Source of the DNA: Streptomyces sp. NBC_00287
Lineage (GTDB): Bacteria > Actinomycetota > Actinomycetes > Streptomycetales > Streptomycetaceae
Direction: 5' to 3'
Length of the DNA: 64,000 bases
Assembly (NCBI RefSeq): GCF_036173105.1
Contig: NZ_CP108053.1
Span: 4,154,001 to 4,218,000 of the forward strand
Below, in pieces: positions 1-64,000 of the stretch; position 1 is the stretch's first letter; each line of letters begins with the position of its first letter. The notes beneath the pieces were generated by a model, which worked only from the letters and a program-made list of their open reading frames with translations, was not told the DNA's origin and did not search any database. Made by a program: the position numbers and the translations under genes.

Positions 1-397
1 GGCTGTGCGCCATGACGTCGAGGGTCATCTCCAGCTGGCGCGTGCTGATCTGCTTGTCCCAGCCGGGTCGCGGCGTGAACGGCACGAGGGTGCCGAACGC
101 CAGCGAGTGCACCAGGATCCGGATGCCGCCTGTCGCCCCCGTCAACTCAGCCAGCTGCGGCACGAGTTCGGCGCGGGTGCTCTTGGCGGCGGCGTTGGAG
201 TTGAAGAAGTGCGCCTCGACGCCGAGCCCGCGGATCTCCTCGACGAGGTCCTCGACCTCCTGGGCACGGGAGGCGGTGTCGAAGTGCACACCGGCGATGT
301 TCACCCCTTCCCGGGCAAGACCCAGGGCGATCGCCCGCCCGATCCCGCTGGACGCCCCGAGAACCAGGCACCAGCTCCCTTCGAGTGACTTCAGCAT
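1..397 (-). CDS. SDR-family oxidoreductase, enoyl-reductase-like (3' end outside window)
   Basis: Only the N-terminal 132 residues are inside the window. They open with a Rossmann NAD(P)-binding motif, GASSGIG, about ten residues in, typical of short-chain dehydrogenase/reductases. The later stretch VHSLAFG sits where classical SDRs have NNAG and resembles enoyl-ACP reductases of the FabI/FabL kind. A role as ketoreductase or enoyl reductase acting on ACP-bound chains in this PKS operon is therefore inferred, but which of the two cannot be decided from the visible part. Its ATG (395-397) overlaps the end of the upstream ketosynthase-like gene, so it is the ninth coupled gene of the operon. 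Confidence 0.8.
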   Translation of the reverse strand, partial: MLKSLEGSWCLVLGASSGIGRAIALGLAREGVNIAGVHFDTASRAQEVEDLVEEIRGLGVEAHFFNSNAAAKSTRAELVPQLAELTGATGGIRILVHSLAFGTLVPFTPRPGWDKQISTRQLEMTLDVMAHS

Positions 398-1434
398 GCG
401 AGGACTCCTGTGGACGAAAGGGCGTTGACGGAAGGGGCGACCCGGACCAGACCGACGTGCCCGTCCCCGCGAGCGGCGACGACGAGCCCACCGGCTCCGA
501 GGGCATGGGCGACGGCGAGAGCGGGGGTCAGACAGCCGACGGAGGCGGCGGCGGTGCCGGGGGGCGAGCCGAGAGCCGCGGCGACCGTCTGCGCGACTGC
601 CGAGCCGTCGAGGTCGAGATGTACGGCGGGGGCGGCGCCCTCCAGGCCACCGGCCAGGCCACCGGTCAGGTCGGCAAGCGCGGCCCCCAGGCGGCGCGCG
701 GCGCGTTCCCGGCCCGCCCTCTCCCGCAGGGAGTTCGGCGCGAGGAACAGCGACCGGGCCCGTACCGTGCCGTGGACGCGTGCTCCGCGTGCCCGGGCCG
801 CGGCCGGCGGCTCCAGGGCGAACACCACGGCGCCCTGCTGCCCGCCCCCGCCGCGCCCGGCGGGCACCGGCTCCTCGACCGCCGCGAGGACGAGCGAGTC
901 GCACCGCCCCGCGGCCAGCGCCAGCGCACCGGCGGACAGCGCGTCCGCGGCGGCCGTGCCCGGGGTGGCGACGGTCAGTGCGAAGCCTTTCAGCTCCAGT
1001 TCGGCGGCGAGCCGGTTGCCGAGCACATTCACGGCGAAGTAGGGGGCGGTCGCCGGGGACAACGCCCCCGCGCCCTCCTCGGCCACCGTCGCGTCCATGG
1101 CGTCGAACAGCCCCGCGAGCCCGGCTCCGGTCGCGAGCACCAGCCCACGCCGGTCGGCCGGCACCGCGTCGGGCCGCCCACCGTCGGCAACCGCGGCCCG
1201 CGCCGCGGCCAGGACGTACTGCGCAGCCGGCGGCAGGTACTTGTAGCCCCGCGCCCCGAGCCGCACCCGGTGGTCGAACCACCCCTCGCCGCCCGGCCGA
1301 CCCGCACCGCCCGCCGCCAGGACGTCCCCGGCCGAGTCCCCCCAGGGAGACACGACCCCGACGCCGGTCACGGCAAGCTCACTCCGCACCAACTCCCGTA
1401 CGGGCGCAGCCGTTTCAGGCAGCATCACGCTCAT
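391..1434 (-). CDS. Ketosynthase-like protein without active-site Cys (chain-length-factor-like)
   Basis: About 347 residues with a beta-ketoacyl synthase N-terminal fold (LAVTGVGVVSPWG near the start). The position of the nucleophilic Cys reads TPGTAAADALS, with no Cys, and no HGTGT or KxxxGH motif is present, so it cannot condense by itself. It directly follows a complete ketosynthase, the arrangement of KS/CLF heterodimers in type II and highly reducing type II PKSs, so a chain-length-factor role is inferred. It is somewhat short for the family (usually about 400). ATG at 1434 was preferred over GTG at 1437; both overlap the end of the upstream KS gene. Confidence 0.75.
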   Translation of the reverse strand: MSVMLPETAAPVRELVRSELAVTGVGVVSPWGDSAGDVLAAGGAGRPGGEGWFDHRVRLGARGYKYLPPAAQYVLAAARAAVADGGRPDAVPADRRGLVLATGAGLAGLFDAMDATVAEEGAGALSPATAPYFAVNVLGNRLAAELELKGFALTVATPGTAAADALSAGALALAAGRCDSLVLAAVEEPVPAGRGGGGQQGAVVFALEPPAAARARGARVHGTVRARSLFLAPNSLRERAGRERAARRLGAALADLTGGLAGGLEGAAPAVHLDLDGSAVAQTVAAALGSPPGTAAASVGCLTPALAVAHALGAGGLVVAARGDGHVGLVRVAPSVNALSSTGVLAC

Positions 1435-2593
1435 CACCCGCCACCCCCTCCAGCACCACCGACGCGTTGTTCCCGCCGAAGCCGTACGCGTTGACCAGCA
1501 CCCGCCGTGCCTGCGCCGCCAGCGGCAGCGGTGCCCCCTGCGGCAGCAGGACCTCGCACTCGGGGTCCTGGTCGCTCAGCGGCACGTTCGGCGGGATCTC
1601 GCCGTGCCGCAGGATCAGCGCCGCCGCCACCGCACCGAGCGCGGCGGACGCCCCGCCCGCGTGCCCGAGCAGCGCCTTCAGGCTGTACAGCGGCACCCGC
1701 GAGGCGCCGGCCCCGAGCACCCGGTGCAGCGCCCGGCTCTCCAGCACGTCGTTGAGCCGGGTCCCGGTCCCGTGCGGCACCACACACCCCACGGACTCCG
1801 GCACCGGACCCACGGCCTGCCGCATCGCCCGTACGATCTGCTCGCCGTCCGCCCCGGGCGCCGTCGGATGATCGGCGTCGCAGCTCCACGCCACGGCACC
1901 GAGCCGCACCGCACCGGACGCGGCCCCGCGCAGCCGCGCATGCTCGGCCGACTCCACGACCAGCACACCCGCGCCCTCCGCGAACACCGTCCCGGCCCGG
2001 TCCCGTTCAAAGGGCCGGCACCGCTCGGCGTCCACCGCGCCGAGCCGGTTGAAGCACCCGAGCGCGACCCGCGAGTACGCGTCGGAACCCCCGGCGATCA
2101 CCACATCCGCCTCGCCGGCCCGCACCAGATCGGCCGCGACGCCCAGCGCGTAGGCACCGGCGGCGCAGGCGTTGCCCAGGTCGTGGACGGTGCCGTAGAC
2201 CCCGAGTTCGGCGGCGAGCGCCGCGGCGAGCCGGAACGGCGGCGCCCAGCCGCCCTCCGGCCCCCGCCCGCGCTCGTTGCCGCCCGGCTCGCCCATGCAG
2301 CTGCCGAGCACCACGGCCGTACGGCCGTCGGCGAGCGCGTCCGCGTCGAGGCCCGCGTCGGCCAGGGCCTCCCGGGCGGCGAGCGAGGCGAACCGGGTGG
2401 CCCGCTCGGCGGTGAGGTCGGGGTCCGGCACCAGGCTGATCAGCGGCAGCTCCATCCGGGCGAGCGGGTCGGCCGGCCGGTCGGGCCGGCGGACGCCGGC
2501 CGCTCGCATGGCGCCCCACAGTGTGTCGGCGCCCGCACCGTGGCAGGTGACCGCACCGATCCCGGTGACCAGGACCTCGACCTCGGACTTCAT
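1415..2593 (-). CDS. Beta-ketoacyl synthase (complete catalytic triad)
   Basis: 392-residue KAS-type ketosynthase performing decarboxylative Claisen condensation on ACP-bound chains. The nucleophile is Cys143 in GNACAAGAYALG. The two His motifs are present as PHGTGTRLND and SLKALLGHAGG, and the C-terminal NAYGFGGNN is typical of the family. The real start is the ATG at 2593, whose ATGA overlaps the stop of the hotdog gene; a longer in-frame opening upstream lies over that gene and is not real. It is followed by a Cys-less partner (391-1434), so the two probably form a KS/CLF heterodimer. Confidence 0.9.
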   Translation of the reverse strand: MKSEVEVLVTGIGAVTCHGAGADTLWGAMRAAGVRRPDRPADPLARMELPLISLVPDPDLTAERATRFASLAAREALADAGLDADALADGRTAVVLGSCMGEPGGNERGRGPEGGWAPPFRLAAALAAELGVYGTVHDLGNACAAGAYALGVAADLVRAGEADVVIAGGSDAYSRVALGCFNRLGAVDAERCRPFERDRAGTVFAEGAGVLVVESAEHARLRGAASGAVRLGAVAWSCDADHPTAPGADGEQIVRAMRQAVGPVPESVGCVVPHGTGTRLNDVLESRALHRVLGAGASRVPLYSLKALLGHAGGASAALGAVAAALILRHGEIPPNVPLSDQDPECEVLLPQGAPLPLAAQARRVLVNAYGFGGNNASVVLEGVAGDERDAA

Positions 2594-3564
2594 GCCGTCC
2601 GGCCCTCCAGGGCGGCGTTCATCCGGTCGTCGAAGGCCACCAGGCTCCAGTCGCGACGGTTCTCGATCACCGCGTACCCGTGGGTGATCCGGCCGGTCGC
2701 GGTCTGCACGAGCTCGCCGTCGCGCACGACGTAGGTGTCCATACGGGAGTCGTAGGTGAAGCCCTTGAAGACGTTCTCGACGGTGAGGACGATGTACAGG
2801 TCCTCCTCCATCCGCGCCTCGTCGAGGACCGTGATGCGCGAGTGCGGCACGACCGGGATCCAGTTCTGCTCGTCGAGCAGCGTCTTGATGGACACCCCGC
2901 GGTCGGCGACGAGCCGGTCCTTGGCCTCCTCCATCAGCCGCAGATAGCCCGACATCTGCTGGCGCTCGGTGAAGTGGCAGTACCAGTAGGGGATACGGAA
3001 CTTCCAGGCGTACGCGTTGCGCCCGGCCGTCAGCTCCTTGACCAGGTCGTCCGCGGCGAGGTCGGCCTCGACGGGCTCGGGGGTCCAGCCGGGCTTGGCG
3101 GACAGCTTGTCGACGGCGTACGGCGCGAGCGGCGCCGGCACCGGCAGCTCGCCGCCACCGCGCGGGTCGAGGCGCAGCTGGACGCGGACGGTGGAGGTGA
3201 CCGCCTTGAGCAGGGTCTCGCGCTGCACATACAGGGTCACGGCGAGCACCAGCTCGTCGGCCTTGGCCTTGCGGTGCGGCTTGACCTCGGCGACCGCGGT
3301 GTCGTCGATGTGGAAGGCGTGCAGGATGCGGGTGTCGATGTCGACGATGTCCGTGCACAGCCCGTAGACCTCGTAGATCGTGCCCGGGGCGAGTCCGGCC
3401 TGGCGCAGATGGTTCAGTACGGCTTCCTCGACGAGGTAGTTGACGTGCTTGAAGCCGATCCAGGTGCAGATGTTGGAGCCCTCGTAACGGGGCCGGATCT
3501 CCAGGGAACTGGGCTCCTGGAGGGCGAGGACCGCGGCCTCGATGTCAGCGGTGTTCGTGGTCAC
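2590..3564 (-). CDS. Double-hotdog protein, probable 3-hydroxyacyl-ACP dehydratase or thioesterase
   Basis: 324 residues with GTG start one base after the preceding gene's stop and an ATGA overlap with the next KS. Two halves each look hotdog-like: an N-terminal half with KHVNYLVEEAVLNHLRQ followed by beta strands, and a C-terminal half with VVPHSRITVLDEARMEEDLY and a strand-rich end. I do not recognise a named family with certainty. Highly reducing type II PKS clusters carry thioesterase-fold dehydratases that generate the double bonds, and this operon has no other dehydratase in view, so that role is the best inference. An acyl-CoA/ACP thioesterase is the alternative. Confidence 0.65.
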   Translation of the reverse strand: MTTNTADIEAAVLALQEPSSLEIRPRYEGSNICTWIGFKHVNYLVEEAVLNHLRQAGLAPGTIYEVYGLCTDIVDIDTRILHAFHIDDTAVAEVKPHRKAKADELVLAVTLYVQRETLLKAVTSTVRVQLRLDPRGGGELPVPAPLAPYAVDKLSAKPGWTPEPVEADLAADDLVKELTAGRNAYAWKFRIPYWYCHFTERQQMSGYLRLMEEAKDRLVADRGVSIKTLLDEQNWIPVVPHSRITVLDEARMEEDLYIVLTVENVFKGFTYDSRMDTYVVRDGELVQTATGRITHGYAVIENRRDWSLVAFDDRMNAALEGRTA

Positions 3565-3565
3565 G

Positions 3566-4750
3566 TCAACTCCGGTGCGTAGGGATGGTCAGGAGGGAAA
3601 GGTCGGAAGAGGTACAGCGGTCCTTGTCGGTGTCGGTGTCGACCTCGGGAACGGCGTCCCGGATCAACTCCCGGACGGCGCCCGCGAACCGGTCGGGCTG
3701 CTCCGCCATGGCGAAGTGCCCGCAGTCGTCGAACAGTTCGAGCCGCCCGTCGGGCAGCGCGGCGGCCAGCGCGGCCGCGTCGCCCGGCGGAGCAGCGAAG
3801 TCCTCGGCCCCGGCGACGACGAGCACCGGCATGCGCAGGGCGTCGACATCCAGGAAGGGGCTGCGCAGATAGGCGCCGAAGAACTGCTGCCAGCCGTACG
3901 GCCCGATCCGGTCCCGCACCCGCAGAGCCATCGCGGCCCGCAGTTGCGGCGACAGCCGGTCCCCCGCGCTGATCCGCAGCCCCTCTTCGAGGATGCGGTG
4001 AAAGCCATTGAGGTAGTACGCGGCGTCGTCCCAGCTGAACTCGCCGGGACCACGCCGGTGGAAGGGCGCCACGGCCACGATCCCGCGGGGCCGCACGTCC
4101 CGCCGTACGACGGCCTCCAGCGCGGGCCCGACGGTGAACGAGTGCGCGACGAGCACGTCGACGCCTCCGGGCACCGCGTCGAGCGCGTCCGCCACATGCT
4201 CGGCGGGATCACCGAAGAGACTCCAGTCAGGATCCCCGTCGGCCCCCCAGGGCAGGGCCCCGTCCCACAACTCGACGCACCCCGGCGCAAGTTCCTCGTA
4301 CGCCCGCCACACGGCCGTACTCCCGGCGAGCCCATGCAGCACAAGCACCCGCACGGCAGTCCCCGCCTCCCGGGAACCCCGCCGCAACCGCACGACAGCT
4401 TCCCGCCGCCCACCGAGCCCAAGCCCGGCACGCGGGGCGCGGTCCTGGGCGGGGCCGCCCGATGCGACAGCCTGCGCGACGGGCTCGTCCGCCGTGGCGT
4501 ACTCGCCCGCGCCAGGCGCGAACCCACCAGCCCGCTCCCCGCGTGCACCGCTCCGCATGGGGCGCGCAACCTGCTCAGAACGCCGCGCGCTCGCACCACG
4601 CGCCCCAGAGCCGTCAGCTCGCCCTTCACCCGCGCCGGTCACGCCCCGAACAGGGCGCGCAACCCAGTCCGCGAGCTCCGCGTTCGCGCCGCGCACGCCG
4701 GAGCTGTCATCGTGCACTCCGCCCGCGCCCGGCATGCCCTGCGCGCTCAT
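3566..4750 (-). CDS. Alpha/beta hydrolase with long disordered N-terminus
   Basis: The C-terminal 262 residues form an alpha/beta hydrolase: oxyanion region VLHGLAG, nucleophile elbow AHSFTVG, acid in AGAEDFAAP and catalytic His in DCGHFAM. The elbow departs from the usual GxSxG. In a PKS operon it could release or proofread acyl chains. The preceding roughly 130 residues are Gly/Ala/Arg-rich and unlike any domain. ATG 4750 was chosen because its ATGA overlaps the stop of the previous gene, as elsewhere in the operon. A GTG at 4354 preceded by a GGGAGG-type ribosome site would give a normal-length enzyme and is a real alternative. Confidence 0.75.
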   Translation of the reverse strand: MSAQGMPGAGGVHDDSSGVRGANAELADWVARPVRGVTGAGEGRADGSGARGASARRSEQVARPMRSGARGERAGGFAPGAGEYATADEPVAQAVASGGPAQDRAPRAGLGLGGRREAVVRLRRGSREAGTAVRVLVLHGLAGSTAVWRAYEELAPGCVELWDGALPWGADGDPDWSLFGDPAEHVADALDAVPGGVDVLVAHSFTVGPALEAVVRRDVRPRGIVAVAPFHRRGPGEFSWDDAAYYLNGFHRILEEGLRISAGDRLSPQLRAAMALRVRDRIGPYGWQQFFGAYLRSPFLDVDALRMPVLVVAGAEDFAAPPGDAAALAAALPDGRLELFDDCGHFAMAEQPDRFAGAVRELIRDAVPEVDTDTDKDRCTSSDLSLLTIPTHRS

Positions 4751-5796
4751 GCCGCACTACCCGCCACCGCGAGCGCCTCCGGCGCAGTCAGCAGCAGTGC
4801 CGCGCCCGCGTCGTCGCCGCCGGCGTCACCCGTACCGGCGCTGACGAGGACCATGTCGTCGTGGTCCGCGAGCCATACGGCGGCCGTCGCGCACTGCAGC
4901 ACACCCAGCGCCCCGGACGACGGGCCGTACAGCGCGGAGAGGTCGTGAACCGGGGCCGAACCGGCGGACGCCCCGAGCGCGGGCGCGGGGGCGCGCACTC
5001 CGGCGGGATGCTCCGGTACGCACCACAGCCCCACCGGCCCGGGCCGCAGCGCCCGTACCTTCGCGACGGCGCCGGCGTGATCGCCCCGGCGCGCGTAGGG
5101 CCCGAGCGCCGCCAGCGCACGCACCCCGCGCGCCTCGGCCGACGCGAGCGACTCGACGACCAGCGCGACCGCCCCGTCGAAGAGCTCCGGCACCGCGTCC
5201 GTGTCGTCGGTGCCGTCCGGCTCCGGTGTCTCCGTGACATGCCGCACGGCCGCGTTGTCCGGCTCGACCCCGACGACGAGCACCCGTTCCACCCGCCTGG
5301 CGGCGACCAGCAGCCGGGCCCAGTTGACGGCGTCGAGCCCGGAGGCCGGCCCGTTGCACAGTGTCAGGTTGGCGCCGCGCAGCCCGTGCGTGATGGCCAC
5401 CCAGGAGGCGACCACATTGCTGGAGGTGGCCGGCAGCATCATCGGGCTGGTCCCCAGATACGTCGACTCGGCGATCGTCTGCACGGTCTCGCAGACGGTG
5501 TCGCAGTTGCCGTAGTTGGTACTGGCGACCACCCCGACACTCTCGCCCGGCACCGTCAACTCCCCGGCCCCGTCGAGCAGTCCGGCCGCGTCCAGCGCGT
5601 CCCGCGCCGCGGTCATGGCGAGTTTGGTGGCCCGGTCCTTGTAGCGCAGCCCGCGCCCGGTGAGCCGGGAGACGGGATCGGCCGCCGACCGATGGCCCGC
5701 GGGCAGCGGCCCGAGCAGTCCGCCCGGCCCGTCGAGACCTCGTACCGCCGTACCGAGCCCGGTGATCACGGCCTGCGCCGTGGTTGCGGCACTCAA
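4747..5796 (-). CDS. Ketosynthase-like protein, nucleophile replaced (chain-length-factor-like)
   Basis: 349 residues, thiolase/KAS fold with VITGLGTAVRGLD at the N-terminus. The active-site segment reads LTLCNGPASGLDAV: compared with the usual DTACSSSL the catalytic Cys position is Pro, and the HGTGT and GH motifs are absent. It follows a complete KS, so it is probably that enzyme's non-catalytic partner. The start is a TTG at 5796 whose TTGA overlaps the upstream stop; this rare start is supported by the coupling and by the conserved N-terminal strand beginning right after it. The longer in-frame reading upstream overlaps the KS gene and is rejected. Confidence 0.75.
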   Translation of the reverse strand: MSAATTAQAVITGLGTAVRGLDGPGGLLGPLPAGHRSAADPVSRLTGRGLRYKDRATKLAMTAARDALDAAGLLDGAGELTVPGESVGVVASTNYGNCDTVCETVQTIAESTYLGTSPMMLPATSSNVVASWVAITHGLRGANLTLCNGPASGLDAVNWARLLVAARRVERVLVVGVEPDNAAVRHVTETPEPDGTDDTDAVPELFDGAVALVVESLASAEARGVRALAALGPYARRGDHAGAVAKVRALRPGPVGLWCVPEHPAGVRAPAPALGASAGSAPVHDLSALYGPSSGALGVLQCATAAVWLADHDDMVLVSAGTGDAGGDDAGAALLLTAPEALAVAGSAA

Positions 5797-6971
5797 CTCC
5801 CCGCTCCTTCCCCTGCGGACTCCCGCACGGCCTCCACGACGGCGACCGCATTGAGCCCGCCGAAGCCGAACGAGTCGATCTGCGCGATCCGCAACGGCCC
5901 GTCCGCCCGCTCGGCGGCCCCGCGCACCAGCCGGAACCCGGCCACGGCCTCCACGGGATCGTCCAGATACACGGTCGGCGGCACGGTCCCGCAGCGCATG
6001 ACGTCCACCGCAGCGACCAGACTGTGCAGCCCGGACGCCCCCGCGGTGTGCCCGGTCATCGACTTGATCGCCGTCATGTACGGCGAGGGTTCGACCCCCG
6101 CGAACACCGCACCGAGCGCCGTCGATTCGGCCTCGTCGTTCAGCGGCGTACCGGTGCCGTGCAGCATCACGAGGTCGATGTCGGCCGGCCGTACGCCCGC
6201 CCTCTCGTGCGCCTCGCGCACGGCGGCGGTGATGTTCTTCGCGTCCGGCGCGGAGGGGTGATGGGCGTCGCAGTTGACGGCGACACCCCGCACGCGCGCG
6301 TGCACCCGCCCCGCCGCCCCGGGCCCGTCGCTCTCCCGTCTGAGCACCACGGCCACCGCGCCCTCGCCCTGGAGCATCCCGCGCCGGGCCCGGTCGAAGG
6401 GCCGTACCCGGTCGGGCGCTTCGGGATAGCAGCGGTCCAGCAGCCCGTACGTGCTCTCGCTGATGGTGTCGACCCCGGCGACGACGACGGTGTCCGCCGC
6501 CCCCAGTTCCAGCAGATCGGTGCCGAGCGCCAGCGTGTACAGCGAGGCCGAGCAGGCGTTGGCCACGGTGTGCGTGTCCGCGGCCCCGAACCGGCGTCGC
6601 AGCATGGTGCCGAAGTGCAGATCGGCCGCGTCGAAGGGCACCTTGTCCCGCCAGGACAGCTCCACCGAGCGCAGCTCGCGCAAGGTGGTGCCGACCAGCA
6701 CCGGCACCCCGGACAGATCGTCCCCGAGCCCGGCGTCCGCCGCGGCCGCCGCCACGGCCTGCTCCAGCCAACGGGTCGCCCGCAGCGGCACATCCACGCC
6801 CGGCGCGGGCCGGTCGTCGATCTCGTACGCCACCTGCGCCCGGAACTTCTCCCGGTCGTACCCGCGCAACGGACCGAGCCCGCTGCGCCCGGCGACCAGC
6901 GAATCGAAGATCTCGTCGACGCTGTCGCCGATGCTGGCGACGGCGCCCATCCCGGTCACGATCCAGCTCAT
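5793..6971 (-). CDS. Beta-ketoacyl synthase (complete catalytic triad)
   Basis: 392-residue KAS. Cys140 in VANACSASLY is the nucleophile; His motifs are LHGTGTPLND and IKSMTGHTAGASG; the C-terminal DSFGFGGLNA is conserved. The ATG at 6971 overlaps the stop of the upstream KS as ATGA. Together with the Cys-less neighbour at 4747-5796 it looks like a KS/CLF pair. This is the second of three intact ketosynthases in one operon, which suggests different chain lengths or an initiation enzyme separate from the elongating pairs. Confidence 0.9.
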   Translation of the reverse strand: MSWIVTGMGAVASIGDSVDEIFDSLVAGRSGLGPLRGYDREKFRAQVAYEIDDRPAPGVDVPLRATRWLEQAVAAAAADAGLGDDLSGVPVLVGTTLRELRSVELSWRDKVPFDAADLHFGTMLRRRFGAADTHTVANACSASLYTLALGTDLLELGAADTVVVAGVDTISESTYGLLDRCYPEAPDRVRPFDRARRGMLQGEGAVAVVLRRESDGPGAAGRVHARVRGVAVNCDAHHPSAPDAKNITAAVREAHERAGVRPADIDLVMLHGTGTPLNDEAESTALGAVFAGVEPSPYMTAIKSMTGHTAGASGLHSLVAAVDVMRCGTVPPTVYLDDPVEAVAGFRLVRGAAERADGPLRIAQIDSFGFGGLNAVAVVEAVRESAGEGAGS

Positions 6972-8218
6972 GCCGCACTCACCGCTTCGCCCCGGTAGGC
7001 CCCGAGGATCAGCACGGCGTTGTTGCCGCCGAAGGCGAGCGCGTTGTTCTGTACGACGTTCAGCTCCGCCTCGACCGCCTCGTTGGGCACGCAGTCCACC
7101 CCGCACTCGGGGTCGGTCTCCCGGTGGTTGACCGTCGGCGGGATGAATCCCTCGGTGAGCGCGAGCGCGCAGGCCGCCGCGGCGACCGCGCTGGCGGCGC
7201 CCATGCTGTGGCCGATCATCGACTTGATGGAGACGGTGCGCGGCATGGCGTCCGCGCCGAACACCTGGCGGATGGCGCCGGCCTCGGTGATGTCGTTGGC
7301 CTTCGTCCCGGTGCCGTGCGCGGAGACGAAGTCGACCTGATCCGGCGTCACCCCCGCGTTGCGGTGCGCGATGCGGATCGTGCGGGCGATGCTGTCCTGG
7401 TCCGGGGCGACGGGATGCAGGGCGTCGCAGGCGAGGCCGTACCCCAGCACCTCGGCGTAGATGCGCGCGCCGCGGGCGAGTGCCGACTCCAGGCTCTCCA
7501 TGAGGAGGATGCCCGCGCCCTCGCCGGTGAGGATGCCCTCGCGGTCCTTGTCGAAGGGCCGGCACACCTCGGGGGCGATGGTGCCGAGCCGGTAGAAGCC
7601 GGTGAAGGTCTTGCGGCAGGCCGCGTCGGCGCCCCCGCACAGGGCGACGTCCACGTCCCCGCTGCGGATGGCGTCGTAGCCGTAGCCGACAGCGTAGTTG
7701 CCCGCCGCGCAGGCGGTCGGAATGGTGACGGCCTCGACGTCCTCCAGTTCCAGCTCCCGCACGATTCCGGCGGACAGCCGTCCCGCGGGGATGCGCCGGG
7801 CGACGGTCGGCTCGTACTCCTCGGGCCCGCTGTCCAGGCTCGCGGCGACGAGCTGGTCGAGGTCGCGGGACTCGCCGTCCGTGGTGCCGACGGACACCAG
7901 GGAACGGCGGGCCCGTACGTCCGCGACGCTCAGACCCGCGTCCTCGACCGCCATCCTGGCGGCCGCCACCGAGAACTGGCTCGCCCGGCCCAGCTCCTCG
8001 GGAGACTGCCGGGTGACCCACTGCTCCGGCTCGAAGTCGGTGACCTCGCAGCCGTTGGCGTGGGCGAAGCCGGTCGTGTCGAACGCGGTGATCGGCTTGA
8101 CGCCGCTGCGTCCCGCCCGGAGGCCGGCGGTGAAGGCCTCCACACCGATGCCGATGCTGGTGACCACGCCGAGTCCGGTGATGACCACCCGGCGCCCTGT
8201 GTTGCTCGAAGCGTTCAT
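6968..8218 (-). CDS. Beta-ketoacyl synthase, FabF/KAS II type
   Basis: 416 residues, full-length KAS II-like enzyme: RRVVITGLGVVTSIG start, nucleophile Cys170 in IPTACAAGNYA, His in AHGTGTKAND and IKSMIGHSMGAAS, and LAFGGNNA near the end. It is the first ketosynthase after the ACP (34-nt gap) and has no adjacent Cys-less partner of its own. It may start the chain or act alone as a homodimer. A GGGTGAG ribosome site lies just upstream of the ATG. Confidence 0.92.
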   Translation of the reverse strand: MNASSNTGRRVVITGLGVVTSIGIGVEAFTAGLRAGRSGVKPITAFDTTGFAHANGCEVTDFEPEQWVTRQSPEELGRASQFSVAAARMAVEDAGLSVADVRARRSLVSVGTTDGESRDLDQLVAASLDSGPEEYEPTVARRIPAGRLSAGIVRELELEDVEAVTIPTACAAGNYAVGYGYDAIRSGDVDVALCGGADAACRKTFTGFYRLGTIAPEVCRPFDKDREGILTGEGAGILLMESLESALARGARIYAEVLGYGLACDALHPVAPDQDSIARTIRIAHRNAGVTPDQVDFVSAHGTGTKANDITEAGAIRQVFGADAMPRTVSIKSMIGHSMGAASAVAAAACALALTEGFIPPTVNHRETDPECGVDCVPNEAVEAELNVVQNNALAFGGNNAVLILGAYRGEAVSAA

Positions 8219-8252
8219 CGAAGCTCACCCATCTGACGGTCGGGACGGCAGA

Positions 8253-8522
8253 TCAGTTCTGGGCGGCCTCGGCGACCACGATGTAGACGCCCTCGAGGTT
8301 GACCATGCGGCTGAGCTCGGCCTGGTCGATGGTGACCTTCTGGGTGCGCTCCAGCGCGGCGAGGATCTCGATGGCACGCAGCGAGTCCGCGTCGTGCTCC
8401 TCCTTGAAGAGGCTGGTCTCGGTGACCTCGTCCTCATCGATCTCAAGGATGTCGCAGACGATCTCCTTGATCTCCTGCTTGCGGGCCTCGTCCAGAACGG
8501 TCGTCACGTTCGCGTTGGGCAT
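8253..8522 (-). CDS. Acyl carrier protein
   Basis: 89-residue carrier protein that would hold the growing chain on phosphopantetheine. The attachment site is Ser47 in DADSLRAIEI, flanked by acidic helices (DILEIDEDEV), as in discrete type II ACPs. The ATG at 8522 has a GGAG ribosome site seven bases upstream; the longer in-frame start at 8579 has none and is rejected. It is the first gene of the PKS operon, and the only carrier protein in view, so all the ketosynthases here are expected to work on it. Confidence 0.92.
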   Translation of the reverse strand: MPNANVTTVLDEARKQEIKEIVCDILEIDEDEVTETSLFKEEHDADSLRAIEILAALERTQKVTIDQAELSRMVNLEGVYIVVAEAAQN

Positions 8523-8606
8523 CTCGACTCCAATGAGGGATCGGTATCGGAGTCCGGGTCCGGTGACTCGGTCCTCCATGCGTTGATCCGAGAGTGGAAT
8601 CGACCG

Positions 8607-8624
8607 CTATACGAGGCCTATACG
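8607..8624 (-). promoter_or_regulatory. Direct repeat CGTATAG-N4-CGTATAG upstream of the PKS operon
   Basis: Read on the minus strand the sequence is CGTATAG GCCT CGTATAG, an 11-bp period, preceded by C. It lies 84 bp before the ACP start in an otherwise GC-rich leader. The same arrangement occurs at 47715-47732 before the NRPS operon. It may be an activator site (heptads with 11-bp period are the hallmark of SARP-type regulators) or two overlapping -10-like elements. Confidence 0.6.
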
Positions 8625-8664
8625 GTGTCTTCGCGAGGCGGGCGCCGGGGCATCGCCAGTACGG

Positions 8665-9723
8665 CTACACAGCCGTACTGCTGCTCTCCGGCTCCGCGCC
8701 CTCCAGCCAGCCGAGCTGCGCGGCCCGCAGCCCCGCCTGGAAGCGGCTGCGGGCGCCGAGCCGTCCCATTAGCTCGGCGGTGATACGCCGGCCTGTGCGC
8801 ACCGAGACGCCGAGCTTGCGGGCCACCACCTCATCGGTGAGCCCTTCACCGAGCAACCGCAGCACGGCCTGCTCCTGACCGGACAGCTCCTCGCCACCAC
8901 GGTCGCGCGGTTGCGGCCGCCCTCCGCTGAAGGGCAGCGCGTTCTCCCACACCCGCTCGAAGAGCTCGTTCAGGATCGTGATGATCCCCTGCCCGTGCAG
9001 CACGAGCGCCCCCGCCGCCGACGCGTCGGGATCGATGGGCAGCACCGCGCGCGTGCGGTCGAACACCAGCATCCGCGACGGCAACGACGCCGTCGTCCGC
9101 ACCTGGTCACCGTGCGCGTGCAGCCAGCGCAGATGCTCGACCGTCGCGGGGTCGTTGTACACGCTGTCCAGGTAAATGCTGCGCATCACCACGCCCCGCT
9201 TGGCGAGCTTCTCGCACAACGGCCGGCTCGCCTCCCGGCTGGCCTCTGTCTGTGGCCCACCTGTGGCAAAAGCGAGAAGCTCCTTTTCGCATTCCTGGGT
9301 GAATTCCTCGATGCGGGTTCGGATCTCGTCGATTCCGATGAGCCGCTCGATGACGGTGTTGCGCTGCCGTTGCTGGGCCGCGGTGTACTCGTCGATGAAC
9401 CGGGCCACTTCGATACGCGCCTCAGCTATCCGCTTCTGCCGTTCCAGGAATTCGTTCTCCTGGCGGGTGAGAAGTGCCTGCAGGCCGACCTCGGGGCTCA
9501 CGACGCGCAATTCGCCGGGTGCGTCCCAGGACGGCTTGATGAGCGCGAGTCGTACACATTCGTCAAGGGCCGATCTGACCAGCTCGGGCTGCCAGCCCAG
9601 GCTCGCCACCAGATCGTCAAGGCTGAAATCCGGCCTCTTCAGCATGGCCCGGTAGACCTCGGCCGCATGGGCCCCCAACCCCAGCGGTTCCAGCACGCGC
9701 GCCCCCTCGCCTCCGTGATGCAC
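8665..9723 (-). CDS. TrmB-like/LuxR-type transcriptional regulator
   Basis: 352 residues. The N-terminal 70 resemble a TrmB-type winged helix (AEVYRAMLKRPDFSLDDL), followed by a coiled-coil-like helix rich in Glu/Arg (residues about 85-140) and a middle domain of the kind found in Streptomyces cluster-linked regulators. The C-terminus is a LuxR-type helix-turn-helix (LSGQEQAVLRLLGEG, then KLGVSVRTGRRITAELMGRLGA). The start is GTG 9723. It lies directly upstream of the PKS operon on the same strand and downstream of a small exported peptide gene, so control of the PKS operon, possibly in response to the peptide, is inferred. No in-frame TTA codon was seen. Confidence 0.85.
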   Translation of the reverse strand: MHHGGEGARVLEPLGLGAHAAEVYRAMLKRPDFSLDDLVASLGWQPELVRSALDECVRLALIKPSWDAPGELRVVSPEVGLQALLTRQENEFLERQKRIAEARIEVARFIDEYTAAQQRQRNTVIERLIGIDEIRTRIEEFTQECEKELLAFATGGPQTEASREASRPLCEKLAKRGVVMRSIYLDSVYNDPATVEHLRWLHAHGDQVRTTASLPSRMLVFDRTRAVLPIDPDASAAGALVLHGQGIITILNELFERVWENALPFSGGRPQPRDRGGEELSGQEQAVLRLLGEGLTDEVVARKLGVSVRTGRRITAELMGRLGARSRFQAGLRAAQLGWLEGAEPESSSTAV

Positions 9724-9797
9724 CCGTCAGGTCTCGGCCAATTATGTGGAGGGAGAAACGGTTCCGCAATGAATGCGTGATCAAACTGGGGAGTAAC

Positions 9798-9828
9798 AAA
9801 GGGCCCACCCCTGAGGGGTGGGCCCTTT
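9798..9828. terminator. Strong bidirectional terminator hairpin
   Basis: GGGCCCACCCC pairs perfectly with GGGGTGGGCCC around a TGA loop (9801-9825), flanked by AAA and TTT. It separates the peptide gene (9871-10047) from the regulator gene downstream of it on the minus strand, so the peptide is transcribed as its own short message. Confidence 0.85.
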
Positions 9829-9870
9829 TCGGACAAGTTTGGCCGAAAGCTTGCTCGACCGGGGAGAAAA

Positions 9871-10047
9871 TCAGCCCCAAATGGGGTCTGCTACCTGGGT
9901 CTCGGGCGCCGCCCCCCAGATCGGGTCCTTGTACTCGGCGACCGCCGTGACCCCGCCCGCGGTCACGTCCGACGCGCTCTCCACACCGACGCCGGCGAGG
10001 ACGAGACCCAGAGCGACGACCGTGGCGCGCAGCAGATTCTTGCCCAT
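9871..10047 (-). CDS. Small exported peptide with duplicated DPIWG C-terminal motif
   Basis: 58 residues starting at ATG 10047 with a good GAGGGGG ribosome site. A basic start (MGKNLLRA) is followed by a hydrophobic segment (VVALGLVLAGVGV), i.e. a signal peptide. The short mature part contains YKDPIWG and ends ADPIWG, so the same five residues occur twice, ten residues apart and exactly at the C-terminus. I know no family for it. Its position upstream of a TrmB/LuxR-type regulator, with its own terminator, fits a secreted signalling peptide; a RiPP precursor or a cell-surface peptide are alternatives. No processing or modifying enzyme is adjacent. Confidence 0.65.
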   Translation of the reverse strand: MGKNLLRATVVALGLVLAGVGVESASDVTAGGVTAVAEYKDPIWGAAPETQVADPIWG

Positions 10048-10064
10048 GAAAATAATTCCCCCTC

Positions 10065-10079
10065 GGAATTACGAATTCC
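10065..10079. promoter_or_regulatory. Inverted repeat before the peptide gene
   Basis: GGAATT-ACG-AATTCC lies 18-32 bp upstream of the peptide start, and another AATTCC copy sits at 10053-10058. The AT-rich palindrome stands out in this GC-rich genome and overlaps the leader, so it may be an operator or an mRNA hairpin. Confidence 0.4.
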
Positions 10080-10385
10080 CCATTTAGTTTCCCGGTCAAC
10101 TCCCCGTCGCCCGGTGATTAAATTCTGGAGGAGCACCCCACGGATATCCAGGAAAAAGGAATGCAGGGACCTGCGCTGGCAGGGTGCTGACAGCGGAACC
10201 GCACGTCCCACTTGCCGCGGCAGCGCCCTGAGCTGCACCGCGGCCCACCACACACCCCTCGGCGGGCTCCGCCCCTTGCCGGGGCACCGGACGCGCCCGC
10301 GCATCCTCGGTGAGCGGTGCAGCATGATGCCATCTGACACCACGTCAGCCGAGCGCCTGTTCCGGTCCGTGTGAGGGCAAAACAA
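10080..10385. other. Intergenic region without a supportable gene
   Basis: Between the peptide gene and tRNA-Ala. A possible plus-strand reading frame at 10114-10374 has poor codon character and no ribosome site and was not accepted. A TTGACC on the minus strand (10094-10099) could be a -35 element for the peptide gene, but I see no well-placed -10. Confidence 0.4.
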
Positions 10386-10419
10386 AGATCCCGCCCGATC
10401 AACCGATCGGACGGGATCT
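10386..10419 (-). terminator. Terminator hairpin downstream of tRNA-Ala
   Basis: AGATCCCG..CCGATC pairs with GATCGG..CGGGATCT around AACC, about 40 bp beyond the 3' end of the tRNA gene, in the right place to end its transcript. Confidence 0.7.
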
Positions 10420-10457
10420 CATCAACTGCCCTGATTCCTCAAGGACAGTTGTTGCGG

Positions 10458-10531
10458 TGGACCTGAGGGGATTTGAACCCCTGGCCCCCTCGATGCGAAC
10501 GAGGTGCGCTACCGGACTGCGCCACAGGCCC
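10458..10531 (-). tRNA. tRNA-Ala (anticodon CGC)
   Basis: On the minus strand the gene folds as a 74-nt cloverleaf: acceptor GGGCCTG with CAGGTCC, anticodon arm CCTCG-TTCGCAT-CGAGG giving CGC, and a T arm with GGTTCAAATCC. The CCA end is not encoded. It marks the border between the PKS block and the conserved core. Confidence 0.95.
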
Positions 10532-10600
10532 TTGCAACGAGTGAAACTCTAGCATCCCGATCCGCCCGCCTGGAAATCCGTTCCCCCCGGGCCGGCCCGC

Positions 10601-11851
10601 CTACTCGTTGGCCGCCCGCGGCCGCCCGCCGTCCTCGTACTGGTCGAACAACGGCGTGCGTCCGCGCTCACGTGCCCGCCGGGCGGACGCGGCCCGGCGG
10701 GCGTCACTGCGCCCGCCGCCGTCCGCCCTGTCCTCATCACCGTCGTCCGCTTCCGTCGGCTCGCCCGCGGCGGCGCGGGACTCCGCCTCCTGCTCCGGCG
10801 CGACGGCACTGGAGCGCGCCGAGCTCCACGCGTCCGGCGCCCCCAGATCCACATCCGACGTGGCCCGTGGCGCGACCGGAGCGGTCACATACGTCGGCAA
10901 CGGCACCGGCACCGGATCCCAGCTGTCGCCCTGCCCCGGCCGCCGCTGACGCTCGCGCTGCTGATCGACCCACTCGGCGTGGTCCGTCTGCTCGACGAGC
11001 GCCCGCCGGTCCGCGGCGAGCGCCGACAGCCCCGGGTCGGTCTGCGATCCGGGGCCTTCGTGGGGCTCCTCTGCGTCCGCGCCGGCGTCAGCAGCCACGC
11101 GCCGACGCGACTGGCGCGCGCGCTCCCTGAGCCGCTGCGCGGCGACTTCGGCACGGCGGCGGTCCATCTGGTACGCGAAGCGGCGGCGCTCCTGGGAGCG
11201 CAGGTAGGCGATGTACGCGCTGAGCAGTACGGCGGGCACACCGGGCGCCCACAGGAAGGCGAGCCCCCCGACGGCGGCGACGACCGCGCCGAGCGTGAAG
11301 GCGATGAAGAGCACCACGGTGGTGCGCCGACGGCGCGCGAGCACCTTCGTGCGCCGGGCGCGCGCGGCGGCGGCCTCCGCGGCGGCTGTGGGGGGCGTGC
11401 GCCGTGCGGCCGGGGCCGGTTGCTGCGCCGCCTGCGCCTTCTGTGCTTTCTGTGCCTTCTGTGCTTTCCGCTCGGGCGCGGGTTCGGGCGCCGGCGCGGA
11501 CGCCTGTGCGCGCGCCGGTTCGGAGCGCTCCTGCTCCTCCGCGCGCGTGGGCACAACCGCCTGCGCCTGTGGGCGCGTCGGGGGCATGGCGAAGGCCCGG
11601 ACGTCCACCGATGCGGTGACGCCGTCCGGGTCGTCGGCGCTGGGCTCCCCCTCGTCGGTGGAGCGCGCCCGCAGGTCCTTGGCGTACCGGCGCTCCATCC
11701 CCGCCCGTCCGGACAGCAACCGGATGGCTGTGCTGAAGCGTTCCGTCGGACGGGCCTCGTTCAGCTCGTCCTGCCTACGGAGCCACATCGGCACCAAGTA
11801 GGCGGCCCAGGCCCCGACAATGACTGCGTAGATGAGGCCGCTGCTGCTCAC
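10601..11851 (-). CDS. glpR: GlpR, membrane receptor of gephyrin-like Glp
   Basis: 416 residues, GTG start. One N-terminal membrane segment (LIYAVIVGAWAAYLVPMWL) is followed by a charged, low-complexity region. It includes a tandem run of four KAQ units, about residues 130-145. Two more membrane segments follow at about 180-225, then a long hydrophilic tail. The topology and the place next to rimJ-mog-moaC-glp match actinobacterial GlpR, which binds the MoeA-like Glp at the septum together with FtsZ/SepF (known from Corynebacterium). The KAQ run is encoded by a short DNA repeat at about 11430-11470 and may vary in length. Confidence 0.8.
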   Translation of the reverse strand: MSSSGLIYAVIVGAWAAYLVPMWLRRQDELNEARPTERFSTAIRLLSGRAGMERRYAKDLRARSTDEGEPSADDPDGVTASVDVRAFAMPPTRPQAQAVVPTRAEEQERSEPARAQASAPAPEPAPERKAQKAQKAQKAQAAQQPAPAARRTPPTAAAEAAAARARRTKVLARRRRTTVVLFIAFTLGAVVAAVGGLAFLWAPGVPAVLLSAYIAYLRSQERRRFAYQMDRRRAEVAAQRLRERARQSRRRVAADAGADAEEPHEGPGSQTDPGLSALAADRRALVEQTDHAEWVDQQRERQRRPGQGDSWDPVPVPLPTYVTAPVAPRATSDVDLGAPDAWSSARSSAVAPEQEAESRAAAGEPTEADDGDEDRADGGGRSDARRAASARRARERGRTPLFDQYEDGGRPRAANE

Positions 11852-12027
11852 GCCTCACACGGTAGAGGGGTTTGCGTGAGGCCATCTGCCAATTGAGCCG
11901 GTGTGTCGCACGATCTGGCTGATATTTCGAAATTTTTTTGTGACCGATGCGATCAGCAGGCCGCAGAGGATGCGAATTCTGGGCTTCAAGACGGTCGCGA
12001 GGCGATCAATTTCGAACATTTATTCAA

Positions 12028-12663
12028 TTACCCGGGCTGGGCGGGGTTCCCCCCGGAGTGTGCCCGGTGCCAGCGGTTCAGCAACCCGTCGGGCACCTCT
12101 TCCGCCGTGAGCGCGAAGACGAGATGGTCGCGCCAGGCCCCGTCGATGTGGAGATAACGGGGCCGCAGCCCCTCGTCGCGGAATCCGAGTTTCTCCACCA
12201 CCCGGCGGCTCGGCGCGTTCTCCGGGCGAATGCAGACCTCGATGCGGTGCAGTCCGACGGTGCGGAAACAGTGGTCCACGACGAGCGCCACGGCCGTCGG
12301 CATCACCCCACGGCCGGCCACCGCCTCGTCCACCCAATAACCGACGTGCCCCGAGCACATCGAGCCCCAGGTGATCCCGGCGACCGTCAACTGCCCCACC
12401 AGCCGCCCCTGGTACTCGATGACGAACGGCAGCATGCGGCCCGCGTTCGCCTCGGAGCGCAGATGCCGGACCATCTGGCGGTAGGTCGGCCGGTGCGCGA
12501 TCGGCCCGCTGGGCGTGGGCGGCGGAATGGTGGCCTCCCAGGGGCGCAGCCAGTCCCGGTTGCGCCGGTTGACCTCGCGCCAGGCCCGCTGGTCGCGCAG
12601 CTTTATCGGCCGGAGGACGACATCGCCGTCCGCCAGTACGACGGGCCAGGATGGGCTGTTCAG
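12028..12663 (-). CDS. RimJ-type GNAT N-acetyltransferase
   Basis: 211 residues when started at CTG 12663. The GNAT core is clear: GHVGYWVDEAVAGRGVMPTA (acetyl-CoA loop) and VCIRPENAPSRRVVEKLGF, as in RimJ/RimL-like enzymes that acetylate protein N-termini. No ATG, GTG or TTG exists in frame upstream of residue 64, yet the frame stays coding and conserved (PVVLADGDVVLRPIKLRDQR). The CTG overlaps the mog stop as CTGA, with GGGGG eight bases upstream, exactly like the ATGA/GTGA junctions of neighbouring genes. Starting at ATG 12474 would cut off the first strand of the fold. Confidence 0.85.
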   Translation of the reverse strand: MNSPSWPVVLADGDVVLRPIKLRDQRAWREVNRRNRDWLRPWEATIPPPTPSGPIAHRPTYRQMVRHLRSEANAGRMLPFVIEYQGRLVGQLTVAGITWGSMCSGHVGYWVDEAVAGRGVMPTAVALVVDHCFRTVGLHRIEVCIRPENAPSRRVVEKLGFRDEGLRPRYLHIDGAWRDHLVFALTAEEVPDGLLNRWHRAHSGGNPAQPG

Positions 12664-13175
12664 CTCGCACCCCCACTGCCTGCGCCGGGTCTGGGGTGAT
12701 CGCCGCCGCGGACTTGGTCGACGGCGTGGACCAGCAGGGCCTCCAGGACGGCGAGACCGTCCTTCACCCCGCCGGTAGAACCCGGCAGATTGACGATCAG
12801 CGTGCTGCCCGCCACCCCGGCCAGTCCCCGGGAGAGCGCGGCGGTCGGCACCTTCTCCCGTCCGAACGCCCTGATGGCCTCCGCGATGCCCGGCACCTCG
12901 TAGTCGATCACCTTGCGGGTCGCCTCGGGCGTGCGGTCGGTCGGCGAGATGCCGGTGCCGCCGGTGGTGACGACGACGTCGTACCCGGCGTCCACGGCGG
13001 CGCGCAGCGCGGCCTCCACGGGGTCGCCGTCGGGGACGACCTGCGGCCCCTCGACGGTGAAACCGAAGCTCTTCAGCCCGTCGGCGATCAGCGGGCCGCC
13101 CTTGTCCTCGTAGACGCCCGCGGCGGCGCGGTTGGAGGCGGTCACGACCAGGGCGCGGCGGGTCCCGGCGCTCAC
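12660..13175 (-). CDS. mog: Molybdopterin adenylyltransferase-like protein (MogA/MoaB family)
   Basis: 171 residues. It has the family's central motif VVTTGGTGISPTDRTPEAT and an N-terminal strand ALVVTASNRAAAG. It activates molybdopterin by adenylylation before metal insertion, or is a MoaB relative. GTG 13175 overlaps the moaC stop (GTGA), so the two are coupled; a longer reading frame upstream covers moaC and is rejected. C-terminal residues end at 12660, overlapping the acetyltransferase start. Confidence 0.9.
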   Translation of the reverse strand: MSAGTRRALVVTASNRAAAGVYEDKGGPLIADGLKSFGFTVEGPQVVPDGDPVEAALRAAVDAGYDVVVTTGGTGISPTDRTPEATRKVIDYEVPGIAEAIRAFGREKVPTAALSRGLAGVAGSTLIVNLPGSTGGVKDGLAVLEALLVHAVDQVRGGDHPRPGAGSGGAS

Positions 13176-13651
13176 GCCCGGCTCCAGTCGCCCGACTTGC
13201 CGCCCGTCTTCTCCTCCACCCGTACGTCGGTGATGACCGCTCCCTTGTCGACTGCCTTGACCATGTCGATCACGGTGAGCGCGGCGACGGAGACCGCGGT
13301 GAGGGCCTCCATCTCGACGCCCGTGCGGTCCGTGGTCTTGACGGTGGCCTGGATCTCCACGGCGTCGTCCGCGACCGACAGATCCAGTTTCACACCCGAC
13401 ACCGACAATGGGTGGCACAGCGGGATCAGGTCCGGGGTGCGCTTGGCGCCCATGATGCCCGCGATCCGTGCCGTGGCCAGCGCGTCGCCCTTGGGGACGC
13501 CCTCGCCGCGCAGCAGCTCGATCACGCGGGGCGAGACCAGGACGCGCCCGCTCGCGCGGGCGGTGCGCGCCGTCACGTCCTTCTCCGATACGTCGACCAT
13601 GCGGGCCGCGCCCGCCTCGTCGATGTGCGTCAGTCGGTCCTGCGTACTCAT
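13172..13651 (-). CDS. moaC: Cyclic pyranopterin monophosphate synthase MoaC
   Basis: 159 residues, normal for MoaC. Visible motifs are MVDVSEKDVTARTA at the start, IPLCHPLSVSG in the middle, and GVEMEALTAVSVAALTVIDM toward the end, which carry the conserved active-site residues of the family. It converts the rearranged GTP product into cyclic pyranopterin in molybdenum cofactor synthesis. ATG 13651 was chosen over the longer frame because it begins the conserved region; it is coupled to mog downstream. Confidence 0.95.
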   Translation of the reverse strand: MSTQDRLTHIDEAGAARMVDVSEKDVTARTARASGRVLVSPRVIELLRGEGVPKGDALATARIAGIMGAKRTPDLIPLCHPLSVSGVKLDLSVADDAVEIQATVKTTDRTGVEMEALTAVSVAALTVIDMVKAVDKGAVITDVRVEEKTGGKSGDWSRA

Positions 13652-13780
13652 GCTGTGTGGCGCTCCCGGTCCGGGCCCGTAGCGGTGCGGCGCTGGGCCT
13701 GCTGTGCGCGACACGGTACCGCCAAGTCGGCGCGCGCACCGGAGCAGGACCGGCCTGCGGACCGGCACACGCGCGTGCGC

Positions 13781-15103
13781 TCAGCCGAGCAGCACGACCT
13801 CGACCTCGGCGCCGGGCTCGACGGACTCGGTGTCCTCGGGGACGACGATCAGCGCGTCGGCCTGCGCGAGGGCGGCGACCAGGTGCGATCCGGCGCCGCC
13901 GACCGGGGTCACGGCGCCGTCGGCGTATGCCCCGCGCAGGAACTGCCGACGCCCCTTCGGCGAGGTCAGCGCCTTGTCCGCCGTGAGGGTCGCGGTCGTG
14001 CGCGGCCGGTGGACGTCCTCCAGGCCCATGAGCGTGCGGATCGCGGGGCGCACGAACAGCTCGAAGGAGACGTACGACGACACCGGGTTGCCGGGGAGAG
14101 CCAGCAGAGGCGTGTGGTCGGGGCCGATGGAGCCGAAGCCCTGGGGCTTGCCGGGCTGCATGGCGAGCTTGCGGAAGTCGATGCCGCTGCCCGCCTCGTC
14201 CTCGTCGGCGACCGACTGCAGCGCCTCCTTGACGACGTCGTACGCGCCGACGCTCACGCCGCCGGTGGTGACCATGAGGTCGGCGCGCACCAGCTGGTCC
14301 TCGATGGTGGAGCGCAGCGTCTCGGCATCGTCGGCGACGGCGCCCACGCGGTAGGCGATGGCGCCGGCGTCCCGGGCGGCCGCGGTGAGGGCGAAGCTGT
14401 TGGAGTCGTAGATCTGGCCGCTGCGCAACTGCTCGTCGGGCTGGACGAGTTCGCTGCCGGTGGACATCACGACCACGCGCGGGCGCGGGCGTACGCGTAC
14501 GGTGCCGCGGCCGATCGCAGCGAGCAGGGCGATCTGCGGCGGGCCGAGGACAGTGCCGGCGTCCAGGGCGCGGTCACCGGCCTTCACGTCGCTGCCCTTG
14601 GCGCGCACGTGCGCGCGTGCCTCTGCGGGCCGGTACACGTGCACATGCCCGGAGGCGCCCTCGGGGGCGAGGCTGCGGGCGCGCATCCCGGCCACCGGGC
14701 CCTCGCCGAGGCCGCCGTCGGTCCATTCGACGGGTACGACCGTTTCCGCGCCCGGCGGCAGCGGGGCACCGGTCATGATGCGGGCGGCCTGGCCGGGGCC
14801 CACCTGCAGCAGCTCCGCCTGGCCCGCGGCAACGTCCCCGACGACCTCCAGGACCGCCGGGAACTCCTCGCTCGCGCCCGCGACATCGGCGACCCGCACC
14901 GCGTACCCGTCCATGGAGCTGTTGTCGAACGGCGGCAGGGACACCGGCACCGTGACGTCCTCGACCAGGACGCAGCCCTGGGCGTCGAGGAGTTGCAGCT
15001 CGATGGGTTCGAGGGGGCGGACGGTCGCGAGGATGTCCTCCAGGTGTTCGTCCACCGACCAGAGGTGGTCCCGGCCGGTGGTGCGGGGCGCGGCGCTGCT
15101 CAA
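13781..15103 (-). CDS. glp: Gephyrin-like molybdotransferase Glp (MoeA family)
   Basis: 440 residues with the MoeA domain order. The N-terminal part contains PPFDNSSMDGYAVR, then MTGAPLPPGAETVVP, a MogA-like domain (TTGGVSVGAYDVVKEAL), and a C-terminal beta domain. MoeA proteins insert molybdate into adenylylated molybdopterin. In actinobacteria the homologue called Glp also binds FtsZ at the septum with GlpR, and the glpR gene lies in the same group here. It starts five bases after the galU stop and probably belongs to one operon with galU and moaC. Confidence 0.92.
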   Translation of the reverse strand: MSSAAPRTTGRDHLWSVDEHLEDILATVRPLEPIELQLLDAQGCVLVEDVTVPVSLPPFDNSSMDGYAVRVADVAGASEEFPAVLEVVGDVAAGQAELLQVGPGQAARIMTGAPLPPGAETVVPVEWTDGGLGEGPVAGMRARSLAPEGASGHVHVYRPAEARAHVRAKGSDVKAGDRALDAGTVLGPPQIALLAAIGRGTVRVRPRPRVVVMSTGSELVQPDEQLRSGQIYDSNSFALTAAARDAGAIAYRVGAVADDAETLRSTIEDQLVRADLMVTTGGVSVGAYDVVKEALQSVADEDEAGSGIDFRKLAMQPGKPQGFGSIGPDHTPLLALPGNPVSSYVSFELFVRPAIRTLMGLEDVHRPRTTATLTADKALTSPKGRRQFLRGAYADGAVTPVGGAGSHLVAALAQADALIVVPEDTESVEPGAEVEVVLLG

Positions 15104-15108
15104 AGTGG

Positions 15109-16011
15109 CTACATCTCCTCGGCTACGTAACTGCGAAGCCAGGTCCGGAAGTCCGGGCCCAGGTCTTCACGTTCGCATGCGAGTCTGACAATGGCACGCA
15201 GGTAGTCGCCACGGTCACCGGTGTCATAGCGGCGGCCCTTGAAGACGACGCCGTGCACCGGGCCGCCCACCTTCTCGTCCTCGGCGAGCTGCTGGAGGGC
15301 ATCGGTGAGCTGGATCTCGCCGCCGCGACCGGGTTCGGTCTTGCGCAGTATGTCGAAGATGTGCGGGTCGAGGACGTAGCGGCCGATGATCGCGTAGTTC
15401 GACGGGGCGTCCGCGGCGTCGGGCTTCTCCACCATGCCGGTCACCTTGACGACGTCGCCGTCCTCGGTGGGCTCCACGGCCGCACAGCCGTAGAGGTGGA
15501 TCTGCTCCGGCGCGACCTCCATGAGCGCGATGACGCTGCCGCCGCGCTGCTCCTGGACCTCGACCATGCGCTTGAGCAGCGGGTCGCGCGGGTCGATGAG
15601 GTCGTCGCCGAGGAGCACGGCGAAGGGCTCGTGGCCGACGTGCGGGGCCGCGCACAGCACCGCGTGGCCGAGTCCCTTGGGGTCGCCCTGGCGCACGTAG
15701 TGCATGGTGGCGAGGTCGCTGGACTCCTGCACCTTGGCGAGCCGGCTGGCGTCGCCCTTCTTCTGAAGGGCCGATTCCAGCTCGTAGTTGCGGTCGAAGT
15801 GGTCCTCAAGGGGGCGCTTGTTGCGACCTGTGATCATGAGGACGTCGTCGAGGCCCGCGGAGACGGCCTCCTCGACCACATACTGGATCGCCGGCTTGTC
15901 GACGACCGGCAGCATCTCCTTGGGAGTGGCCTTGGTGGCCGGCAGGAACCGGGTGCCGAGACCTGCTGCGGGAATGACAGCCTTGCTGATCCGAGGGTGC
16001 GACTGAGTCAT
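15109..16011 (-). CDS. galU: UTP--glucose-1-phosphate uridylyltransferase GalU
   Basis: 300 residues with the nucleotidyltransferase signature AAGLGTRFLPATKATPKEML and the family segments HAVLCA, LLGDDLI and GEIQLTDAL. It makes UDP-glucose for cell-wall and glycan synthesis in the cytoplasm. The ATG at 16011 has a clear divergent spacer to the 5-FCL gene. It is the first gene of the leftward galU-glp-moaC-mog-rimJ group. Confidence 0.95.
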   Translation of the reverse strand: MTQSHPRISKAVIPAAGLGTRFLPATKATPKEMLPVVDKPAIQYVVEEAVSAGLDDVLMITGRNKRPLEDHFDRNYELESALQKKGDASRLAKVQESSDLATMHYVRQGDPKGLGHAVLCAAPHVGHEPFAVLLGDDLIDPRDPLLKRMVEVQEQRGGSVIALMEVAPEQIHLYGCAAVEPTEDGDVVKVTGMVEKPDAADAPSNYAIIGRYVLDPHIFDILRKTEPGRGGEIQLTDALQQLAEDEKVGGPVHGVVFKGRRYDTGDRGDYLRAIVRLACEREDLGPDFRTWLRSYVAEEM

Positions 16012-16104
16012 GCCCGCAACCTTATCCGGTGCCTTTGTAGGGAATCTGTGGCTCCGGTTAATTGGCTCTCATATGAGCGTATTGAAAGGGTACGGGTACG
16101 ACCT

Positions 16105-16725
16105 TTGAGTCACATCGGACGTCCGGCTGAGCCTGACAAGCGAACGTTTCGGCGAGAGTTCCTCGCGGCGAGGAACAGGTTGACGGCTGATGACGTGCGG
16201 GAATCCGGGGTCGCGCTGGCGGGGCGCGCGCTGGAGCTGCCCGAACTGGCGCGGGCGCGCACGGTGGCGGCGTACGTATCCGTGGGGAGCGAACCGGGCA
16301 CGCTCGCGCTGCTGGACGCGCTGCGCGCGCGGGGCGTGCGCGTCCTGCTCCCCGCGCTCCTGCCCGACAACGACCTCGACTGGGGCGCCTACACCGGCGA
16401 GGGCTCCCTCGCGCAGGTCCAACACGGCGGAAAGATGGCCCTCTTCGAGCCCGTCGGCGAACGCCTCGGACCGGACGCCGTGACCACCGCCGACGTGGTG
16501 CTGCTGCCCGGCCTCGCCGTGGACGCGCGCGGCATGCGCCTGGGGCGCGGCGGGGGCTCGTACGACCGCGTGCTCGCACGCCTGGAACGCGCGGACGCAC
16601 ACCCCGCGCTGGTGGTGCTGCTGTACGACGCGGAGGTCGTCGAGCGCGTCCCGGCCGAGGCGCACGACCGGCCGGTGCACGCGGTGGTGACGCCGTCGGG
16701 CGTGCGCCGCTTCCGTGCGGACTGA
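16105..16725 (+). CDS. 5-formyltetrahydrofolate cyclo-ligase
   Basis: 206 residues. The family pattern is visible: basic start (PDKRTFRREFLAARNRL), VAAYVSVGSEPGT, then LPGLAVDARGMRLGRGGGSYDR, the nucleotide-binding signature. It turns 5-formyl-THF into 5,10-methenyl-THF using ATP. The start is TTG 16105, chosen because conservation begins there; GTG 16048 in the same frame has a fair ribosome site and would add 19 residues. It is divergent from galU and ends before a perfect palindromic terminator. Confidence 0.88.
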   Translation: MSHIGRPAEPDKRTFRREFLAARNRLTADDVRESGVALAGRALELPELARARTVAAYVSVGSEPGTLALLDALRARGVRVLLPALLPDNDLDWGAYTGEGSLAQVQHGGKMALFEPVGERLGPDAVTTADVVLLPGLAVDARGMRLGRGGGSYDRVLARLERADAHPALVVLLYDAEVVERVPAEAHDRPVHAVVTPSGVRRFRAD

Positions 16726-16751
16726 GCCCGCTCCCGCGTCCCCGCGCAGAT

Positions 16752-16787
16752 GAAAGGGCCCTCCACGCGCGCGTGGAGGGCCCTTTC
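16752..16787. terminator. Perfect 36-bp palindromic terminator
   Basis: GAAAGGGCCCTCCACGCG is followed immediately by its reverse complement, with no unpaired loop in the DNA. It lies between the convergent 5-FCL and acylase genes and can end transcription in both directions. Confidence 0.9.
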
Positions 16788-16807
16788 GTGCGTTCACCGT
16801 GAGCGGC

Positions 16808-19582
16808 TCATGGCTTGAGCACCAGTGTGTCGCTCGTGCTCTCGTCGACCGCGCCGTCGGAGAAGGACCAGTCCAGCAGCTCGCCGTCGGCCCACTTGTC
16901 CGTCTGATCGGTGTAGTGGGCGCTGTAGGCGTGCCCGGAGGCACCGGTGAGGTTGATCCACTTCGACTTGTCGAGGTCGCCGAGGTTGACCACCATCCGC
17001 ATCGACGGCACCCAGACGACGCCGTAGCCGCCGGCGGCGTTCCAGCCGGTGGCGTTGACCGTCGCCTCGCCGCCGCTGAGCTTCCAGGGGCCGCGGTTGA
17101 GGACGTACTGCAGGAAGCCGGGGCCGTCGGTGCCGAGGGTCTGGTTCTTCAGGAACAGGCGGTGCAGCCTGCCCCAGCTCCAGGTGTCGATGTCCTTGCC
17201 GAGCTTGGCGGTCAGCTCCCAGCGGGCGTCGATCATGGCGCGCTCGAACAGCTCGTCGCGGTTGTCGGCCTTGGGGCGGGTGCCCGACTGGGGCGTCTTC
17301 CACCAGTCGCTGTCCTCGTCGTCCATGAGCTTGCGCACGACCTCGAACCAGCGGTCGCCACCGTCCGGCTGCGCCTGGTCGGCGTCGCGCTGGCCGCACT
17401 CGCGGACCTTCTCGACCTCGTCCGCCGGACCGGTCGTGTTGACCGGGTCGACCCACAGGCACTGGCCCTTGACCCGCAACTCCTTGGGCAGCTTGTTGCC
17501 GAAGGAGAGCTTGAGGATGTTGCGCCAGACCGAGTTGAAGTAGGCGGCGGCCGCCGAGTCGGCGTCCTGGGTGTAGTCCCAGCCCTCCAGGAGCTTTTGC
17601 GCCTCGCGGACGTCCTTGTCGGCGATGTCCAGCTTCAGCAGCTTCGGCACCAGCAGCTTGGCGATCTCGCTGCTGTTGTCGAGCTGCATCTGGCGCATGT
17701 CGTCGGTGGAGATCTTGCCGCCGTCGTCGATCTTCGACTTGATCAGGTCGGTGATGCGCTGGCTGCGCGTGCCGTAGCCCCAGTCCTCGGTGAGGGTGTA
17801 GGGGTATTTGTCCTTGTCGACCACGGCCTGGTTGGCGGTGACGATGTACCCGCGCGCGGGGTCGAACTCGAAGGGCAGCTCGTCCTGCGGGATGTAGCCG
17901 GTCCAGCGGTACTTGGAGTCCCAGCCCGGCTGCGGGATCGAGCCGTCGGCCTTCGCCCCGCGCGTGGGGATCTTTCCGGGCAGGGTGTAGCCGATGTGGC
18001 CCTCGGTGTCGGCGTAGATCAGGTTCTGCGAGGGCACGTCGAACAGGGCGGCGGCGGCGCGGAAGTCGCTCCAGTTCGCGGCCTTGTTCATCGCGAAGAC
18101 GGCATCCATGGAGGTGCCCGGGTCCAGCGCGGTCCAGCGCAGGGAGATGCCGTAGCCGTCGCCGCGGTCGGGTGCGGAGGCGTCGACGGCGGCCTTCTTG
18201 CCGACCTTCACCAGCTCGTCGCTGCGGTCGGAGAGCAAGGGCCCGCTCCCGGTCTCGCGGACGACGATCTTCTTGGACGTGCCGCCGGCGACCTTGATGG
18301 TCTCCTCGCGCGTCTTGAACGGCTTGACCTTGCCGTCGTAGAGGTAGCCGTCGCCGGTGAGCTTCTCCAGGTAGAGGTCGGTGACGTCGACGCCCGAGTT
18401 GGTCATGCCCCAGGAGATGTTCTGGTTATGGCCGATGATCACACCGGGCATGCCGGCGAAGGTGTAACCGGTGACGTCGTACTGGCACTTGCTGGAGACG
18501 CTGCGGCAGTGCAGGCCCATCTGGTACCAGACGGACGGCAACGACGCCGACAGGTGCGGGTCGTTGGCCAGCAGGGGCTTACCGGTGATGGTGTGGTCGC
18601 CGGAGACGACCCAGGAGTTGGAGCCGATGCCGTTGCCGTTCACGCCGACGGCCGTGGGAAGGTCCTCCAGGACGTCGTACAGGCCCGAGAGCTGGCTCTC
18701 CAGGCCCGTGGTGCCTCCGGTGGACGATCCGGCCGTGGAGGTGCCGTCGGTGGACGCGCTGCCGGTGGAGGTGCCGCCGGTGGAGGTGCCGCCGCCCTGC
18801 TCGAACGTCCCGGTGAGCTCGTCGTACTGGCCCTCCTGGACGATCGCCTTGTTCCGGTCGTACGGGTACTGCGGGTAGAGGTCGTCGATCTGCTGCGGGC
18901 CCAGACGACTGGTCATCAGGGCGCGGTCGATCTCGTCCTCCATGTTGCCGCGCAGGTCCCAGGCCATCGCCTTCAGCCACGAGACCGAGTCGACCGGGGT
19001 CCACTCCTCGGGCTTGTAGTCGTTGGCGAAACCGAGAGCGGCGTACTCCAGGGAGAGCTCCTCGCCTTCCTTGCCTTCCAGGTAGGCGTTGACTCCCTTG
19101 GCGTAGGCCTGGAGGTACTTCTTGGTGGCGTCCGACAGCTTGCTGTCGTACTCCTCCTGCGCGATGCGGTCCCAGCCCAGGGTGCGCAGGAACTCGTCGT
19201 TGTCGACCTGGCTCTTGCCGAACATCTCCGACAGGCGCCCGGAGGTCATGTGACGGCGCACGTCCATCTCGTAGAACCGGTCCTGCGCCTGGACGAAGCC
19301 CTGCGCCATGAACAGGTCCTCGTCGGAGGAGGCGTAGATCTGCGGGATGCCGTAGCCGTCGCGCTTCACGTCGACCGGGCCCGACAGGCCATCGAGCGTG
19401 ATCGAACCCTTGGTCTGCGGGAAGGAGGCACGGACTGTACTGATGGACCAGTACGCCCCGTACGCGACGCCGCCGATCATGGCCAGCACGAGGACGAGGA
19501 CGATCAGACGGGCTCTGCGCCCCTTCTTCCTGCCGGACTTGCCGGGCTGCTGACCCGTAGAGGCGGTGGTGTTGGGGGGCAT
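16808..19582 (-). CDS. Penicillin acylase family Ntn-hydrolase (membrane-anchored)
   Basis: 924 residues. A basic N-terminus and one membrane anchor (LIVLVLVLAMIGGVAYGAYW) are followed by the alpha chain, a linker, and the beta chain that begins at Ser321 in GIGSNSWVVSG; by family analogy the Gly-Ser bond is cut by autoprocessing and that Ser becomes the N-terminal nucleophile. It would hydrolyse amides such as acyl-homoserine lactones or beta-lactam side chains outside the membrane; the true substrate is unknown. Just before the cleavage site lies a low-complexity STGG/STDG linker, about residues 262-285. ATG 19582 is preferred because it places the anchor correctly. Confidence 0.88.
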   Translation of the reverse strand: MPPNTTASTGQQPGKSGRKKGRRARLIVLVLVLAMIGGVAYGAYWSISTVRASFPQTKGSITLDGLSGPVDVKRDGYGIPQIYASSDEDLFMAQGFVQAQDRFYEMDVRRHMTSGRLSEMFGKSQVDNDEFLRTLGWDRIAQEEYDSKLSDATKKYLQAYAKGVNAYLEGKEGEELSLEYAALGFANDYKPEEWTPVDSVSWLKAMAWDLRGNMEDEIDRALMTSRLGPQQIDDLYPQYPYDRNKAIVQEGQYDELTGTFEQGGGTSTGGTSTGSASTDGTSTAGSSTGGTTGLESQLSGLYDVLEDLPTAVGVNGNGIGSNSWVVSGDHTITGKPLLANDPHLSASLPSVWYQMGLHCRSVSSKCQYDVTGYTFAGMPGVIIGHNQNISWGMTNSGVDVTDLYLEKLTGDGYLYDGKVKPFKTREETIKVAGGTSKKIVVRETGSGPLLSDRSDELVKVGKKAAVDASAPDRGDGYGISLRWTALDPGTSMDAVFAMNKAANWSDFRAAAALFDVPSQNLIYADTEGHIGYTLPGKIPTRGAKADGSIPQPGWDSKYRWTGYIPQDELPFEFDPARGYIVTANQAVVDKDKYPYTLTEDWGYGTRSQRITDLIKSKIDDGGKISTDDMRQMQLDNSSEIAKLLVPKLLKLDIADKDVREAQKLLEGWDYTQDADSAAAAYFNSVWRNILKLSFGNKLPKELRVKGQCLWVDPVNTTGPADEVEKVRECGQRDADQAQPDGGDRWFEVVRKLMDDEDSDWWKTPQSGTRPKADNRDELFERAMIDARWELTAKLGKDIDTWSWGRLHRLFLKNQTLGTDGPGFLQYVLNRGPWKLSGGEATVNATGWNAAGGYGVVWVPSMRMVVNLGDLDKSKWINLTGASGHAYSAHYTDQTDKWADGELLDWSFSDGAVDESTSDTLVLKP

Positions 19583-19820
19583 CGCTGTCCTTGCTGTCCT
19601 AACGCGAGCGGCAGGCGGGCTTATCCATTTGACTGAGCGCTGGAGCAACCATAGGCGCAGGGCCCCGCGCCACTTGACGCGGAGTAGGGAACCACGGCGC
19701 ACGAGCGTTCGATCATGCCCGGCGAACGTCAAGAAATCGTCAAGAGTTAGGTAAGGTAACGAAGTAGTTGGGTGCGGAGTTCAGCCACTTCGTGTCCTAT
19801 GTACGTGAGCTCACGCGCGC

Positions 19821-21359
19821 GTGCCCGTGAGCCAGGGAAGGGAACGGCCGCTGACTGTCCACGACCTCAACCAGCTCCTGCTCGTCTGCTCGCTCGTCCT
19901 GCTCGTCGCCGTCGCAGCGGTCCGGATCTCCTCGCGCAGCGGGCTCCCCAGCCTGCTCGTGTACATGGGCATCGGCGTCGCCATGGGGCAGGACGGCATC
20001 GGCGACATCAAGTTCGACAATGCCGAGCTGACGCAGGTCATCGGGTATGCGGCCCTGGTCGTGATCCTTGCCGAGGGTGGTCTGGGCACGAAGTGGAAAG
20101 AGGTCAAGCCGGCCCTTCCCGCCGCCACCACGCTGGCGCTGGCGGGCGTCGCGGTGAGCGTCGGTGTGACGGCGACGGCCGCGCATTACCTGACCGGTCT
20201 CGAGTGGCGTCAGGCGCTCATCGTCGGTGCCGTCGTCTCCTCCACGGACGCCGCCGCGGTCTTCTCCGTACTACGGAAAATCCCCCTCCCCGCGCGCGTG
20301 ACGGGCACCTTGGAGGCGGAGTCCGGCTTCAACGACGCCCCCGTGGTCATTCTGGTGGTCGCCTTCTCGCACGCCGGCCCCATCGAGCACTGGTACGTGC
20401 TGGTGGGCGAGATAGCGCTGGAGCTGGCCATCGGCGCCGCCATCGGCATCGCGGTGGGCTTCCTGGGCTCCTGGGGACTGCGGCACGTGGCACTGCCCGC
20501 CTCCGGCCTCTACCCGATCGCCGTCATGGCCATCGCCGTCGTGGCGTACGCGGCGGGCGCCCTGGCCCACGGCAGCGGCTTCCTGGCGGTGTACCTCGCC
20601 TCCATGGTGATGGGCAACGCCAGACTGCCCCACTGGCCGGCCACGCGCGGGTTCGCCGACGGGCTCGGCTGGATCGCCCAGATCGGCATGTTCGTCCTGC
20701 TCGGCCTCCTGGTCACCCCGCACGAGCTGGGCGACGACATCCTGCCCGCCCTCGTCATCGGCCTGGTGCTGACGATGATCGCGCGCCCGCTGAGCGTCGT
20801 GCTCTGTCTGACGCCGTTCCGGGTGCCGTGGCAGGAGCAGACGCTGATGTCCTGGGCCGGCCTGCGCGGCGCCGTCCCCATCATCCTGGCGACGATCCCG
20901 ATGGTCGGCGGCGTCGAGGACAGCCGCCGCATCTTCAACGTCGTCTTCGTCCTGGTCGTCGTCTATACCCTGGTCCAGGGACCGACCCTGCCCTGGCTCG
21001 CCCGCAAGCTGCGGCTCGGCGAGGACGCGGAGGCCGCCGCCGACCTCGGCATCGAGTCGGCGCCGCTGGAGCGGCTGCGCGGGCACCTGCTCTCCGTCAC
21101 GATCCCCGAGGGCTCGAAGATGCACGGCGTCGAGATCAACGAGCTCCGGCTGCCCGCCGGCGCCGCCGTCACCCTGGTCGTGCGGGACGGGAAATCGTTC
21201 GTCCCGCTTCCCACGACAGTGCTGCGGCGCGGCGACGAGCTGCTCGTGGTCGCCACGGATCCGGTACGGGACGCCGCGGAGCGGCGGCTTCGGGCCGTGG
21301 GGCACGGGGGCAAGCTGGCCGGATGGCTGGGGACGAACGGCGAGGGCCCCGGTAGTTAA
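19821..21359 (+). CDS. Potassium/proton antiporter, CPA1 family with C-terminal TrkA-C domain
   Basis: About 512 residues: some twelve membrane segments with the CPA motifs SSTDAAAVFSVL and ESGFNDAPVVIL (ion-binding Asp residues), then a cytoplasmic C-terminal part (VTIPEGSKMHGVEINELRLP) that looks like a TrkA-C regulatory domain. This is the NhaP2/CvrA type that exports K+ against H+. GTG 19821 is the first standard start, but a CTG at 19851, ten codons later, has the only good ribosome site (GGGAAGGGAAC) and precedes the conserved TVHDLNQLLL, so the real start is probably that CTG. Confidence 0.88.
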   Translation: MPVSQGRERPLTVHDLNQLLLVCSLVLLVAVAAVRISSRSGLPSLLVYMGIGVAMGQDGIGDIKFDNAELTQVIGYAALVVILAEGGLGTKWKEVKPALPAATTLALAGVAVSVGVTATAAHYLTGLEWRQALIVGAVVSSTDAAAVFSVLRKIPLPARVTGTLEAESGFNDAPVVILVVAFSHAGPIEHWYVLVGEIALELAIGAAIGIAVGFLGSWGLRHVALPASGLYPIAVMAIAVVAYAAGALAHGSGFLAVYLASMVMGNARLPHWPATRGFADGLGWIAQIGMFVLLGLLVTPHELGDDILPALVIGLVLTMIARPLSVVLCLTPFRVPWQEQTLMSWAGLRGAVPIILATIPMVGGVEDSRRIFNVVFVLVVVYTLVQGPTLPWLARKLRLGEDAEAAADLGIESAPLERLRGHLLSVTIPEGSKMHGVEINELRLPAGAAVTLVVRDGKSFVPLPTTVLRRGDELLVVATDPVRDAAERRLRAVGHGGKLAGWLGTNGEGPGS

Positions 21360-21638
21360 GGGCGCGTTTCGCACCGTTCACACCCCATTCATTCACAGGC
21401 GCCCCGGCGCCATGGTGCTCGTTTTCACAGGTGCACTTGCGGTTGCCCCCTGTACGATGAAGGCGCACCTAGATCGAACCAACTCTGCCTGACGCAGAGC
21501 TGGCGCGACCGTATGGCGGCCGGGACGCCCTCCCGCAGTGGCGCCGGTATCTACCGCAGTTCCGCGCAAGAGGACAGCTCTCGGCGCCGCCTCCCATCTG
21601 CAGGGGCCGCGCTACCAGGTGGCAGAAAGGCACGGGCC

Positions 21639-22931
21639 GTGGAATCCACGGTCACCACCGAGCCGTCGAAGACCTCGCCGGCATCCTCCCGCCCGGGATA
21701 CGGACAGCTGCTGCGCACCCGCGGCGCCTGGACGTTCCTGCTCCCCGGCTTCGCGGCGCGCCAGCCGTTCGCGATGCTCACCATCTCCATCGTGCTGCTC
21801 GTGCAGCACACCACCGGCTCGTACGGCGCCGCGGGCGCCGCCGCCGCCGTCACCGGCGTCTCCATGGCGCTGTTCGCGCCCTACACCGGGCGCCTCGCCG
21901 ACCGGTACGGGCAGCGTTCCGTCCTGATCCCCGGCGTGCTGGTGCACGCGCTGGCGGGTCTGACACTGACGGCGCTCGCGCTGGCGGACGCGCCCCTGTG
22001 GGCGCTGTTCGTGGCGGCCGTGCCCACCGGCGCCTCGGTTCCGCAGGTCGGTCCGATGGTCCGCGCCCGCTGGGGCGTGAAGCTCCAGGGCTCGCCCCTC
22101 AAGACCACCGCGGCGGCCTTCGAGTCCGTCACCGACGAGCTGACCTTCGTCGTGGGCCCGCTGCTGGCGACCGCGCTGTGCACGGCCGTCGACCCGGCCG
22201 CCGGCCTGGTCACGGAGGCCGCGCTGACGCTGATCGGCGGTCTGCTGTTCGCCGCGCAGAAGAGCACGCAGCCCTCCGTCGCCGTCGACGGGCACACGCG
22301 CGTGGAGCGCACCTCCGCGCTGCGCATCCCCGGCGTGCGCGTGCTGATCGTGACCTTCCTGGGCATCGGTTCCGTCTTCGGCGGCATGCAGGTCTCGCTG
22401 GCCGCGTTCACCGAGTCGATCGGCGAACCGGGGCTGAACGGCGTCCTGTACGGCGTCTTCGCCGCCGGCAACATGATCTCCGGCATCGCGTGCGGCGCCA
22501 TCGCGTGGAAGGTTGCCCCGCAGCGGCGCCTCGTCCTCGGCTACGCCGCCCTCGCGCTCGCCGCGTCCGGTCTGTGGGCCGCGCACTCCGTGCTCGTCCT
22601 GGCCGGCCTCGGCCTCCTGGTCGGCATGTGCATCGCGCCCGCCCTGATCACCGGCTACACGCTGGTGGAGGGCCTGGTCCCGGCCGGTGCCCGCACCGAG
22701 GCCTTCACCTGGCTCACCGGCGCGGTGGCACTCGGTCAGGCGGGCGCCGTCACGGTCGCCGGACAGCTGGAGGACCGCTTCTGGGGCGGCGCCGGATTCC
22801 TGGTGCCGACGGTCGGCACGCTGCTCGCCCTGGCGACGCTTCTGGCGCTGCGTTCCCGGCTGGCGGCACGCCCCCGCAGCCGTACCGTCGCACGTGGCGT
22901 CGGTCACCGCGTGCCGGTGACGGTGGACTGA
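21639..22931 (+). CDS. MFS transporter
   Basis: 430 residues with about twelve hydrophobic segments and the MFS loop signature GRLADRYGQRSV between segments two and three. The substrate is unknown; family members of this type in Streptomyces are usually treated as drug or metabolite exporters. GTG 21639 follows an AGAAAGG ribosome site and precedes a short polar leader; the frame extends further upstream but without coding character. No regulator is adjacent. Confidence 0.85.
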   Translation: MESTVTTEPSKTSPASSRPGYGQLLRTRGAWTFLLPGFAARQPFAMLTISIVLLVQHTTGSYGAAGAAAAVTGVSMALFAPYTGRLADRYGQRSVLIPGVLVHALAGLTLTALALADAPLWALFVAAVPTGASVPQVGPMVRARWGVKLQGSPLKTTAAAFESVTDELTFVVGPLLATALCTAVDPAAGLVTEAALTLIGGLLFAAQKSTQPSVAVDGHTRVERTSALRIPGVRVLIVTFLGIGSVFGGMQVSLAAFTESIGEPGLNGVLYGVFAAGNMISGIACGAIAWKVAPQRRLVLGYAALALAASGLWAAHSVLVLAGLGLLVGMCIAPALITGYTLVEGLVPAGARTEAFTWLTGAVALGQAGAVTVAGQLEDRFWGGAGFLVPTVGTLLALATLLALRSRLAARPRSRTVARGVGHRVPVTVD

Positions 22932-22961
22932 TCCCGAGGAATACGTCACTATGGACCGTCG

Positions 22962-22988
22962 TTAGCACTCATTGAGTGAGAGTGCCAG
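22962..22988 (+). promoter_or_regulatory. CIRCE element (HrcA operator)
   Basis: TTAGCACTC, nine bases, then GAGTGCCAG. The left arm is exact and the right arm differs from GAGTGCTAA at two positions. CIRCE is the operator of the heat-shock repressor HrcA. It ends ten bases before the GTG of the FmdB-type gene and touches its AGGAGG ribosome site, so HrcA binding would block this gene. Confidence 0.85.
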
Positions 22989-22998
22989 GAGGAAGACA

Positions 22999-23298
22999 GT
23001 GCCGACCTACCAGTACCAGTGCACCGAGTGCGGCGAGGGCCTCGAGGCGGTGCAGAAGTTCACCGACGACGCCCTGACCGAGTGCCCCAGCTGCAGTGGA
23101 CGCCTGAAGAAGGTGTTCTCCGCGGTCGGCATCGTCTTCAAGGGCTCCGGCTTCTACCGCAACGACAGCCGCGGCTCCTCGTCGAGCAGCTCGCCCGCGT
23201 CGTCGTCGTCGAAGTCGTCGACGCCCTCTACCTCGACGTCCTCGGACTCGAAGTCGTCGGGTTCGGGCACCTCAACCAGCAGCAGCTCCGCCGCGTAG
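22999..23298 (+). CDS. FmdB-family zinc ribbon protein
   Basis: 99 residues. The first half is the FmdB/CxxC zinc ribbon: YQCTECGEG and ECPSCSGRLKKVF give two CxxC pairs. The second half is almost only Ser, Thr, Gly, Ala and Lys and is probably disordered. The function of the family is not settled. GTG 22999 has a perfect AGGAGG ribosome site. A CIRCE operator directly in front predicts induction by heat or protein-folding stress through HrcA, which would link this small protein to proteostasis. Confidence 0.9.
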   Translation: MPTYQYQCTECGEGLEAVQKFTDDALTECPSCSGRLKKVFSAVGIVFKGSGFYRNDSRGSSSSSSPASSSSKSSTPSTSTSSDSKSSGSGTSTSSSSAA

Positions 23299-23313
23299 CA
23301 CCTCGCTCACGGG

Positions 23314-23345
23314 ACCCCGCCGTCGTAGGACGGCGGGGTTTTCCG
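23314..23345 (+). terminator. Intrinsic terminator after the FmdB gene
   Basis: ACCCCGCCGTC and GACGGCGGGGT pair perfectly around GTAG and are followed by TTTT. Confidence 0.9.
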
Positions 23346-23397
23346 CGTTCGCCGCAGCCCCTCTCGGCCGCGAACGGCCGCCAGCTAGTGTGACCGC

Positions 23398-24231
23398 ATG
23401 GCGAACGCAGAGATCGGTGTAATCGGCGGCTCCGGCTTCTACTCGTTCCTCGACGAGGTGACCGAGATCCAGGTGGACACCCCGTACGGGCCGCCCAGCG
23501 ACTCCCTCTTTCTCGGCGAGATCGCCGGCCGGCGGGTCGCCTTCCTGCCCCGGCACGGGCGCGGCCACCATCTGCCGCCGCACCGGATCAACTACCGGGC
23601 CAACCTGTGGGCCCTGCGCTCGGTGGGTGTGCGCCAGGTTCTGGGCCCGTGCGCGGTGGGCGGTCTGCGCCCCGAGTACGGTCCGGGCACGCTGCTCGTG
23701 CCGGATCAGCTGGTCGACCGTACGAAGTCCCGGGCGGGGTCGTACTTCGACGGGCTGCCGCTGCCCGGCGGCACCGTGCCGAACGTGGTGCATGTGTCAC
23801 TGGCCGATCCCTACTGCCCCGCCGGCAGGGCTGCGGCGCTGAAGGCGGCGCGCGGGCAGGACTGGGAGCCTGTGGACGGCGGCACGCTGGTCGTGATCGA
23901 GGGGCCGCGCTTCTCCACCCGTGCCGAATCGTTGTGGCACCAGGCGCAGGGCTGGTCGGTGGTGGGCATGACCGGTCATCCCGAGGCGGCGCTCGCCCGT
24001 GAACTCGAGCTCTGCTACACGTCGATGACGCTGGTCACCGACCTCGACGCGGGCGCCGAGACCGGCGAGGGCGTCTCGCACGACGAGGTGCTGCGGGTGT
24101 TCGCGGCGAACGTGGACCGGCTGCGGGGCGTGCTCTTCGACGCGGTGGCCGCGCTGCCCTCGAACGAGGAGCGGGACTGCCTGTGCACGTCGGCGCTCGG
24201 CGGTATGGACCCCGGGTTCGAGCTGCCGTAG
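23398..24231 (+). CDS. mtnP: S-methyl-5'-thioadenosine phosphorylase family protein
   Basis: 277 residues of the MTAP/purine nucleoside phosphorylase fold: GVIGGSGFYSF at the start, phosphate-binding LPRHGRGH, HRINYRANLWAL, then EGPRFSTRAES and VVGMTGHPEAALARELELCY with the acidic TDLDAG segment near the purine site. It cleaves methylthioadenosine, or in some actinobacteria a deaminated form, to recycle methionine and adenine; the choice of base cannot be told here. It is monocistronic, with a terminator upstream. Confidence 0.9.
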   Translation: MANAEIGVIGGSGFYSFLDEVTEIQVDTPYGPPSDSLFLGEIAGRRVAFLPRHGRGHHLPPHRINYRANLWALRSVGVRQVLGPCAVGGLRPEYGPGTLLVPDQLVDRTKSRAGSYFDGLPLPGGTVPNVVHVSLADPYCPAGRAAALKAARGQDWEPVDGGTLVVIEGPRFSTRAESLWHQAQGWSVVGMTGHPEAALARELELCYTSMTLVTDLDAGAETGEGVSHDEVLRVFAANVDRLRGVLFDAVAALPSNEERDCLCTSALGGMDPGFELP

Positions 24232-24414
24232 GGCCGGGCCGCGGGTCCCCTGTGGATTCGCGGCGCCGCATTTCCCGGGCGGAAGCCGGAACCTCACATT
24301 CGGGTGAGGGAGTTTTCCACAACCCGTCGGCCGTCCACCGGCCTCAGCGAGCGGCGGCGCGAAGCCTCATCGTGGGCTCGCAAGCCGTTCCCTCGTGGCA
24401 GGTGGTGGTTCCCC

Positions 24415-24981
24415 GTGTCCTTCGGTCCGTCTCCGACTCCTTCTCCCTTCTCACCCGCGTCCGCCGCCCCCCTTCCTCCGCGCCCGCTCGGCACGGACGC
24501 TCCTCCGACGTGCGAGGTGCCGCACTTCGCACCGGTGCGGGTGCGCGGCGGGCGGTTCCAACTGCGCCGGCTCGTACGGCATCGACGGCGGGCCGTGGCC
24601 GCGGGGCTCGCGGTCACGGCGGCGGCGCTCGTGGCGGCGGGCCCGCTGGACACCGACCGTGCGCGCGGGCATCCGGCGGCGGAGCCCGTACGCGAGCGGC
24701 GCGCCGTCGAGATGGTGACGGCGCCGGTGCGGATCGCCGACGGGGCCACGGTGCGGCTGCTGCGGCCCGGTGACCGGGTCGACGTCATCGCGGCCGAGGA
24801 GACGGCGGCGGGCGGGGACGCGCGGGTGGTCGCGCGCGGGGTGCGGGTGACGAAGGTGCCCGAGGCCCTGGACGACGCGGTCGACAGCGGCGCGCTGGTC
24901 GTGCTCACGGTGCCGCGGTCCACGGCGGCACGTCTGGTGGGCGCGAGTGCGACGGCACGACTGGCGGTGACACTGTGCTGA
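24415..24981 (+). CDS. SAF-domain protein, RcpC/CpaB-like
   Basis: 188 residues from GTG 24415 (the frame is open from 24304, without a good ribosome site). A proline-rich start leads to a basic stretch and one membrane segment (AVAAGLAVTAAALVAAGPL), then a SAF-type beta domain: APVRIADGATVRLLRPGDRVDVIA and a strand-rich end. Proteins of this shape, RcpC/CpaB, help assemble Flp-type pili, but no other pilus gene is nearby and many Streptomyces carry a lone copy. The function is therefore open. Confidence 0.7.
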   Translation: MSFGPSPTPSPFSPASAAPLPPRPLGTDAPPTCEVPHFAPVRVRGGRFQLRRLVRHRRRAVAAGLAVTAAALVAAGPLDTDRARGHPAAEPVRERRAVEMVTAPVRIADGATVRLLRPGDRVDVIAAEETAAGGDARVVARGVRVTKVPEALDDAVDSGALVVLTVPRSTAARLVGASATARLAVTLC

Positions 24982-25119
24982 GCCGTGTCTTTCGCCTGGT
25001 GCGTGACTGCCTGTCAAGTCCCTCGATCGAGCGATCGGATTGGACAGAATGGCCCAGCCCTGACGTAGGTTGCGGAGCGGCCTGTTCCACAACTTGCGCG
25101 TGCGAGGAGAGTCCCCGAG

Positions 25120-25596
25120 GTGAGCGAGAAGAAGGAACCGAGCATCGTGGACGGCTTCAAGGCCTTCCTGTTGCGCGGGAACGTCGTCGATCTGGCAGTA
25201 GCGGTGGTCATCGGCGCCGCCTTCACCAACATCGTCAACTCGGTGGTGAGGGGCGTCATCAACCCGCTCGTCGGGGCGATCGGGACCAAGAACCTCGACA
25301 GCTACAGCTCGTGTCTGAAGGGCCCCTGCGAGAAGGCCGCGGACGGCACGGTCACGAGCGGCGTGATGATCCTGTGGGGCTCGGTCCTGGGGGCGACGCT
25401 CAGCTTCGTGATCACCGCGGCGGTGGTCTATTTCCTGATGGTGCTGCCGATGTCGAAGTACCTGGCGCGCCAGGAGGCGCGCCGGAAGGCGAAGGAAGGC
25501 ACCCACGAGGTGATCGAGATCACCGAGCTGGAGGTGCTGAAGGAGATCCGCGACGCGCTGGTCGCGCAGCGCGGCTCGGGGCACAACGAGTCGTAG
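25120..25596 (+). CDS. mscL: Large-conductance mechanosensitive channel MscL
   Basis: 158 residues. The first helix FLLRGNVVDLAVAVVIGAAF carries the pore signature, followed by a periplasmic loop with two Cys, a second membrane helix (VITAAVVYFLMVLPM) and a charged C-terminal helix (EITELEVLKEIRDALVAQ). It opens under membrane tension to release solutes on osmotic downshock. GTG 25120 has a GAGGAGAG ribosome site upstream. The C-terminal helix extends a little beyond the E. coli length. Confidence 0.95.
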   Translation: MSEKKEPSIVDGFKAFLLRGNVVDLAVAVVIGAAFTNIVNSVVRGVINPLVGAIGTKNLDSYSSCLKGPCEKAADGTVTSGVMILWGSVLGATLSFVITAAVVYFLMVLPMSKYLARQEARRKAKEGTHEVIEITELEVLKEIRDALVAQRGSGHNES

Positions 25597-25631
25597 CGGC
25601 CCTCGAAGGGGCCGTGCGGGCGGGGGCCCGC
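25597..25631. terminator. Two small hairpins between convergent genes
   Basis: CGGCCC/GGGCCG directly after the mscL stop, then GCGGGC..GCCCGC. They probably end both mscL and the convergent small gene. Confidence 0.5.
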
Positions 25632-25636
25632 CGGAC

Positions 25637-25819
25637 TCAGAGGTGGTGGGGCGGCTTCTCGTCGAGGAAGCGCTTCAGATCGGCGGCGCTGTCGCTCGTG
25701 GCGCTCGGCCGCTCGCCCCACCCACGGTCCGTGTCGTCCGAGGACTGCTGGTCCAGCGGGTCGTCGAAGATCAGCGCTGCCTTCGGCTCGCGCGGCTCGG
25801 GGTCGGGGGCGGTGTCCAT
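25637..25819 (-). CDS. Small conserved hypothetical protein
   Basis: 60 residues, acidic and proline-rich at the start, ending in an amphipathic segment ADLKRFLDEKPPHHL. No family recognised. Strong third-position G/C use and its neat fit between mscL and the LtrA gene make it a likely real gene; no membrane segment or motif gives a function. Confidence 0.65.
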   Translation of the reverse strand: MDTAPDPEPREPKAALIFDDPLDQQSSDDTDRGWGERPSATSDSAADLKRFLDEKPPHHL

Positions 25820-25959
25820 GCCTCAAGGGTACGGCCCTGGCGGTGACGGCCTCGGCGGGCCGTCCGGCGGCTCCGACCGCGTACAGGCCGTGCGCGAGAC
25901 GACGCCCTGCCCCTCCTACAGCGAGCCAATTCGGCGCCTCATCTGCTGTGCTTGGACTC

Positions 25960-27207
25960 ATGACGTCCAGCTCGGCACACGCGTCGCCCTCGCCCGGTGC
26001 GCCCGGAAACAACGGCCCCCTGCGCAGACTCACGGCCCGGGGCCGCGACGAGGCGCACCGCGCCTCCACACCACTCGAGCTCTTCTTCGACCTGTGCTTC
26101 GTCGTGGCCATCGCGCAGGCCGGTGTGCAGCTGGTGCACTCCGTGGCCGAGGCGCACACCGGCGAGGGCATCCTCAACTACGCGATGGTCTTCTTCGCCA
26201 TCTGGTGGGCCTGGATGAACTTCACCTGGTTCGCCTCGGCCTACGACAACGACGACGTCCTCTACCGGGTCGTGACCCTGGTGCAGATCGCCGGTGTGCT
26301 GGTGCTCGCGGCCGGGGTGTCCAAGGCGTTCGACGACCACGAGTTCCTGGCCGTCTGGCTGGGCTACTTGATCATGCGGCTCGCGATGACGGCCCAGTGG
26401 CTGCGCGTGGCACGCTCCAGTCAAGGGCCGGAGAGAACAACGGCTCTGCGGTACGCCGGCGGGATCTCCCTGTGCCAGATCGGCTGGCTGGGGCTGCTGA
26501 TCCTGCCCGAGGACGGCAGACCCTGGCTGTTCCTGGTGATGGCGATTCTGGAGATGTGCGTGCCGGCGTACGCGGAGAAGGACCACGCCACGTCCTGGCA
26601 TCCGCGCCACATCGCCGAGCGGTACGGCCTGTTCACGATCATCGTGCTCGGCGAGACGATCGCCGCGGCCACGGTCGCCGTGAAGACAGCGCTCGACGAG
26701 AGCGACGTGCTCGGCGAGCTGTTGCCCATCGCCACGGGTGGACTCCTGATCATCTTCTCCGCCTGGTGGATCTACTTCGTGGTGCCGATCCACGGCCATC
26801 TGCGCTCCAACAGGCAGTCCTTCCTCTGGGGCTACGGCCACTACCTGATCTTCGCGTCGGCGGCCGCGATCGGTGCCGGCCTGGAGGTGGCGGTCGAGCA
26901 GGCCGTCGGCAAGGCGCACATCTCCACGCTGTCCGCCTCGGCCGCGGTGACCCTGCCGACGGCGCTGTATCTGCTCACGGTGTGGGCGCTTCACTCGCGC
27001 CACTTCAAATACGGCATCGCCCAGCAGCTCGTGCTGCCGACGACGGCGCTGCTCGTCATCGCCTGCACGTTCCTCGGCGACTGGGCGGTGCTCGCGGCGG
27101 GGATCGTCTCGGCTCTGGCGGTGGCGACAGGTACGACGCTGACGGCGCGCAGGGCCGCGCGGGAGCGCAGGACTACGGCGCACTCGTCGGCGACGCCGGC
27201 CGGCTGA
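25960..27207 (+). CDS. Low-temperature-requirement A (LtrA) family membrane protein
   Basis: 415 residues from ATG 25960. After a polar start comes the family signature TPLELFFDLCFVVAIAQ, followed by about ten membrane segments. Also typical are HATSWHPRHIAERYGLFTI and VLGETIAAA in the middle. The family is named after a Listeria gene needed for growth in the cold; the molecular role is unknown. Stand-alone gene. Confidence 0.88.
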   Translation: MTSSSAHASPSPGAPGNNGPLRRLTARGRDEAHRASTPLELFFDLCFVVAIAQAGVQLVHSVAEAHTGEGILNYAMVFFAIWWAWMNFTWFASAYDNDDVLYRVVTLVQIAGVLVLAAGVSKAFDDHEFLAVWLGYLIMRLAMTAQWLRVARSSQGPERTTALRYAGGISLCQIGWLGLLILPEDGRPWLFLVMAILEMCVPAYAEKDHATSWHPRHIAERYGLFTIIVLGETIAAATVAVKTALDESDVLGELLPIATGGLLIIFSAWWIYFVVPIHGHLRSNRQSFLWGYGHYLIFASAAAIGAGLEVAVEQAVGKAHISTLSASAAVTLPTALYLLTVWALHSRHFKYGIAQQLVLPTTALLVIACTFLGDWAVLAAGIVSALAVATGTTLTARRAARERRTTAHSSATPAG

Positions 27208-27247
27208 TGTCACCGGGCCGCGCCCGCGGCTGGACGACACTGGCTCC

Positions 27248-28285
27248 ATGACAGTTGACGCATTGACGGACGTCGCCGGCGTGCGAGTGGGACACGCGAC
27301 GCGCACCGGCGACGGTTGGCTCACCGGCACCACTGTCGTCCTCGCTCCGGAGGGCGGGGCCGTCGCCGCGGTGGACGTACGGGGCGGCGGTCCCGGCACC
27401 AAGGAGACCGACGCCCTCGACCCGCGCAACCTCGTGCAGAAGGTCGAGGCGATCGTCCTGACCGGGGGCAGCGCGTACGGGCTCGACGCGGCCTCCGGTG
27501 TGATGGCCTGGCTGGAGGAGCAGGGGCGCGGGGTGCGCGTCGGGCCGGATCCGGCGCATGTCGTGCCCGTGGTGCCCGCGGCGTGCGTCTTCGACCTGGG
27601 GCGGGGCGGCGACTTCCGGGCCCGGCCGGATGCGGCGACGGGGCGCGCGGCGGTCGAGGAGGCCGCGGCGAGCGCGGTCGGCGCCGGGGTGCGGCAAGGG
27701 TGCGTGGGCGCCGGTGCGGGGGCGGTCGTCGGGGAGTTGAAGGGCGGGGTCGGGACGGCGAGCGTCGTGCTCGACTCGGGGATCACGGTCGGCGCACTGG
27801 TGGTGGCGAACGCGGCGGGGGGCGCGATGGATCCGCAAACCGGTGTGCTGTACGGCGAGTTGTTCCAGGGGCGTGTGGAGTATCCCGAGGCGCGCGTACA
27901 CGAAGCCGCGCGTCTGCGCCTCGCCGAGACCTCGTCGACGAATGCGCCGCCCCCGCTGAACACGACGCTCGCCGTCGTCGCCACCGACGCGGACCTCTCC
28001 AAGGCGCAGGCGCAGAAGCTGGCCGGTACGGCGCACGACGGCATCGCGCGGGCCGTGCGGCCGGTGCATCTGCTCAACGACGGCGACACGGTGTTCGCGC
28101 TGGCGACGGGGGCGCGCTCGCTCGACGCCGCGAGCCCGCTCGCGCTGAACGAGATCCTCGCCGCGGGCGCGGATGTGGTGACGCGCGCGATCGTGCGCGC
28201 GGTGCGCGCCGCGGAGTCGGTGGACGGGCCGGGTGGGGTGTGGCCCTCGTACGGGGAGTTGTACGGGGGTGCCGGGCGGTCCTGA
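27248..28285 (+). CDS. P1 family peptidase / DmpA-like Ntn-hydrolase
   Basis: 345 residues. The N-terminal VRVGHATRTGDGWLTGTTVVL and LTGGSAYGLDAASGVMAWL are typical of the S58 DmpA/P1 family, and the segment SSTNAPPPLNTTLAVVATDA contains the small-residue region where such enzymes self-cleave to expose a nucleophile. They act as aminopeptidases on small peptides or beta-peptides. No partner genes give a substrate; it lies between ltrA and the L,D-transpeptidase. Confidence 0.88.
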   Translation: MTVDALTDVAGVRVGHATRTGDGWLTGTTVVLAPEGGAVAAVDVRGGGPGTKETDALDPRNLVQKVEAIVLTGGSAYGLDAASGVMAWLEEQGRGVRVGPDPAHVVPVVPAACVFDLGRGGDFRARPDAATGRAAVEEAAASAVGAGVRQGCVGAGAGAVVGELKGGVGTASVVLDSGITVGALVVANAAGGAMDPQTGVLYGELFQGRVEYPEARVHEAARLRLAETSSTNAPPPLNTTLAVVATDADLSKAQAQKLAGTAHDGIARAVRPVHLLNDGDTVFALATGARSLDAASPLALNEILAAGADVVTRAIVRAVRAAESVDGPGGVWPSYGELYGGAGRS

Positions 28286-28392
28286 AGAGGGGGCCAGCGG
28301 TGTCCCCAACGGGCGTAGAACCCAGGCACATCCACCCCACCCCCACCGCAGAGTGTCCCGGTTCTGTCACGTGATGGCGTTCACGGCAAATG

Positions 28393-28422
28393 GAGGGAAC
28401 CCGCCCCCTCGCGGATTCCCTC
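28393..28422 (+). terminator. Hairpin ahead of the L,D-transpeptidase
   Basis: GAGGGAACCCGC and GCGGATTCCCTC pair with one mismatch around CCCCTC and are followed by TTTC. It lies about 110 bp after the peptidase stop and 54 bp before the next start, so it is either the peptidase terminator or a leader structure of the transpeptidase. Confidence 0.55.
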
Positions 28423-28475
28423 TTTCTGCACGCACCGGATCGGACCACGCACATCACACGAACTTGGAGCAGCCT

Positions 28476-29693
28476 GTGACAACGCCGGACAAAGCAGCGC
28501 GGCGCGCACTGGGGACCTGTGCCGTCCTGATGGTCGGCGCCCTCACCCTCACCGCCTGTGGCGGCAGCGCCAACGCGAAGAACGACGACGACAAGGGCGG
28601 GGACTCCGCCAAGTCATCGGCCGCGAAGATCGTGATCTCGGCGAAGGACGGCTCGGCGGGCGCGTCGATCAACTCGACCGGCGTGAAGGTCAGCGACGGC
28701 GAGCTCACCGACGTGAAGATGACGGTGGCGGAGACGGGACAGGCCGTACCGGGGGCGATATCGGCGAACGGCGGGAGCTGGAAGCCGAAGGAGCAGCTGG
28801 AGCGCGGGACCAAGTACGAGATATCGGCGAAGGCGAAGGACTCGGACGGGAAGACCACCGCGGCCGGTTCCACCTTCACCACGGTCTCGCCGGAGAACAG
28901 CTTCATCGGGACGTACACGCCGGACAACGGCGCGACGGTGGGCGTCGGGATGCCGGTGTCGTTCACCTTCGACAAGGCGATCAGCGACCAGAAGGCCGTG
29001 CGGTCGGGCATCACCGTCACGTCGAGCAGCGGGCAGAAGGTCGTGGGCCACTGGTTCGGGGCGCAGCGGCTCGACTTCCGGCCCGAGGAGTACTGGAAGG
29101 CCGGTTCCAAGGTCACGATGAAGATCGACCTGGACGGGATCGAGGGCGCGAACGGCGTCTACGGGGTGCAGAAGAAGACCGTGACCTTCACCATCGGGCG
29201 CTCGCAGGTCTCCACGGTGGATGTCAACACGCAGACGATGACGGTCACGCGGGACGGCAAGACGCTCAAGTCGGTGCCGATCTCGGCGGGCAGCGCGGAG
29301 TTCCCGACGTACAACGGGCAGATGGTGATCTCCGAGAAGCTCGCGGGGACGCGGATGAACAGCCGGACGGTGAATCTGGCCGACGCGTACGACATCCCCG
29401 ATGTGCCGCACGCGATGCGGCTGACGACGTCGGGGACCTTCCTCCACGGCAACTACTGGTACAACAAGGGCAACCCGCCCTTCGGGCGGCAGGGGACCAG
29501 CCACGGCTGTGTCGGGCTGCAGGACGTGCGGGGCGCGCAGGGTGACACGACGGCGAAGTGGTTCTACGACAACTCGCTGATCGGCGATGTGGTGATCGTG
29601 AAGAACTCCCCCGACAAGTCGGTGGCGCCGGACAACGGGCTCAACGGATGGAACATGCCGTGGAGCGAGTGGACCGCCGGAAGTGCCGCCTGA
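28476..29693 (+). CDS. Lipoprotein L,D-transpeptidase (YkuD) with Ig-like domains
   Basis: 405 residues, GTG 28476. A signal peptide ends in a lipobox, LTLTACGGS, so the mature protein is lipid-anchored outside the membrane. Two Ig-like strand-rich regions follow, and the C-terminal YkuD domain holds the catalytic HGNYW...TSHGCVGLQDV with the nucleophilic Cys. It makes 3-3 cross-links in peptidoglycan and may confer tolerance to beta-lactams. The layout resembles the mycobacterial LdtMt2 type. Confidence 0.93.
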   Translation: MTTPDKAARRALGTCAVLMVGALTLTACGGSANAKNDDDKGGDSAKSSAAKIVISAKDGSAGASINSTGVKVSDGELTDVKMTVAETGQAVPGAISANGGSWKPKEQLERGTKYEISAKAKDSDGKTTAAGSTFTTVSPENSFIGTYTPDNGATVGVGMPVSFTFDKAISDQKAVRSGITVTSSSGQKVVGHWFGAQRLDFRPEEYWKAGSKVTMKIDLDGIEGANGVYGVQKKTVTFTIGRSQVSTVDVNTQTMTVTRDGKTLKSVPISAGSAEFPTYNGQMVISEKLAGTRMNSRTVNLADAYDIPDVPHAMRLTTSGTFLHGNYWYNKGNPPFGRQGTSHGCVGLQDVRGAQGDTTAKWFYDNSLIGDVVIVKNSPDKSVAPDNGLNGWNMPWSEWTAGSAA

Positions 29694-29716
29694 GCAGGGC
29701 CTTCTGACGGTTCGTA

Positions 29717-29745
29717 GGGCCGCGTGGGAACCATCCGCGCGGCCC
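29717..29745 (+). terminator. Terminator after the L,D-transpeptidase
   Basis: GGGCCGCG pairs with CGCGGCCC around a 13-base loop and is followed by GAGCGTTTT. Confidence 0.75.
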
Positions 29746-29850
29746 GAGCGTTTTACGTGCGTACGTTTTCTCGGTTCCCGGACATGATGTCCGACCGAGG
29801 GGCTACGGTATGCACCCACAAGGTGACATGCAGCAACGCCGGGAGAAGCC

Positions 29851-30597
29851 TTGAGCGTTCCGTACGAGACGGCAGCGTACGAATCCCACGAGTCGCCGGA
29901 GTCTCCGGAGGAGCACCTCGCGCGACTGCTCGGCCGTGCCCTGAACTCCTTCGAGCTGCCCGACGAGGTGATACGGCGGCTCGACTGCGCGCTGGCGCAC
30001 GACAGTTCGCTGCACTCCGCGCACCACAGCGCGGGCCGGCACCGTGAGACCTACCGGCACACCTGGCTGCTCGCCGACGGCTCGGCGCTTACCCTGTGGG
30101 AGCTCGTCCACAACACCGCGCGGGGCAGCGCGCCGCAGCACGAGGTGTACGTCGACGAGGAGGAGCTGCGCGCCGCGACCGCGCGCCTGCCCCTGCCGCC
30201 GGACGCCCCGGACTTCGAGCTGCCGGTGACGGTGCAGCTGTCGCCGGTGCACACGCCGCGCCACGCGTACGTGCCGGACGACTCCGCCGACCACGCGCGT
30301 CGGCTCCTGCGCCGTGCGGAGAACGCCGACCGGCCGGGCCCGGACACCGCCGCGCTGCTGACCACGGCGTTCGCGCACCAGATCACACAGGCCTTCGGGC
30401 GCCCGTGCCGCGCGGGGCGCGCCGGGCTGTGCTTCTCGCTCTACGAGCACGCTTTCCTGCTGCGCGACGGCGCGGAGATCTCCCTGTGGGAGGTCGAGCA
30501 CACGGCGACGCCGGACGGGCGGCACATGTGCGAGGTGTACGTCAGCGAGGACGCGGCGCGAGAGGCGATGGAGCGCCGGGCGGCGCAGATGTCGTAG
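29851..30597 (+). CDS. Conserved Streptomyces protein, two repeated halves (DUF6227-like)
   Basis: 248 residues, TTG start with a GGGAG ribosome site. The protein has an internal duplication: the first half contains TWLLADGSALTLWELVHNT and HEVYVDEEELRAA, the second contains AFLLRDGAEISLWEVEHTA and CEVYVSEDAAREA. I recall it as a Streptomyces-specific family (DUF6227), tentatively. No signal peptide or membrane segment; function unknown. The duplication suggests a two-lobed small domain. Confidence 0.75.
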   Translation: MSVPYETAAYESHESPESPEEHLARLLGRALNSFELPDEVIRRLDCALAHDSSLHSAHHSAGRHRETYRHTWLLADGSALTLWELVHNTARGSAPQHEVYVDEEELRAATARLPLPPDAPDFELPVTVQLSPVHTPRHAYVPDDSADHARRLLRRAENADRPGPDTAALLTTAFAHQITQAFGRPCRAGRAGLCFSLYEHAFLLRDGAEISLWEVEHTATPDGRHMCEVYVSEDAAREAMERRAAQMS

Positions 30598-30617
30598 CGT
30601 GCGCCGGCGCGCGCCGC

Positions 30618-30872
30618 TCAGCGCCCGTCGCTGAGCTGCCGTACCAGTCCCGCGAACGCGTCCTGTTCGGCCGGGGTGAGCTGCACCGACTCCAGGTGCG
30701 GGCCCGCCTGCTGCTGGTGCGGGAGGGCGGACAGAGCCGGGCCGGTGGGCCACGGGGCGGCGCCGGGGCGGGTGGCGCGCAGGACGCGGGCGAGGCCGAT
30801 CACCCAGGCGACGGTCAGCAGGACGAGCAGGCCCACGCCCAGCAGTTGGAAGATCGAGACGTGCTCAGGCAT
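30618..30872 (-). CDS. Small single-pass membrane protein
   Basis: 84 residues: one N-terminal membrane helix (LLGVGLLVLLTVAWVIGLARV) and a short cytoplasmic tail with LTPAEQDAFAGLVRQLSDG. No family recognised. It lies tail-to-tail with the duplicated-domain gene and downstream of fruA. Confidence 0.65.
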   Translation of the reverse strand: MPEHVSIFQLLGVGLLVLLTVAWVIGLARVLRATRPGAAPWPTGPALSALPHQQQAGPHLESVQLTPAEQDAFAGLVRQLSDGR

Positions 30873-30978
30873 GCGCCCCAGTACACACCACGGTCCGGGA
30901 CTTTGGCCCCGGACCGTGACGTATCTCGCAGGTGCCGTGAACTACTCACAGCTTCCTAATAGGGGCGACTCGGCGCGC

Positions 30979-33066
30979 TCAGGCCGCCACCGGCTGCTTG
31001 GATTCCGCGGTCGCGGCCGCCGTGCCGGCGCCGGGCTCGGCGGGCGCCGCGCCCGGGACCGGCTTGCGCATGCCCTTCAGGACGACCACCAGGGCGGTGG
31101 TGACGCAGACGCCCGCCGCGATGGCGACCAGGTACAGCAGCGGGTTGCCGATCAGCGGGACCACGAAGATGCCGCCGTGGGGGGCGCGCAGGGTGGCGCC
31201 GAAGGCCATCGACAGGGCGCCGGTGACCGCACCGCCCGCCATCGAGGCCGGGATGACGCGCAGCGGGTCGGCGGCCGCGAAGGGGATCGCGCCCTCGGAG
31301 ATGAAGGAGGCGCCCAGCACCCAGGCGGCCTTGCCGTTCTCCCGCTCGGTGTGTGTGAAGAGCTTGCCGCGGACCGTGGTGGCCAGGGCCATCGCCAGCG
31401 GCGGGACCATGCCCGCGGCCATCACGGCGGCCATGACCTTCATCGCGGAGTCGCTGGGGTCGGCGACGGCGATACCGGCCGTGGCGAAGGCGTACGCGAC
31501 CTTGTTGACCGGGCCGCCGAGGTCGAAGCACATCATCAGGCCGAGCAGGATGCCGAGCAGGATGGCGTTGGTGCCGGAGAGGCCGTCGAGCCAGTCCGTC
31601 ATGGCCTCCTGGGCCTCGGCGATGGGCTTGCCGATCACGACGAACATCAGGAAGCCGACGATCAGCGTGGAGATCAGCGGGATCACCACCACCGGCATGA
31701 TGCCGCGCAACACCGGCGGGATCTTCACCCGCTGGATCGCCATCACCACGCCACCGGCGATCAGACCGGCCGCCAGGCCGCCGAGGAAGCCGGCGTTGAT
31801 GGTGAGCGAGATCGCGCCGCCGACGAAGCCGGGCACCAGGCCCGGCCTGTCCGCCATGCCGTAGGCGATGTAACCGGCCAGGACCGGGACGAGGAAGCCG
31901 AAGGCCACGCCGCCGATCTGGAACAGCAGGGCGCCCCAGCTGTCGACCTGGGTCCAGTCGAAGTGCTCCATCACCGAGGGAGCCTTGTTGATCTCCCAGC
32001 CGCCGATCGCGAAGCCGAGCGCGATCAGCAGACCGCCCGCGGCGACGAACGGGACCATGTAGCTGACGCCGGTCATCAGCCACTTGCGGAGCTTGGTGCC
32101 GTAGCCCTCGCCGGGCTCACCGGCGCGCTCGACCGGCGTGCCCGTGCCCGCGGGCGCCCCCGCGCTCACCTCGCCGCGCGCCGCCTTCTCGCGCACCTCG
32201 GTGATGAGTTGGGCCGGGCGGTTGATGCCCGCCTTCACACCGACGTCGACCGTCGGCTTGCCGGCGAAGCGGTCCTTGTCCCGTACGGGCACGTCGTGCG
32301 CGAAGATCACGCCGTCCGCCGCCGCGATGGCGGCCGGGTCGAGCCGGGTGAAGCCGGCCGAGCCCTGCGTCTCGACGACGAGCTCGACGCCCGCGTCGCG
32401 GCCGGCGCTCTCCAGGGACTCGGCCGCCATGTAGGTGTGGGCGATGCCGGTCGGGCAGGAGGTGACGGCGACGATACGGAAGGGCCGCGCGTTCCCTCCG
32501 GGGGTCTGCGGGGTGGTGTCCGGGGTGTCCTCGCTGGTGCTGACCGCTGCGGTGTCGGCGGAGGCCGCCGCCGACACCGCAGCGGAGTCTGCGGAACCGC
32601 TCGTCTCCTCGGCCGCGCCAGGAGTCTCATCCCCACGGATCAGCGCCGCCGCAGCACCCGCATCCCCCGCCGCCCGCAGCGCATCCGTGAACTCGGAGTT
32701 CATCAGCTGCCGCGCGAGCGAGGACAGGATCGTCAGGTGGGCGTCGTCCGCACCGGCGGGCGCCGCGATCAGGAAGATCAGGTCCGCGGGACCGTCCGCC
32801 GCACCGAAGTCGATCCCGGCCGCGCTGCGCCCGAAGGCGAGCGTCGGCTCGGTGACGTGCTCACTGCGGCAGTGCGGGATGCCGATGCCGCCGTCGAGGC
32901 CGGTCGGCATCTGGGCCTCGCGGGCGGCGACGTCGGCGAGGAAGCCTTCGAGGTCGGTCACCCGGCCCAGGGCCACCATGCGCTCGGCGAGGGCACGGGC
33001 CGCCGCTTCCTTGGTATCGGCGGACAGGTCGAGATCGACCAGGTCCGCGGTGATCATGTCGCTCAT
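30979..33066 (-). CDS. fruA: PTS fructose transporter, fused EIIA-EIIB-EIIC
   Basis: 695 residues in the order IIA-IIB-IIC. IIA (residues about 5-150) has the phosphorylated His in GIGIPHCRS. IIB (about 205-305) has the phosphorylated Cys in VTSCPTGIAHTYMAAE. A linker leads to IIC with about nine membrane segments and EGAIPFAA. It takes up fructose and releases fructose 1-phosphate inside. ATG 33066 has an AAGGAG ribosome site. An Ala/Ser/Thr-rich stretch links IIA and IIB. It is the third gene of fruR-fruK-fruA. Confidence 0.95.
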   Translation of the reverse strand: MSDMITADLVDLDLSADTKEAAARALAERMVALGRVTDLEGFLADVAAREAQMPTGLDGGIGIPHCRSEHVTEPTLAFGRSAAGIDFGAADGPADLIFLIAAPAGADDAHLTILSSLARQLMNSEFTDALRAAGDAGAAAALIRGDETPGAAEETSGSADSAAVSAAASADTAAVSTSEDTPDTTPQTPGGNARPFRIVAVTSCPTGIAHTYMAAESLESAGRDAGVELVVETQGSAGFTRLDPAAIAAADGVIFAHDVPVRDKDRFAGKPTVDVGVKAGINRPAQLITEVREKAARGEVSAGAPAGTGTPVERAGEPGEGYGTKLRKWLMTGVSYMVPFVAAGGLLIALGFAIGGWEINKAPSVMEHFDWTQVDSWGALLFQIGGVAFGFLVPVLAGYIAYGMADRPGLVPGFVGGAISLTINAGFLGGLAAGLIAGGVVMAIQRVKIPPVLRGIMPVVVIPLISTLIVGFLMFVVIGKPIAEAQEAMTDWLDGLSGTNAILLGILLGLMMCFDLGGPVNKVAYAFATAGIAVADPSDSAMKVMAAVMAAGMVPPLAMALATTVRGKLFTHTERENGKAAWVLGASFISEGAIPFAAADPLRVIPASMAGGAVTGALSMAFGATLRAPHGGIFVVPLIGNPLLYLVAIAAGVCVTTALVVVLKGMRKPVPGAAPAEPGAGTAAATAESKQPVAA

Positions 33067-33229
33067 CGCGGGCTCCTTCGCACGCGTATCGCCCGGGGAG
33101 TGGGGTGGGCGGGGGTGGGGACGGGGGTGTGGTGGGGGGAGGGGGTGGCGGAAGCGAGTAACGGGGAGCCTCGCCACTTCAGAGGCGGTGCCACGGGCAC
33201 ATCCGATACGACCGGCACAGCGAAGTACG

Positions 33230-34177
33230 TCATGACACCGGCTCCTTCAGTACGCGATCCACCGGCACCTCGGCCGTGACCGTGACGGCCGACGGGTCCA
33301 GGTCGCCCGGCGACGGCATCACACTGCCGGGCAGCTGTACGGCGGCGGCGCCGTGCGCCACGGCGGACGCGAGCGCCTCCGGACCACTGCCGCCCGCGAT
33401 CAGGAAGCCGGCGAGCGAGGAGTCACCGGCGCCCACATTGCTGCGTACGACATCCACGCGCGCGCTGCCGAACCAGGCGCCCGCGCTGTCCACCAGCAAC
33501 TGCCCGTCCGCGCCCAGGCTCGCGAGCACGGCGCGTGCGCCCATCTCGCGCAACTCCTCGGCCGCCTTCACCGCGTCGCCCACCGTGGACAGGGGGCGCC
33601 CGACGGCCTCCGCGAGCTCCTCGGCGTTCGGCTTCACCACATCGGGCCGCTCGCGCAACGCCTCCAGCAGCGCACGCCCCGAGGTGTCCAGTGCGATCCG
33701 AGCGCCCCCCGCGTGCGCTCGCGCGACGACATCGGCGTACCACGCCGGCGCGAGCCCCCGCGGCAGGCTCCCGCAGCAGGCGATCCAGTCCGCGTCCCGC
33801 GACTGCTCACGCACCGTCTCCAGCAACAGCTCCTGCTCCGCGGCCGTCAGCTCGGGACCCGGCGCGTTGATCTTCGTCAGCACCCCGTCCGACTCCGCGA
33901 GCGCGATGTTCGAGCGGGTGGCTCCGGCGACCCGCACCGCCGTGACCTCGATGCCCTGCGCGTCGAGCAGATCGGCGACGAGCGCCCCCGGCGCACCACC
34001 CAGGGGCAGTACCGCGACCGTGCGCCGCCCGGCGGCGGCGACGGCGCGCGAGACGTTCACGCCCTTGCCGCCCGGGTCCATGCGTTCGCCGGTGGCTCGG
34101 ATGACCTCGCCGCGCTCCAGGGACGGGACCTCATAGGTGCGGTCCAGCGACGGGTTGGGGGTGACGGTGAGGATCAT
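33230..34177 (-). CDS. fruK: 1-phosphofructokinase
   Basis: 315 residues of the PfkB sugar-kinase family: LTVTPNPSLDRTYEV, GGKGVNVSRAVAAAG and, near the C-terminus, NVGAGDSSLAGFLIAG with the catalytic Asp. It phosphorylates fructose 1-phosphate, the product of fruA, to fructose 1,6-bisphosphate. Its ATG overlaps the fruR stop (ATGA), and a 163-nt gap with long G-runs separates it from fruA. Confidence 0.95.
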   Translation of the reverse strand: MILTVTPNPSLDRTYEVPSLERGEVIRATGERMDPGGKGVNVSRAVAAAGRRTVAVLPLGGAPGALVADLLDAQGIEVTAVRVAGATRSNIALAESDGVLTKINAPGPELTAAEQELLLETVREQSRDADWIACCGSLPRGLAPAWYADVVARAHAGGARIALDTSGRALLEALRERPDVVKPNAEELAEAVGRPLSTVGDAVKAAEELREMGARAVLASLGADGQLLVDSAGAWFGSARVDVVRSNVGAGDSSLAGFLIAGGSGPEALASAVAHGAAAVQLPGSVMPSPGDLDPSAVTVTAEVPVDRVLKEPVS

Positions 34178-34935
34178 GCGCGCACTACTTCCGTGCCGCC
34201 GCGCTCGATCGCGGCGGCGTCTTCGGGGCTCAGCCCGCTGTCGGTGATCAGCAGGTCCACATCGCTCAGGTCGCCGAAGCGGGCGAAGTGCTCCTGGCCG
34301 TGCTTGGAGGAGTCGGCGAGCAGCACCACACGGCGGGCCGCGGCCACCGCCGCGCGCTTCACCGCGGCCTCGGCGAGGTCGGGGGTGGTCAGGCCATGGT
34401 CGGCGGAGAAGCCGTTGGCCGCGACAAAGAGGACATCGGCCCGGATCTCGCCGTACGCCCGCAGCGCCCAGGCGTCCACGGCGGCGCGCGTGCGGTGTCG
34501 TACGCGCCCCCCGACCAGATGGAGCTGGATGCCGGGGTGGTCCGCGAGGCGGGCCGCGATCGGCAGGCTGTGGGTGACGACGGTGAGCGAGGCCTCCAGC
34601 GGGATGGCGCCCGCGACCCGCGCGACCGTCGTACCGGCGTCGAGGATCATCGTGCCCTCGGCCGGCAGTTCGGCGAGGGCGGCCTTCGCGATGCGGTCCT
34701 TCTCGTCGGCGGCCGTGGACTCGCGCTCGGTGAGGTCCGGCTCGAAGTCGAGACGGCCGACCGGGATGGCCCCGCCGTGCACCCGGCGCACCAGGCCGGC
34801 CCGGTCCAGGGCCTTCAGGTCCCGGCGGATCGTCTCCGCCGTCACCTGGAACTCCTCGGCCAGCGACAGCACGTCCACCCGGCCGCCGTCACGGGCGATC
34901 CGGAGGATCTCCTGCTGCCGCTCCGGTGCGTACAT
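34174..34935 (-). CDS. fruR: DeoR-family regulator of the fructose operon
   Basis: 253 residues. The N-terminal DeoR helix-turn-helix (RQQEILRIARDGGRVDVLSL, EFQVTAETIRRDLKALD) is followed by a sugar-phosphate-sensing domain with ILDAGTTVARVA and VVTHSLPIAARL. It is the first gene of fruR-fruK-fruA and is translationally coupled to fruK, so it most likely represses its own operon and responds to fructose 1-phosphate. Confidence 0.92.
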   Translation of the reverse strand: MYAPERQQEILRIARDGGRVDVLSLAEEFQVTAETIRRDLKALDRAGLVRRVHGGAIPVGRLDFEPDLTERESTAADEKDRIAKAALAELPAEGTMILDAGTTVARVAGAIPLEASLTVVTHSLPIAARLADHPGIQLHLVGGRVRHRTRAAVDAWALRAYGEIRADVLFVAANGFSADHGLTTPDLAEAAVKRAAVAAARRVVLLADSSKHGQEHFARFGDLSDVDLLITDSGLSPEDAAAIERGGTEVVRA

Positions 34936-35081
34936 GTCCGTTCGCCTCCGACCAGTGCCCGAACTTGTGGTTTCGCCTGGAGGCTACGCCGCGATTTCCG
35001 GAAAGTAAACAGGTTCGGGCGTGATTCGGGCATGAACGGACTTCGGGACACAGGTAGGAGGGTCTTGCCGCACATACGAGG

Positions 35082-35113
35082 AAGGGCCCCGCGCCGGAAG
35101 CGCAGGGGCCCTT
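35082..35113 (-). terminator. Terminator after the MFS gene
   Basis: AAGGGCCCC-GCGC pairs with GCGC-A-GGGGCCCTT around CGGAA, 20 bp beyond the stop of the leftward MFS gene. Confidence 0.8.
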
Positions 35114-35132
35114 GGTCCGGACGATCGGTGGC

Positions 35133-36644
35133 TCAGGCGACGGACACCGGCTCCCGCAGCTCCGGCTCATCGCCGCGCAGCTCGGCCTCGTCCGCCCCCT
35201 CCACATGCTGCGCAGGCTTGCGAGGCAGCGCGAACATCAGCAGAAAGATGACGCCCATCACCGCGGCCACCCACCCCAGCGCATGCTGGAACGCGTCCAC
35301 GAAGGCCGGCTCCACAGCGGTCCCGGCAGCCACCCGGTCGTCCAGCACCCCGAAGAACACGACCGACACAAGACCGAGCCCCAGCGCGTTGCCCATCTGC
35401 TGCACCGTGTTGATCAGCCCGGACGCCGAACCGGCGTGCTCGCGCGGCACCTCCGAGAGGATCGCATCCGTCAGCGGGGCGACGATCAGACCCATGCCCG
35501 CGCCCATCACGACCAGCGGAAGCGCCATCTGCCAGGGCGCGATGCCGAGGCCGTACCGCTCGGACTCCCACAGGTAGAGCAGGACACCGAGACCGAGCAC
35601 CAGCGCACCCGCCTGCAGCACCTTGCGCCCGAAGCGCGGGACCAGCTTCTGCACGGACAGCCCCGCAGCCGTGGAGACCGCGAGCGAGAACGGCACCCCG
35701 GTCAGCCCCGCCTTCAGCGGGCCCCAGCCAAGACCCATCTGCATGTACAGCGTCCACACCAGGAAGAAGATGCCGAGCCCGACACCGAACACGGTCTGTA
35801 CGGCGATACCGGCGGCGAAGCTCTTCACCTTGAACAGGGACAGCTCGATCAGCGGGGAGCCGTCCCGTGCGCTCTTGCGCCTCTCGTACGCCACCAGCAC
35901 CGCGAGCACGACCAGCGAGCCGGCCATCGACACGTACCCCCACAGCGGCCAGCCCGTCTCACGGCCGCGGGTCAGCGGGTAGAGCAGCATCAGCAGCCCG
36001 AGCGTCACCAGGGCCACGCCCACCAGGTCGAGCCTGGGTGCCTTCGCCGCCTTGGACTCGGTGATGTAGCGGCTGCCGAGGATCAGGCCCGCGATGCCGA
36101 CGGGGAGGTTGATCAGGAAGATCGGGCGCCATTCCAGGCCGAAGAGGTTCCACTCGGTGAGCAGCGCGCCGAGCAGCGGACCGCTGACCGCGCCGAGCCC
36201 CACGACCGCGCCGAACAGCCCGAACACCTTGCCGCGCTCGTGCGCCGGGAAGGTGGCGTGCACGATCGACAGCACCTGCGGCACCATCAGCGCCGCCATC
36301 GCGCCCTGCAGAATGCGGGAGGCGACCAGCATGTCCGGGTTCGCGGCGAAGCCGCACAGCGCGGAGGCGATCGTGAAGCCGCCGATGCCGATGAGGAACA
36401 GCTTCTTACGGCCGTGGATGTCGCCGAGGCGGCCGCCGGTGATCAGGCCCGCGGCGAAGGCGAGGGCGTAACCGGCCGTTATCCACTGGATCTGGCTCTC
36501 GGAGGCACCGGCGTTCTGCGTGATGGACGGGATCGCGATATTGACGATCGTCACGTCCACGAGGTCCATGAAGGCCGCGGTCATCACGATCGCCAGCGCG
36601 AACCAGCGCCGCTTGTCTCCGACGGGAGTCGTCTCTTGGGTCAT
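35133..36644 (-). CDS. MFS drug exporter, DHA2 (EmrB/QacA) type
   Basis: 503 residues, about fourteen membrane segments. Motif A appears as GGRLGDIHGRKKLFL and the antiporter motif C as GLGAVSGPLLGALLTEW. The start segment VDVTIVNIAIPSI is typical of DHA2 pumps that export lipophilic drugs with protons. ATG 36644 is chosen; the longer reading frame upstream overlaps the divergent regulator gene. Divergence from a WYL-type regulator suggests local control. Confidence 0.9.
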   Translation of the reverse strand: MTQETTPVGDKRRWFALAIVMTAAFMDLVDVTIVNIAIPSITQNAGASESQIQWITAGYALAFAAGLITGGRLGDIHGRKKLFLIGIGGFTIASALCGFAANPDMLVASRILQGAMAALMVPQVLSIVHATFPAHERGKVFGLFGAVVGLGAVSGPLLGALLTEWNLFGLEWRPIFLINLPVGIAGLILGSRYITESKAAKAPRLDLVGVALVTLGLLMLLYPLTRGRETGWPLWGYVSMAGSLVVLAVLVAYERRKSARDGSPLIELSLFKVKSFAAGIAVQTVFGVGLGIFFLVWTLYMQMGLGWGPLKAGLTGVPFSLAVSTAAGLSVQKLVPRFGRKVLQAGALVLGLGVLLYLWESERYGLGIAPWQMALPLVVMGAGMGLIVAPLTDAILSEVPREHAGSASGLINTVQQMGNALGLGLVSVVFFGVLDDRVAAGTAVEPAFVDAFQHALGWVAAVMGVIFLLMFALPRKPAQHVEGADEAELRGDEPELREPVSVA

Positions 36645-36667
36645 GTGAGAGAAGTTAGAGCCCAAGT

Positions 36668-36684
36668 AGGTCAGATCATGTCCT
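36668..36684. promoter_or_regulatory. Imperfect palindrome between the MFS and WYL genes
   Basis: AGGTCAGATCATGTCCT reads nearly the same on both strands and sits midway in the 63-bp divergent spacer, a plausible operator of the WYL regulator. Confidence 0.35.
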
Positions 36685-36707
36685 AGTTCTACGGCATTCT
36701 CGGATGC

Positions 36708-37673
36708 ATGACGACAGACACCCCGGCCCGCCTCCTCCAGCTCCTGTCCCTCCTCCAGACGCCCCGCGAATGGCCCGGCGGCGAGCTCGCCGGCCGGCTC
36801 GGGGTGTCGCGGCGTACCGTGCGGCGGGACGTCGACCGGCTGCGTGAGCTCGGCTATCCCGTGCAGGCGACCAAGGGCGCCGACGGCGGCTATCGGCTCG
36901 TCGCGGGGAAGGCGATGCCGCCGCTCGTCCTCGACGACGAGGAGGCGGTGGCCATCGCGGTCGGCCTGCGCGCCGGCGCCGGGCACGCGGTGGAGGGCGT
37001 CGACGAGGCGTCCGTACGGGCGCTGGCCAAGCTGGAGCAGGTGCTGCCCAGCCGCCTCCGCCACCGCGTCTCCACGCTCCAGGCCGCGACCACCCCGCTG
37101 ACCAGCGGCGACGGCGCGAGCATCGCTCCGGAGACGCTCACGGTGATGGCCTCGACGGTGGCCGGCCAAGAGCGGCTGCGATTCGCCTACCGGGCGGGCG
37201 ACGGCACGGAATCCCGCCGTATCACCGAGCCCTACCGCCTCGTCTCCACCGGCCGCCGCTGGTACCTCGTCGCCTACGACCTCGACCGCGACGACTGGCG
37301 GACGTTCCGCGTCGACCGGGTGAGCGACCCCTTCGCGACCGGCGCCCGCTTCACCCCGCGCGAGCTGCCCACGGGCAACGCGGCCGAGTATCTGCGCCAG
37401 TCCATGTACCGCCGCCAGGAGACCTACGAGTTCTCCGTCACCTTCGCCGCCCCCGCCCATTTCATCGCGGCCCGCCTGCCCAAGTGGCTCGGCGCACCCG
37501 AACCGATCGACGACCACACCTGCCGACTGCGCGCCACGACCGGCGACGCCGTGGAGTGGATGGCGGTACGGCTGGCCATGGCCGACTGCGAGTTCACCGT
37601 GCACGAGCCGGAGGAACTGGTGCGATGCGTAAGGGACTTGGGCGGCCGCTTGAGCAGGGCGGCGAAGGGCTGA
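36708..37673 (+). CDS. YafY-type WYL-domain transcriptional regulator
   Basis: 321 residues. The N-terminal winged helix (LQLLSLLQTPREWPGGELAG, GVSRRTVRRDVDRLRELGYPV) is followed by the ligand-sensing WYL domain (TEPYRLVSTGRRWYLVAYDLDRDDWRTFRVDRV) and a WCX-like end. It lies divergent from the MFS exporter with 63 bp between them, so it probably regulates that pump and itself. Confidence 0.9.
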   Translation: MTTDTPARLLQLLSLLQTPREWPGGELAGRLGVSRRTVRRDVDRLRELGYPVQATKGADGGYRLVAGKAMPPLVLDDEEAVAIAVGLRAGAGHAVEGVDEASVRALAKLEQVLPSRLRHRVSTLQAATTPLTSGDGASIAPETLTVMASTVAGQERLRFAYRAGDGTESRRITEPYRLVSTGRRWYLVAYDLDRDDWRTFRVDRVSDPFATGARFTPRELPTGNAAEYLRQSMYRRQETYEFSVTFAAPAHFIAARLPKWLGAPEPIDDHTCRLRATTGDAVEWMAVRLAMADCEFTVHEPEELVRCVRDLGGRLSRAAKG

Positions 37674-37711
37674 GCGAAGCGTCGGGCTGCTACGGCCCAC
37701 CCCTCACCCTT

Positions 37712-38431
37712 CTACGACCCACCCCGCGCCGAACCCGCAATCTCCCCCCACGGAAAGTCCCGCACCACCGCAAGATTCCGCAGCGCCAGAGCAGCCGGCC
37801 CCTCCGGCCCTTCCGGCCGCGCCTCCCCCACCGCCCACGACTCGACGGCCACCCGCACCGCGGCGCCCGCCACCGCCGCCGCGAACCGCAGCTCGGCAGA
37901 AGGACCGGCAACGTTGTCCACGCCACCACGACCCAACCGCTCCCCCAACACCTCCGCCAGCGCCCCCTCCGACGCATGACAGACCTCCGCCCACACCTTC
38001 CCCAGCGCGGGACTGGCCACGGCGAGACGGATCAGCGTGCGGGCCCACTCCCAGGAGGAGGCCGAAACCCCCACCCCCGGGCTCAGTGTGTGACGCACCG
38101 CGTGTTCCAGCGCCTCGGGGACGGACAGTTCAGCGGGAGCCAGCCGTACCGCCTGCGCCCACCGCTCGGCCCCCGCCGCGTAGAGGGGGGCGACGGCCTC
38201 CTCCTTCGTGGCGAAATACCGGTAGAAGGTGCGCGGAGCGATACCGGCGGCCTGGGCGATGTCTTCGGCGCGGGTGGCGCGCAGGCCCTGTCTGGCGAAG
38301 AGGGCGGCCGCGGAGCGGGCGATCTGCATCCGGGTCTCCGCCTTGCGCCGCTCCGTCAGGGAGAGCGGTACGGCGGAGTTTGGTGCTGGGGTGGGGCTAC
38401 TCACGTTCGGCAGGCTATGCCCATGTGGCAC
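37712..38431 (-). CDS. TetR-family regulator (SCO3201-like)
   Basis: 239 residues. The helix-turn-helix is RATRAEDIAQAAGIAPRTFYRYFATKEE after a short polar start; the rest is a helical ligand domain with no recognisable specificity. By position next to hrdD it corresponds to S. coelicolor SCO3201, whose overexpression is known to repress antibiotic production and sporulation. ATG 38431 is the longest start; MQIARSAAALFARQGL could begin from a later codon. Confidence 0.88.
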   Translation of the reverse strand: MPHGHSLPNVSSPTPAPNSAVPLSLTERRKAETRMQIARSAAALFARQGLRATRAEDIAQAAGIAPRTFYRYFATKEEAVAPLYAAGAERWAQAVRLAPAELSVPEALEHAVRHTLSPGVGVSASSWEWARTLIRLAVASPALGKVWAEVCHASEGALAEVLGERLGRGGVDNVAGPSAELRFAAAVAGAAVRVAVESWAVGEARPEGPEGPAALALRNLAVVRDFPWGEIAGSARGGS

Positions 38432-38499
38432 AATCTGCCATTCGGCGGGCCACCCCGGGGTTCAGGTACGGGGTGGCCTGCCTTCCAGCATGCCCTGAA

Positions 38500-38640
38500 A
38501 GAGCCGGACCCCGGCGCCCAGGGGGGGAGGGCGCCGAGGTCCGGCTTGGGAGAGTCCCGGCGCCGGGGGGGATAGCGGCGGGACTTGGTTCAGGAGGGCC
38601 CGCGAGGGGGGATCGCGGGGAACGAACTCCTGGACCCTGA
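38500..38640 (-). ncRNA. 6C-type small RNA (C-rich loops)
   Basis: On the minus strand this intergenic region folds into three stable stem-loops, each with six or more consecutive C in the loop: stems at 38600-38605/38613-38618 (extended by 38588-38596/38627-38635), 38553-38559/38579-38585, and 38503-38519/38529-38545. That is the pattern of the actinobacterial 6C RNA, which also ends in a strong hairpin. C-rich loops are thought to pair with G-rich ribosome sites. It lies between the TetR gene and hrdD. Boundaries are approximate. Confidence 0.7.
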
Positions 38641-38771
38641 AAGGTTGTTCCCAGGGCCCTGGGAGTTGAAGCGGCGTTACATCGCCATGTTTGCGCGGTC
38701 TTTCGCCACCGGGCGTACGCGCCTACGACTCACGTACGCCCTTGTGTCTACGACTCACGCATGCCCCGACT

Positions 38772-39767
38772 TCACGCCGCCGCGTCGAACCCGGTGTCCC
38801 GGGCCAGCTTCTTCAGCTCCAGCAGCGCGTGCTTCTCGATCTGCCGGATGCGCTCGCGCGTCAGACCGTGCTCCTTGCCGACCTCGGTCAGGGTGCGCTC
38901 GCGGCCGTCGTCGATGCCGTACCGCATCTTGATGATCGAGGCCGTGCGCTGGTCGAGGCGGCCGATGAGGTCGTCGAGTTCCTCGCTGCGCAGGAGGGTC
39001 AGGACGGACTGCTCCGGGGAGACGGCCGAGGTGTCCTCCAGCAGGTCGCCGAACTGGGTCTCGCCCTGGTCGTCCACCGCCATGTTCAGCGAGACCGGAT
39101 CGCGGGCCCAGTCCAGGACGTCGATCACCCGGTCCGGGTTCGAGCCGAGCTCGGCGGCGATCTCCGCGGGCTCCGGGTCGCGGCCGTGCTCACGGTTGAA
39201 CTCGCGCTGCACACGCCGGATCCGGCCGAGCTCCTCCACCAGGTGGACGGGGAGCCGGATGGTCCGGGACTGGTCGGCTATCGAGCGGGTGATGGCCTGA
39301 CGGATCCACCAGGTGGCGTACGTCGAGAACTTGAAGCCCTTGCGGTAGTCGAACTTCTCGACCGCGCGCACCAGGCCGGCATTGCCCTCCTGGATCAGGT
39401 CCAGCAGCGGCAGTCCGCTGCGCGGGTAGCGGCGGGCGACGGCGACGACCAGGCGGAGGTTGGAGCGGATGAAGACGTCCTTGGCACGCTCCCCCTCGGC
39501 GACCAGCGCCTCAAGCTCCTCGCGGGAGGCGTCCGCCTTGGACTCCTCGTATCCTTCGAGGACCTGTCGCGCGAACACACCCGCCTCGATGATCTGTGAC
39601 AGCTCGACCTCCTTGGCGGCGTCGAGCAGCGGTGTGCGCGCGATCTCGTCGAGGTACATGCCGACCAGGTCGCGATCGGCGATCTCGCCATTGGCGCGAA
39701 CACTGCTTGCCGCATCGGTCGTCCCGCCGGTGGCGGACTGACGACGGGCGACGGCACGGGTTGCCAT
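38772..39767 (-). CDS. hrdD: RNA polymerase group 2 sigma factor HrdD
   Basis: 331 residues. Regions 1.2 to 4.2 are complete: DLVGMYLDEIARTPLLDA; core-binding NLRLVVAVARRYPRSGLPLLDLIQEGNAGLVRA; -10 recognition FKFSTYATWWIRQAITRSIA; and the -35 helix LTEVGKEHGLTRERIRQIEKHAL. It lacks the long N-terminal region of the principal sigma HrdB. The start MATRAVARRQS at 39767 has a GGGAG ribosome site and matches my memory of S. coelicolor HrdD. A SigR-type promoter lies upstream, which would link it to thiol stress. Confidence 0.95.
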   Translation of the reverse strand: MATRAVARRQSATGGTTDAASSVRANGEIADRDLVGMYLDEIARTPLLDAAKEVELSQIIEAGVFARQVLEGYEESKADASREELEALVAEGERAKDVFIRSNLRLVVAVARRYPRSGLPLLDLIQEGNAGLVRAVEKFDYRKGFKFSTYATWWIRQAITRSIADQSRTIRLPVHLVEELGRIRRVQREFNREHGRDPEPAEIAAELGSNPDRVIDVLDWARDPVSLNMAVDDQGETQFGDLLEDTSAVSPEQSVLTLLRSEELDDLIGRLDQRTASIIKMRYGIDDGRERTLTEVGKEHGLTRERIRQIEKHALLELKKLARDTGFDAAA

Positions 39768-39859
39768 GCGTGCTCCCTTGCGATGGTGGGCTGGCGGGTT
39801 GTCCTTGGTTGCCCGGCACTCTGGTGACTCTGCTCGGGTGCCCTGCATCCGATGGAAAC

Positions 39860-39885
39860 AACGACTGGAATCAGGACAGAATTCC
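39860..39885 (-). promoter_or_regulatory. SigR-type promoter of hrdD
   Basis: On the minus strand: GGAAT (39885-39881), an 18-bp spacer, then GTT (39862-39860). This matches the SigR consensus GGAAT-N18/19-GTT. The predicted start of transcription is some 80-90 bp before the hrdD ATG. hrdD is a known SigR target in S. coelicolor. Confidence 0.8.
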
Positions 39886-39946
39886 CAACCCGTCCCCCTA
39901 TTTTTCTGATCATGCAGTACCCTGTCCGGCCACACGAGGAGGCGGG

Positions 39947-40477
39947 ATGTCGGCGTCACATACAGAGGTGCAGGTCAGGCCGGGAGTCGAGGCCGACCTC
40001 GAAGCCCTCACGGACATCTACAACCACTACGTACGTGAGACGCCGATCACCTTCGATACCGCGGTCTTCACGCCGGAAGAGCGCCGCCCTTGGCTGCTCT
40101 CCCACCCTGAAGACGGGCCGTACCGCCTGATGGTTGCCGTGGAGAGGGACTCCGCAGGGAACTCACAGCGGATTCTTGGCTACGCCACATCCAGCCCTTA
40201 TCGGCCGAAGCCCGCGTACGCGACCTCCGTGGAGGTCACGATCTACCTCGCCCCGGACGCCGGCCGCCGAGGCGTGGGCACCCTTCTCTACAAGGCCCTC
40301 TTCGAGGCCCTGTCCGGCGAGGACCTCCACCGCGCCTACGCGGGGATCGCCCAGCCGAACGAGGCCTCGACCAGGCTGCACGAGCGCTTCGGCTTCCAGT
40401 ACGTCGGCACGTACCGCGAGGTGGGCCGCAAGTTCGGCCGCTACTGGGACGTGGCCTGGTACGAGAAGGCCCTCTGA
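39947..40477 (+). CDS. GNAT N-acetyltransferase, phosphinothricin-acetyltransferase-like
   Basis: 176 residues. It has the family pattern VRPGVEADLEALTDIYNHYV at the start, VTIYLAPDAGRRGVGTLLYKAL as the acetyl-CoA loop and AGIAQPNEASTRLHERFGF near the end. Such enzymes acetylate amino-group substrates including phosphinothricin and methionine sulfone; the natural substrate is not known. ATG 39947 follows an excellent GAGGAGG ribosome site. Divergent from hrdD. Confidence 0.88.
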   Translation: MSASHTEVQVRPGVEADLEALTDIYNHYVRETPITFDTAVFTPEERRPWLLSHPEDGPYRLMVAVERDSAGNSQRILGYATSSPYRPKPAYATSVEVTIYLAPDAGRRGVGTLLYKALFEALSGEDLHRAYAGIAQPNEASTRLHERFGFQYVGTYREVGRKFGRYWDVAWYEKAL

Positions 40478-40498
40478 GCCCCGCCCGACCCCGAAACC

Positions 40499-41284
40499 TC
40501 AGCCGAACTGCACCGACCGCTTCGCCAGCCCCATCCAGAACCCGTCGATCACCGACCGCTGCGCGTCCAGCTCACCGCCCGCCTCCGCCGCGCCCATGGT
40601 CACGAACAGCGGGGCGAAGTGCTCGGTGCGCGGGTGGGCGTACCGGCCGGCCGGGGACTTGTGGAGGAAGTCCAGCAGCGCGTCCCAGTCGTGGCTCTCC
40701 AGCGCCCGTCGGCCCCAGTCGTCGAACTCCGCCGACCAGGCGGGGATGCCGGGCTGTCGGAGCGCGGCCAGATTGTGAGTGAAGAAGCCGGAGCCGACGA
40801 TCAGCACGCCCTCGTCGCGCAGCGGCGCCAGCTTCCGGCCGATCTCCATGAGCCGGACCGGGTCGAGCGTCGGCATGGAGATCTGGAGAACGGGGATGTC
40901 GGCGGCGGGGAACATCTCCACGAGCGGGACGTAGGCGCCGTGGTCGAGGCCCCGGTCCGGGATGTCCTGTACGGGGATGCCGGGGGCGCGCAGCAGTTTC
41001 CGTACGGACTCGGCGAGTGCGGGGGCGCCGGGGGCCCCGTACGTGACCTGGTAGTAGTGCTCGGGGAAGCCCCAGAAGTCGTAGACGAGGGGGACGGTCT
41101 CCACCGCGCCGAGGGCCAGCGGGGCCTCCTCCCAGTGGGCGGAGACCATGAGGATCGCCTTCGGGCGGGGCAGGTCCGCGGACCAGGCCGCGAGTTCGGC
41201 AGGCCAGACGGGGTCGTCGGCGAGGGGTGGGGCGCCGTGGCTGAGGTAGAGCGCGGGCATGCGTTCCTGGGTGGCGGCGGACAT
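40499..41284 (-). CDS. DODA-type extradiol ring-opening dioxygenase
   Basis: 261 residues of the class III (LigB-like) extradiol dioxygenase family. Metal-binding His motifs are visible: YLSHGAPP near the start, VSAHWEE, and GLDHGAYVPL, with SGFFTHNL further on. Homologues open DOPA or other catechols, but many bacterial members have no known substrate. It is divergent from a MarR regulator, which probably controls it. Confidence 0.9.
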   Translation of the reverse strand: MSAATQERMPALYLSHGAPPLADDPVWPAELAAWSADLPRPKAILMVSAHWEEAPLALGAVETVPLVYDFWGFPEHYYQVTYGAPGAPALAESVRKLLRAPGIPVQDIPDRGLDHGAYVPLVEMFPAADIPVLQISMPTLDPVRLMEIGRKLAPLRDEGVLIVGSGFFTHNLAALRQPGIPAWSAEFDDWGRRALESHDWDALLDFLHKSPAGRYAHPRTEHFAPLFVTMGAAEAGGELDAQRSVIDGFWMGLAKRSVQFG

Positions 41285-41304
41285 GGCGGCGACTCCCTCT
41301 GAGC

Positions 41305-41365
41305 AGTTACTTGAATTCTAAACCTCTACGCCAGAATAAGCCCCGTTGTTTCAACTTTCAAGCAG
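41305..41365. promoter_or_regulatory. Divergent DODA/MarR control region with TTTCAAG-type sites
   Basis: CTTGAATTC lies on the DODA side and TTTCAACTTTCAAG on the MarR side (about 41349-41362). The CTTGAA/TTCAAG half-sites in opposite directions are the AT-rich kind of operator MarR proteins use. Confidence 0.45.
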
Positions 41366-41385
41366 ACGGCTCGTACAGTGGAGCC

Positions 41386-41901
41386 ATGAACACGGCATCC
41401 GCATCCGCATCCGCTGAAGAGCCCCGCTGGCTCACCGCCGAGGAGCAGCGCGTCTGGCGCTCCTACATCCAGGCCACCACGCTGCTGGAGGACCATCTGG
41501 ACCGCCAGCTCCAGCGTGACGCGGGGATGCCGCACATCTACTACGGTCTGCTCGTCAAGCTCGCCGACTCCCCCCAGCGGCGGCTGCGGATGACCGAGCT
41601 GGCGATGTACGCGAAGATCACCCGCTCCCGGCTCTCCCACGCCATCGCGCGTCTGGAGAAGAACGGCTGGGTGCGCCGCGAGGACTGTCCCTCGGACAAG
41701 CGCGGCCAGTTCGCGGTGCTGACCGACGAGGGGATGGCGGTGCTGAAGCGGACCGCGCCGGGCCATGTCACCGCCGTACGGGGCGCGATCTTCGACCGGC
41801 TGACTCCGGAACAGCAGAAGTCCCTCGGCGAGATCATGCAGATCGTCGCCGAGGGACTCGAGCCGAGCGAAGCGGGTGCGGATCTGCCCTGGCTCCGCTG
41901 A
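41386..41901 (+). CDS. MarR-family transcriptional regulator
   Basis: 171 residues. The winged helix is complete: LRMTELAMYAKITRSRLSHA is the recognition part, then IARLEKNGWVRREDCPSDKRG as the wing, flanked by the dimerising helices. ATG 41386 follows a GGAG ribosome site; the frame opens further upstream without one. Divergent from the DODA gene, so it is likely its repressor. The end of the gene is part of a 13-bp hairpin. Confidence 0.9.
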   Translation: MNTASASASAEEPRWLTAEEQRVWRSYIQATTLLEDHLDRQLQRDAGMPHIYYGLLVKLADSPQRRLRMTELAMYAKITRSRLSHAIARLEKNGWVRREDCPSDKRGQFAVLTDEGMAVLKRTAPGHVTAVRGAIFDRLTPEQQKSLGEIMQIVAEGLEPSEAGADLPWLR

Positions 41902-41972
41902 GCCGCTCACTCAGCTGGGCCAGGGCAGATCCTGGGTCGTACGTACGGGGCGTCCCCTTCCCCGTACGTACG
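41881..41972. terminator. Two adjacent perfect 13-bp hairpins between convergent genes
   Basis: First hairpin: GATCTGCCCTGGC (41881-41893, inside the MarR coding end) pairs with 41919-41931. Second: CGTACGTACGGGG (41938-41950) pairs with 41960-41972. Together they can end both the MarR gene and the leftward MFS gene. Confidence 0.75.
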
Positions 41973-41999
41973 GGTCGGTCGTCCCGAAGAGGTCCGTCG

Positions 42000-43529
42000 T
42001 CAGTGGGCGACGACCGGTACCGCCAGTTCCTCCTCGGCGCCGTCCTCGGACGAGGCCACCGGGCTGTTGTCCGGCTTGCCGGCGTTGACGAAGGTGAAGG
42101 CGATCAGCGCGGCGGCGACCAGGATGCCGACGGCCGCCCAGATGGCGGTGGTGTAGCCCTCGACCATGCCCTCCAGCTGGACCAGCTGCTGCTGGGACCG
42201 GGTGGCGGCACCGCCGATGTGGTCGGCGATGTAGGTGGTGGTGGCCGAGGCGGCGATCGTGTTCAGCAGGGCCGTACCGATCGCACCGCCCACCTGCTGG
42301 GAGGTGTTGACCATCGCGGAGGCGACACCGGAGTCCTGCGGCTTGACGCCCATGGTGGCCAGGGACATGGCCGGCATGAACGCCGTACCCATACCGAGGC
42401 CGAGCAGCAGCATCGCCGGCAGCAGCAGGGCGGTGTAGGAGGAGTCGACCTCCAGCTGGGTCAGCATCAGCATGCCGACCGCGGCGAGCAGGAAGCCGGG
42501 GCCCATCAGCAGCCGCGGCGCGACCCGGGTCATCAGGCGGGTGCCGATCTGGGTCGAGCCCACGATCATGCCCACGATCATCGGCAGGAACGCGAAGCCG
42601 GTCTTGACCGGCGAGTACTCCTGGACGATCTGCAGGTAGTAGGTCAGGAACAGGAACAGACCGAACATGCCGATGATGGCGAGGCCCAGCGAGAGGTAGA
42701 TCCCGCCGCGGTTGCGGTCGGTGATCACGCGCAGCGGCAGCAGCGGGGCCTTGACCTTGGCCTCGGTGACGACGAACGCGAGCAGCAGAACGACGGAGGC
42801 GACGAACATGCCGACCGTCACCGTGTCGCCCCAGCCCTCGGACTCGGCGCGGGTGAAGCCGTAGACCAGCGCGACCAGGCCCAGGGTGGAGAGCAGGACG
42901 CCCGGGATGTCGAGCGGGTTGCGGTTGCGGGCGCCCTCGGGCTCACGGATGACGAACCAGGCACCGGCCGCCGCGATCACGGCGAACGGGATGTTCACGA
43001 AGAACGTCCAGCGCCAGTCCAGGTACTCGGTGAGGAAGCCGCCGAGGATCAGACCGACAGCGCCGCCGGCACCGGCGATGGCGCCGTAGATACCGAACGC
43101 CTTGGCGCGCTCCTTGGCGTCCGTGAACATCACGGCGAGCAGGGAGAGCGCGGCGGGCGCGAGCAGGGCACCGAAGACACCCTGCAGGGCGCGGGCGCCG
43201 AACATCATGGCCTCGTTGGTGGCGGCGCCACCGAGCGCGGAGGCCGCGGCGAAGCCGGCGAGACCGACGACAAAGGCGCGCTTACGGCCCCACAGGTCGG
43301 CGATCCGGCCGCCGAAGAGCAGCAGACCACCGAAGGCGAGGGCGTAGGCCGTGACGACCCACTGCCGGTTGCCGTCGGATATGCCGAGGTCCTGCTGGGC
43401 TGAGGGGAGCGCGATGTTCACGATGGTGGCGTCGAGGACGACCATCAGCTGGGCGAGCGCGATGAAGACGAGCGCTTTCCAGCGGTTGGAATCCGGTACG
43501 GATGGAGCCTTTACGGCTGCTTGAGACAT
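42000..43529 (-). CDS. MFS drug exporter, DHA2 type
   Basis: 509 residues, about fourteen membrane segments. LMVVLDATIVNIALPSA, motif A as GGRIADLWGRKRAFV and motif C as GAGGAVGLILGGFLTEY mark a DHA2 drug:H+ antiporter. ATG 43529 is preferred to GTG 43541. It lies directly downstream of a TetR gene on the same strand, so they form a two-gene regulator/pump unit. The pair is part of the conserved core (SCO3206/3207 in S. coelicolor). Confidence 0.9.
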   Translation of the reverse strand: MSQAAVKAPSVPDSNRWKALVFIALAQLMVVLDATIVNIALPSAQQDLGISDGNRQWVVTAYALAFGGLLLFGGRIADLWGRKRAFVVGLAGFAAASALGGAATNEAMMFGARALQGVFGALLAPAALSLLAVMFTDAKERAKAFGIYGAIAGAGGAVGLILGGFLTEYLDWRWTFFVNIPFAVIAAAGAWFVIREPEGARNRNPLDIPGVLLSTLGLVALVYGFTRAESEGWGDTVTVGMFVASVVLLLAFVVTEAKVKAPLLPLRVITDRNRGGIYLSLGLAIIGMFGLFLFLTYYLQIVQEYSPVKTGFAFLPMIVGMIVGSTQIGTRLMTRVAPRLLMGPGFLLAAVGMLMLTQLEVDSSYTALLLPAMLLLGLGMGTAFMPAMSLATMGVKPQDSGVASAMVNTSQQVGGAIGTALLNTIAASATTTYIADHIGGAATRSQQQLVQLEGMVEGYTTAIWAAVGILVAAALIAFTFVNAGKPDNSPVASSEDGAEEELAVPVVAH

Positions 43530-43612
43530 GGGGGTACCCACTTCGGGACTTCGTGACGGAAAAAGAGTGTGAGTAAAGGTGTTGCGAGTAGGGACTGGCG
43601 TCGGGCGCTCGA

Positions 43613-44260
43613 CTAATCGGCTTGGCGCAGGTCCTCCAGGGTCACGGCCGTGCCGGGGAGTTCGGAGCGGGCCGGGGCCCGCAGTCCGTCCAGGAACAGC
43701 TGAAGATGGCGGTGGACGAAGCGATCGACGCTCGTGCAGCCCGCGCCGGCCGGGGGCCGGCTGAGCTGGGCCACGGCGACCATCAGATCGCCGACACCGA
43801 CGTCCGTGCGGAGCTGTCCGGCTGCCCGGGCGCGCTCCATGACCGCCTCGATGACCTGCTCACTGCGCTCGCGCGCGGCCTCCAGATCCGGGTGGTTCTG
43901 GTCGAAGGTGCTGGAGATCATCGGGCACAGGGCGCTGATCCGCTCGTCCGCGGAGGTGTGCACAAAGCGCTCCAGCGCCTCGAAGGCGTCGCCGTGCTCG
44001 GCGAGCGCGGTCTCGGCCGCGGCCACCGTACGGTCCATGACGGAACAGACGACCTCGCGGACGAGTGCGTCGCGGTCCGGGAAGTTGCGGTACACCGTGG
44101 CATTGCCGACGCCCGCCCGGCGGGCGATGTCATCGAGCGGTACGTCAGGACCGTGCTCGACGAACATCTCCCGGGCGGCGGTGACGATCCGCTCCCGGTT
44201 GCGCAGGGCGTCGGCGCGCGGCCGGGTCACCTTGCGCTCTACGGGGATGGCGGTCTGCAC
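43613..44260 (-). CDS. TetR-family regulator of the downstream exporter
   Basis: 215 residues. The helix-turn-helix is VPLDDIARRAGVGNATVYRNF, and the C-terminal ligand domain ends in an extended tail. It lies 83 bp upstream of the MFS gene and is transcribed with it, the usual arrangement of a drug-responsive repressor. The ligand is unknown. Confidence 0.9.
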   Translation of the reverse strand: MQTAIPVERKVTRPRADALRNRERIVTAAREMFVEHGPDVPLDDIARRAGVGNATVYRNFPDRDALVREVVCSVMDRTVAAAETALAEHGDAFEALERFVHTSADERISALCPMISSTFDQNHPDLEAARERSEQVIEAVMERARAAGQLRTDVGVGDLMVAVAQLSRPPAGAGCTSVDRFVHRHLQLFLDGLRAPARSELPGTAVTLEDLRQAD

Positions 44261-44509
44261 GGCGTACTCCTTGAAGAGTGCTGGGTGCGATCCGGGGAAG
44301 CTCTCCCCGTTTCGCGTGGGACACAGGTCTAAACGGGGAGACGATCCCCGGTTATTTCCCCTCCCGGACGAGTTTTCCTGTGACCTGAGTCACAGCTCTT
44401 CCGGGTGCCACGTTCGGGCTCCTCCAGCGCGCGCCCGCGCTCCCCTCGGCCGAGGGTGATCGCAAGGGTGCAGCCGGTCCGGCGGCTGCCGCGGACGAAG
44501 GGCCCCTGC

Positions 44510-45787
44510 ATGCAGCCGTCCAGCCGTCGGATATGCCCCCGCCGCATCGCCGCCCTCGCCTCCGTGACCGCGCTGACCTTCGCGGTCAACACCGCGGCCG
44601 GCTCGGGACAGCTCTCGGCGGGCGGTACGACGGCGAAGGCGGGCCCGATCGCCCCGGCCCGCAGCTCCGTGCTCGGCCCCTGCATGATCAGCGGCGATCC
44701 GTCGGTGCAGATGTCGGAGGGCGTACCGACACCGGGCGGCTACTCCCGCTCGACCGGCACGGTCAGGGCCCTCACCTTGATGATCGACTTCTCCGACGCC
44801 CGCGGCCAGGGCCGCGCCCGGGACCGCTTCCGCGAGTTCTTCCCGCAGACCCAGAACTGGTTCCGCACCAGCTCCTACGGCCGCCTCGACTACCGCGCCG
44901 AGACCCCGATCCCCGGCTGGCTGCGGATGCCGAAGTCGTTCGAGGAGTACGGCATAGAACGCGGCGCCCCCTTCGACCCCGGCTACCGGGATCTGGTCCA
45001 GGACCTGGTGGCCGCGGCCGACCCGAAGGTGGACTTCCGCCGCTACGACTTCCTGAACGTCCTGGTGACGCCGAACGCCGGGCCCTCGGCCCTGGACACG
45101 GTCCTCTCGGTCACCTTCGCCGGAAATACGGAGGCCCCGGTCGCCGACGGCGTCCCCGTCGCCAACGCCTCCTTCGTCTACTCCCGCCAGGACGACGGCT
45201 CCGGCACCTACGACCGCACCGGCTACCGCGTCCTCCCCCACGAGAACGGCCATGTCTTCGGCCTGCCCGACCTCTACACCCAGGAGGGTGGGGGCGCGGT
45301 CGGCCACTGGGACATCATGAGCGAGGACTGGGGCGCCAACAACGACCTGCTCGGCTGGCACAAATGGAAGCTGGGCTGGCTGGACATGGCCCAGATCAGC
45401 TGCGCGACGGCCCCCGGAACGACGGAGTACCGGCTGACCCCGCTGGCCCGCACCGGCGGCCCGAAACTGGTCTTCGTCCCGCTGGACGGCCGCACCGGAT
45501 ACGCCGTGGAACTGCGCACCCGCGAGGGCAACGACGAAACGGTGTGCCGGCCGGGGGTGCTGATCTACAAGGTCGACGCGGACGTGGACACCGGGCAGGG
45601 GCCGGTACGGGTGTACGACAGCGCGCGGGACAGCGGGGGCTGCACCCGGAGCCCGAACGTCCACGCGGAACTGTCGGACGCGCCGTTCATGCCCGGCGAG
45701 GACTTCAAGGATCCCCGGCGGGGAATCCGGATCGCGGTGGCGGCGGAGCTGTCCGGTGATCACGTGGTGCGGGTGACGCGGGGCTGA
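44510..45787 (+). CDS. Secreted M6-family metalloprotease
   Basis: 425 residues. A signal peptide (about residues 1-30) is followed by the M6 (immune inhibitor A-like) protease domain. The zinc motif HENGHVFGLPD with the following EDWGANN segment, SSYGRLDYRAE and a C-terminal beta part are visible. ATG 44510 begins the signal peptide. It is exported and would degrade proteins outside the cell. It is the last gene of the conserved core before the tandem-repeat region. Confidence 0.88.
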   Translation: MQPSSRRICPRRIAALASVTALTFAVNTAAGSGQLSAGGTTAKAGPIAPARSSVLGPCMISGDPSVQMSEGVPTPGGYSRSTGTVRALTLMIDFSDARGQGRARDRFREFFPQTQNWFRTSSYGRLDYRAETPIPGWLRMPKSFEEYGIERGAPFDPGYRDLVQDLVAAADPKVDFRRYDFLNVLVTPNAGPSALDTVLSVTFAGNTEAPVADGVPVANASFVYSRQDDGSGTYDRTGYRVLPHENGHVFGLPDLYTQEGGGAVGHWDIMSEDWGANNDLLGWHKWKLGWLDMAQISCATAPGTTEYRLTPLARTGGPKLVFVPLDGRTGYAVELRTREGNDETVCRPGVLIYKVDADVDTGQGPVRVYDSARDSGGCTRSPNVHAELSDAPFMPGEDFKDPRRGIRIAVAAELSGDHVVRVTRG

Positions 45788-45831
45788 GGGCTCGCGGGGG
45801 GTTTGGGGCGGGACCTGCCGAGACCCTCGGG

Positions 45832-46111
45832 TGACGCGGGGCCGGGGACTCGCGCACGGGACTACCGCGGGACCTGCCCGGACTCGCAGATGACGCGGGG
45901 CCGAGGACACGCGCACGGGACTACCGCTCGACCTGCCCGGACTCGCAGATGACGCGGGGCCGAGGACACGCGCACGGGACTACCGCTCGACCTGCCCGGA
46001 CTCGCAGATGACGCGGGGCCGAGGACACGCGCACGGGACTACCGCGGGACCTGCCCGGACTCGCAGATGACTCGGGGCCGGGGACTCGCGCACGGGATTA
46101 CGGTTGGGCTG
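45832..46111. repeat. 59-bp tandem repeat, about 4.7 copies
   Basis: Units begin at 45832, 45891, 45950, 46009 and 46068 (partial), exact period 59. The core TGACGCGGGGCCGAGGACAC...GACCTGCCCGGACTCGCAGA is nearly identical in the middle copies and diverges at both ends. The region between the M6 protease and the IclR gene (45788-46136) holds nothing else. Confidence 0.92.
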
Positions 46112-46136
46112 CCGAGACCGCCGTACCGGAGAGCCG

Positions 46137-47693
46137 ATGCCCGCACAGATCACGACCGCCGTCCCTCCTGCCGAGGCGGTCGCGCCCTTGATCCGGGGGG
46201 TCGCCGTACTGCGGGAGCTGACGGAGGCGGGCGGGACGATGAGCCCGAGCGGTCTGGAGCGCGCCACGGGCCTCGCCCGCTCGACGGTCGACCGCATCAC
46301 CTCCACCCTCGCCCGCATGGGGTACGTCCGTCTCGACGGCCGGGACGCGGTCCTGACCCCCCGTCTGATGGAACTGGGCAACGCCTATCTGGCGGCCCTG
46401 GGGCTGCCCTCGCTGTTGCGCGGGCACGCGGACGCGCTGGCCGACGAACTGGACGAGTCGGTCTCCCTGGCGGTGCCCGACGGCGACGGCATCCGCTTCA
46501 TCCACCAGGCCACCCGCCGCCGGGCGATGTCCCTCAGCTTCCGCATCGGCGACCTGCTCCCGGCCGAACGCACCGCGCCGGGACCGCTGTTCGCCCTGGA
46601 GTGGACGCAGGAGGAGTGGCGTTCGTGGCGCGACCGCAGGGCGCGGGATCCGCAGGACGGGGCCTTCTCGGCCGTACCGCCGAGGGAACGGCCGGACGGG
46701 GACGAGGAGTTCACGGAGCGGGTGGCGCGGGCGCGGGAGGACGGCTGGGCGCTGGACGACCAGTTGATCGAGCCGGGGCTGGTGGCGCTGTCGGTGCCCG
46801 TACGGGAGCCCGGCACGCACCGGATCGCCTGTGTGGCCAGCGTGGTGAGCCACACGAGCCGCCACACGGCGACGGACTTGCGTGAGGCGCTGCTGCCGAG
46901 GCTGCGGCGGGCGGTGGCGACGATGGAGCGGGAGCTGAGAAGGGCACCCGCCGTGGAACCGGCCGCGCCGCCCTCCGCCCTGGCGGCCTGGACGGGCGGG
47001 TCGAAGCAGGAACTGGGCCGGGACTTCGTGGAGTCGCTGGCCCGGGGTCTTACGGTGCTGACGGCGTTCGGCGAGGGCAGGGCCCGCCTGACGCTGACGG
47101 AGGTGGCCCAGGCGACGGGACTGGCACGGGCGACGGCACGGCGAGCGCTGATCACGTACGAGTACCTGGGCCTGGTGACCCGCCCGGACGAGCGCACGTA
47201 CGCCTTGACGTCCCGGGTCCTGTCCCTGGGCTTCCCCCCGCTGTCCCGGACGACACTCCCCCGCCTGGCGACTCCCCACCTGGCGGACCTGACCGCCCGG
47301 ATCCAGGAGTCGACGTCGCTGGCCGTACTGACCCCGGACGGTTCGGAGATCCACCGCACGGCCGGGATCGCCGCGCACCGCGTCATGAGCGTGCACGTCC
47401 AGGCGGGCACCCGCCTGCCCGCGCGGGAGACGGCGCAGGGCCGCGTCCTGCTGGAGGACTTGGGGCACGTCCTCGTCGACGACGAACAGGAACGCGGGCT
47501 GCGCGCCCTCGCGGTCCCCGTCCACGACCGTGCGGGCCGGGCGGTTGCCGCGGCGGGCGTGGCGATGCACGCGGCCCGCCACACCCCGGAGGACTGCGAG
47601 CAGCGCATCCTCCCGGCCCTGCGGGCCACGGCGGACGCCATCGCGACGGACCTCCGCGCGGCGTCCCGCTTCACCCACGTGCCCCTGTCCTGA
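46137..47693 (+). CDS. Tandem-duplicated IclR-family regulator
   Basis: 518 residues, twice the normal IclR length. Each half has its own DNA-binding part (first: GLERATGLARSTVDRITSTLARMGYV; second: LTEVAQATGLARATARRALITYEYLGLV) and a ligand domain. The two helix-turn-helix units lie about 270 residues apart. Fusions of this kind occur in Streptomyces and presumably act as one intramolecular dimer. It stands directly upstream of the NRPS operon, so control of that operon is possible. Beta-ketoadipate-type regulators are the closest named group. Confidence 0.85.
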   Translation: MPAQITTAVPPAEAVAPLIRGVAVLRELTEAGGTMSPSGLERATGLARSTVDRITSTLARMGYVRLDGRDAVLTPRLMELGNAYLAALGLPSLLRGHADALADELDESVSLAVPDGDGIRFIHQATRRRAMSLSFRIGDLLPAERTAPGPLFALEWTQEEWRSWRDRRARDPQDGAFSAVPPRERPDGDEEFTERVARAREDGWALDDQLIEPGLVALSVPVREPGTHRIACVASVVSHTSRHTATDLREALLPRLRRAVATMERELRRAPAVEPAAPPSALAAWTGGSKQELGRDFVESLARGLTVLTAFGEGRARLTLTEVAQATGLARATARRALITYEYLGLVTRPDERTYALTSRVLSLGFPPLSRTTLPRLATPHLADLTARIQESTSLAVLTPDGSEIHRTAGIAAHRVMSVHVQAGTRLPARETAQGRVLLEDLGHVLVDDEQERGLRALAVPVHDRAGRAVAAAGVAMHAARHTPEDCEQRILPALRATADAIATDLRAASRFTHVPLS

Positions 47694-47714
47694 CCCACGG
47701 TGTCAGGGACGGAC

Positions 47715-47732
47715 CGTATAGATCGCGTATAG
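47715..47732 (+). promoter_or_regulatory. Direct repeat CGTATAG-N4-CGTATAG upstream of the NRPS operon
   Basis: CGTATAG ATCG CGTATAG, 11-bp period, preceded by C, ending 22 bp before the MFS start. The spacing, the extra C and the orientation toward the gene equal those of the element at 8607-8624. Since no ribosome site precedes the MFS ATG, the leader must be short. An activator site or twin -10-like elements are both possible. Confidence 0.6.
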
Positions 47733-47754
47733 GCGCCGATCTCACCGTCGCCCC

Positions 47755-49035
47755 ATGACCGCGATCGAAACGACCGGTCCGACGCCTCTGCGGCGGAACC
47801 GGGACTTCCTGCTGCTGTGGTCCGGTGCCGCCGTGTCCTTTCTGGGCACCAGGGTCGCGGGGGTCTCGTATCCGCTGATCGTGCTCTGGCACACCGATTC
47901 GCCGCTGGTGATGTCGGCGGTGTCGTTCGCGGCGCTGCTGCCGCTGCTGCTGGTGCAGTTGCCCGCCGGTGTCCTCGTCGACCGCTGGGACCGGCGACGG
48001 CTGATGATGGTCTGCGAGGGCGCACGGGCCGTGGCGCTCGGCAGCGTCGTCGTCACCCTCGCCGCCGGGCACTTCTCCGCGGTCCAGCTGGCCACCGTAG
48101 CGTTCCTGGAGACCAGCCTCGCCATCCTGTACCGGCTCGCCGAGCGCGGAGCCGTACGCAATGTCGTCGACGCGGGCCAACTGGCGGCGGCCCTCTCGCA
48201 GAACGAGGCGCGCGGGCGCGCGGCCGTGCTGCTCGGCCAGCCCGGCGGCGTCCTGCTGCAGAGCGCGGCGCGCTGGGCGCCCTTTCTCTTCTCGGCGCTG
48301 GCCGGGCTCGCCTCGCTCGGCAGCCTGCTGCTGATCCGCAAGGAGTTCCAGCAGCGCCGCAAGGGGCCGCAGAAGTCGCTGCGCACCGAACTCGTGGAGG
48401 GACTGCGCTGGTTGGCGCGGCAGCGGTTCCTGCGCACGGCGCTCGCCTTCGTCGCCGGCAGCAATCTGCTCCTGCAGATCCTGCCGCTCGCGCTCTTCGT
48501 GCTCGTCAAGGAGGAGGGGCGAGCGCAGAGTGCGGTCGCCGTCATCGTGGCCGCGGGCGGAATCGGCGGCATCGTCGGGGCGCTGAGCGGCAATTGGTGG
48601 CAGCGCAGGATCAGCCTCCGTACGGTCCTGGTCGGCGGGCTGTTCGGCTGGGCGGCCCTGATCACCGCCATGGCCCTCGCCCGGGAGCCGGTCGTACTCG
48701 GCGTGCTGTTCGCCGGGACGGGATACATCACCGGCGTCTTCAATGTCGCCGCCGCCGTCTACCAGGTCCGCACCACCCCGGACGCCCTCCAGGGCCGGGT
48801 CGCGGGCACCTCGCATCTCATCGCCACCGGAGCCAATGTGCTCGGCGTCCTGCTCGGGGGTCTTGCCCTCTCCTCCTTCGGCACGGGCCTCGTCTTCCTG
48901 CTGATCGGCGGCGCCGTGGCGGCACTGGCCACGGCGGCGACGACCACCCCGGCGCTGCGGGACGAACACGCCGCCACGACCGAGAAGTCCACCGAGACAA
49001 GGGAGACCGATCATGGGCACGAGCGCACACGGTGA
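47755..49035 (+). CDS. MFS exporter of the NRPS operon
   Basis: 426 residues, about twelve membrane segments, of the EntS-like group (RNRDFLLLWSGAAVSFLGTRV, GVLVDRWDRRRLMMV). Its 3' end overlaps the NRPS start by 23 bp, so the two are one transcript and it probably exports the peptide or a precursor. ATG 47755 has no clear ribosome site, which suggests a leaderless or very short leader message. Confidence 0.88.
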   Translation: MTAIETTGPTPLRRNRDFLLLWSGAAVSFLGTRVAGVSYPLIVLWHTDSPLVMSAVSFAALLPLLLVQLPAGVLVDRWDRRRLMMVCEGARAVALGSVVVTLAAGHFSAVQLATVAFLETSLAILYRLAERGAVRNVVDAGQLAAALSQNEARGRAAVLLGQPGGVLLQSAARWAPFLFSALAGLASLGSLLLIRKEFQQRRKGPQKSLRTELVEGLRWLARQRFLRTALAFVAGSNLLLQILPLALFVLVKEEGRAQSAVAVIVAAGGIGGIVGALSGNWWQRRISLRTVLVGGLFGWAALITAMALAREPVVLGVLFAGTGYITGVFNVAAAVYQVRTTPDALQGRVAGTSHLIATGANVLGVLLGGLALSSFGTGLVFLLIGGAVAALATAATTTPALRDEHAATTEKSTETRETDHGHERTR

Positions 49036-52000
49036 CCGGGACGCCCTCCGCGCCGAACTGCTCAGGCGCAGGCTCGCGGGAAAGGGCCGCGGCCACCGGC
49101 GCAGGGACCCGGTGCGCGCCGACCGCAACGGTCCGCTGCGGCTGTCCCACGGCCAGCAGCAGATGTGGTTCCTGAACCGTCTTGAACCCGGCAGCCCCGA
49201 GTATCTGGTCCCGCTGGCCCTGCGGCTGCGGGGCCCTCTCGACGTCCCGGCCCTGGCGCGGGCCTGGGACCGCTTCCTCGCGCGGCACGAGATCCTGCGC
49301 ACCCGGTACACCTGGCAGGACTCGGAGCCCCTCCAGGTCATCGACCCCGTGCGCCCGGTGGAGCTTCCTGTCGAGGACATCTCCCAACTCCCGGATGCCG
49401 AAAGGGAGTCGGCGGTTCTGGAGCGCATCGCTCGGGCCTCCAAGCGACCCCTGGACCTGGAGCGGGAGTGGCCGGTGCGCGGACAGCTGCTGCGCTGCTC
49501 GGCCGACGAGCACATCCTGATCGTGGTCGTGCACCACATCGCCTGCGACGCCTGGTCGACGCACCTGTTCGCCGAGGACATCAGCGCGCTGTACGAGGCC
49601 GGTCCCGGAGAGGGCCCGGAGCCGCTCGGCTTCCAATACGCGGACTACGCGGCCTGGGAGCGCGAGCAGCTCACGGGCGAGACCGGACAGCGCAGTCTCG
49701 CCTACTGGCGACGGCAGCTGGCCGGCCTGACCCCGCTCGCCCTCCCGACGGACCGGCCACGCCCCGCCGTGCGCGATCCCCGGGGCGACTCGGTCGTCCG
49801 CGCGCTGCCGGCCGAACTCGCCGACGCCGTACGGGATCTGGCCAAGCGCCATGACACGACACCGTTCACCGTGCTGCTCACCGCCTTCCAGGTCCTGCTG
49901 GCCCGGTACACCGGCGAGGACGACATCGCCGTCGGCACCCTGCTCTCGACCCGGAACCGCCCGGAGTGGCAGCGCCTGTTCGGCTACGGCATCACCAGCC
50001 TCGTCCTGCGCGGCCGCCTCGACGGTGATCCGGCCTTCGACGAGCTGCTGTCCGCCACCCGCGGCACGGTGCTCGACGCCTTCGAGCACCAGGAGGTGTC
50101 GTTCCGCCACCTGGTCACGGAACTCGAACCGGAACGCGACCGGTCGCGCACCCCGCTCTTCCAGGTGCTGTTCACCCTGCGCGAGGAGACGGTCGACGAC
50201 TACCGGCTGCCGGGCGTCTTCATGACCCGTATCCCGCCCGCCGACCCCCCGGCCCGGTTCGACCTCTCCCTGGTGATGAACGAGGGCCGGGACGGAGCGC
50301 TGTCCGCACAACTGGAGTTCGCGACAGCCCTGTTCGACCGTACGACGGCCGAACGGATGCTGAGCCATTTCGTCCGTCTCCTCACCGCCGCCACCGCCCG
50401 GCCGGAGACCCCGATCTCCCGTCTGGAGATCCTCACCGAGCAGGAGCGCACGGCGCTGCTGGAGGCCGCGGGACCACGCGGCGGGCGTCCCGTCACCCGG
50501 CGGGTCCATGAGCTGTTCGAGGAGCAGGTGAGACGTACGCCGGATGCCGCGGCGGTCTCGTACGGCGGGCAAACGCTGTCGTACGGGGAGCTCAACGCCC
50601 GTGCCAACCGCATCGCCCATCTGCTGCGCGCGAAGGGTGTGGGCCCGGAGGACCTGGTCGGGCTTTGTCTGGAGCGGGGCATCGAGCTGATGCCCGCGCT
50701 GCTGGGTGTGCTCAAGTCCGGCGCCGCCTATGTCCCACTGGATCCGGCGAACCCGCCCGAGCGGCTGGCCTACATCGCGGCGGATACGGCGGCCCCGGTG
50801 GTGCTGAGCACTTCGGCGCAGTCTCTGGAGGGCCTGTACGACGGTGAACTCGTCCTTCTGGACCGGGACGCGGAGCTGATCGCCGCCCAGCCCGACACCG
50901 ATCCGGCCGTGGAGGGCAGCCCGCAGAACCTGATCTACACGATCTACACGTCCGGCTCGACCGGGAAGCCCAAGGGCGTCGCGCTCACCCACGCCAACGT
51001 GGTGCGGCTGCTGGAGGAAGCGCGGCAGCATCTCGCGTACGGCGAGAGCGATGTGTGGTCGCTGTTCCACTCGTACGCCTTCGATGTGTCGGTCTTCGAG
51101 ATGTGGGGTGCGCTGCTGCACGGCGGTCGGCTGGTCGTGGTGCCGGCCGAGGTCACGCGCTCGCCGGAGGAGTTCCTGGACCTGCTGGTGGCTCAGGAGG
51201 TGACCGTCCTCAGCCAGACGCCGTCCGCGTTCCGCGGTCTGGCGGTGGCTGCGGGAGAGCGTGAACTCGCCGTACGGGCCGTGGTGTTCGCGGGCGAGCG
51301 ACTCGACGTCCACGAGCTGAGGCCGTGGACCGAACGGCGGGGCCTGGACCGGGTCGCCCTGGTGAACATGTACGGGATCACCGAGACCACCGTCCACACC
51401 ACCTACCACCGGCTGACCGAGCGGGACCTGGAGGCCGGAGCGGGCAGTGTCATCGGCCGCCCGCTGGATGACCTCTCCGTCCATCTGCTGGACCGCGAGG
51501 GCTGGTTGGTGCCGGTCGGGGTGCCGGGCGAGATCCATGTCGGCGGCCCGGGTGTGGCCCGCGGCTATCTGAACCGCCCCGAGCTGACCGCCGAGCGTTT
51601 TGTGCCGGACCCGTTCGGCCCCGCGGGCTCCCGGCTGTACCGGAGCGGTGACCTGGCCCAGCGGCTCCCGGACGGGCGGCTCGAGTTCCTCGGCCGGATC
51701 GACGACCAGGTGAAGATCCGTGGCTTCCGCGTCGAGCTCGGCGAGATCGAGAGCGCGCTGGCCACCCATCCGGCGCTGCGCGACGCCGTCGTCCTCGTCC
51801 GCGACGAACAGCTGGTGGCGTACGTCCTGCCGATGGAGCACGCGCCGAGTCCGGCCGAGCTGCGGGCCCACCTGGCGACCTCGCTGCCCGAGTACATGGT
51901 CCCCGCGGCCTTCGTCGCCCTCGACCGGCTCCCGCTGACCACCAACGGCAAGCTCGACAAGCGCGCCCTGCCCGCACCCGGCCGGGACGCGCTGGCCGGG

Positions 52001-55000
52001 GAGCGGGCGTACGCCGCTCCGCGCACCGTCGTCGAGGAGCGTGTCGCCGAGGTCTGGCAGGAGGTGCTCGGCCTGGACCGGGTCAGCGTCGAGGACAGCT
52101 TCTTCGACCTCGGCGGCGACTCCATCCGGGCGGTGGCACTCGTCGGCGCCCTGCGCGCGGCCGGATTCGACGTCGCCGTACGGGACGTCTTCGATCACCG
52201 CACGGTGACCGGTCTTGCCGGGATCGTGGCGGGGCGGGGGCAGGCCGTCGTACGGGAGGCGGTGCGGCCGTTCGAGCTGCTGGCCGACGAGGACCGGGAG
52301 CGGCTGCCGGCCGGGCTCGCCGACGCGTATCCGATGGCGCAGACGCAGATCGGCATGGTCGTCGACATGCTCGCGCACGACCGGCACAGCAACTACCAGA
52401 ACGTCGCCTCCACCAGGATGCGCGACAAGGTCCCCTTCGACCTCGACGCCCTGCGCACGGCCGCCGCCGTGGTCGTCGAACGGCATGACGTCCTGCGCAC
52501 CTCCTTCGATCTCAAGACGTGTTCGTTACCTGTGCAGTTGGTGCATCCGACGGCCGAGATCCCGACCGTGGTACGTGATCTGCGCGGCCTCGGCGCGGAC
52601 GAGGTGGAGCGCAGCCTCGATGCCTTCCACGCCGAGGAGAAGGCCCGCCTCTTCGACCTCGCGAAACCCCCGCTGTTCCGGCTGACCGCACACCTGGTGG
52701 ACGGCGGCTGGTGGCTGTCGGTGACCGAGTTCCACGGCATCGTGGAGGGGTGGAGCTACCACTCCCTGGTCCAGGAACTGCTCGCCCGTTACCAGGAGTT
52801 GTGCGAGGGCCGGGCACTGTCGCCCTACACGCCGCCCACTGTCAGGTTCGCCGACTCCATCGCCGGGGAGCTGCGCGCCCTGGCCTCCCAGGAGGACCGC
52901 GCCCACTGGGCACGGACGATCCACGGCACGCCGAAGTTCTCCCTGCCGGAGAGCTGGGGCGATCCGGAGCGGCCCGTCGAGCACTTCTGGGTGTCCGTGC
53001 CCTTCGACGATCTGGAGGAGGGGCTGCGCGCCCTGGCCGCCGAGGCCGGTGCCTCGCTCAAGAGCGTGCTGGTCGCGGCGCACGGCAAGGTGCTGAGCCT
53101 GCTCACCGGTGAACCCGAGTTCACCAGCGGCGTCGTGGTGCACACCCGGCCGGAGGCAGTGGACGCCGACCGCATCTACGGCATGCACCTCAACACCGTT
53201 CCGTTCGCCTTTGGCGGTACGTCCGGCACCTGGCGCGAACTCGTGGCGCGGGCCTACGCCCAGGAGGCCGGACTCTGGCCGCACCGGCGGTTCCCCATGC
53301 CGGAGATGCAGCGCATGGCGGGCGGCCGGCGCCTGGTGGACGTCCTGCTCAACCATGTGGACTTCGACCGCCTGGAGAGCGACGCGGTCGACCTGGACAC
53401 CGTGCTGGCCCCCGGGACGACGGAGTTCGACCTCGCCGTCACCACCATTTCCCGGCGCATCGGGCTGAAGACCAACACCCGTGCCCTGAGCCGACCGAAC
53501 GCGGCCCGGGTGGCCGCGCTGTACCGGTCGGTGCTGGAGGCGATGGCGGCGGATCCGGAAGGGTCGGCGCAGGAGTCCCATCTGCCGGAGCGGGAGCGTC
53601 GGCGTCAGCTGGTGGAGTGGAACGACACGGGGTCCGAGGCGCCGGCGGCGTCAGTGCTGGAGCTGTTCGAGCAGCAGGCGGCGAGGACTCCGCAGGCGGT
53701 GGCGGTACGCGGCGAGGACGGCACGATGTCGTACGCGGAACTGGATGCCGAGGCCAACCGGATCGCGCACTGCTTGCGTGGCCGCGGAGTGGGCGCGGAA
53801 TCCCGGGTCGCGGTCATGCTGGACCGGGGTCCGGCGCTGGTCGCCTCGCTGCTCGGGGTGTGGAAGGCGGGGGCGGCGTATGTGCCGGTGGACCCGTCGT
53901 ATCCGGCCGAGCGAGTGGCCGCGATCGTCGAGGCGGCGGGCGCGAAGGTGCTCGTGGACGAACCCCTGTCCGTGACGGACTTCCCCGCCTCGCCGCCGCC
54001 CCGCGTCGACGCTCTCGACCAGCTCGCCTATGTGATCTTCACGTCCGGTTCGACCGGCATGCCGAAGGGGGTGGAGGTCACCCACCGAGGCCTGGCCAAC
54101 CATGTCGCCTGGGCAGCCCAGGAGTTGGCATCCCAGGGAACCGGCGGCGCCCCCCTGTTCTCGTCGGTGGCCTTCGACCTCGTCGTCCCCAACCTGTGGG
54201 CGCCGCTGGTGACGGGACAGACGGTGCACACGGTTTCCGCCCGGGTCGACATGGCCGATCTCGGCAGCCACCTGTCCGCCGGGGCGCCGTACAGCTTCAT
54301 CAAGCTCACCCCCGGTCATCTGGAGGTGCTCACCCACCAGCTCACGCCCTCCGAAGCCGCCGCCCTCGCCACGGTCCTCGTCGTCGCGGGCGAGGCGTTC
54401 ACGCGGGCGACGCTCAAGCGCTGGCGTGCTCTCGCCCCGAAGACGCGGCTGGTCAATGAGTACGGACCGACCGAGGCGACCGTCGGCACCTGCGTGTACG
54501 AGGTACCGGCCGAGCCCGAGGAGGAGATCCTGCCGATCGGCAGACCGCTGCCCAATATGACGATGTACGTCCTGGACGCTCAGCTGCAGCCGGTCCCCGT
54601 GGGCGTGGCGGGCGAGCTGTACGTCGGCGGCACGGGCGTGGCCCGCGGCTATGCGAACCGCCCCGACCTCACGGCCGAGCGGTTCCTGCCCGACCCGTAC
54701 GCCGTCGCACCGGGCGCTCGTCTCTACCGCACCGGTGACCTGGTGCGGCAGCGCGAGGACGGGAACGTGGAGTTCCTGGGCCGCCTCGACGACCAGGTCA
54801 AGATCCGTGGGTTCCGGGTCGAGCCCGGCGAGATCCGGGCCGCCCTGGCCCAACACCCCGCCGTCCACGAGGCGTTCGTGACGACCGTCGACGGCGAGCT
54901 CGCCGCGTACTGCACCCCTCGGACGGTCAAGGCCGACGCCCTGCGCGAGCACCTGGCGGCCAGGCTGCCCGACTACATGATCCCCGCCACCTTCACCGCC

Positions 55001-58000
55001 CTGGAGGCCATGCCCCTCAACGCCAACGGCAAGATCGACCGCCGCGCCCTGCCCACCCCCTCCGGGCCCGCCTCGGACACCTACATCGCCCCACGCCCAG
55101 GCACAGAGGAGCAGATCGCCGCCGCCTGGCGCAGGGTCCTGGAACGCGAACGCGTCGGAGCCGAGGACAGCTTCTTCGATCTCGGCGGCGACTCGATCCG
55201 CGCCGTCGCCCTCGTCGGCGCCCTGCGCGCTAGCGGGTTCGACCTCGACGTACGGGATGTCTTCGACTGCCGTACGGTCGCCGCGCTCGCCGTCCTCGTC
55301 GCGGACCGCGCACCCGCGGCCGTACAGGCCCTTGTGCAGCCGTTCGAGCTGCTCACCGCCGAGGACCGGGAGCGGCTGCCGACCGGGCTCGTCGACGCCT
55401 ACCCGATGTCGCAGACCCAGACCGGCATGGTCGTGGAGATGCTGGCCGACGAGAGGCTGCGCCGCTATCACAGCGTGACGTCGTTCCGGGTCCGGGACGC
55501 GGGGCCCTTCGAGCCCGCCGCCCTGATCGCCGCCGCGCGGACGGTCGTACGGCGGCACGAGGCGCTGCGGACCTCCTTCGACCTCAACTCCTATTCGGTG
55601 CCTGTGCAGTTGGTGCACCCGGCTGCCGAGATCCCGGTGTCCGTGCACGACGCCGCGTCCCTGTCCCTGGACATCCAGCGGGCCCTGCGCGACTTCCAGG
55701 CCGAGCAGCGGTCCCGTCCGTTCGCTCTCTCCTCCCCGCCGCTGCTCCGCCTCGCCGCCCATGTGGAGGGCGAGGGGGCGTGGTGGCTGTCGATGGTCCG
55801 CTGCCATGCGATCACCGAGGGCTGGAGCCACTACAACCTGCTGATGGAGCTGCTCGACTGCTACCGGCGGTTCCGCGACGGCGAGGCCGTGGAACCGGCC
55901 GACGAGACCCAGCTGCGGTACGCCGACTTCATCGCGGCCGAGCAGCGTGCCCTGGCCTCGGACGAGGACCGGGCCTACTGGGCCGGGGTCGTCGAAGAGC
56001 ATCCCGCCTTCTCGCTGTCGACCGGGTGGGGAACACCGGAGGAGGACGGCCAGGTCAGGCTCCGTATCCCGATCCACGACCTGGAGCCCGGACTGCGTAC
56101 GCTCGCGAGCCGGGCCAGGGCCTCGCTCAAGAGCGTGCTGCTCGCCGCCCACCTCAAGGTGCTCAGCGCTCTCACCGGGGAGCGTGCCTTCACCACCGGA
56201 CTCGTCTGCGACGCCCGGCCGGAGGCGGTCGGCGCGGACCGGGTGCACGGCATGTACCTGAACACCGTGCCGTTCGTCCACGACCGCTGCCGGGCGACCG
56301 GCAGTTGGCTGGACCTCGTGCGGTCGGCCTTCGACCGCGAGGTGGAGCTGTGGCCGCACCGCCGCTTCCCGATGCCGGAGATGCAGCGCATGGCGGGCGG
56401 CGGCCGACTGGTCACCGTGTCCTTCAACTACCTCGACTTCCACCAGGTCGACCAGGAACTCATCGACGTGGCGCCCACGCTCGCCGAGGGCAGCACCGAG
56501 TTCGACCTCGCCGTGACGACCCTCGCCGGACACCTGGCTCTCAGCACCGGCGTCCTGAGCCACGCCGCCGCACAGCGGATCGGGGCGATGTACCGACAGG
56601 TGCTCGAAGCCATGGCGGCCGACCCCGACGGGGACGCGGGCAAGGAGCTGTTCCTCTCTGCCGAAGAGCGGTCCCTGCTCACGGAACTCGGCTGCCCGGC
56701 GGCCCCGGCCGACCCGCAGGCCACCCTGCCCGACCTCTTCGAGCGCCAGGCCGCCCGCACCCCGGACGCGCCGGCCCTCGTCCATGGCGCGGCCACCGTG
56801 TCGTACGCGGACTTGGAGGCCCGCGCCAACCGCATCGCCCACCACCTACGGGACCGGGGCGTGTCCACCGGGTCGCCCGTGGGCGTACTGCTGGACCGCG
56901 AACCGGACCTGGTGGCCTGCCTGCTCGGCGTGTGGAAGGCGGGCGGGGCGTACGTCCCGCTGGATCCGGCGTCGCCCCTGGACCGGCTGGAGTTCATGCT
57001 CGCGGACGCGGGCGCGGGGGTCCTGCTGACGCGGCGCGAGAGTGTCCCGCGGGGCTTCGACCATCCGGGAACCCTGTACCTGGAGGACGCTTCCTTCGAC
57101 ACGTACCCGGCCACGGCGCCCACCCGGGAGACCTACGGCGAGCACCTTGCGTACGTCATCCACACCTCCGGCTCCACCGGCCGCCCCAAGGGCGTCCAGA
57201 TCACCCACCGCGGACTCGCGCACCGGGTCACCTGGGCGCTGCGTGAGCAGGGCCTCGGCCCCGACGACCGCGTCCTCCACAAGACGTCGATCGGCTTCGA
57301 CGCGGCCGGCTGGGAGCTGTTCGCCCCGCTGGTCTGCGGCGGTGCGGTGGTGCTCGCCCCTGCCGGGGCGGAACGGGACCCGGCCGCGCTGCTGCGTTCC
57401 GTCGCCGACCATCGGGTGACGGTGCTGCAAGTCGTACCGTCGGTGCTGCGTCTGCTGGTGGAGACGGAGGGCTGGGGCTCGTGCACGGAGCTGCGGCTGT
57501 TGTGCTCGGCGGGCGAGCAGCTCGACGGTGAACTGGCCGGGCGGGTGCGGGCGTTGAGTCCGTCCGTGGAGCTGTGGAACACCTACGGCCCCACCGAGTG
57601 CACCATCGACGCCACCGCGTACCGGGTCCCGTCCGGCCCGCTCACGGGGTCGGTGCCGATCGGCCGTCCCCTCCCGCACGCCGGTGCGCGAGTCCTGGAC
57701 GCCGATCTGCGCCAGGTCCTGGTCGGAGTGACCGGTGAGCTGTACATCGGCGGCGCCGGCCTCGCGCGGGGCTACGCGGGCCGACCGGACCTGACCGCCG
57801 ACCGGTTCGTACCCGATCCCTACGGCGGCCCCGGGGAGCGGCTGTACCGGACCGGTGACCTGGCACGGGTGCTGCCGGACGGCACGCTCCAGTACGTCGG
57901 TCGGACGGACGACGAGGTCAAGATCAACGGGGTTCGGGTGGCCCCGGCGGAGACGAGGGCCGCGCTGCTTGCCCTGCCCGGCGTGCGGGACGCGGTCGTG

Positions 58001-59698
58001 GTTCCGTGGCGGGACGGGCAGGGCGAACAGCGGCTGGTGGGTTATGTGGTGGGCGAGGGGGCGGCGTGTGCGGTGGGCGAGGGGGCGGCGTGTGCGGTGG
58101 CCGAGGAGGCCGGGTATGCGGTGGGCGAGGAGGCCGCCTTTGTGGTGGCCGAGGACATCGATCCGGCCCGACTGCGCCGCCTGCTCTCCGCCACCCTGCC
58201 CGCCGCCCTCGTCCCCGGCCTCTTCGTCGCGCTCGACCGCATCCCGCTCACGGTGAACGGCAAGCCGGACCGGGCCGCCCTCCCGGCGCCCGCACCGGCC
58301 GAGGATCCCGCAGGTCCGGCCCCGAGCACCCCCGTCGAACGGGCGATCGCCGACATCTGGACCCAGGTGCTCGGCCTGGAGTGGGTGAGCGCGCACGACA
58401 ACTTCTTCGATTACGGCGGGGACTCCCTGATGGTCATCAGGGTGATCGGCGCGGCACGCAAACGGGGCCTGCCGCTGACCCTGCGGATGCTGTACGAGTA
58501 CGACACCCTGGCCGCCCTGGCCGAGGCCGTCGACTCGTTGATGGGAGGACAGGGCATGACTACCGACGTACAACCGACGCCTGAGCCGACACGGGCCGTG
58601 CTCCTGCCAGGGACATTCCGGCGGGAACTGGAGGAGGTCATGGCGGCCCACCACGTTCCCGGGGTGAGCATCGCGTTGCTGCGCGGCGGCGAGGTGATGT
58701 CCCTGGAGGGATACGGGGTAACGGCGGCCGACCGCCCCGAACCGGTCACCCCCCACACCCCCTTCCAGGTGGCCTCGGTGAGCAAACACGTCACGGTGCT
58801 GGCCATGCTCCAGCTCGTCGGCGACGGCGTGCTCAACCTGGATGCCGACATCAACCGGTACCTCACCATGTGGCAGGTCCCGGACGGCGCCCGGATCACC
58901 CTGCGCGAGCTGATCAGCCATCAGTCGGGCCTGAGCCACGTCCCCCCGACCAACTACCTGCCCACCGAGCCGATGCCGTCGATCCCCGAGATCCTCTTCG
59001 GCCGCCCGCCCGCCACCAACGCGCCGGTCCGGGCCGAGCACCCGGCGGGCACCGTCTTCAAGAAGACGAACATCAACTTCTCGGTGCTGGAGCAGCTGCT
59101 CCTCGATGTCACCGGCGAGCCTTTCGGGGCGATGATGCGGCGCCTCGTCCTCGACCCGCTGTCCATGACCGACAGCACCTTCGACCAGAACCACCCCGCC
59201 GTCGCACCGGCCCCGGTGGCGGTCGGCCACGATCCCGACGGGGCCCCGATACCCGGCCGTTGGCGCGTCCGCAACGAGGTCGCGGCCGGCGGATTGTGGG
59301 CGAGCGCCTCGGACCTCGCCAAGGTGGCGCTGGAGATCCGCCGCGCGTACCTCGGTGAACCCGGCACCCTGATCGGCCGCCCGCTGGCACAGCAGATGCT
59401 GACCATGTGGCATCCGGGCAGCTTCTACGGCCTCGGCACCGTCGTCGACACCACCGCGGGCGAGGTGGAGTACGGGCACGGCGGCCGTACCGTCGGCTAC
59501 CGCGTCGGCACCTTCACTCGGGTCGACAGCGGCGAGGGCCTGATCGTGCTGACCAACTCGGAGAACGGCAAGCAGATCAACACCTTCGTCGCGGACACCG
59601 TCCGACGGGCGGGCGGCGGCTTCGGCACCGGAGAGATGATCGCGACCTGGACGGACGCCGAGGACGAGCCGGTGGAGCGGGTGGCGTCCGGTGAATGA
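49013..59698 (+). CDS. Three-module NRPS with fused PBP-type thioesterase
   Basis: 3561 residues: C1 (about 45-470, HHIACDAW), A1 (498-990), PCP1 (GGDSI about 1034), C2 (1100-1530), A2 (1549-2015), PCP2 (2058), C3 (2125-2560), A3 (2573-3095), PCP3 (3134) and a beta-lactamase/PBP-type thioesterase (about 3200-3550; SVSK at 3255, HGG about 3490). C2 and C3 read HGIVEGW and HAITEGW instead of HHxxxDGW. Binding pockets by eye: A1 DVFSVAMVH, A2 DLPKVAEVG (Asn/Asp-like), A3 DAWQCATID (Gln/Ser-like); these are rough guesses. C1 may load an acyl group. One TTA codon at residue 1172 makes it bldA-dependent. ATG 49013 overlaps the MFS gene. A tripeptide is expected; the product is unknown. Confidence 0.9.
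52526..52528 (+). promoter_or_regulatory. In-frame TTA codon in the NRPS (bldA dependence)
   Basis: In TGT-TCG-TTA-CCT the Leu codon is TTA, the only in-frame one I found in the window. It needs the bldA tRNA, which is active late in growth. The homologous place in C3 uses GTG, so the TTA is not forced by the protein. Confidence 0.85.
58049..58159 (+). repeat. 24-bp repeat inside A3, encoding octapeptides
   Basis: Four and a half units of 24 bp (58049, 58073, 58097, 58121, 58145) encode [32 protein letters not shown] and VAED. They lie in the C-terminal lobe of A3 between the A8 and A10 motifs (residues about 3013-3049) and are absent in A1 and A2. Confidence 0.85.
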
Positions 59699-60707
59699 GG
59701 CGCTGGAACAGACGGTGGGCAATCGCCCTGACAACGAGGCCACCGCCGTACTCCTACGGGCCGAAGGCCCCGACGGCCCCTGGTCGGCGGCGTCCGGCGT
59801 CGCCGACCTCATGACCGGCGAACCGGCCGGCCACGACCACCGCTTCCGCATCGGCGGAGTGACCAAGACCTTCGTCGCGGCGGTCGTGCTCGGGCTGGTC
59901 GACGACGGCCTGATCGACCCGGACGAACCGGTGGATCGCCAGCTCCCCGGGCTGCTCCAGGCGCCGGTGACCGTACGCCAACTCCTCGACCACACCAGCG
60001 GCCTGGCCGACGACAGCGACGTCCGCTACAACGACACCCCCTGGTTCCTACGCCACCGCCTCGACGTCTTCACCCCCGCGCAACTGATCGACCTCCCCCT
60101 GCGGGAACCGCTCAGCTTCACCCCCGGCACCCGGCAGCAGATCACCCGGGCCAACTACGTACTGGCCGGAATGCTGATCGAGCAGCTCACAGGACGCCCG
60201 TACGCGCAGGAGATAGAGGAACGCATCCTGCGCCCGTTGGACCTGACCGCGACGACCATCCCCGGCACCGACCCCACCATGCCGGCACCGCACATCCGCG
60301 GGTACGAGAACGGGCTCGACATCACCGAGCACAGCCCGACGATCCACGGCGCCGCAGGCGAGATGATCTCGACCGTCCCCGACCTGGACCGATTCCTGAC
60401 GGCCCTGTTCGGCGGCGAACTCCTCACCCCGGAGAGCCTCGCCCACATGTTCCGGGTCCCGGACGTCCCCTACGTCAAGGGCGGCCGGGCCTTCTGCGGC
60501 GCGGGACTCGACAGCATGGTCCTACCCGGCGGCACCACGGCATGGGGCATGGCAGGCGTCGTCCACGGCTACCTCAGCGGCCTGGGCGCCACCCGCGACC
60601 TGAAACGCCGAGTCGTCTACATGATGAGCCCCCGCACCCGAGGAACCATGCGCGTACCCCCCACGGTCCAGTCCCTCCTCACCACAGCCCTCACCCCCAC
60701 CCACTGA
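59691..60707 (+). CDS. Serine-hydrolase-fold protein lacking catalytic residues
   Basis: 338 residues of the beta-lactamase/PBP-like fold. The nucleophile motif SxxK reads GVTK (Gly56 for Ser, Lys59 kept) in FRIGGVTKTF. The YSN motif reads ITR in RQQITRANYVLAG, and the HTG/HGG position reads MAG in WGMAGVVHGY. It is thus probably inactive. It overlaps the NRPS stop by eight bases (GTG 59691), so it is made in step with the NRPS and may bind or assist its fused thioesterase. No signal peptide is seen. Confidence 0.85.
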   Translation: MNEALEQTVGNRPDNEATAVLLRAEGPDGPWSAASGVADLMTGEPAGHDHRFRIGGVTKTFVAAVVLGLVDDGLIDPDEPVDRQLPGLLQAPVTVRQLLDHTSGLADDSDVRYNDTPWFLRHRLDVFTPAQLIDLPLREPLSFTPGTRQQITRANYVLAGMLIEQLTGRPYAQEIEERILRPLDLTATTIPGTDPTMPAPHIRGYENGLDITEHSPTIHGAAGEMISTVPDLDRFLTALFGGELLTPESLAHMFRVPDVPYVKGGRAFCGAGLDSMVLPGGTTAWGMAGVVHGYLSGLGATRDLKRRVVYMMSPRTRGTMRVPPTVQSLLTTALTPTH

Positions 60708-60781
60708 CCGGCCCCGCAACCAACCCACCCGCTACACTGTCGGCGGTGACGCAACCGCATCCGGCCGCGCCACCACAGAAC

Positions 60782-60857
60782 GCCTTCGTAGCTCAGGGGA
60801 TAGAGCACCGCTCTCCTAAAGCGGGTGTCGCAGGTTCGAATCCTGCCGGGGGCACCA
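60782..60857 (+). tRNA. tRNA-Arg (anticodon CCT)
   Basis: Cloverleaf with acceptor GCCTTCG/CGGGGGC (with G-U pairs), anticodon arm CCGCT-CTCCTAA-AGCGG giving CCT, T arm GGTTCGAATCC, and encoded CCA (60855-60857). It ends the NRPS block. tRNA-Arg 3' ends are common integration sites, but no integrase or second att copy was seen. Confidence 0.95.
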
Positions 60858-61143
60858 TGCGTTACCGCTCTGACCTGGGGTTTCTCCCCAGGGATGGGCT
60901 CTCTTCGGCCTCGGACTCCTCGTTCGGGGCCGTTTGCGTGAGCGGAGGGGGCCGATCACGACCTCGTGGAGACCTTGGGGACAGGTGGCCCCAGTCCTCG
61001 CAGACCCTCCCGGGATCACGCTGTCGGCGGCGCGTACAGCGGTCCTCGGTTGGCCCTGCTGATCCGTGCCAGTCGCTGACCGACACTCACGTCTCCGATC
61101 AACGCGGGGCGGTTCAGACATGGCAAGTTGTGAAGGGGCACCG

Positions 61144-63018
61144 TCAGGCAGGAAGGACGAGGGGCAGGTCGGCGGTGATGGTGGCGCCCTGAGGGGTGGT
61201 GCGGATGGTGAGGGTGCCGCCGATTTCCTCGACGCGTTCGTGCATGGATTGGATGCCCACGCCGGGTGTCCACGTCTCGGTGCACTGGCCGCTGTCGGCG
61301 ACGGTCACGCGCAGGAGCGCGGGGTCCGCGAGCTCCAGGGTGAGGTGGGCGGTGGTGCCGTCGGAGTGCCGGGCGATGTTGGTCACGGCCTCCACGGCCA
61401 CCCGGTACGCGGCCACCTCGACGGCCGCGGAGAGCGGCGGCAGGCGTTGCGGAACGTCGACCGTGACGGTCAGGGGTCGGCCGTCCGCGGCGCACAGCGG
61501 GGCGATGCGCTGGCGTACGGCGTCGACGAGGCCGAGTTCGTCGAGGGCACGGGGCCGCAGGCCGTAGACGATCCGGCGGATCTCGGTGATCGCGTCGCCG
61601 ATGTCGGCGCGCAGCCCGCGCAGCGTCTCCACGGCGCGCTCCGGGTTGGCGGCGATGAGGTTGACGGCCGCGTCGGCGGTGTAGGCGATACCGGTCAGGG
61701 CCGGGCCGAGACCGTCGTGCAGATCCCGGCGCATCCGGCGGCGCTCCTCCTCCAGCGCGGTCACCACCCGGCCGCGGGAGACGCGCAGTTGCTCGCTGAG
61801 CCGCGCGGCGTGCAGGGCCTGGGCGAGCGGCGCCGCCACCAGCTCGAGCACCGCCGTCGCGGCCCGGGGCAGCCGCAGGTGCCCGGGCGGGAGGCACACC
61901 ACCAGGTCGCCCACGTGCTCGGCACCCGCGCGCAGGGCCACGCGCGTGGTGTGGCCGTCGTCCATGGTGCCCACTGTGGCGACCGCGGTCCCGTCTTGGC
62001 GCAGGGCGATGCCGGGCACGCCGAGCGTGGACCGCAGGGTGTGAAGCCACAGCGGCGGCGGCGCACCTGCGGTGAGGTCCGTGCCGAGCCGGGTCAGCGT
62101 CTCGACCGGGTCGGCCGACCTGCCGAACAGCATCTCGTCCATGCTCGCCTCGACCCGCAGCCGTACGGGCTGGTACCCGGCGGCGATCGCGGCTGCCAGC
62201 AGTGCCGGCACCCCCTTGCCGGGCCGGGCGCCCACCACTAACTCCCACACCGCCGCGACACCCTCGTAGACCGCCGCGCTCAGCGCGAGCATGACGATCA
62301 GTACCGTGGCCCCGCGGATCACGACCCGTACGTCGGCCCGTCGCGGCGCGAGAAGCGCGACAGTGATGGCGAGGGGCAGCGGGAGCGACAGCGCACTCGT
62401 CGCGACGACGGTGTCCACTGGCCCCATGGGCAGGGAGTTCTCGGCGGCGAACAGCAGCATGCCGCCCAGCGTCGTCGCAGCGGCGCCCAGTACCAGCCAC
62501 AGCACGCGGCGCCGGTCGTCGCCGGTGGTGACCTCGAAGAGCACCCATGTGCCTGCGAGCATCACGGTCCCGGCGGCGATCGCCGCGGCCACCTGAGCGG
62601 CTGCCGTGCCGGCCACCGCCGCGGCCGCGCAGCCGGCGCCGCTGCCGACGACGGCCGCGTCCACGTAGGCCAGCAGCCGGGACGGTGGCCGCTTCGGCAC
62701 GACGCGCAGGGCCGCCAGCGGCAGGGCCACCGTCGACGCGAGGACGGCCAGGACCACGGCGAGGGCACGGGCGCCGGTGGCGAGCGCGAGCGGGGCGGCC
62801 AGCAGGACGGCCGCGGACGCGCAGAGGTACGGGGACGACGCTGAACCTGGGCGGCGGGCGGTGACCACCCAGCAGCACAGCGCCAGGAACGTGCCGACGA
62901 TCACCGCCCAGATCGCCCACTGCTCGGAGGAAGAGGGCGGGTCGAACGCGAGAGAGGCGAAGGCCGCGGTGACGAGAAGCGTGAGAAGGACCCACGTGCT
63001 CAGGCGTCGTACCGTCAC
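61144..63018 (-). CDS. Two-component sensor histidine kinase (HisKA_3 type)
   Basis: 624 residues. The N-terminal half has about nine membrane segments in place of a classical sensor. The kinase core begins at EEERRRMRRDLHDGLGPALTGI with the phosphorylated His in LHDGLG, followed by a GHKL ATPase (VEAVTNIARHS, DSGQ, GIQSMHERVEEIGG). The signal is probably membrane-related. GTG 63018 overlaps the response regulator stop (GTGA). Confidence 0.9.
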   Translation of the reverse strand: MTVRRLSTWVLLTLLVTAAFASLAFDPPSSSEQWAIWAVIVGTFLALCCWVVTARRPGSASSPYLCASAAVLLAAPLALATGARALAVVLAVLASTVALPLAALRVVPKRPPSRLLAYVDAAVVGSGAGCAAAAVAGTAAAQVAAAIAAGTVMLAGTWVLFEVTTGDDRRRVLWLVLGAAATTLGGMLLFAAENSLPMGPVDTVVATSALSLPLPLAITVALLAPRRADVRVVIRGATVLIVMLALSAAVYEGVAAVWELVVGARPGKGVPALLAAAIAAGYQPVRLRVEASMDEMLFGRSADPVETLTRLGTDLTAGAPPPLWLHTLRSTLGVPGIALRQDGTAVATVGTMDDGHTTRVALRAGAEHVGDLVVCLPPGHLRLPRAATAVLELVAAPLAQALHAARLSEQLRVSRGRVVTALEEERRRMRRDLHDGLGPALTGIAYTADAAVNLIAANPERAVETLRGLRADIGDAITEIRRIVYGLRPRALDELGLVDAVRQRIAPLCAADGRPLTVTVDVPQRLPPLSAAVEVAAYRVAVEAVTNIARHSDGTTAHLTLELADPALLRVTVADSGQCTETWTPGVGIQSMHERVEEIGGTLTIRTTPQGATITADLPLVLPA

Positions 63019-63689
63019 GGCCCGGCCTCCGGCTCGCCGCCGCCCAGGCCGTGCTCCCGGGCCAGGATGACTGCCTCCGTCCGCCCGCTCACGCCCAGCT
63101 TCAGGAAGATCGCGGACAGGCGGTTTGCCACGGTCTTCTCGGCCAGCGCCAGGTCGGCCGCGACCCGGGCGTTTGTGTAGCCGCGGGCCACGCGGTCGAG
63201 CACCTCCCGCTCGCGGGCGGTCAGTTCGGGGAAGGGGGCGGCCGCCGGGGTCGCCGGGGAGAGACGGCCGAGGAGGCGTGCTGCGACACCGGGCGCAATT
63301 ACGTACTGCCCGGCCGCGACAGAGCGCAGGGTGGTGAGGATCTCCGCCTGCTGGGCGCCCTTGAGGAGGTAGCCGCGGGCACCGGCGCGCATCGCGGACA
63401 CCACCGTCTCGTCGTCCTCGAACATCGTGACTACGAGCACCGCCACGTCCGGCAGCAGGGCGGTCAGTCGCCGGGTCGCCTCCACACCGTCCAGCGCGGG
63501 CATCTGGATGTCCATCACGACGACATCCGGCCGACTCAACTGGGCCTCCCGGAGCGCCTCTTCACCGGTCGCCGCCTCCGCCACCACCTCCACGCCGTCC
63601 AGCGAGGCCAGCAGCGCGCTCATACCGCGGCGTACAACGGGATGGTCGTCGGCGATGAGCACCCGGATCGGGCCGGCGGGGGAGGTCAT
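63015..63689 (-). CDS. NarL/LuxR-type response regulator
   Basis: 224 residues. Receiver domain with DDHPVVRRGM, the phosphorylated Asp in VVVMDIQMPALDG and the Lys in YLLKGA, then a LuxR-type helix-turn-helix (LTAREREVLDRVARGYTNARVA). ATG 63689 was chosen since the domain begins there; the longer frame is non-coding in character. It is transcribed first, ahead of the kinase, and is divergent from the membrane protein at the right edge. Confidence 0.92.
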   Translation of the reverse strand: MTSPAGPIRVLIADDHPVVRRGMSALLASLDGVEVVAEAATGEEALREAQLSRPDVVVMDIQMPALDGVEATRRLTALLPDVAVLVVTMFEDDETVVSAMRAGARGYLLKGAQQAEILTTLRSVAAGQYVIAPGVAARLLGRLSPATPAAAPFPELTAREREVLDRVARGYTNARVAADLALAEKTVANRLSAIFLKLGVSGRTEAVILAREHGLGGGEPEAGP

Positions 63690-63865
63690 GTCCCGATGAT
63701 GGCCGAACGGGTCTCCCGGCCGGGAGAGTTCGCCTTCCCTGCGATCGGGAAATCCTCCCGGACGGCCGGGAGGATCTGACGATGCGCGCCGAGGGGTCCG
63801 GACGCGATGCTCGGTGCACCGGGTCGCCGCACCGGCGGCCCCAACACCCTTACGGGGGAACCGAC

Positions 63866-64000
63866 ATGGGCGCGACACAAGCGGTGGGTCCCACGCTCAG
63901 CCGCAAGAACAAGGTGGGCCTCGGGCTCGCCGCAGCACTCGGGCTGCTCGACATGACCAACGTGGCCGGCATTCCGGCGTCGGACAGCGACACGCCCGGA
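63866..64000 (+). CDS. Start of a small membrane protein (cut by window end)
   Basis: 45 residues in view, from ATG 63866 with a GGGGGAA ribosome site. A polar start (TLSRKNKVG) leads into a hydrophobic segment (LGLAAALGLLDMTNVAG) and then an acidic loop. It is divergent from the two-component system and may be its target. Family not determined. Confidence 0.6.
   Translation, partial: MGATQAVGPTLSRKNKVGLGLAAALGLLDMTNVAGIPASDSDTPG

Follow-up and report, generated by a model that had tools for sequence, protein, structure and literature searches.

Genes and repeats at the locus

The window, a 64,000-nucleotide stretch of Streptomyces sp. NBC_00287 (genome positions 4154001-4218000; window coordinates count from 1), comes from a genome represented by a single contig of 9,642,853 bases (9.64 Mb). 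It contains two copies of an 18-mer box, CGTATAG-N4-CGTATAG, and two related copies lie outside, to its left. We refer to the four as sites A, B, C, and D (Table 1). Gene calls were our own, domains were assigned with Pfam and NCBIfam, and operon limits were inferred from strand and spacing.

Table 1. Boxes, promoter elements, and genes of the cluster and of operon D. Positions are those of the window unless marked as genome positions.
Feature	Position	Strand	Remarks
SARP gene	genome 4111626-4113485	+	left edge of cluster, about 42 kb left of window
Main terminal NRPS	genome 4123435-4134612; L018:1435-12612	-	left of window
Site A	genome 4140925-4140942	-	52 bases before SbnB homolog; 26.4 bits
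Site B	genome 4149207-4149224	-	77 bases before AMP-ligase/acyl-CoA dehydrogenase fusion; 19.9 bits
Discrete ketosynthase-type genes, alpha/beta hydrolase, one protein without Pfam match	391..8218	-	same-strand genes run on left of window
ACP, first gene of ketosynthase (type II PKS-like) operon	8253..8522	-	PF00550
-10-like hexamer of site C, CACTCT	8591..8596	-	10 bp downstream of second heptad; register kept in relatives
Site C	8607..8624	-	CGTATAGGCCTCGTATAG; two CGTATAG heptads, 11-bp period, 84 bases before ACP start codon; 26.3 bits
LuxR-type regulator	8665..9723	-	GerE C-terminus by Pfam; in many, not all, motif-bearing clusters
Double IclR-type regulator (PcaR/PobR-like), two fused units	46137..47693	+	directly upstream of operon D; conserved in G128
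Site D	47715..47732	+	CGTATAGATCGCGTATAG; two CGTATAG heptads, 11-bp period, 22 bases before MFS start codon; 20.0 bits
-10-like hexamer of site D, CACCGT	47743..47748	+	ends 7 bases before A of MFS ATG
MFS transporter (operon D)	47755..49035	+	61% identical to the cluster's other MFS, genome 4121251-4122450
NRPS (C-A-T)x3 with terminal beta-lactamase/PBP-type domain (operon D)	49013..59698	+	paralog of the cluster's terminal NRPS
Stand-alone beta-lactamase/PBP-like protein (operon D)	59691..60707	+	

Behind site A, the SbnB homolog is followed on the same strand by two NRPS genes, one of A-T-C-A-T architecture and one of (C-A-T)x3 architecture that ends in a PBP-type domain. Site C faces the ACP gene (start 8522), which is followed by discrete ketosynthases. 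Site D faces the MFS gene (start 47755), behind which come a second (C-A-T)x3-PBP NRPS gene and the stand-alone PBP-like gene. A single cluster comprises sites A, B, and C; its left end, where the SARP gene is located, is about 36-42 kb left of the window. Site D is found 39 kb to the right of C, beyond genes for MoeA, a penicillin-acylase-like protein, and an antiporter. The combination of SbnA/SbnB (2,3-diaminopropionate [Dap]), ornithine carbamoyltransferase, TauD-type dioxygenases (in strain NBC_01244), and ketosynthases suggests an acylated, Dap-containing peptide, and literature searches identified no known compound matching the cluster. The ornithine carbamoyltransferase homolog is encoded inside the NRPS operon (L012:8474-9397, minus strand), where it could possibly supply citrulline or carbamoyl-Dap or provide self-resistance.

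An earlier note, made from the sequence alone, had drawn attention to the pair of 18-mers in the window, and both occur exactly as described (8607-8624, minus strand; 47715-47732, plus strand), including the extra leading base (ACCGTATAG at the left edge of C and D alike) and the orientation toward the gene. They are the only exact matches to CGTATAG-N4-CGTATAG in the 9.64-Mb genome, so the motif is not spread over many unrelated promoters, as the genome-wide search proposed in the note might have revealed. When up to three mismatches were allowed, the window held five matches to the 18-mer, a count reached in 0 of 100 dinucleotide shuffles (mean, 0.54). The single heptad CGTATAG has four copies in the window, all within C and D (2 of 100 shuffles reach four), and the three exact copies of TATAG-N6-TATAG in the genome are all in this region. 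With up to two mismatches, the genome yielded 11 matches versus 13 for a reversed-pattern control, so loose matches elsewhere look like chance. Four of these 11 (C and D, which are exact, together with A and B) sit within 61 kb. The signal is thus made up of exact and near-exact matches and their position, not of an abundance of loose matches. A full-text literature search for CGTATAG together with Streptomyces had no SARP title among the matches listed.

Predicted promoter geometry of the box

To describe the box we drew on a comparison set of 392 genomes (labeled G, with fetched stretches labeled L), in which many of the aligned sites are orthologous and thus are not independent observations. 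A first matrix was made from 20 of 30 hits. These were selected visually because a gene followed them, and the downstream hexamers could be seen at the time, so that the choice was not blind. The hexamer ended in T at 20/20 of these sites and had A at its second place at 17/20. Ten hits were dropped, four from NBC_00287 (4109399, 4162618, 4167586, and 4203634), four from G389, and one each from G375 and G256; two of them (G375:4279963 and G389:2059325) also show the pattern NANNNT. A second alignment, A1, comprised 25 sites without D over 34 columns, with members chosen for the two-heptad, 11-bp pattern. Its invariant columns are T3, A4, A6, G7, A15, T16, A17, G18, and T34. NANNNT stands at a fixed distance of 10 bp downstream of the 7-bp core in 21 of the 25 sites, and the four exceptions are all versions of site B (NBC_00287, G128, G276, and G378), where T replaces the expected -10 A. 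A less biased check used ten exact-match loci: all seven near SARP-clade or cluster genes show NANNNT (L179-L182, L184, L187, and L191), as does one of the remaining three, and the exact boxes of G266 and G012 have no in-register -10. The other one, G040:7890901 (C1, L193), has an in-register NANNNT (GATCGT) and is far from that genome's SARP cluster. The two heptads differ in their third position, which is T in 23/23 sites upstream but in only 13/23 downstream; position 5 is T in 23/23 for both heptads, with G at a site found later (G211_2).

These features correspond to those of SARP operators. Direct repeats of about 7 bp with a period of 11 or 22 bp are expected of such operators, and the 25 aligned sites and D have them; a 3' repeat about 8 bp from the -10, placing the repeats over the -35, is likewise expected, and the distance from the core here is 10 bp (21/25). 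Given this constant spacing of 10 bp to NANNNT, the box falls over the -35 region, like the afs box of AfsR. If the hexamer is taken as -12 to -7, the heptads would start at -40 and -29, matching the afs box (start points inferred). The earlier proposal of a SARP-type activator site shared by the two operons in the window therefore agrees with what we found: gene-facing heptads with an 11-bp period that, judged by sequence, lie over the -35. For site D, the transcript is predicted to be leaderless, starting at or next to the MFS ATG.

A sequence-only model (R1) was then derived from A1, with D held out and with A, B, and C included by construction; of 2775 first-look candidates, 150 were scored. 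In the NBC_00287 genome, it returned four matches below an E of 0.01, in the order A, C, D, and B, all within 61 kb and each upstream of a gene or operon. The next-best matches reached 12.2, 11.9, and 10.5 bits. Although absent from the model, site D ranked third genome-wide, and as a sequence it is a full member of the box set. Its recovery, together with the rarity of the shared box, supports the note's idea that one regulator may join the two operons.

Candidate regulators of the box

Among 17 BTAD matches in the NBC_00287 genome, the strongest (PF03704; E = 2.3e-48) is the SARP gene at the cluster's far edge. The note had pointed to any nearby SARP; one does exist in the cluster, but it lies about 42 kb left of the window (4111626-4113485) rather than inside it. 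Its product has the domain order of a SARP, an N-terminal winged-helix DNA-binding domain followed by BTAD, and aligns with the AfsR structures 8k60, 8jke, and 8hvr (E down to 3.4e-94). In the motif TYISRLRK (TYASRLRK in AfsR), residues T88, S91, R92, R94, and K95 are identical, with AfsR numbering placed on the alignment, and five of six conserved AfsR contacts (Q48, W74, P79, T88, R94, and K95) are retained. Two DNA-touching positions are altered, Q48 to K and R87 to Y. All 32 aligned members of the SARP clade, the NBC_00287 protein included, have TYxSRLR.

The box recurs in related clusters. G128, S. lacrimifluminis (L020), WAC 04229 (L021, identical in sequence to G276 here), G256, G375, and the NBC_01244 plasmid each have a copy at the junction of the LuxR and ACP genes. 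Sites also recur before SbnB, AMP-ligase, and ACP genes in other Streptomyces clusters, and several of the relatives with a LuxR-ACP box have counterparts of A and B. NBC_01244, whose related cluster is on a 300-kb linear plasmid (NZ_CP108489.1, 179946-260000), has in addition a weak partial match of 13.3 bits before sbnA, and G389 (LuxR, 57%) has weak box candidates only. In G128 and G375, a box (G128:C2:5174338 and G375:C1:4310916) precedes a gene starting ATG/GTG-CCCGAGAAA, which is not behind any box in the NBC_00287 cluster. A SARP-clade gene shares the contig with the cluster, within it or next to it, in NBC_00287, G128, G375, G256, G378, NBC_01244, and G389. G276 and G200 have the gene on a separate contig, together with the cluster's MFS and neighbors; S. 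lacrimifluminis (G392), which also has BTAD genes, is outside this tally.

The main competitor for the role of binder is the adjoining LuxR-type regulator, for which the box would be the operator through which it activates the four operons. This candidate was also named, as TrmB/LuxR, in the earlier note. The LuxR gene directly adjoins site C, the LuxR-ACP junctions with a box encode LuxR proteins 58.7-86% identical to it, and in a cinnamoyl cluster two adjacent LuxR genes reportedly led to activation when overexpressed (PMC9381841). However, G378 has genes g03-g35 of the cluster and a 66% identical SARP and retains sites A, B, and C; LuxR searches gave no match there, whether in 120 kb (E up to 10) or in the whole genome (E of 1e-60). 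At G378:C1 3640001-3641279 and L159:16821-18545, in a cluster that is otherwise well preserved, there is no LuxR match, and a transposase-like ORF was seen by eye a few kilobases upstream.

We also compared regions that carry one regulator or the other. A matrix was trained on 19 sites from LuxR-bearing clusters, with D held out, and used at a threshold of 16 bits. Eleven SARP-bearing regions (560 kb), in which clusters may be incomplete, had no LuxR homolog better than 33% over 70 residues, and 9 of the 11 contained a total of 17 sites of at least 16 bits. The reversed sequence of the same 560 kb had 0 sites, and ten single-base shuffles within 400-base blocks had a mean of 0.3. No site of 16 bits was found in the other two SARP-bearing regions (G364 and G369) or in 188 kb from G291, G142, and G315, which have a 78-82% identical SARP and no cluster. 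In the stretches fetched from these last three (L139-L149), the SARP gene and two ABC-transporter genes occur together with no biosynthetic cluster. Conversely, 24 loci of about 4 kb around 46-53% identical LuxR homologs had 0 sites of 16 bits and one of 14, and S. canus (L022), with a partial LuxR match of 64%, had no box. Boxes in 9 of 11 SARP regions in which no such LuxR homolog was found, and none of 16 bits at the 24 LuxR loci, make the SARP the likely binder of the box, as far as sequence comparison can indicate.

G211, G340, G075, G172, G033, G065, G038, and G311 have boxes and, within the fetched stretch, LuxR at best at 33% over 70 residues, even if G038, G172, and G211 encode LuxR homologs of 42-46% elsewhere in the genome. 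Head-to-tail heptads with an 11-bp period over the -35 are the pattern of SARPs. Given G378 and the SARP-only regions, where the box does not follow LuxR, we set this candidate aside; that LuxR binds the box is improbable.

Exact matches to CRTATAG-N4-CRTATAG across the 392 genomes numbered 19, in 13 genomes, of which 16 are in SARP-clade clusters: three in NBC_00287, two each in G128, G276, and G200, and one each in G256, G378, G211, G040, G350, G373, and G332. The assignment of G200 and G276 is based on the genes beside the box, as the SARP is on another contig, and that of G040, G350, G373, and G332 on SARP distance alone (13-54 kb), the last with a 55% identical SARP at 54 kb from the box. 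The other three exact matches are in G266, G012, and G040 (7890901). The reversed control gave 35 matches (table count) against the 19 real ones, so the case for the box relies on position, context, and conservation, not on abundance.

The distant NRPS operon and related systems

The operon D NRPS and the cluster's main terminal NRPS share 57.7% identity over 3,171 aligned positions, and they have the same 14-letter N-terminal docking peptide. Near its N terminus, the main terminal NRPS has three versions of a docking-like peptide, two of them ALRAELVGRGGG and one a differing 15-letter form. The note had suggested that the first condensation domain (C1) of the far NRPS may accept an acyl group. 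This starter role lost ground, since the domain aligns with the first module of the other terminal NRPS and its best PDB matches, Txo1 and Txo2 (E = 9e-90 and 1e-86), were far ahead of the CDA synthetase C domain (E = 4e-9), which we take to be a fatty-acyl starter. In sequence terms, the far NRPS probably serves as an alternative enzyme for finishing the chain and not as a starter that accepts an acyl group.

Differences between the two terminal NRPSs appear in their partial A-domain codes, whose columns we assume to map to GrsA positions. The alignment-based codes of the upstream subunit are DAWQFATID and DLPKVAEVG. Those of the main terminal NRPS are DVWNVAMVH, DLPKVAEVG, and DLPKVAEVG, and those of the operon D NRPS are DVFSVAMVH, DLPKVAEVG, and DAWQCATID, so that the first and third codes differ. 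With the same docking peptide and different codes, the operon D NRPS could be an alternative acceptor of the shared upstream intermediate. We read operon D as a detached terminal half that needs the upstream subunit and is kept in step by the SARP box. That it is an interchangeable second half of the assembly line, with both terminal NRPSs taking the shared intermediate and one SARP serving two peptides from two loci, is a more tentative proposal, to which we give slightly less than an even chance.

Between the counterparts of g02 and g03, G128 encodes an NRPS that agrees with operon D in the two codes read, the first and the second, and has a near-identical docking peptide; no box of its own was found. 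G364 has an MFS-NRPS-PBP set with the codes DVFSVAMVH, DLPKLAEVG, and DAWQFATID, in which the MFS start overlaps the stop of the NRPS gene directly preceding it; a search of the 20 kb fetched, which end short of that gene's start, gave no box. G142 has the end of a D-type NRPS and the PBP-like gene (85% and 90%) next to the SARP and its ABC genes. Relatives of the stand-alone PBP-like protein above 60% identity occurred in G142 and G364 only, among 391 other genomes. From the SARP up to the double IclR gene, nearly all genes searched are arranged in G128 as in NBC_00287, but the IclR gene there is not followed by operon D, which was thus either gained in NBC_00287 or lost in G128.

Site D could instead be a chance or relic copy of the box, with operon D controlled by the double IclR regulator and unrelated to the cluster. 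That gene ends 21 bases before site D, it is present in G128 without operon D, and site D is known from one genome only. On the other hand, site D scored 20.0 bits in a model built without it and has a -10 in register, its NRPS has the docking peptide of the cluster's terminal NRPS, NRPSs with matching partial codes are found inside the G128 cluster and behind another NRPS gene in G364, and the D-type fragment of G142 lies beside SARP and ABC genes; we consider a chance or relic site very unlikely. Least probable of all is a plain promoter element, a duplicated -10-like TATAG for a sigma factor with no activator, since, for all the resemblance of TATAG to a -10 and the control-like frequency of loose matches in the genome, only four sites in 9.64 Mb, all in one region, fall below an E of 0.01, both heptads are conserved with their 11-bp period, and a separate NANNNT follows at a fixed 10 bp, which upholds the note's expectation that the motif is no ordinary, widespread -10.

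We consider it highly probable that each box is the operator-promoter of an AfsR-type SARP that activates the four operons together, operon D included. Our support for this SARP-operator reading is lowered slightly by the changes at Q48 and R87 and by the first set of sites, which was not chosen blind. A SARP dimer would bind both CGTATAG heptads, which run head to tail, in adjacent positions on the same face of the helix, at about -40 and -29, where they would stand in for a usable -35 element, and would recruit RNA polymerase to the weak NANNNT -10 located 10 bp downstream. Encoded at the cluster's far edge, the SARP would turn on the SbnB/NRPS operon (A), the AMP-ligase/acyl-CoA dehydrogenase gene (B), the ACP/ketosynthase operon (C), and the MFS-NRPS-PBP operon (D). 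Operon D would be a relocated or acquired paralog of the cluster's terminal NRPS, and through its own box it would still be expressed along with the upstream NRPS subunit that it presumably requires.

As SARP biology, the shared box is nothing unusual; what stands out is the detached NRPS branch. For the SARP clade, the analysis provides a predicted operator, CGTATAG-N4-CGTATAG plus N10-NANNNT, with representatives in about twenty Streptomyces clusters, some of them weaker sites, which could help to retrieve the complete gene sets of such pathways, even where some parts are away from the cluster. Operon D could easily be filed as a separate orphan NRPS, and the box would tie it to the cluster's pathway. 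If the branching is true, a duplicated NRPS half can leave a cluster and yet stay wired to it by a promoter box.

The closest parallel is AfsR at the afs box of the S. coelicolor afsS promoter. In that study (PMC10936776), two 11-bp repeats at -40 to -30 and -29 to -19 lie over a poor -35, with CACTGT as the -10; R92 makes contact with the T in position 3 of the repeat and T88 with the base in position 5, while S91, R87, R94, and K95 touch the DNA backbone. Both of these positions are T in all 23 upstream heptads counted here. The boxes described here are similar in having repeats over a poor -35 and a weak -10 (CACTCT and CACCGT), and the NBC_00287 SARP keeps T88, S91, R92, R94, and K95 of helix 3 as set out there (PMC10936776). 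In contrast to AfsR, the heptad is CGTATAG, Q48 and R87 are replaced by K and Y, the protein has 619 amino acids versus about 990 for the AfsR chain, and the SARP is predicted to serve four operons of one pathway. Operators of the SARP-LAL regulators PimR, SanG, and PolR are likewise heptameric direct repeats with 4-nt spacers, but their heptad is CGGCAAG, and PimR has a single target gene and an operator that does not overlap the -35 (PMC5930380); the box here differs from PimR in both respects. The S. globisporus C-1027 cinnamoyl-type cluster also pairs LuxR regulators of the cluster with type II PKS genes that serve to make a chain-extended acyl group, but the term SARP has 0 occurrences in the accessible text of that paper (PMC9381841), unlike the SARP-linked cluster described here. 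CcaR of S. clavuligerus offers a precedent for joint control, as a single SARP with heptameric repeats activates two biosynthetic gene sets together (PMC6627628). Its two clusters are adjacent and make different products, whereas operon D is 39 kb away, beyond genes with no obvious link to the pathway, and seems to encode an alternative subunit for one and the same assembly line.
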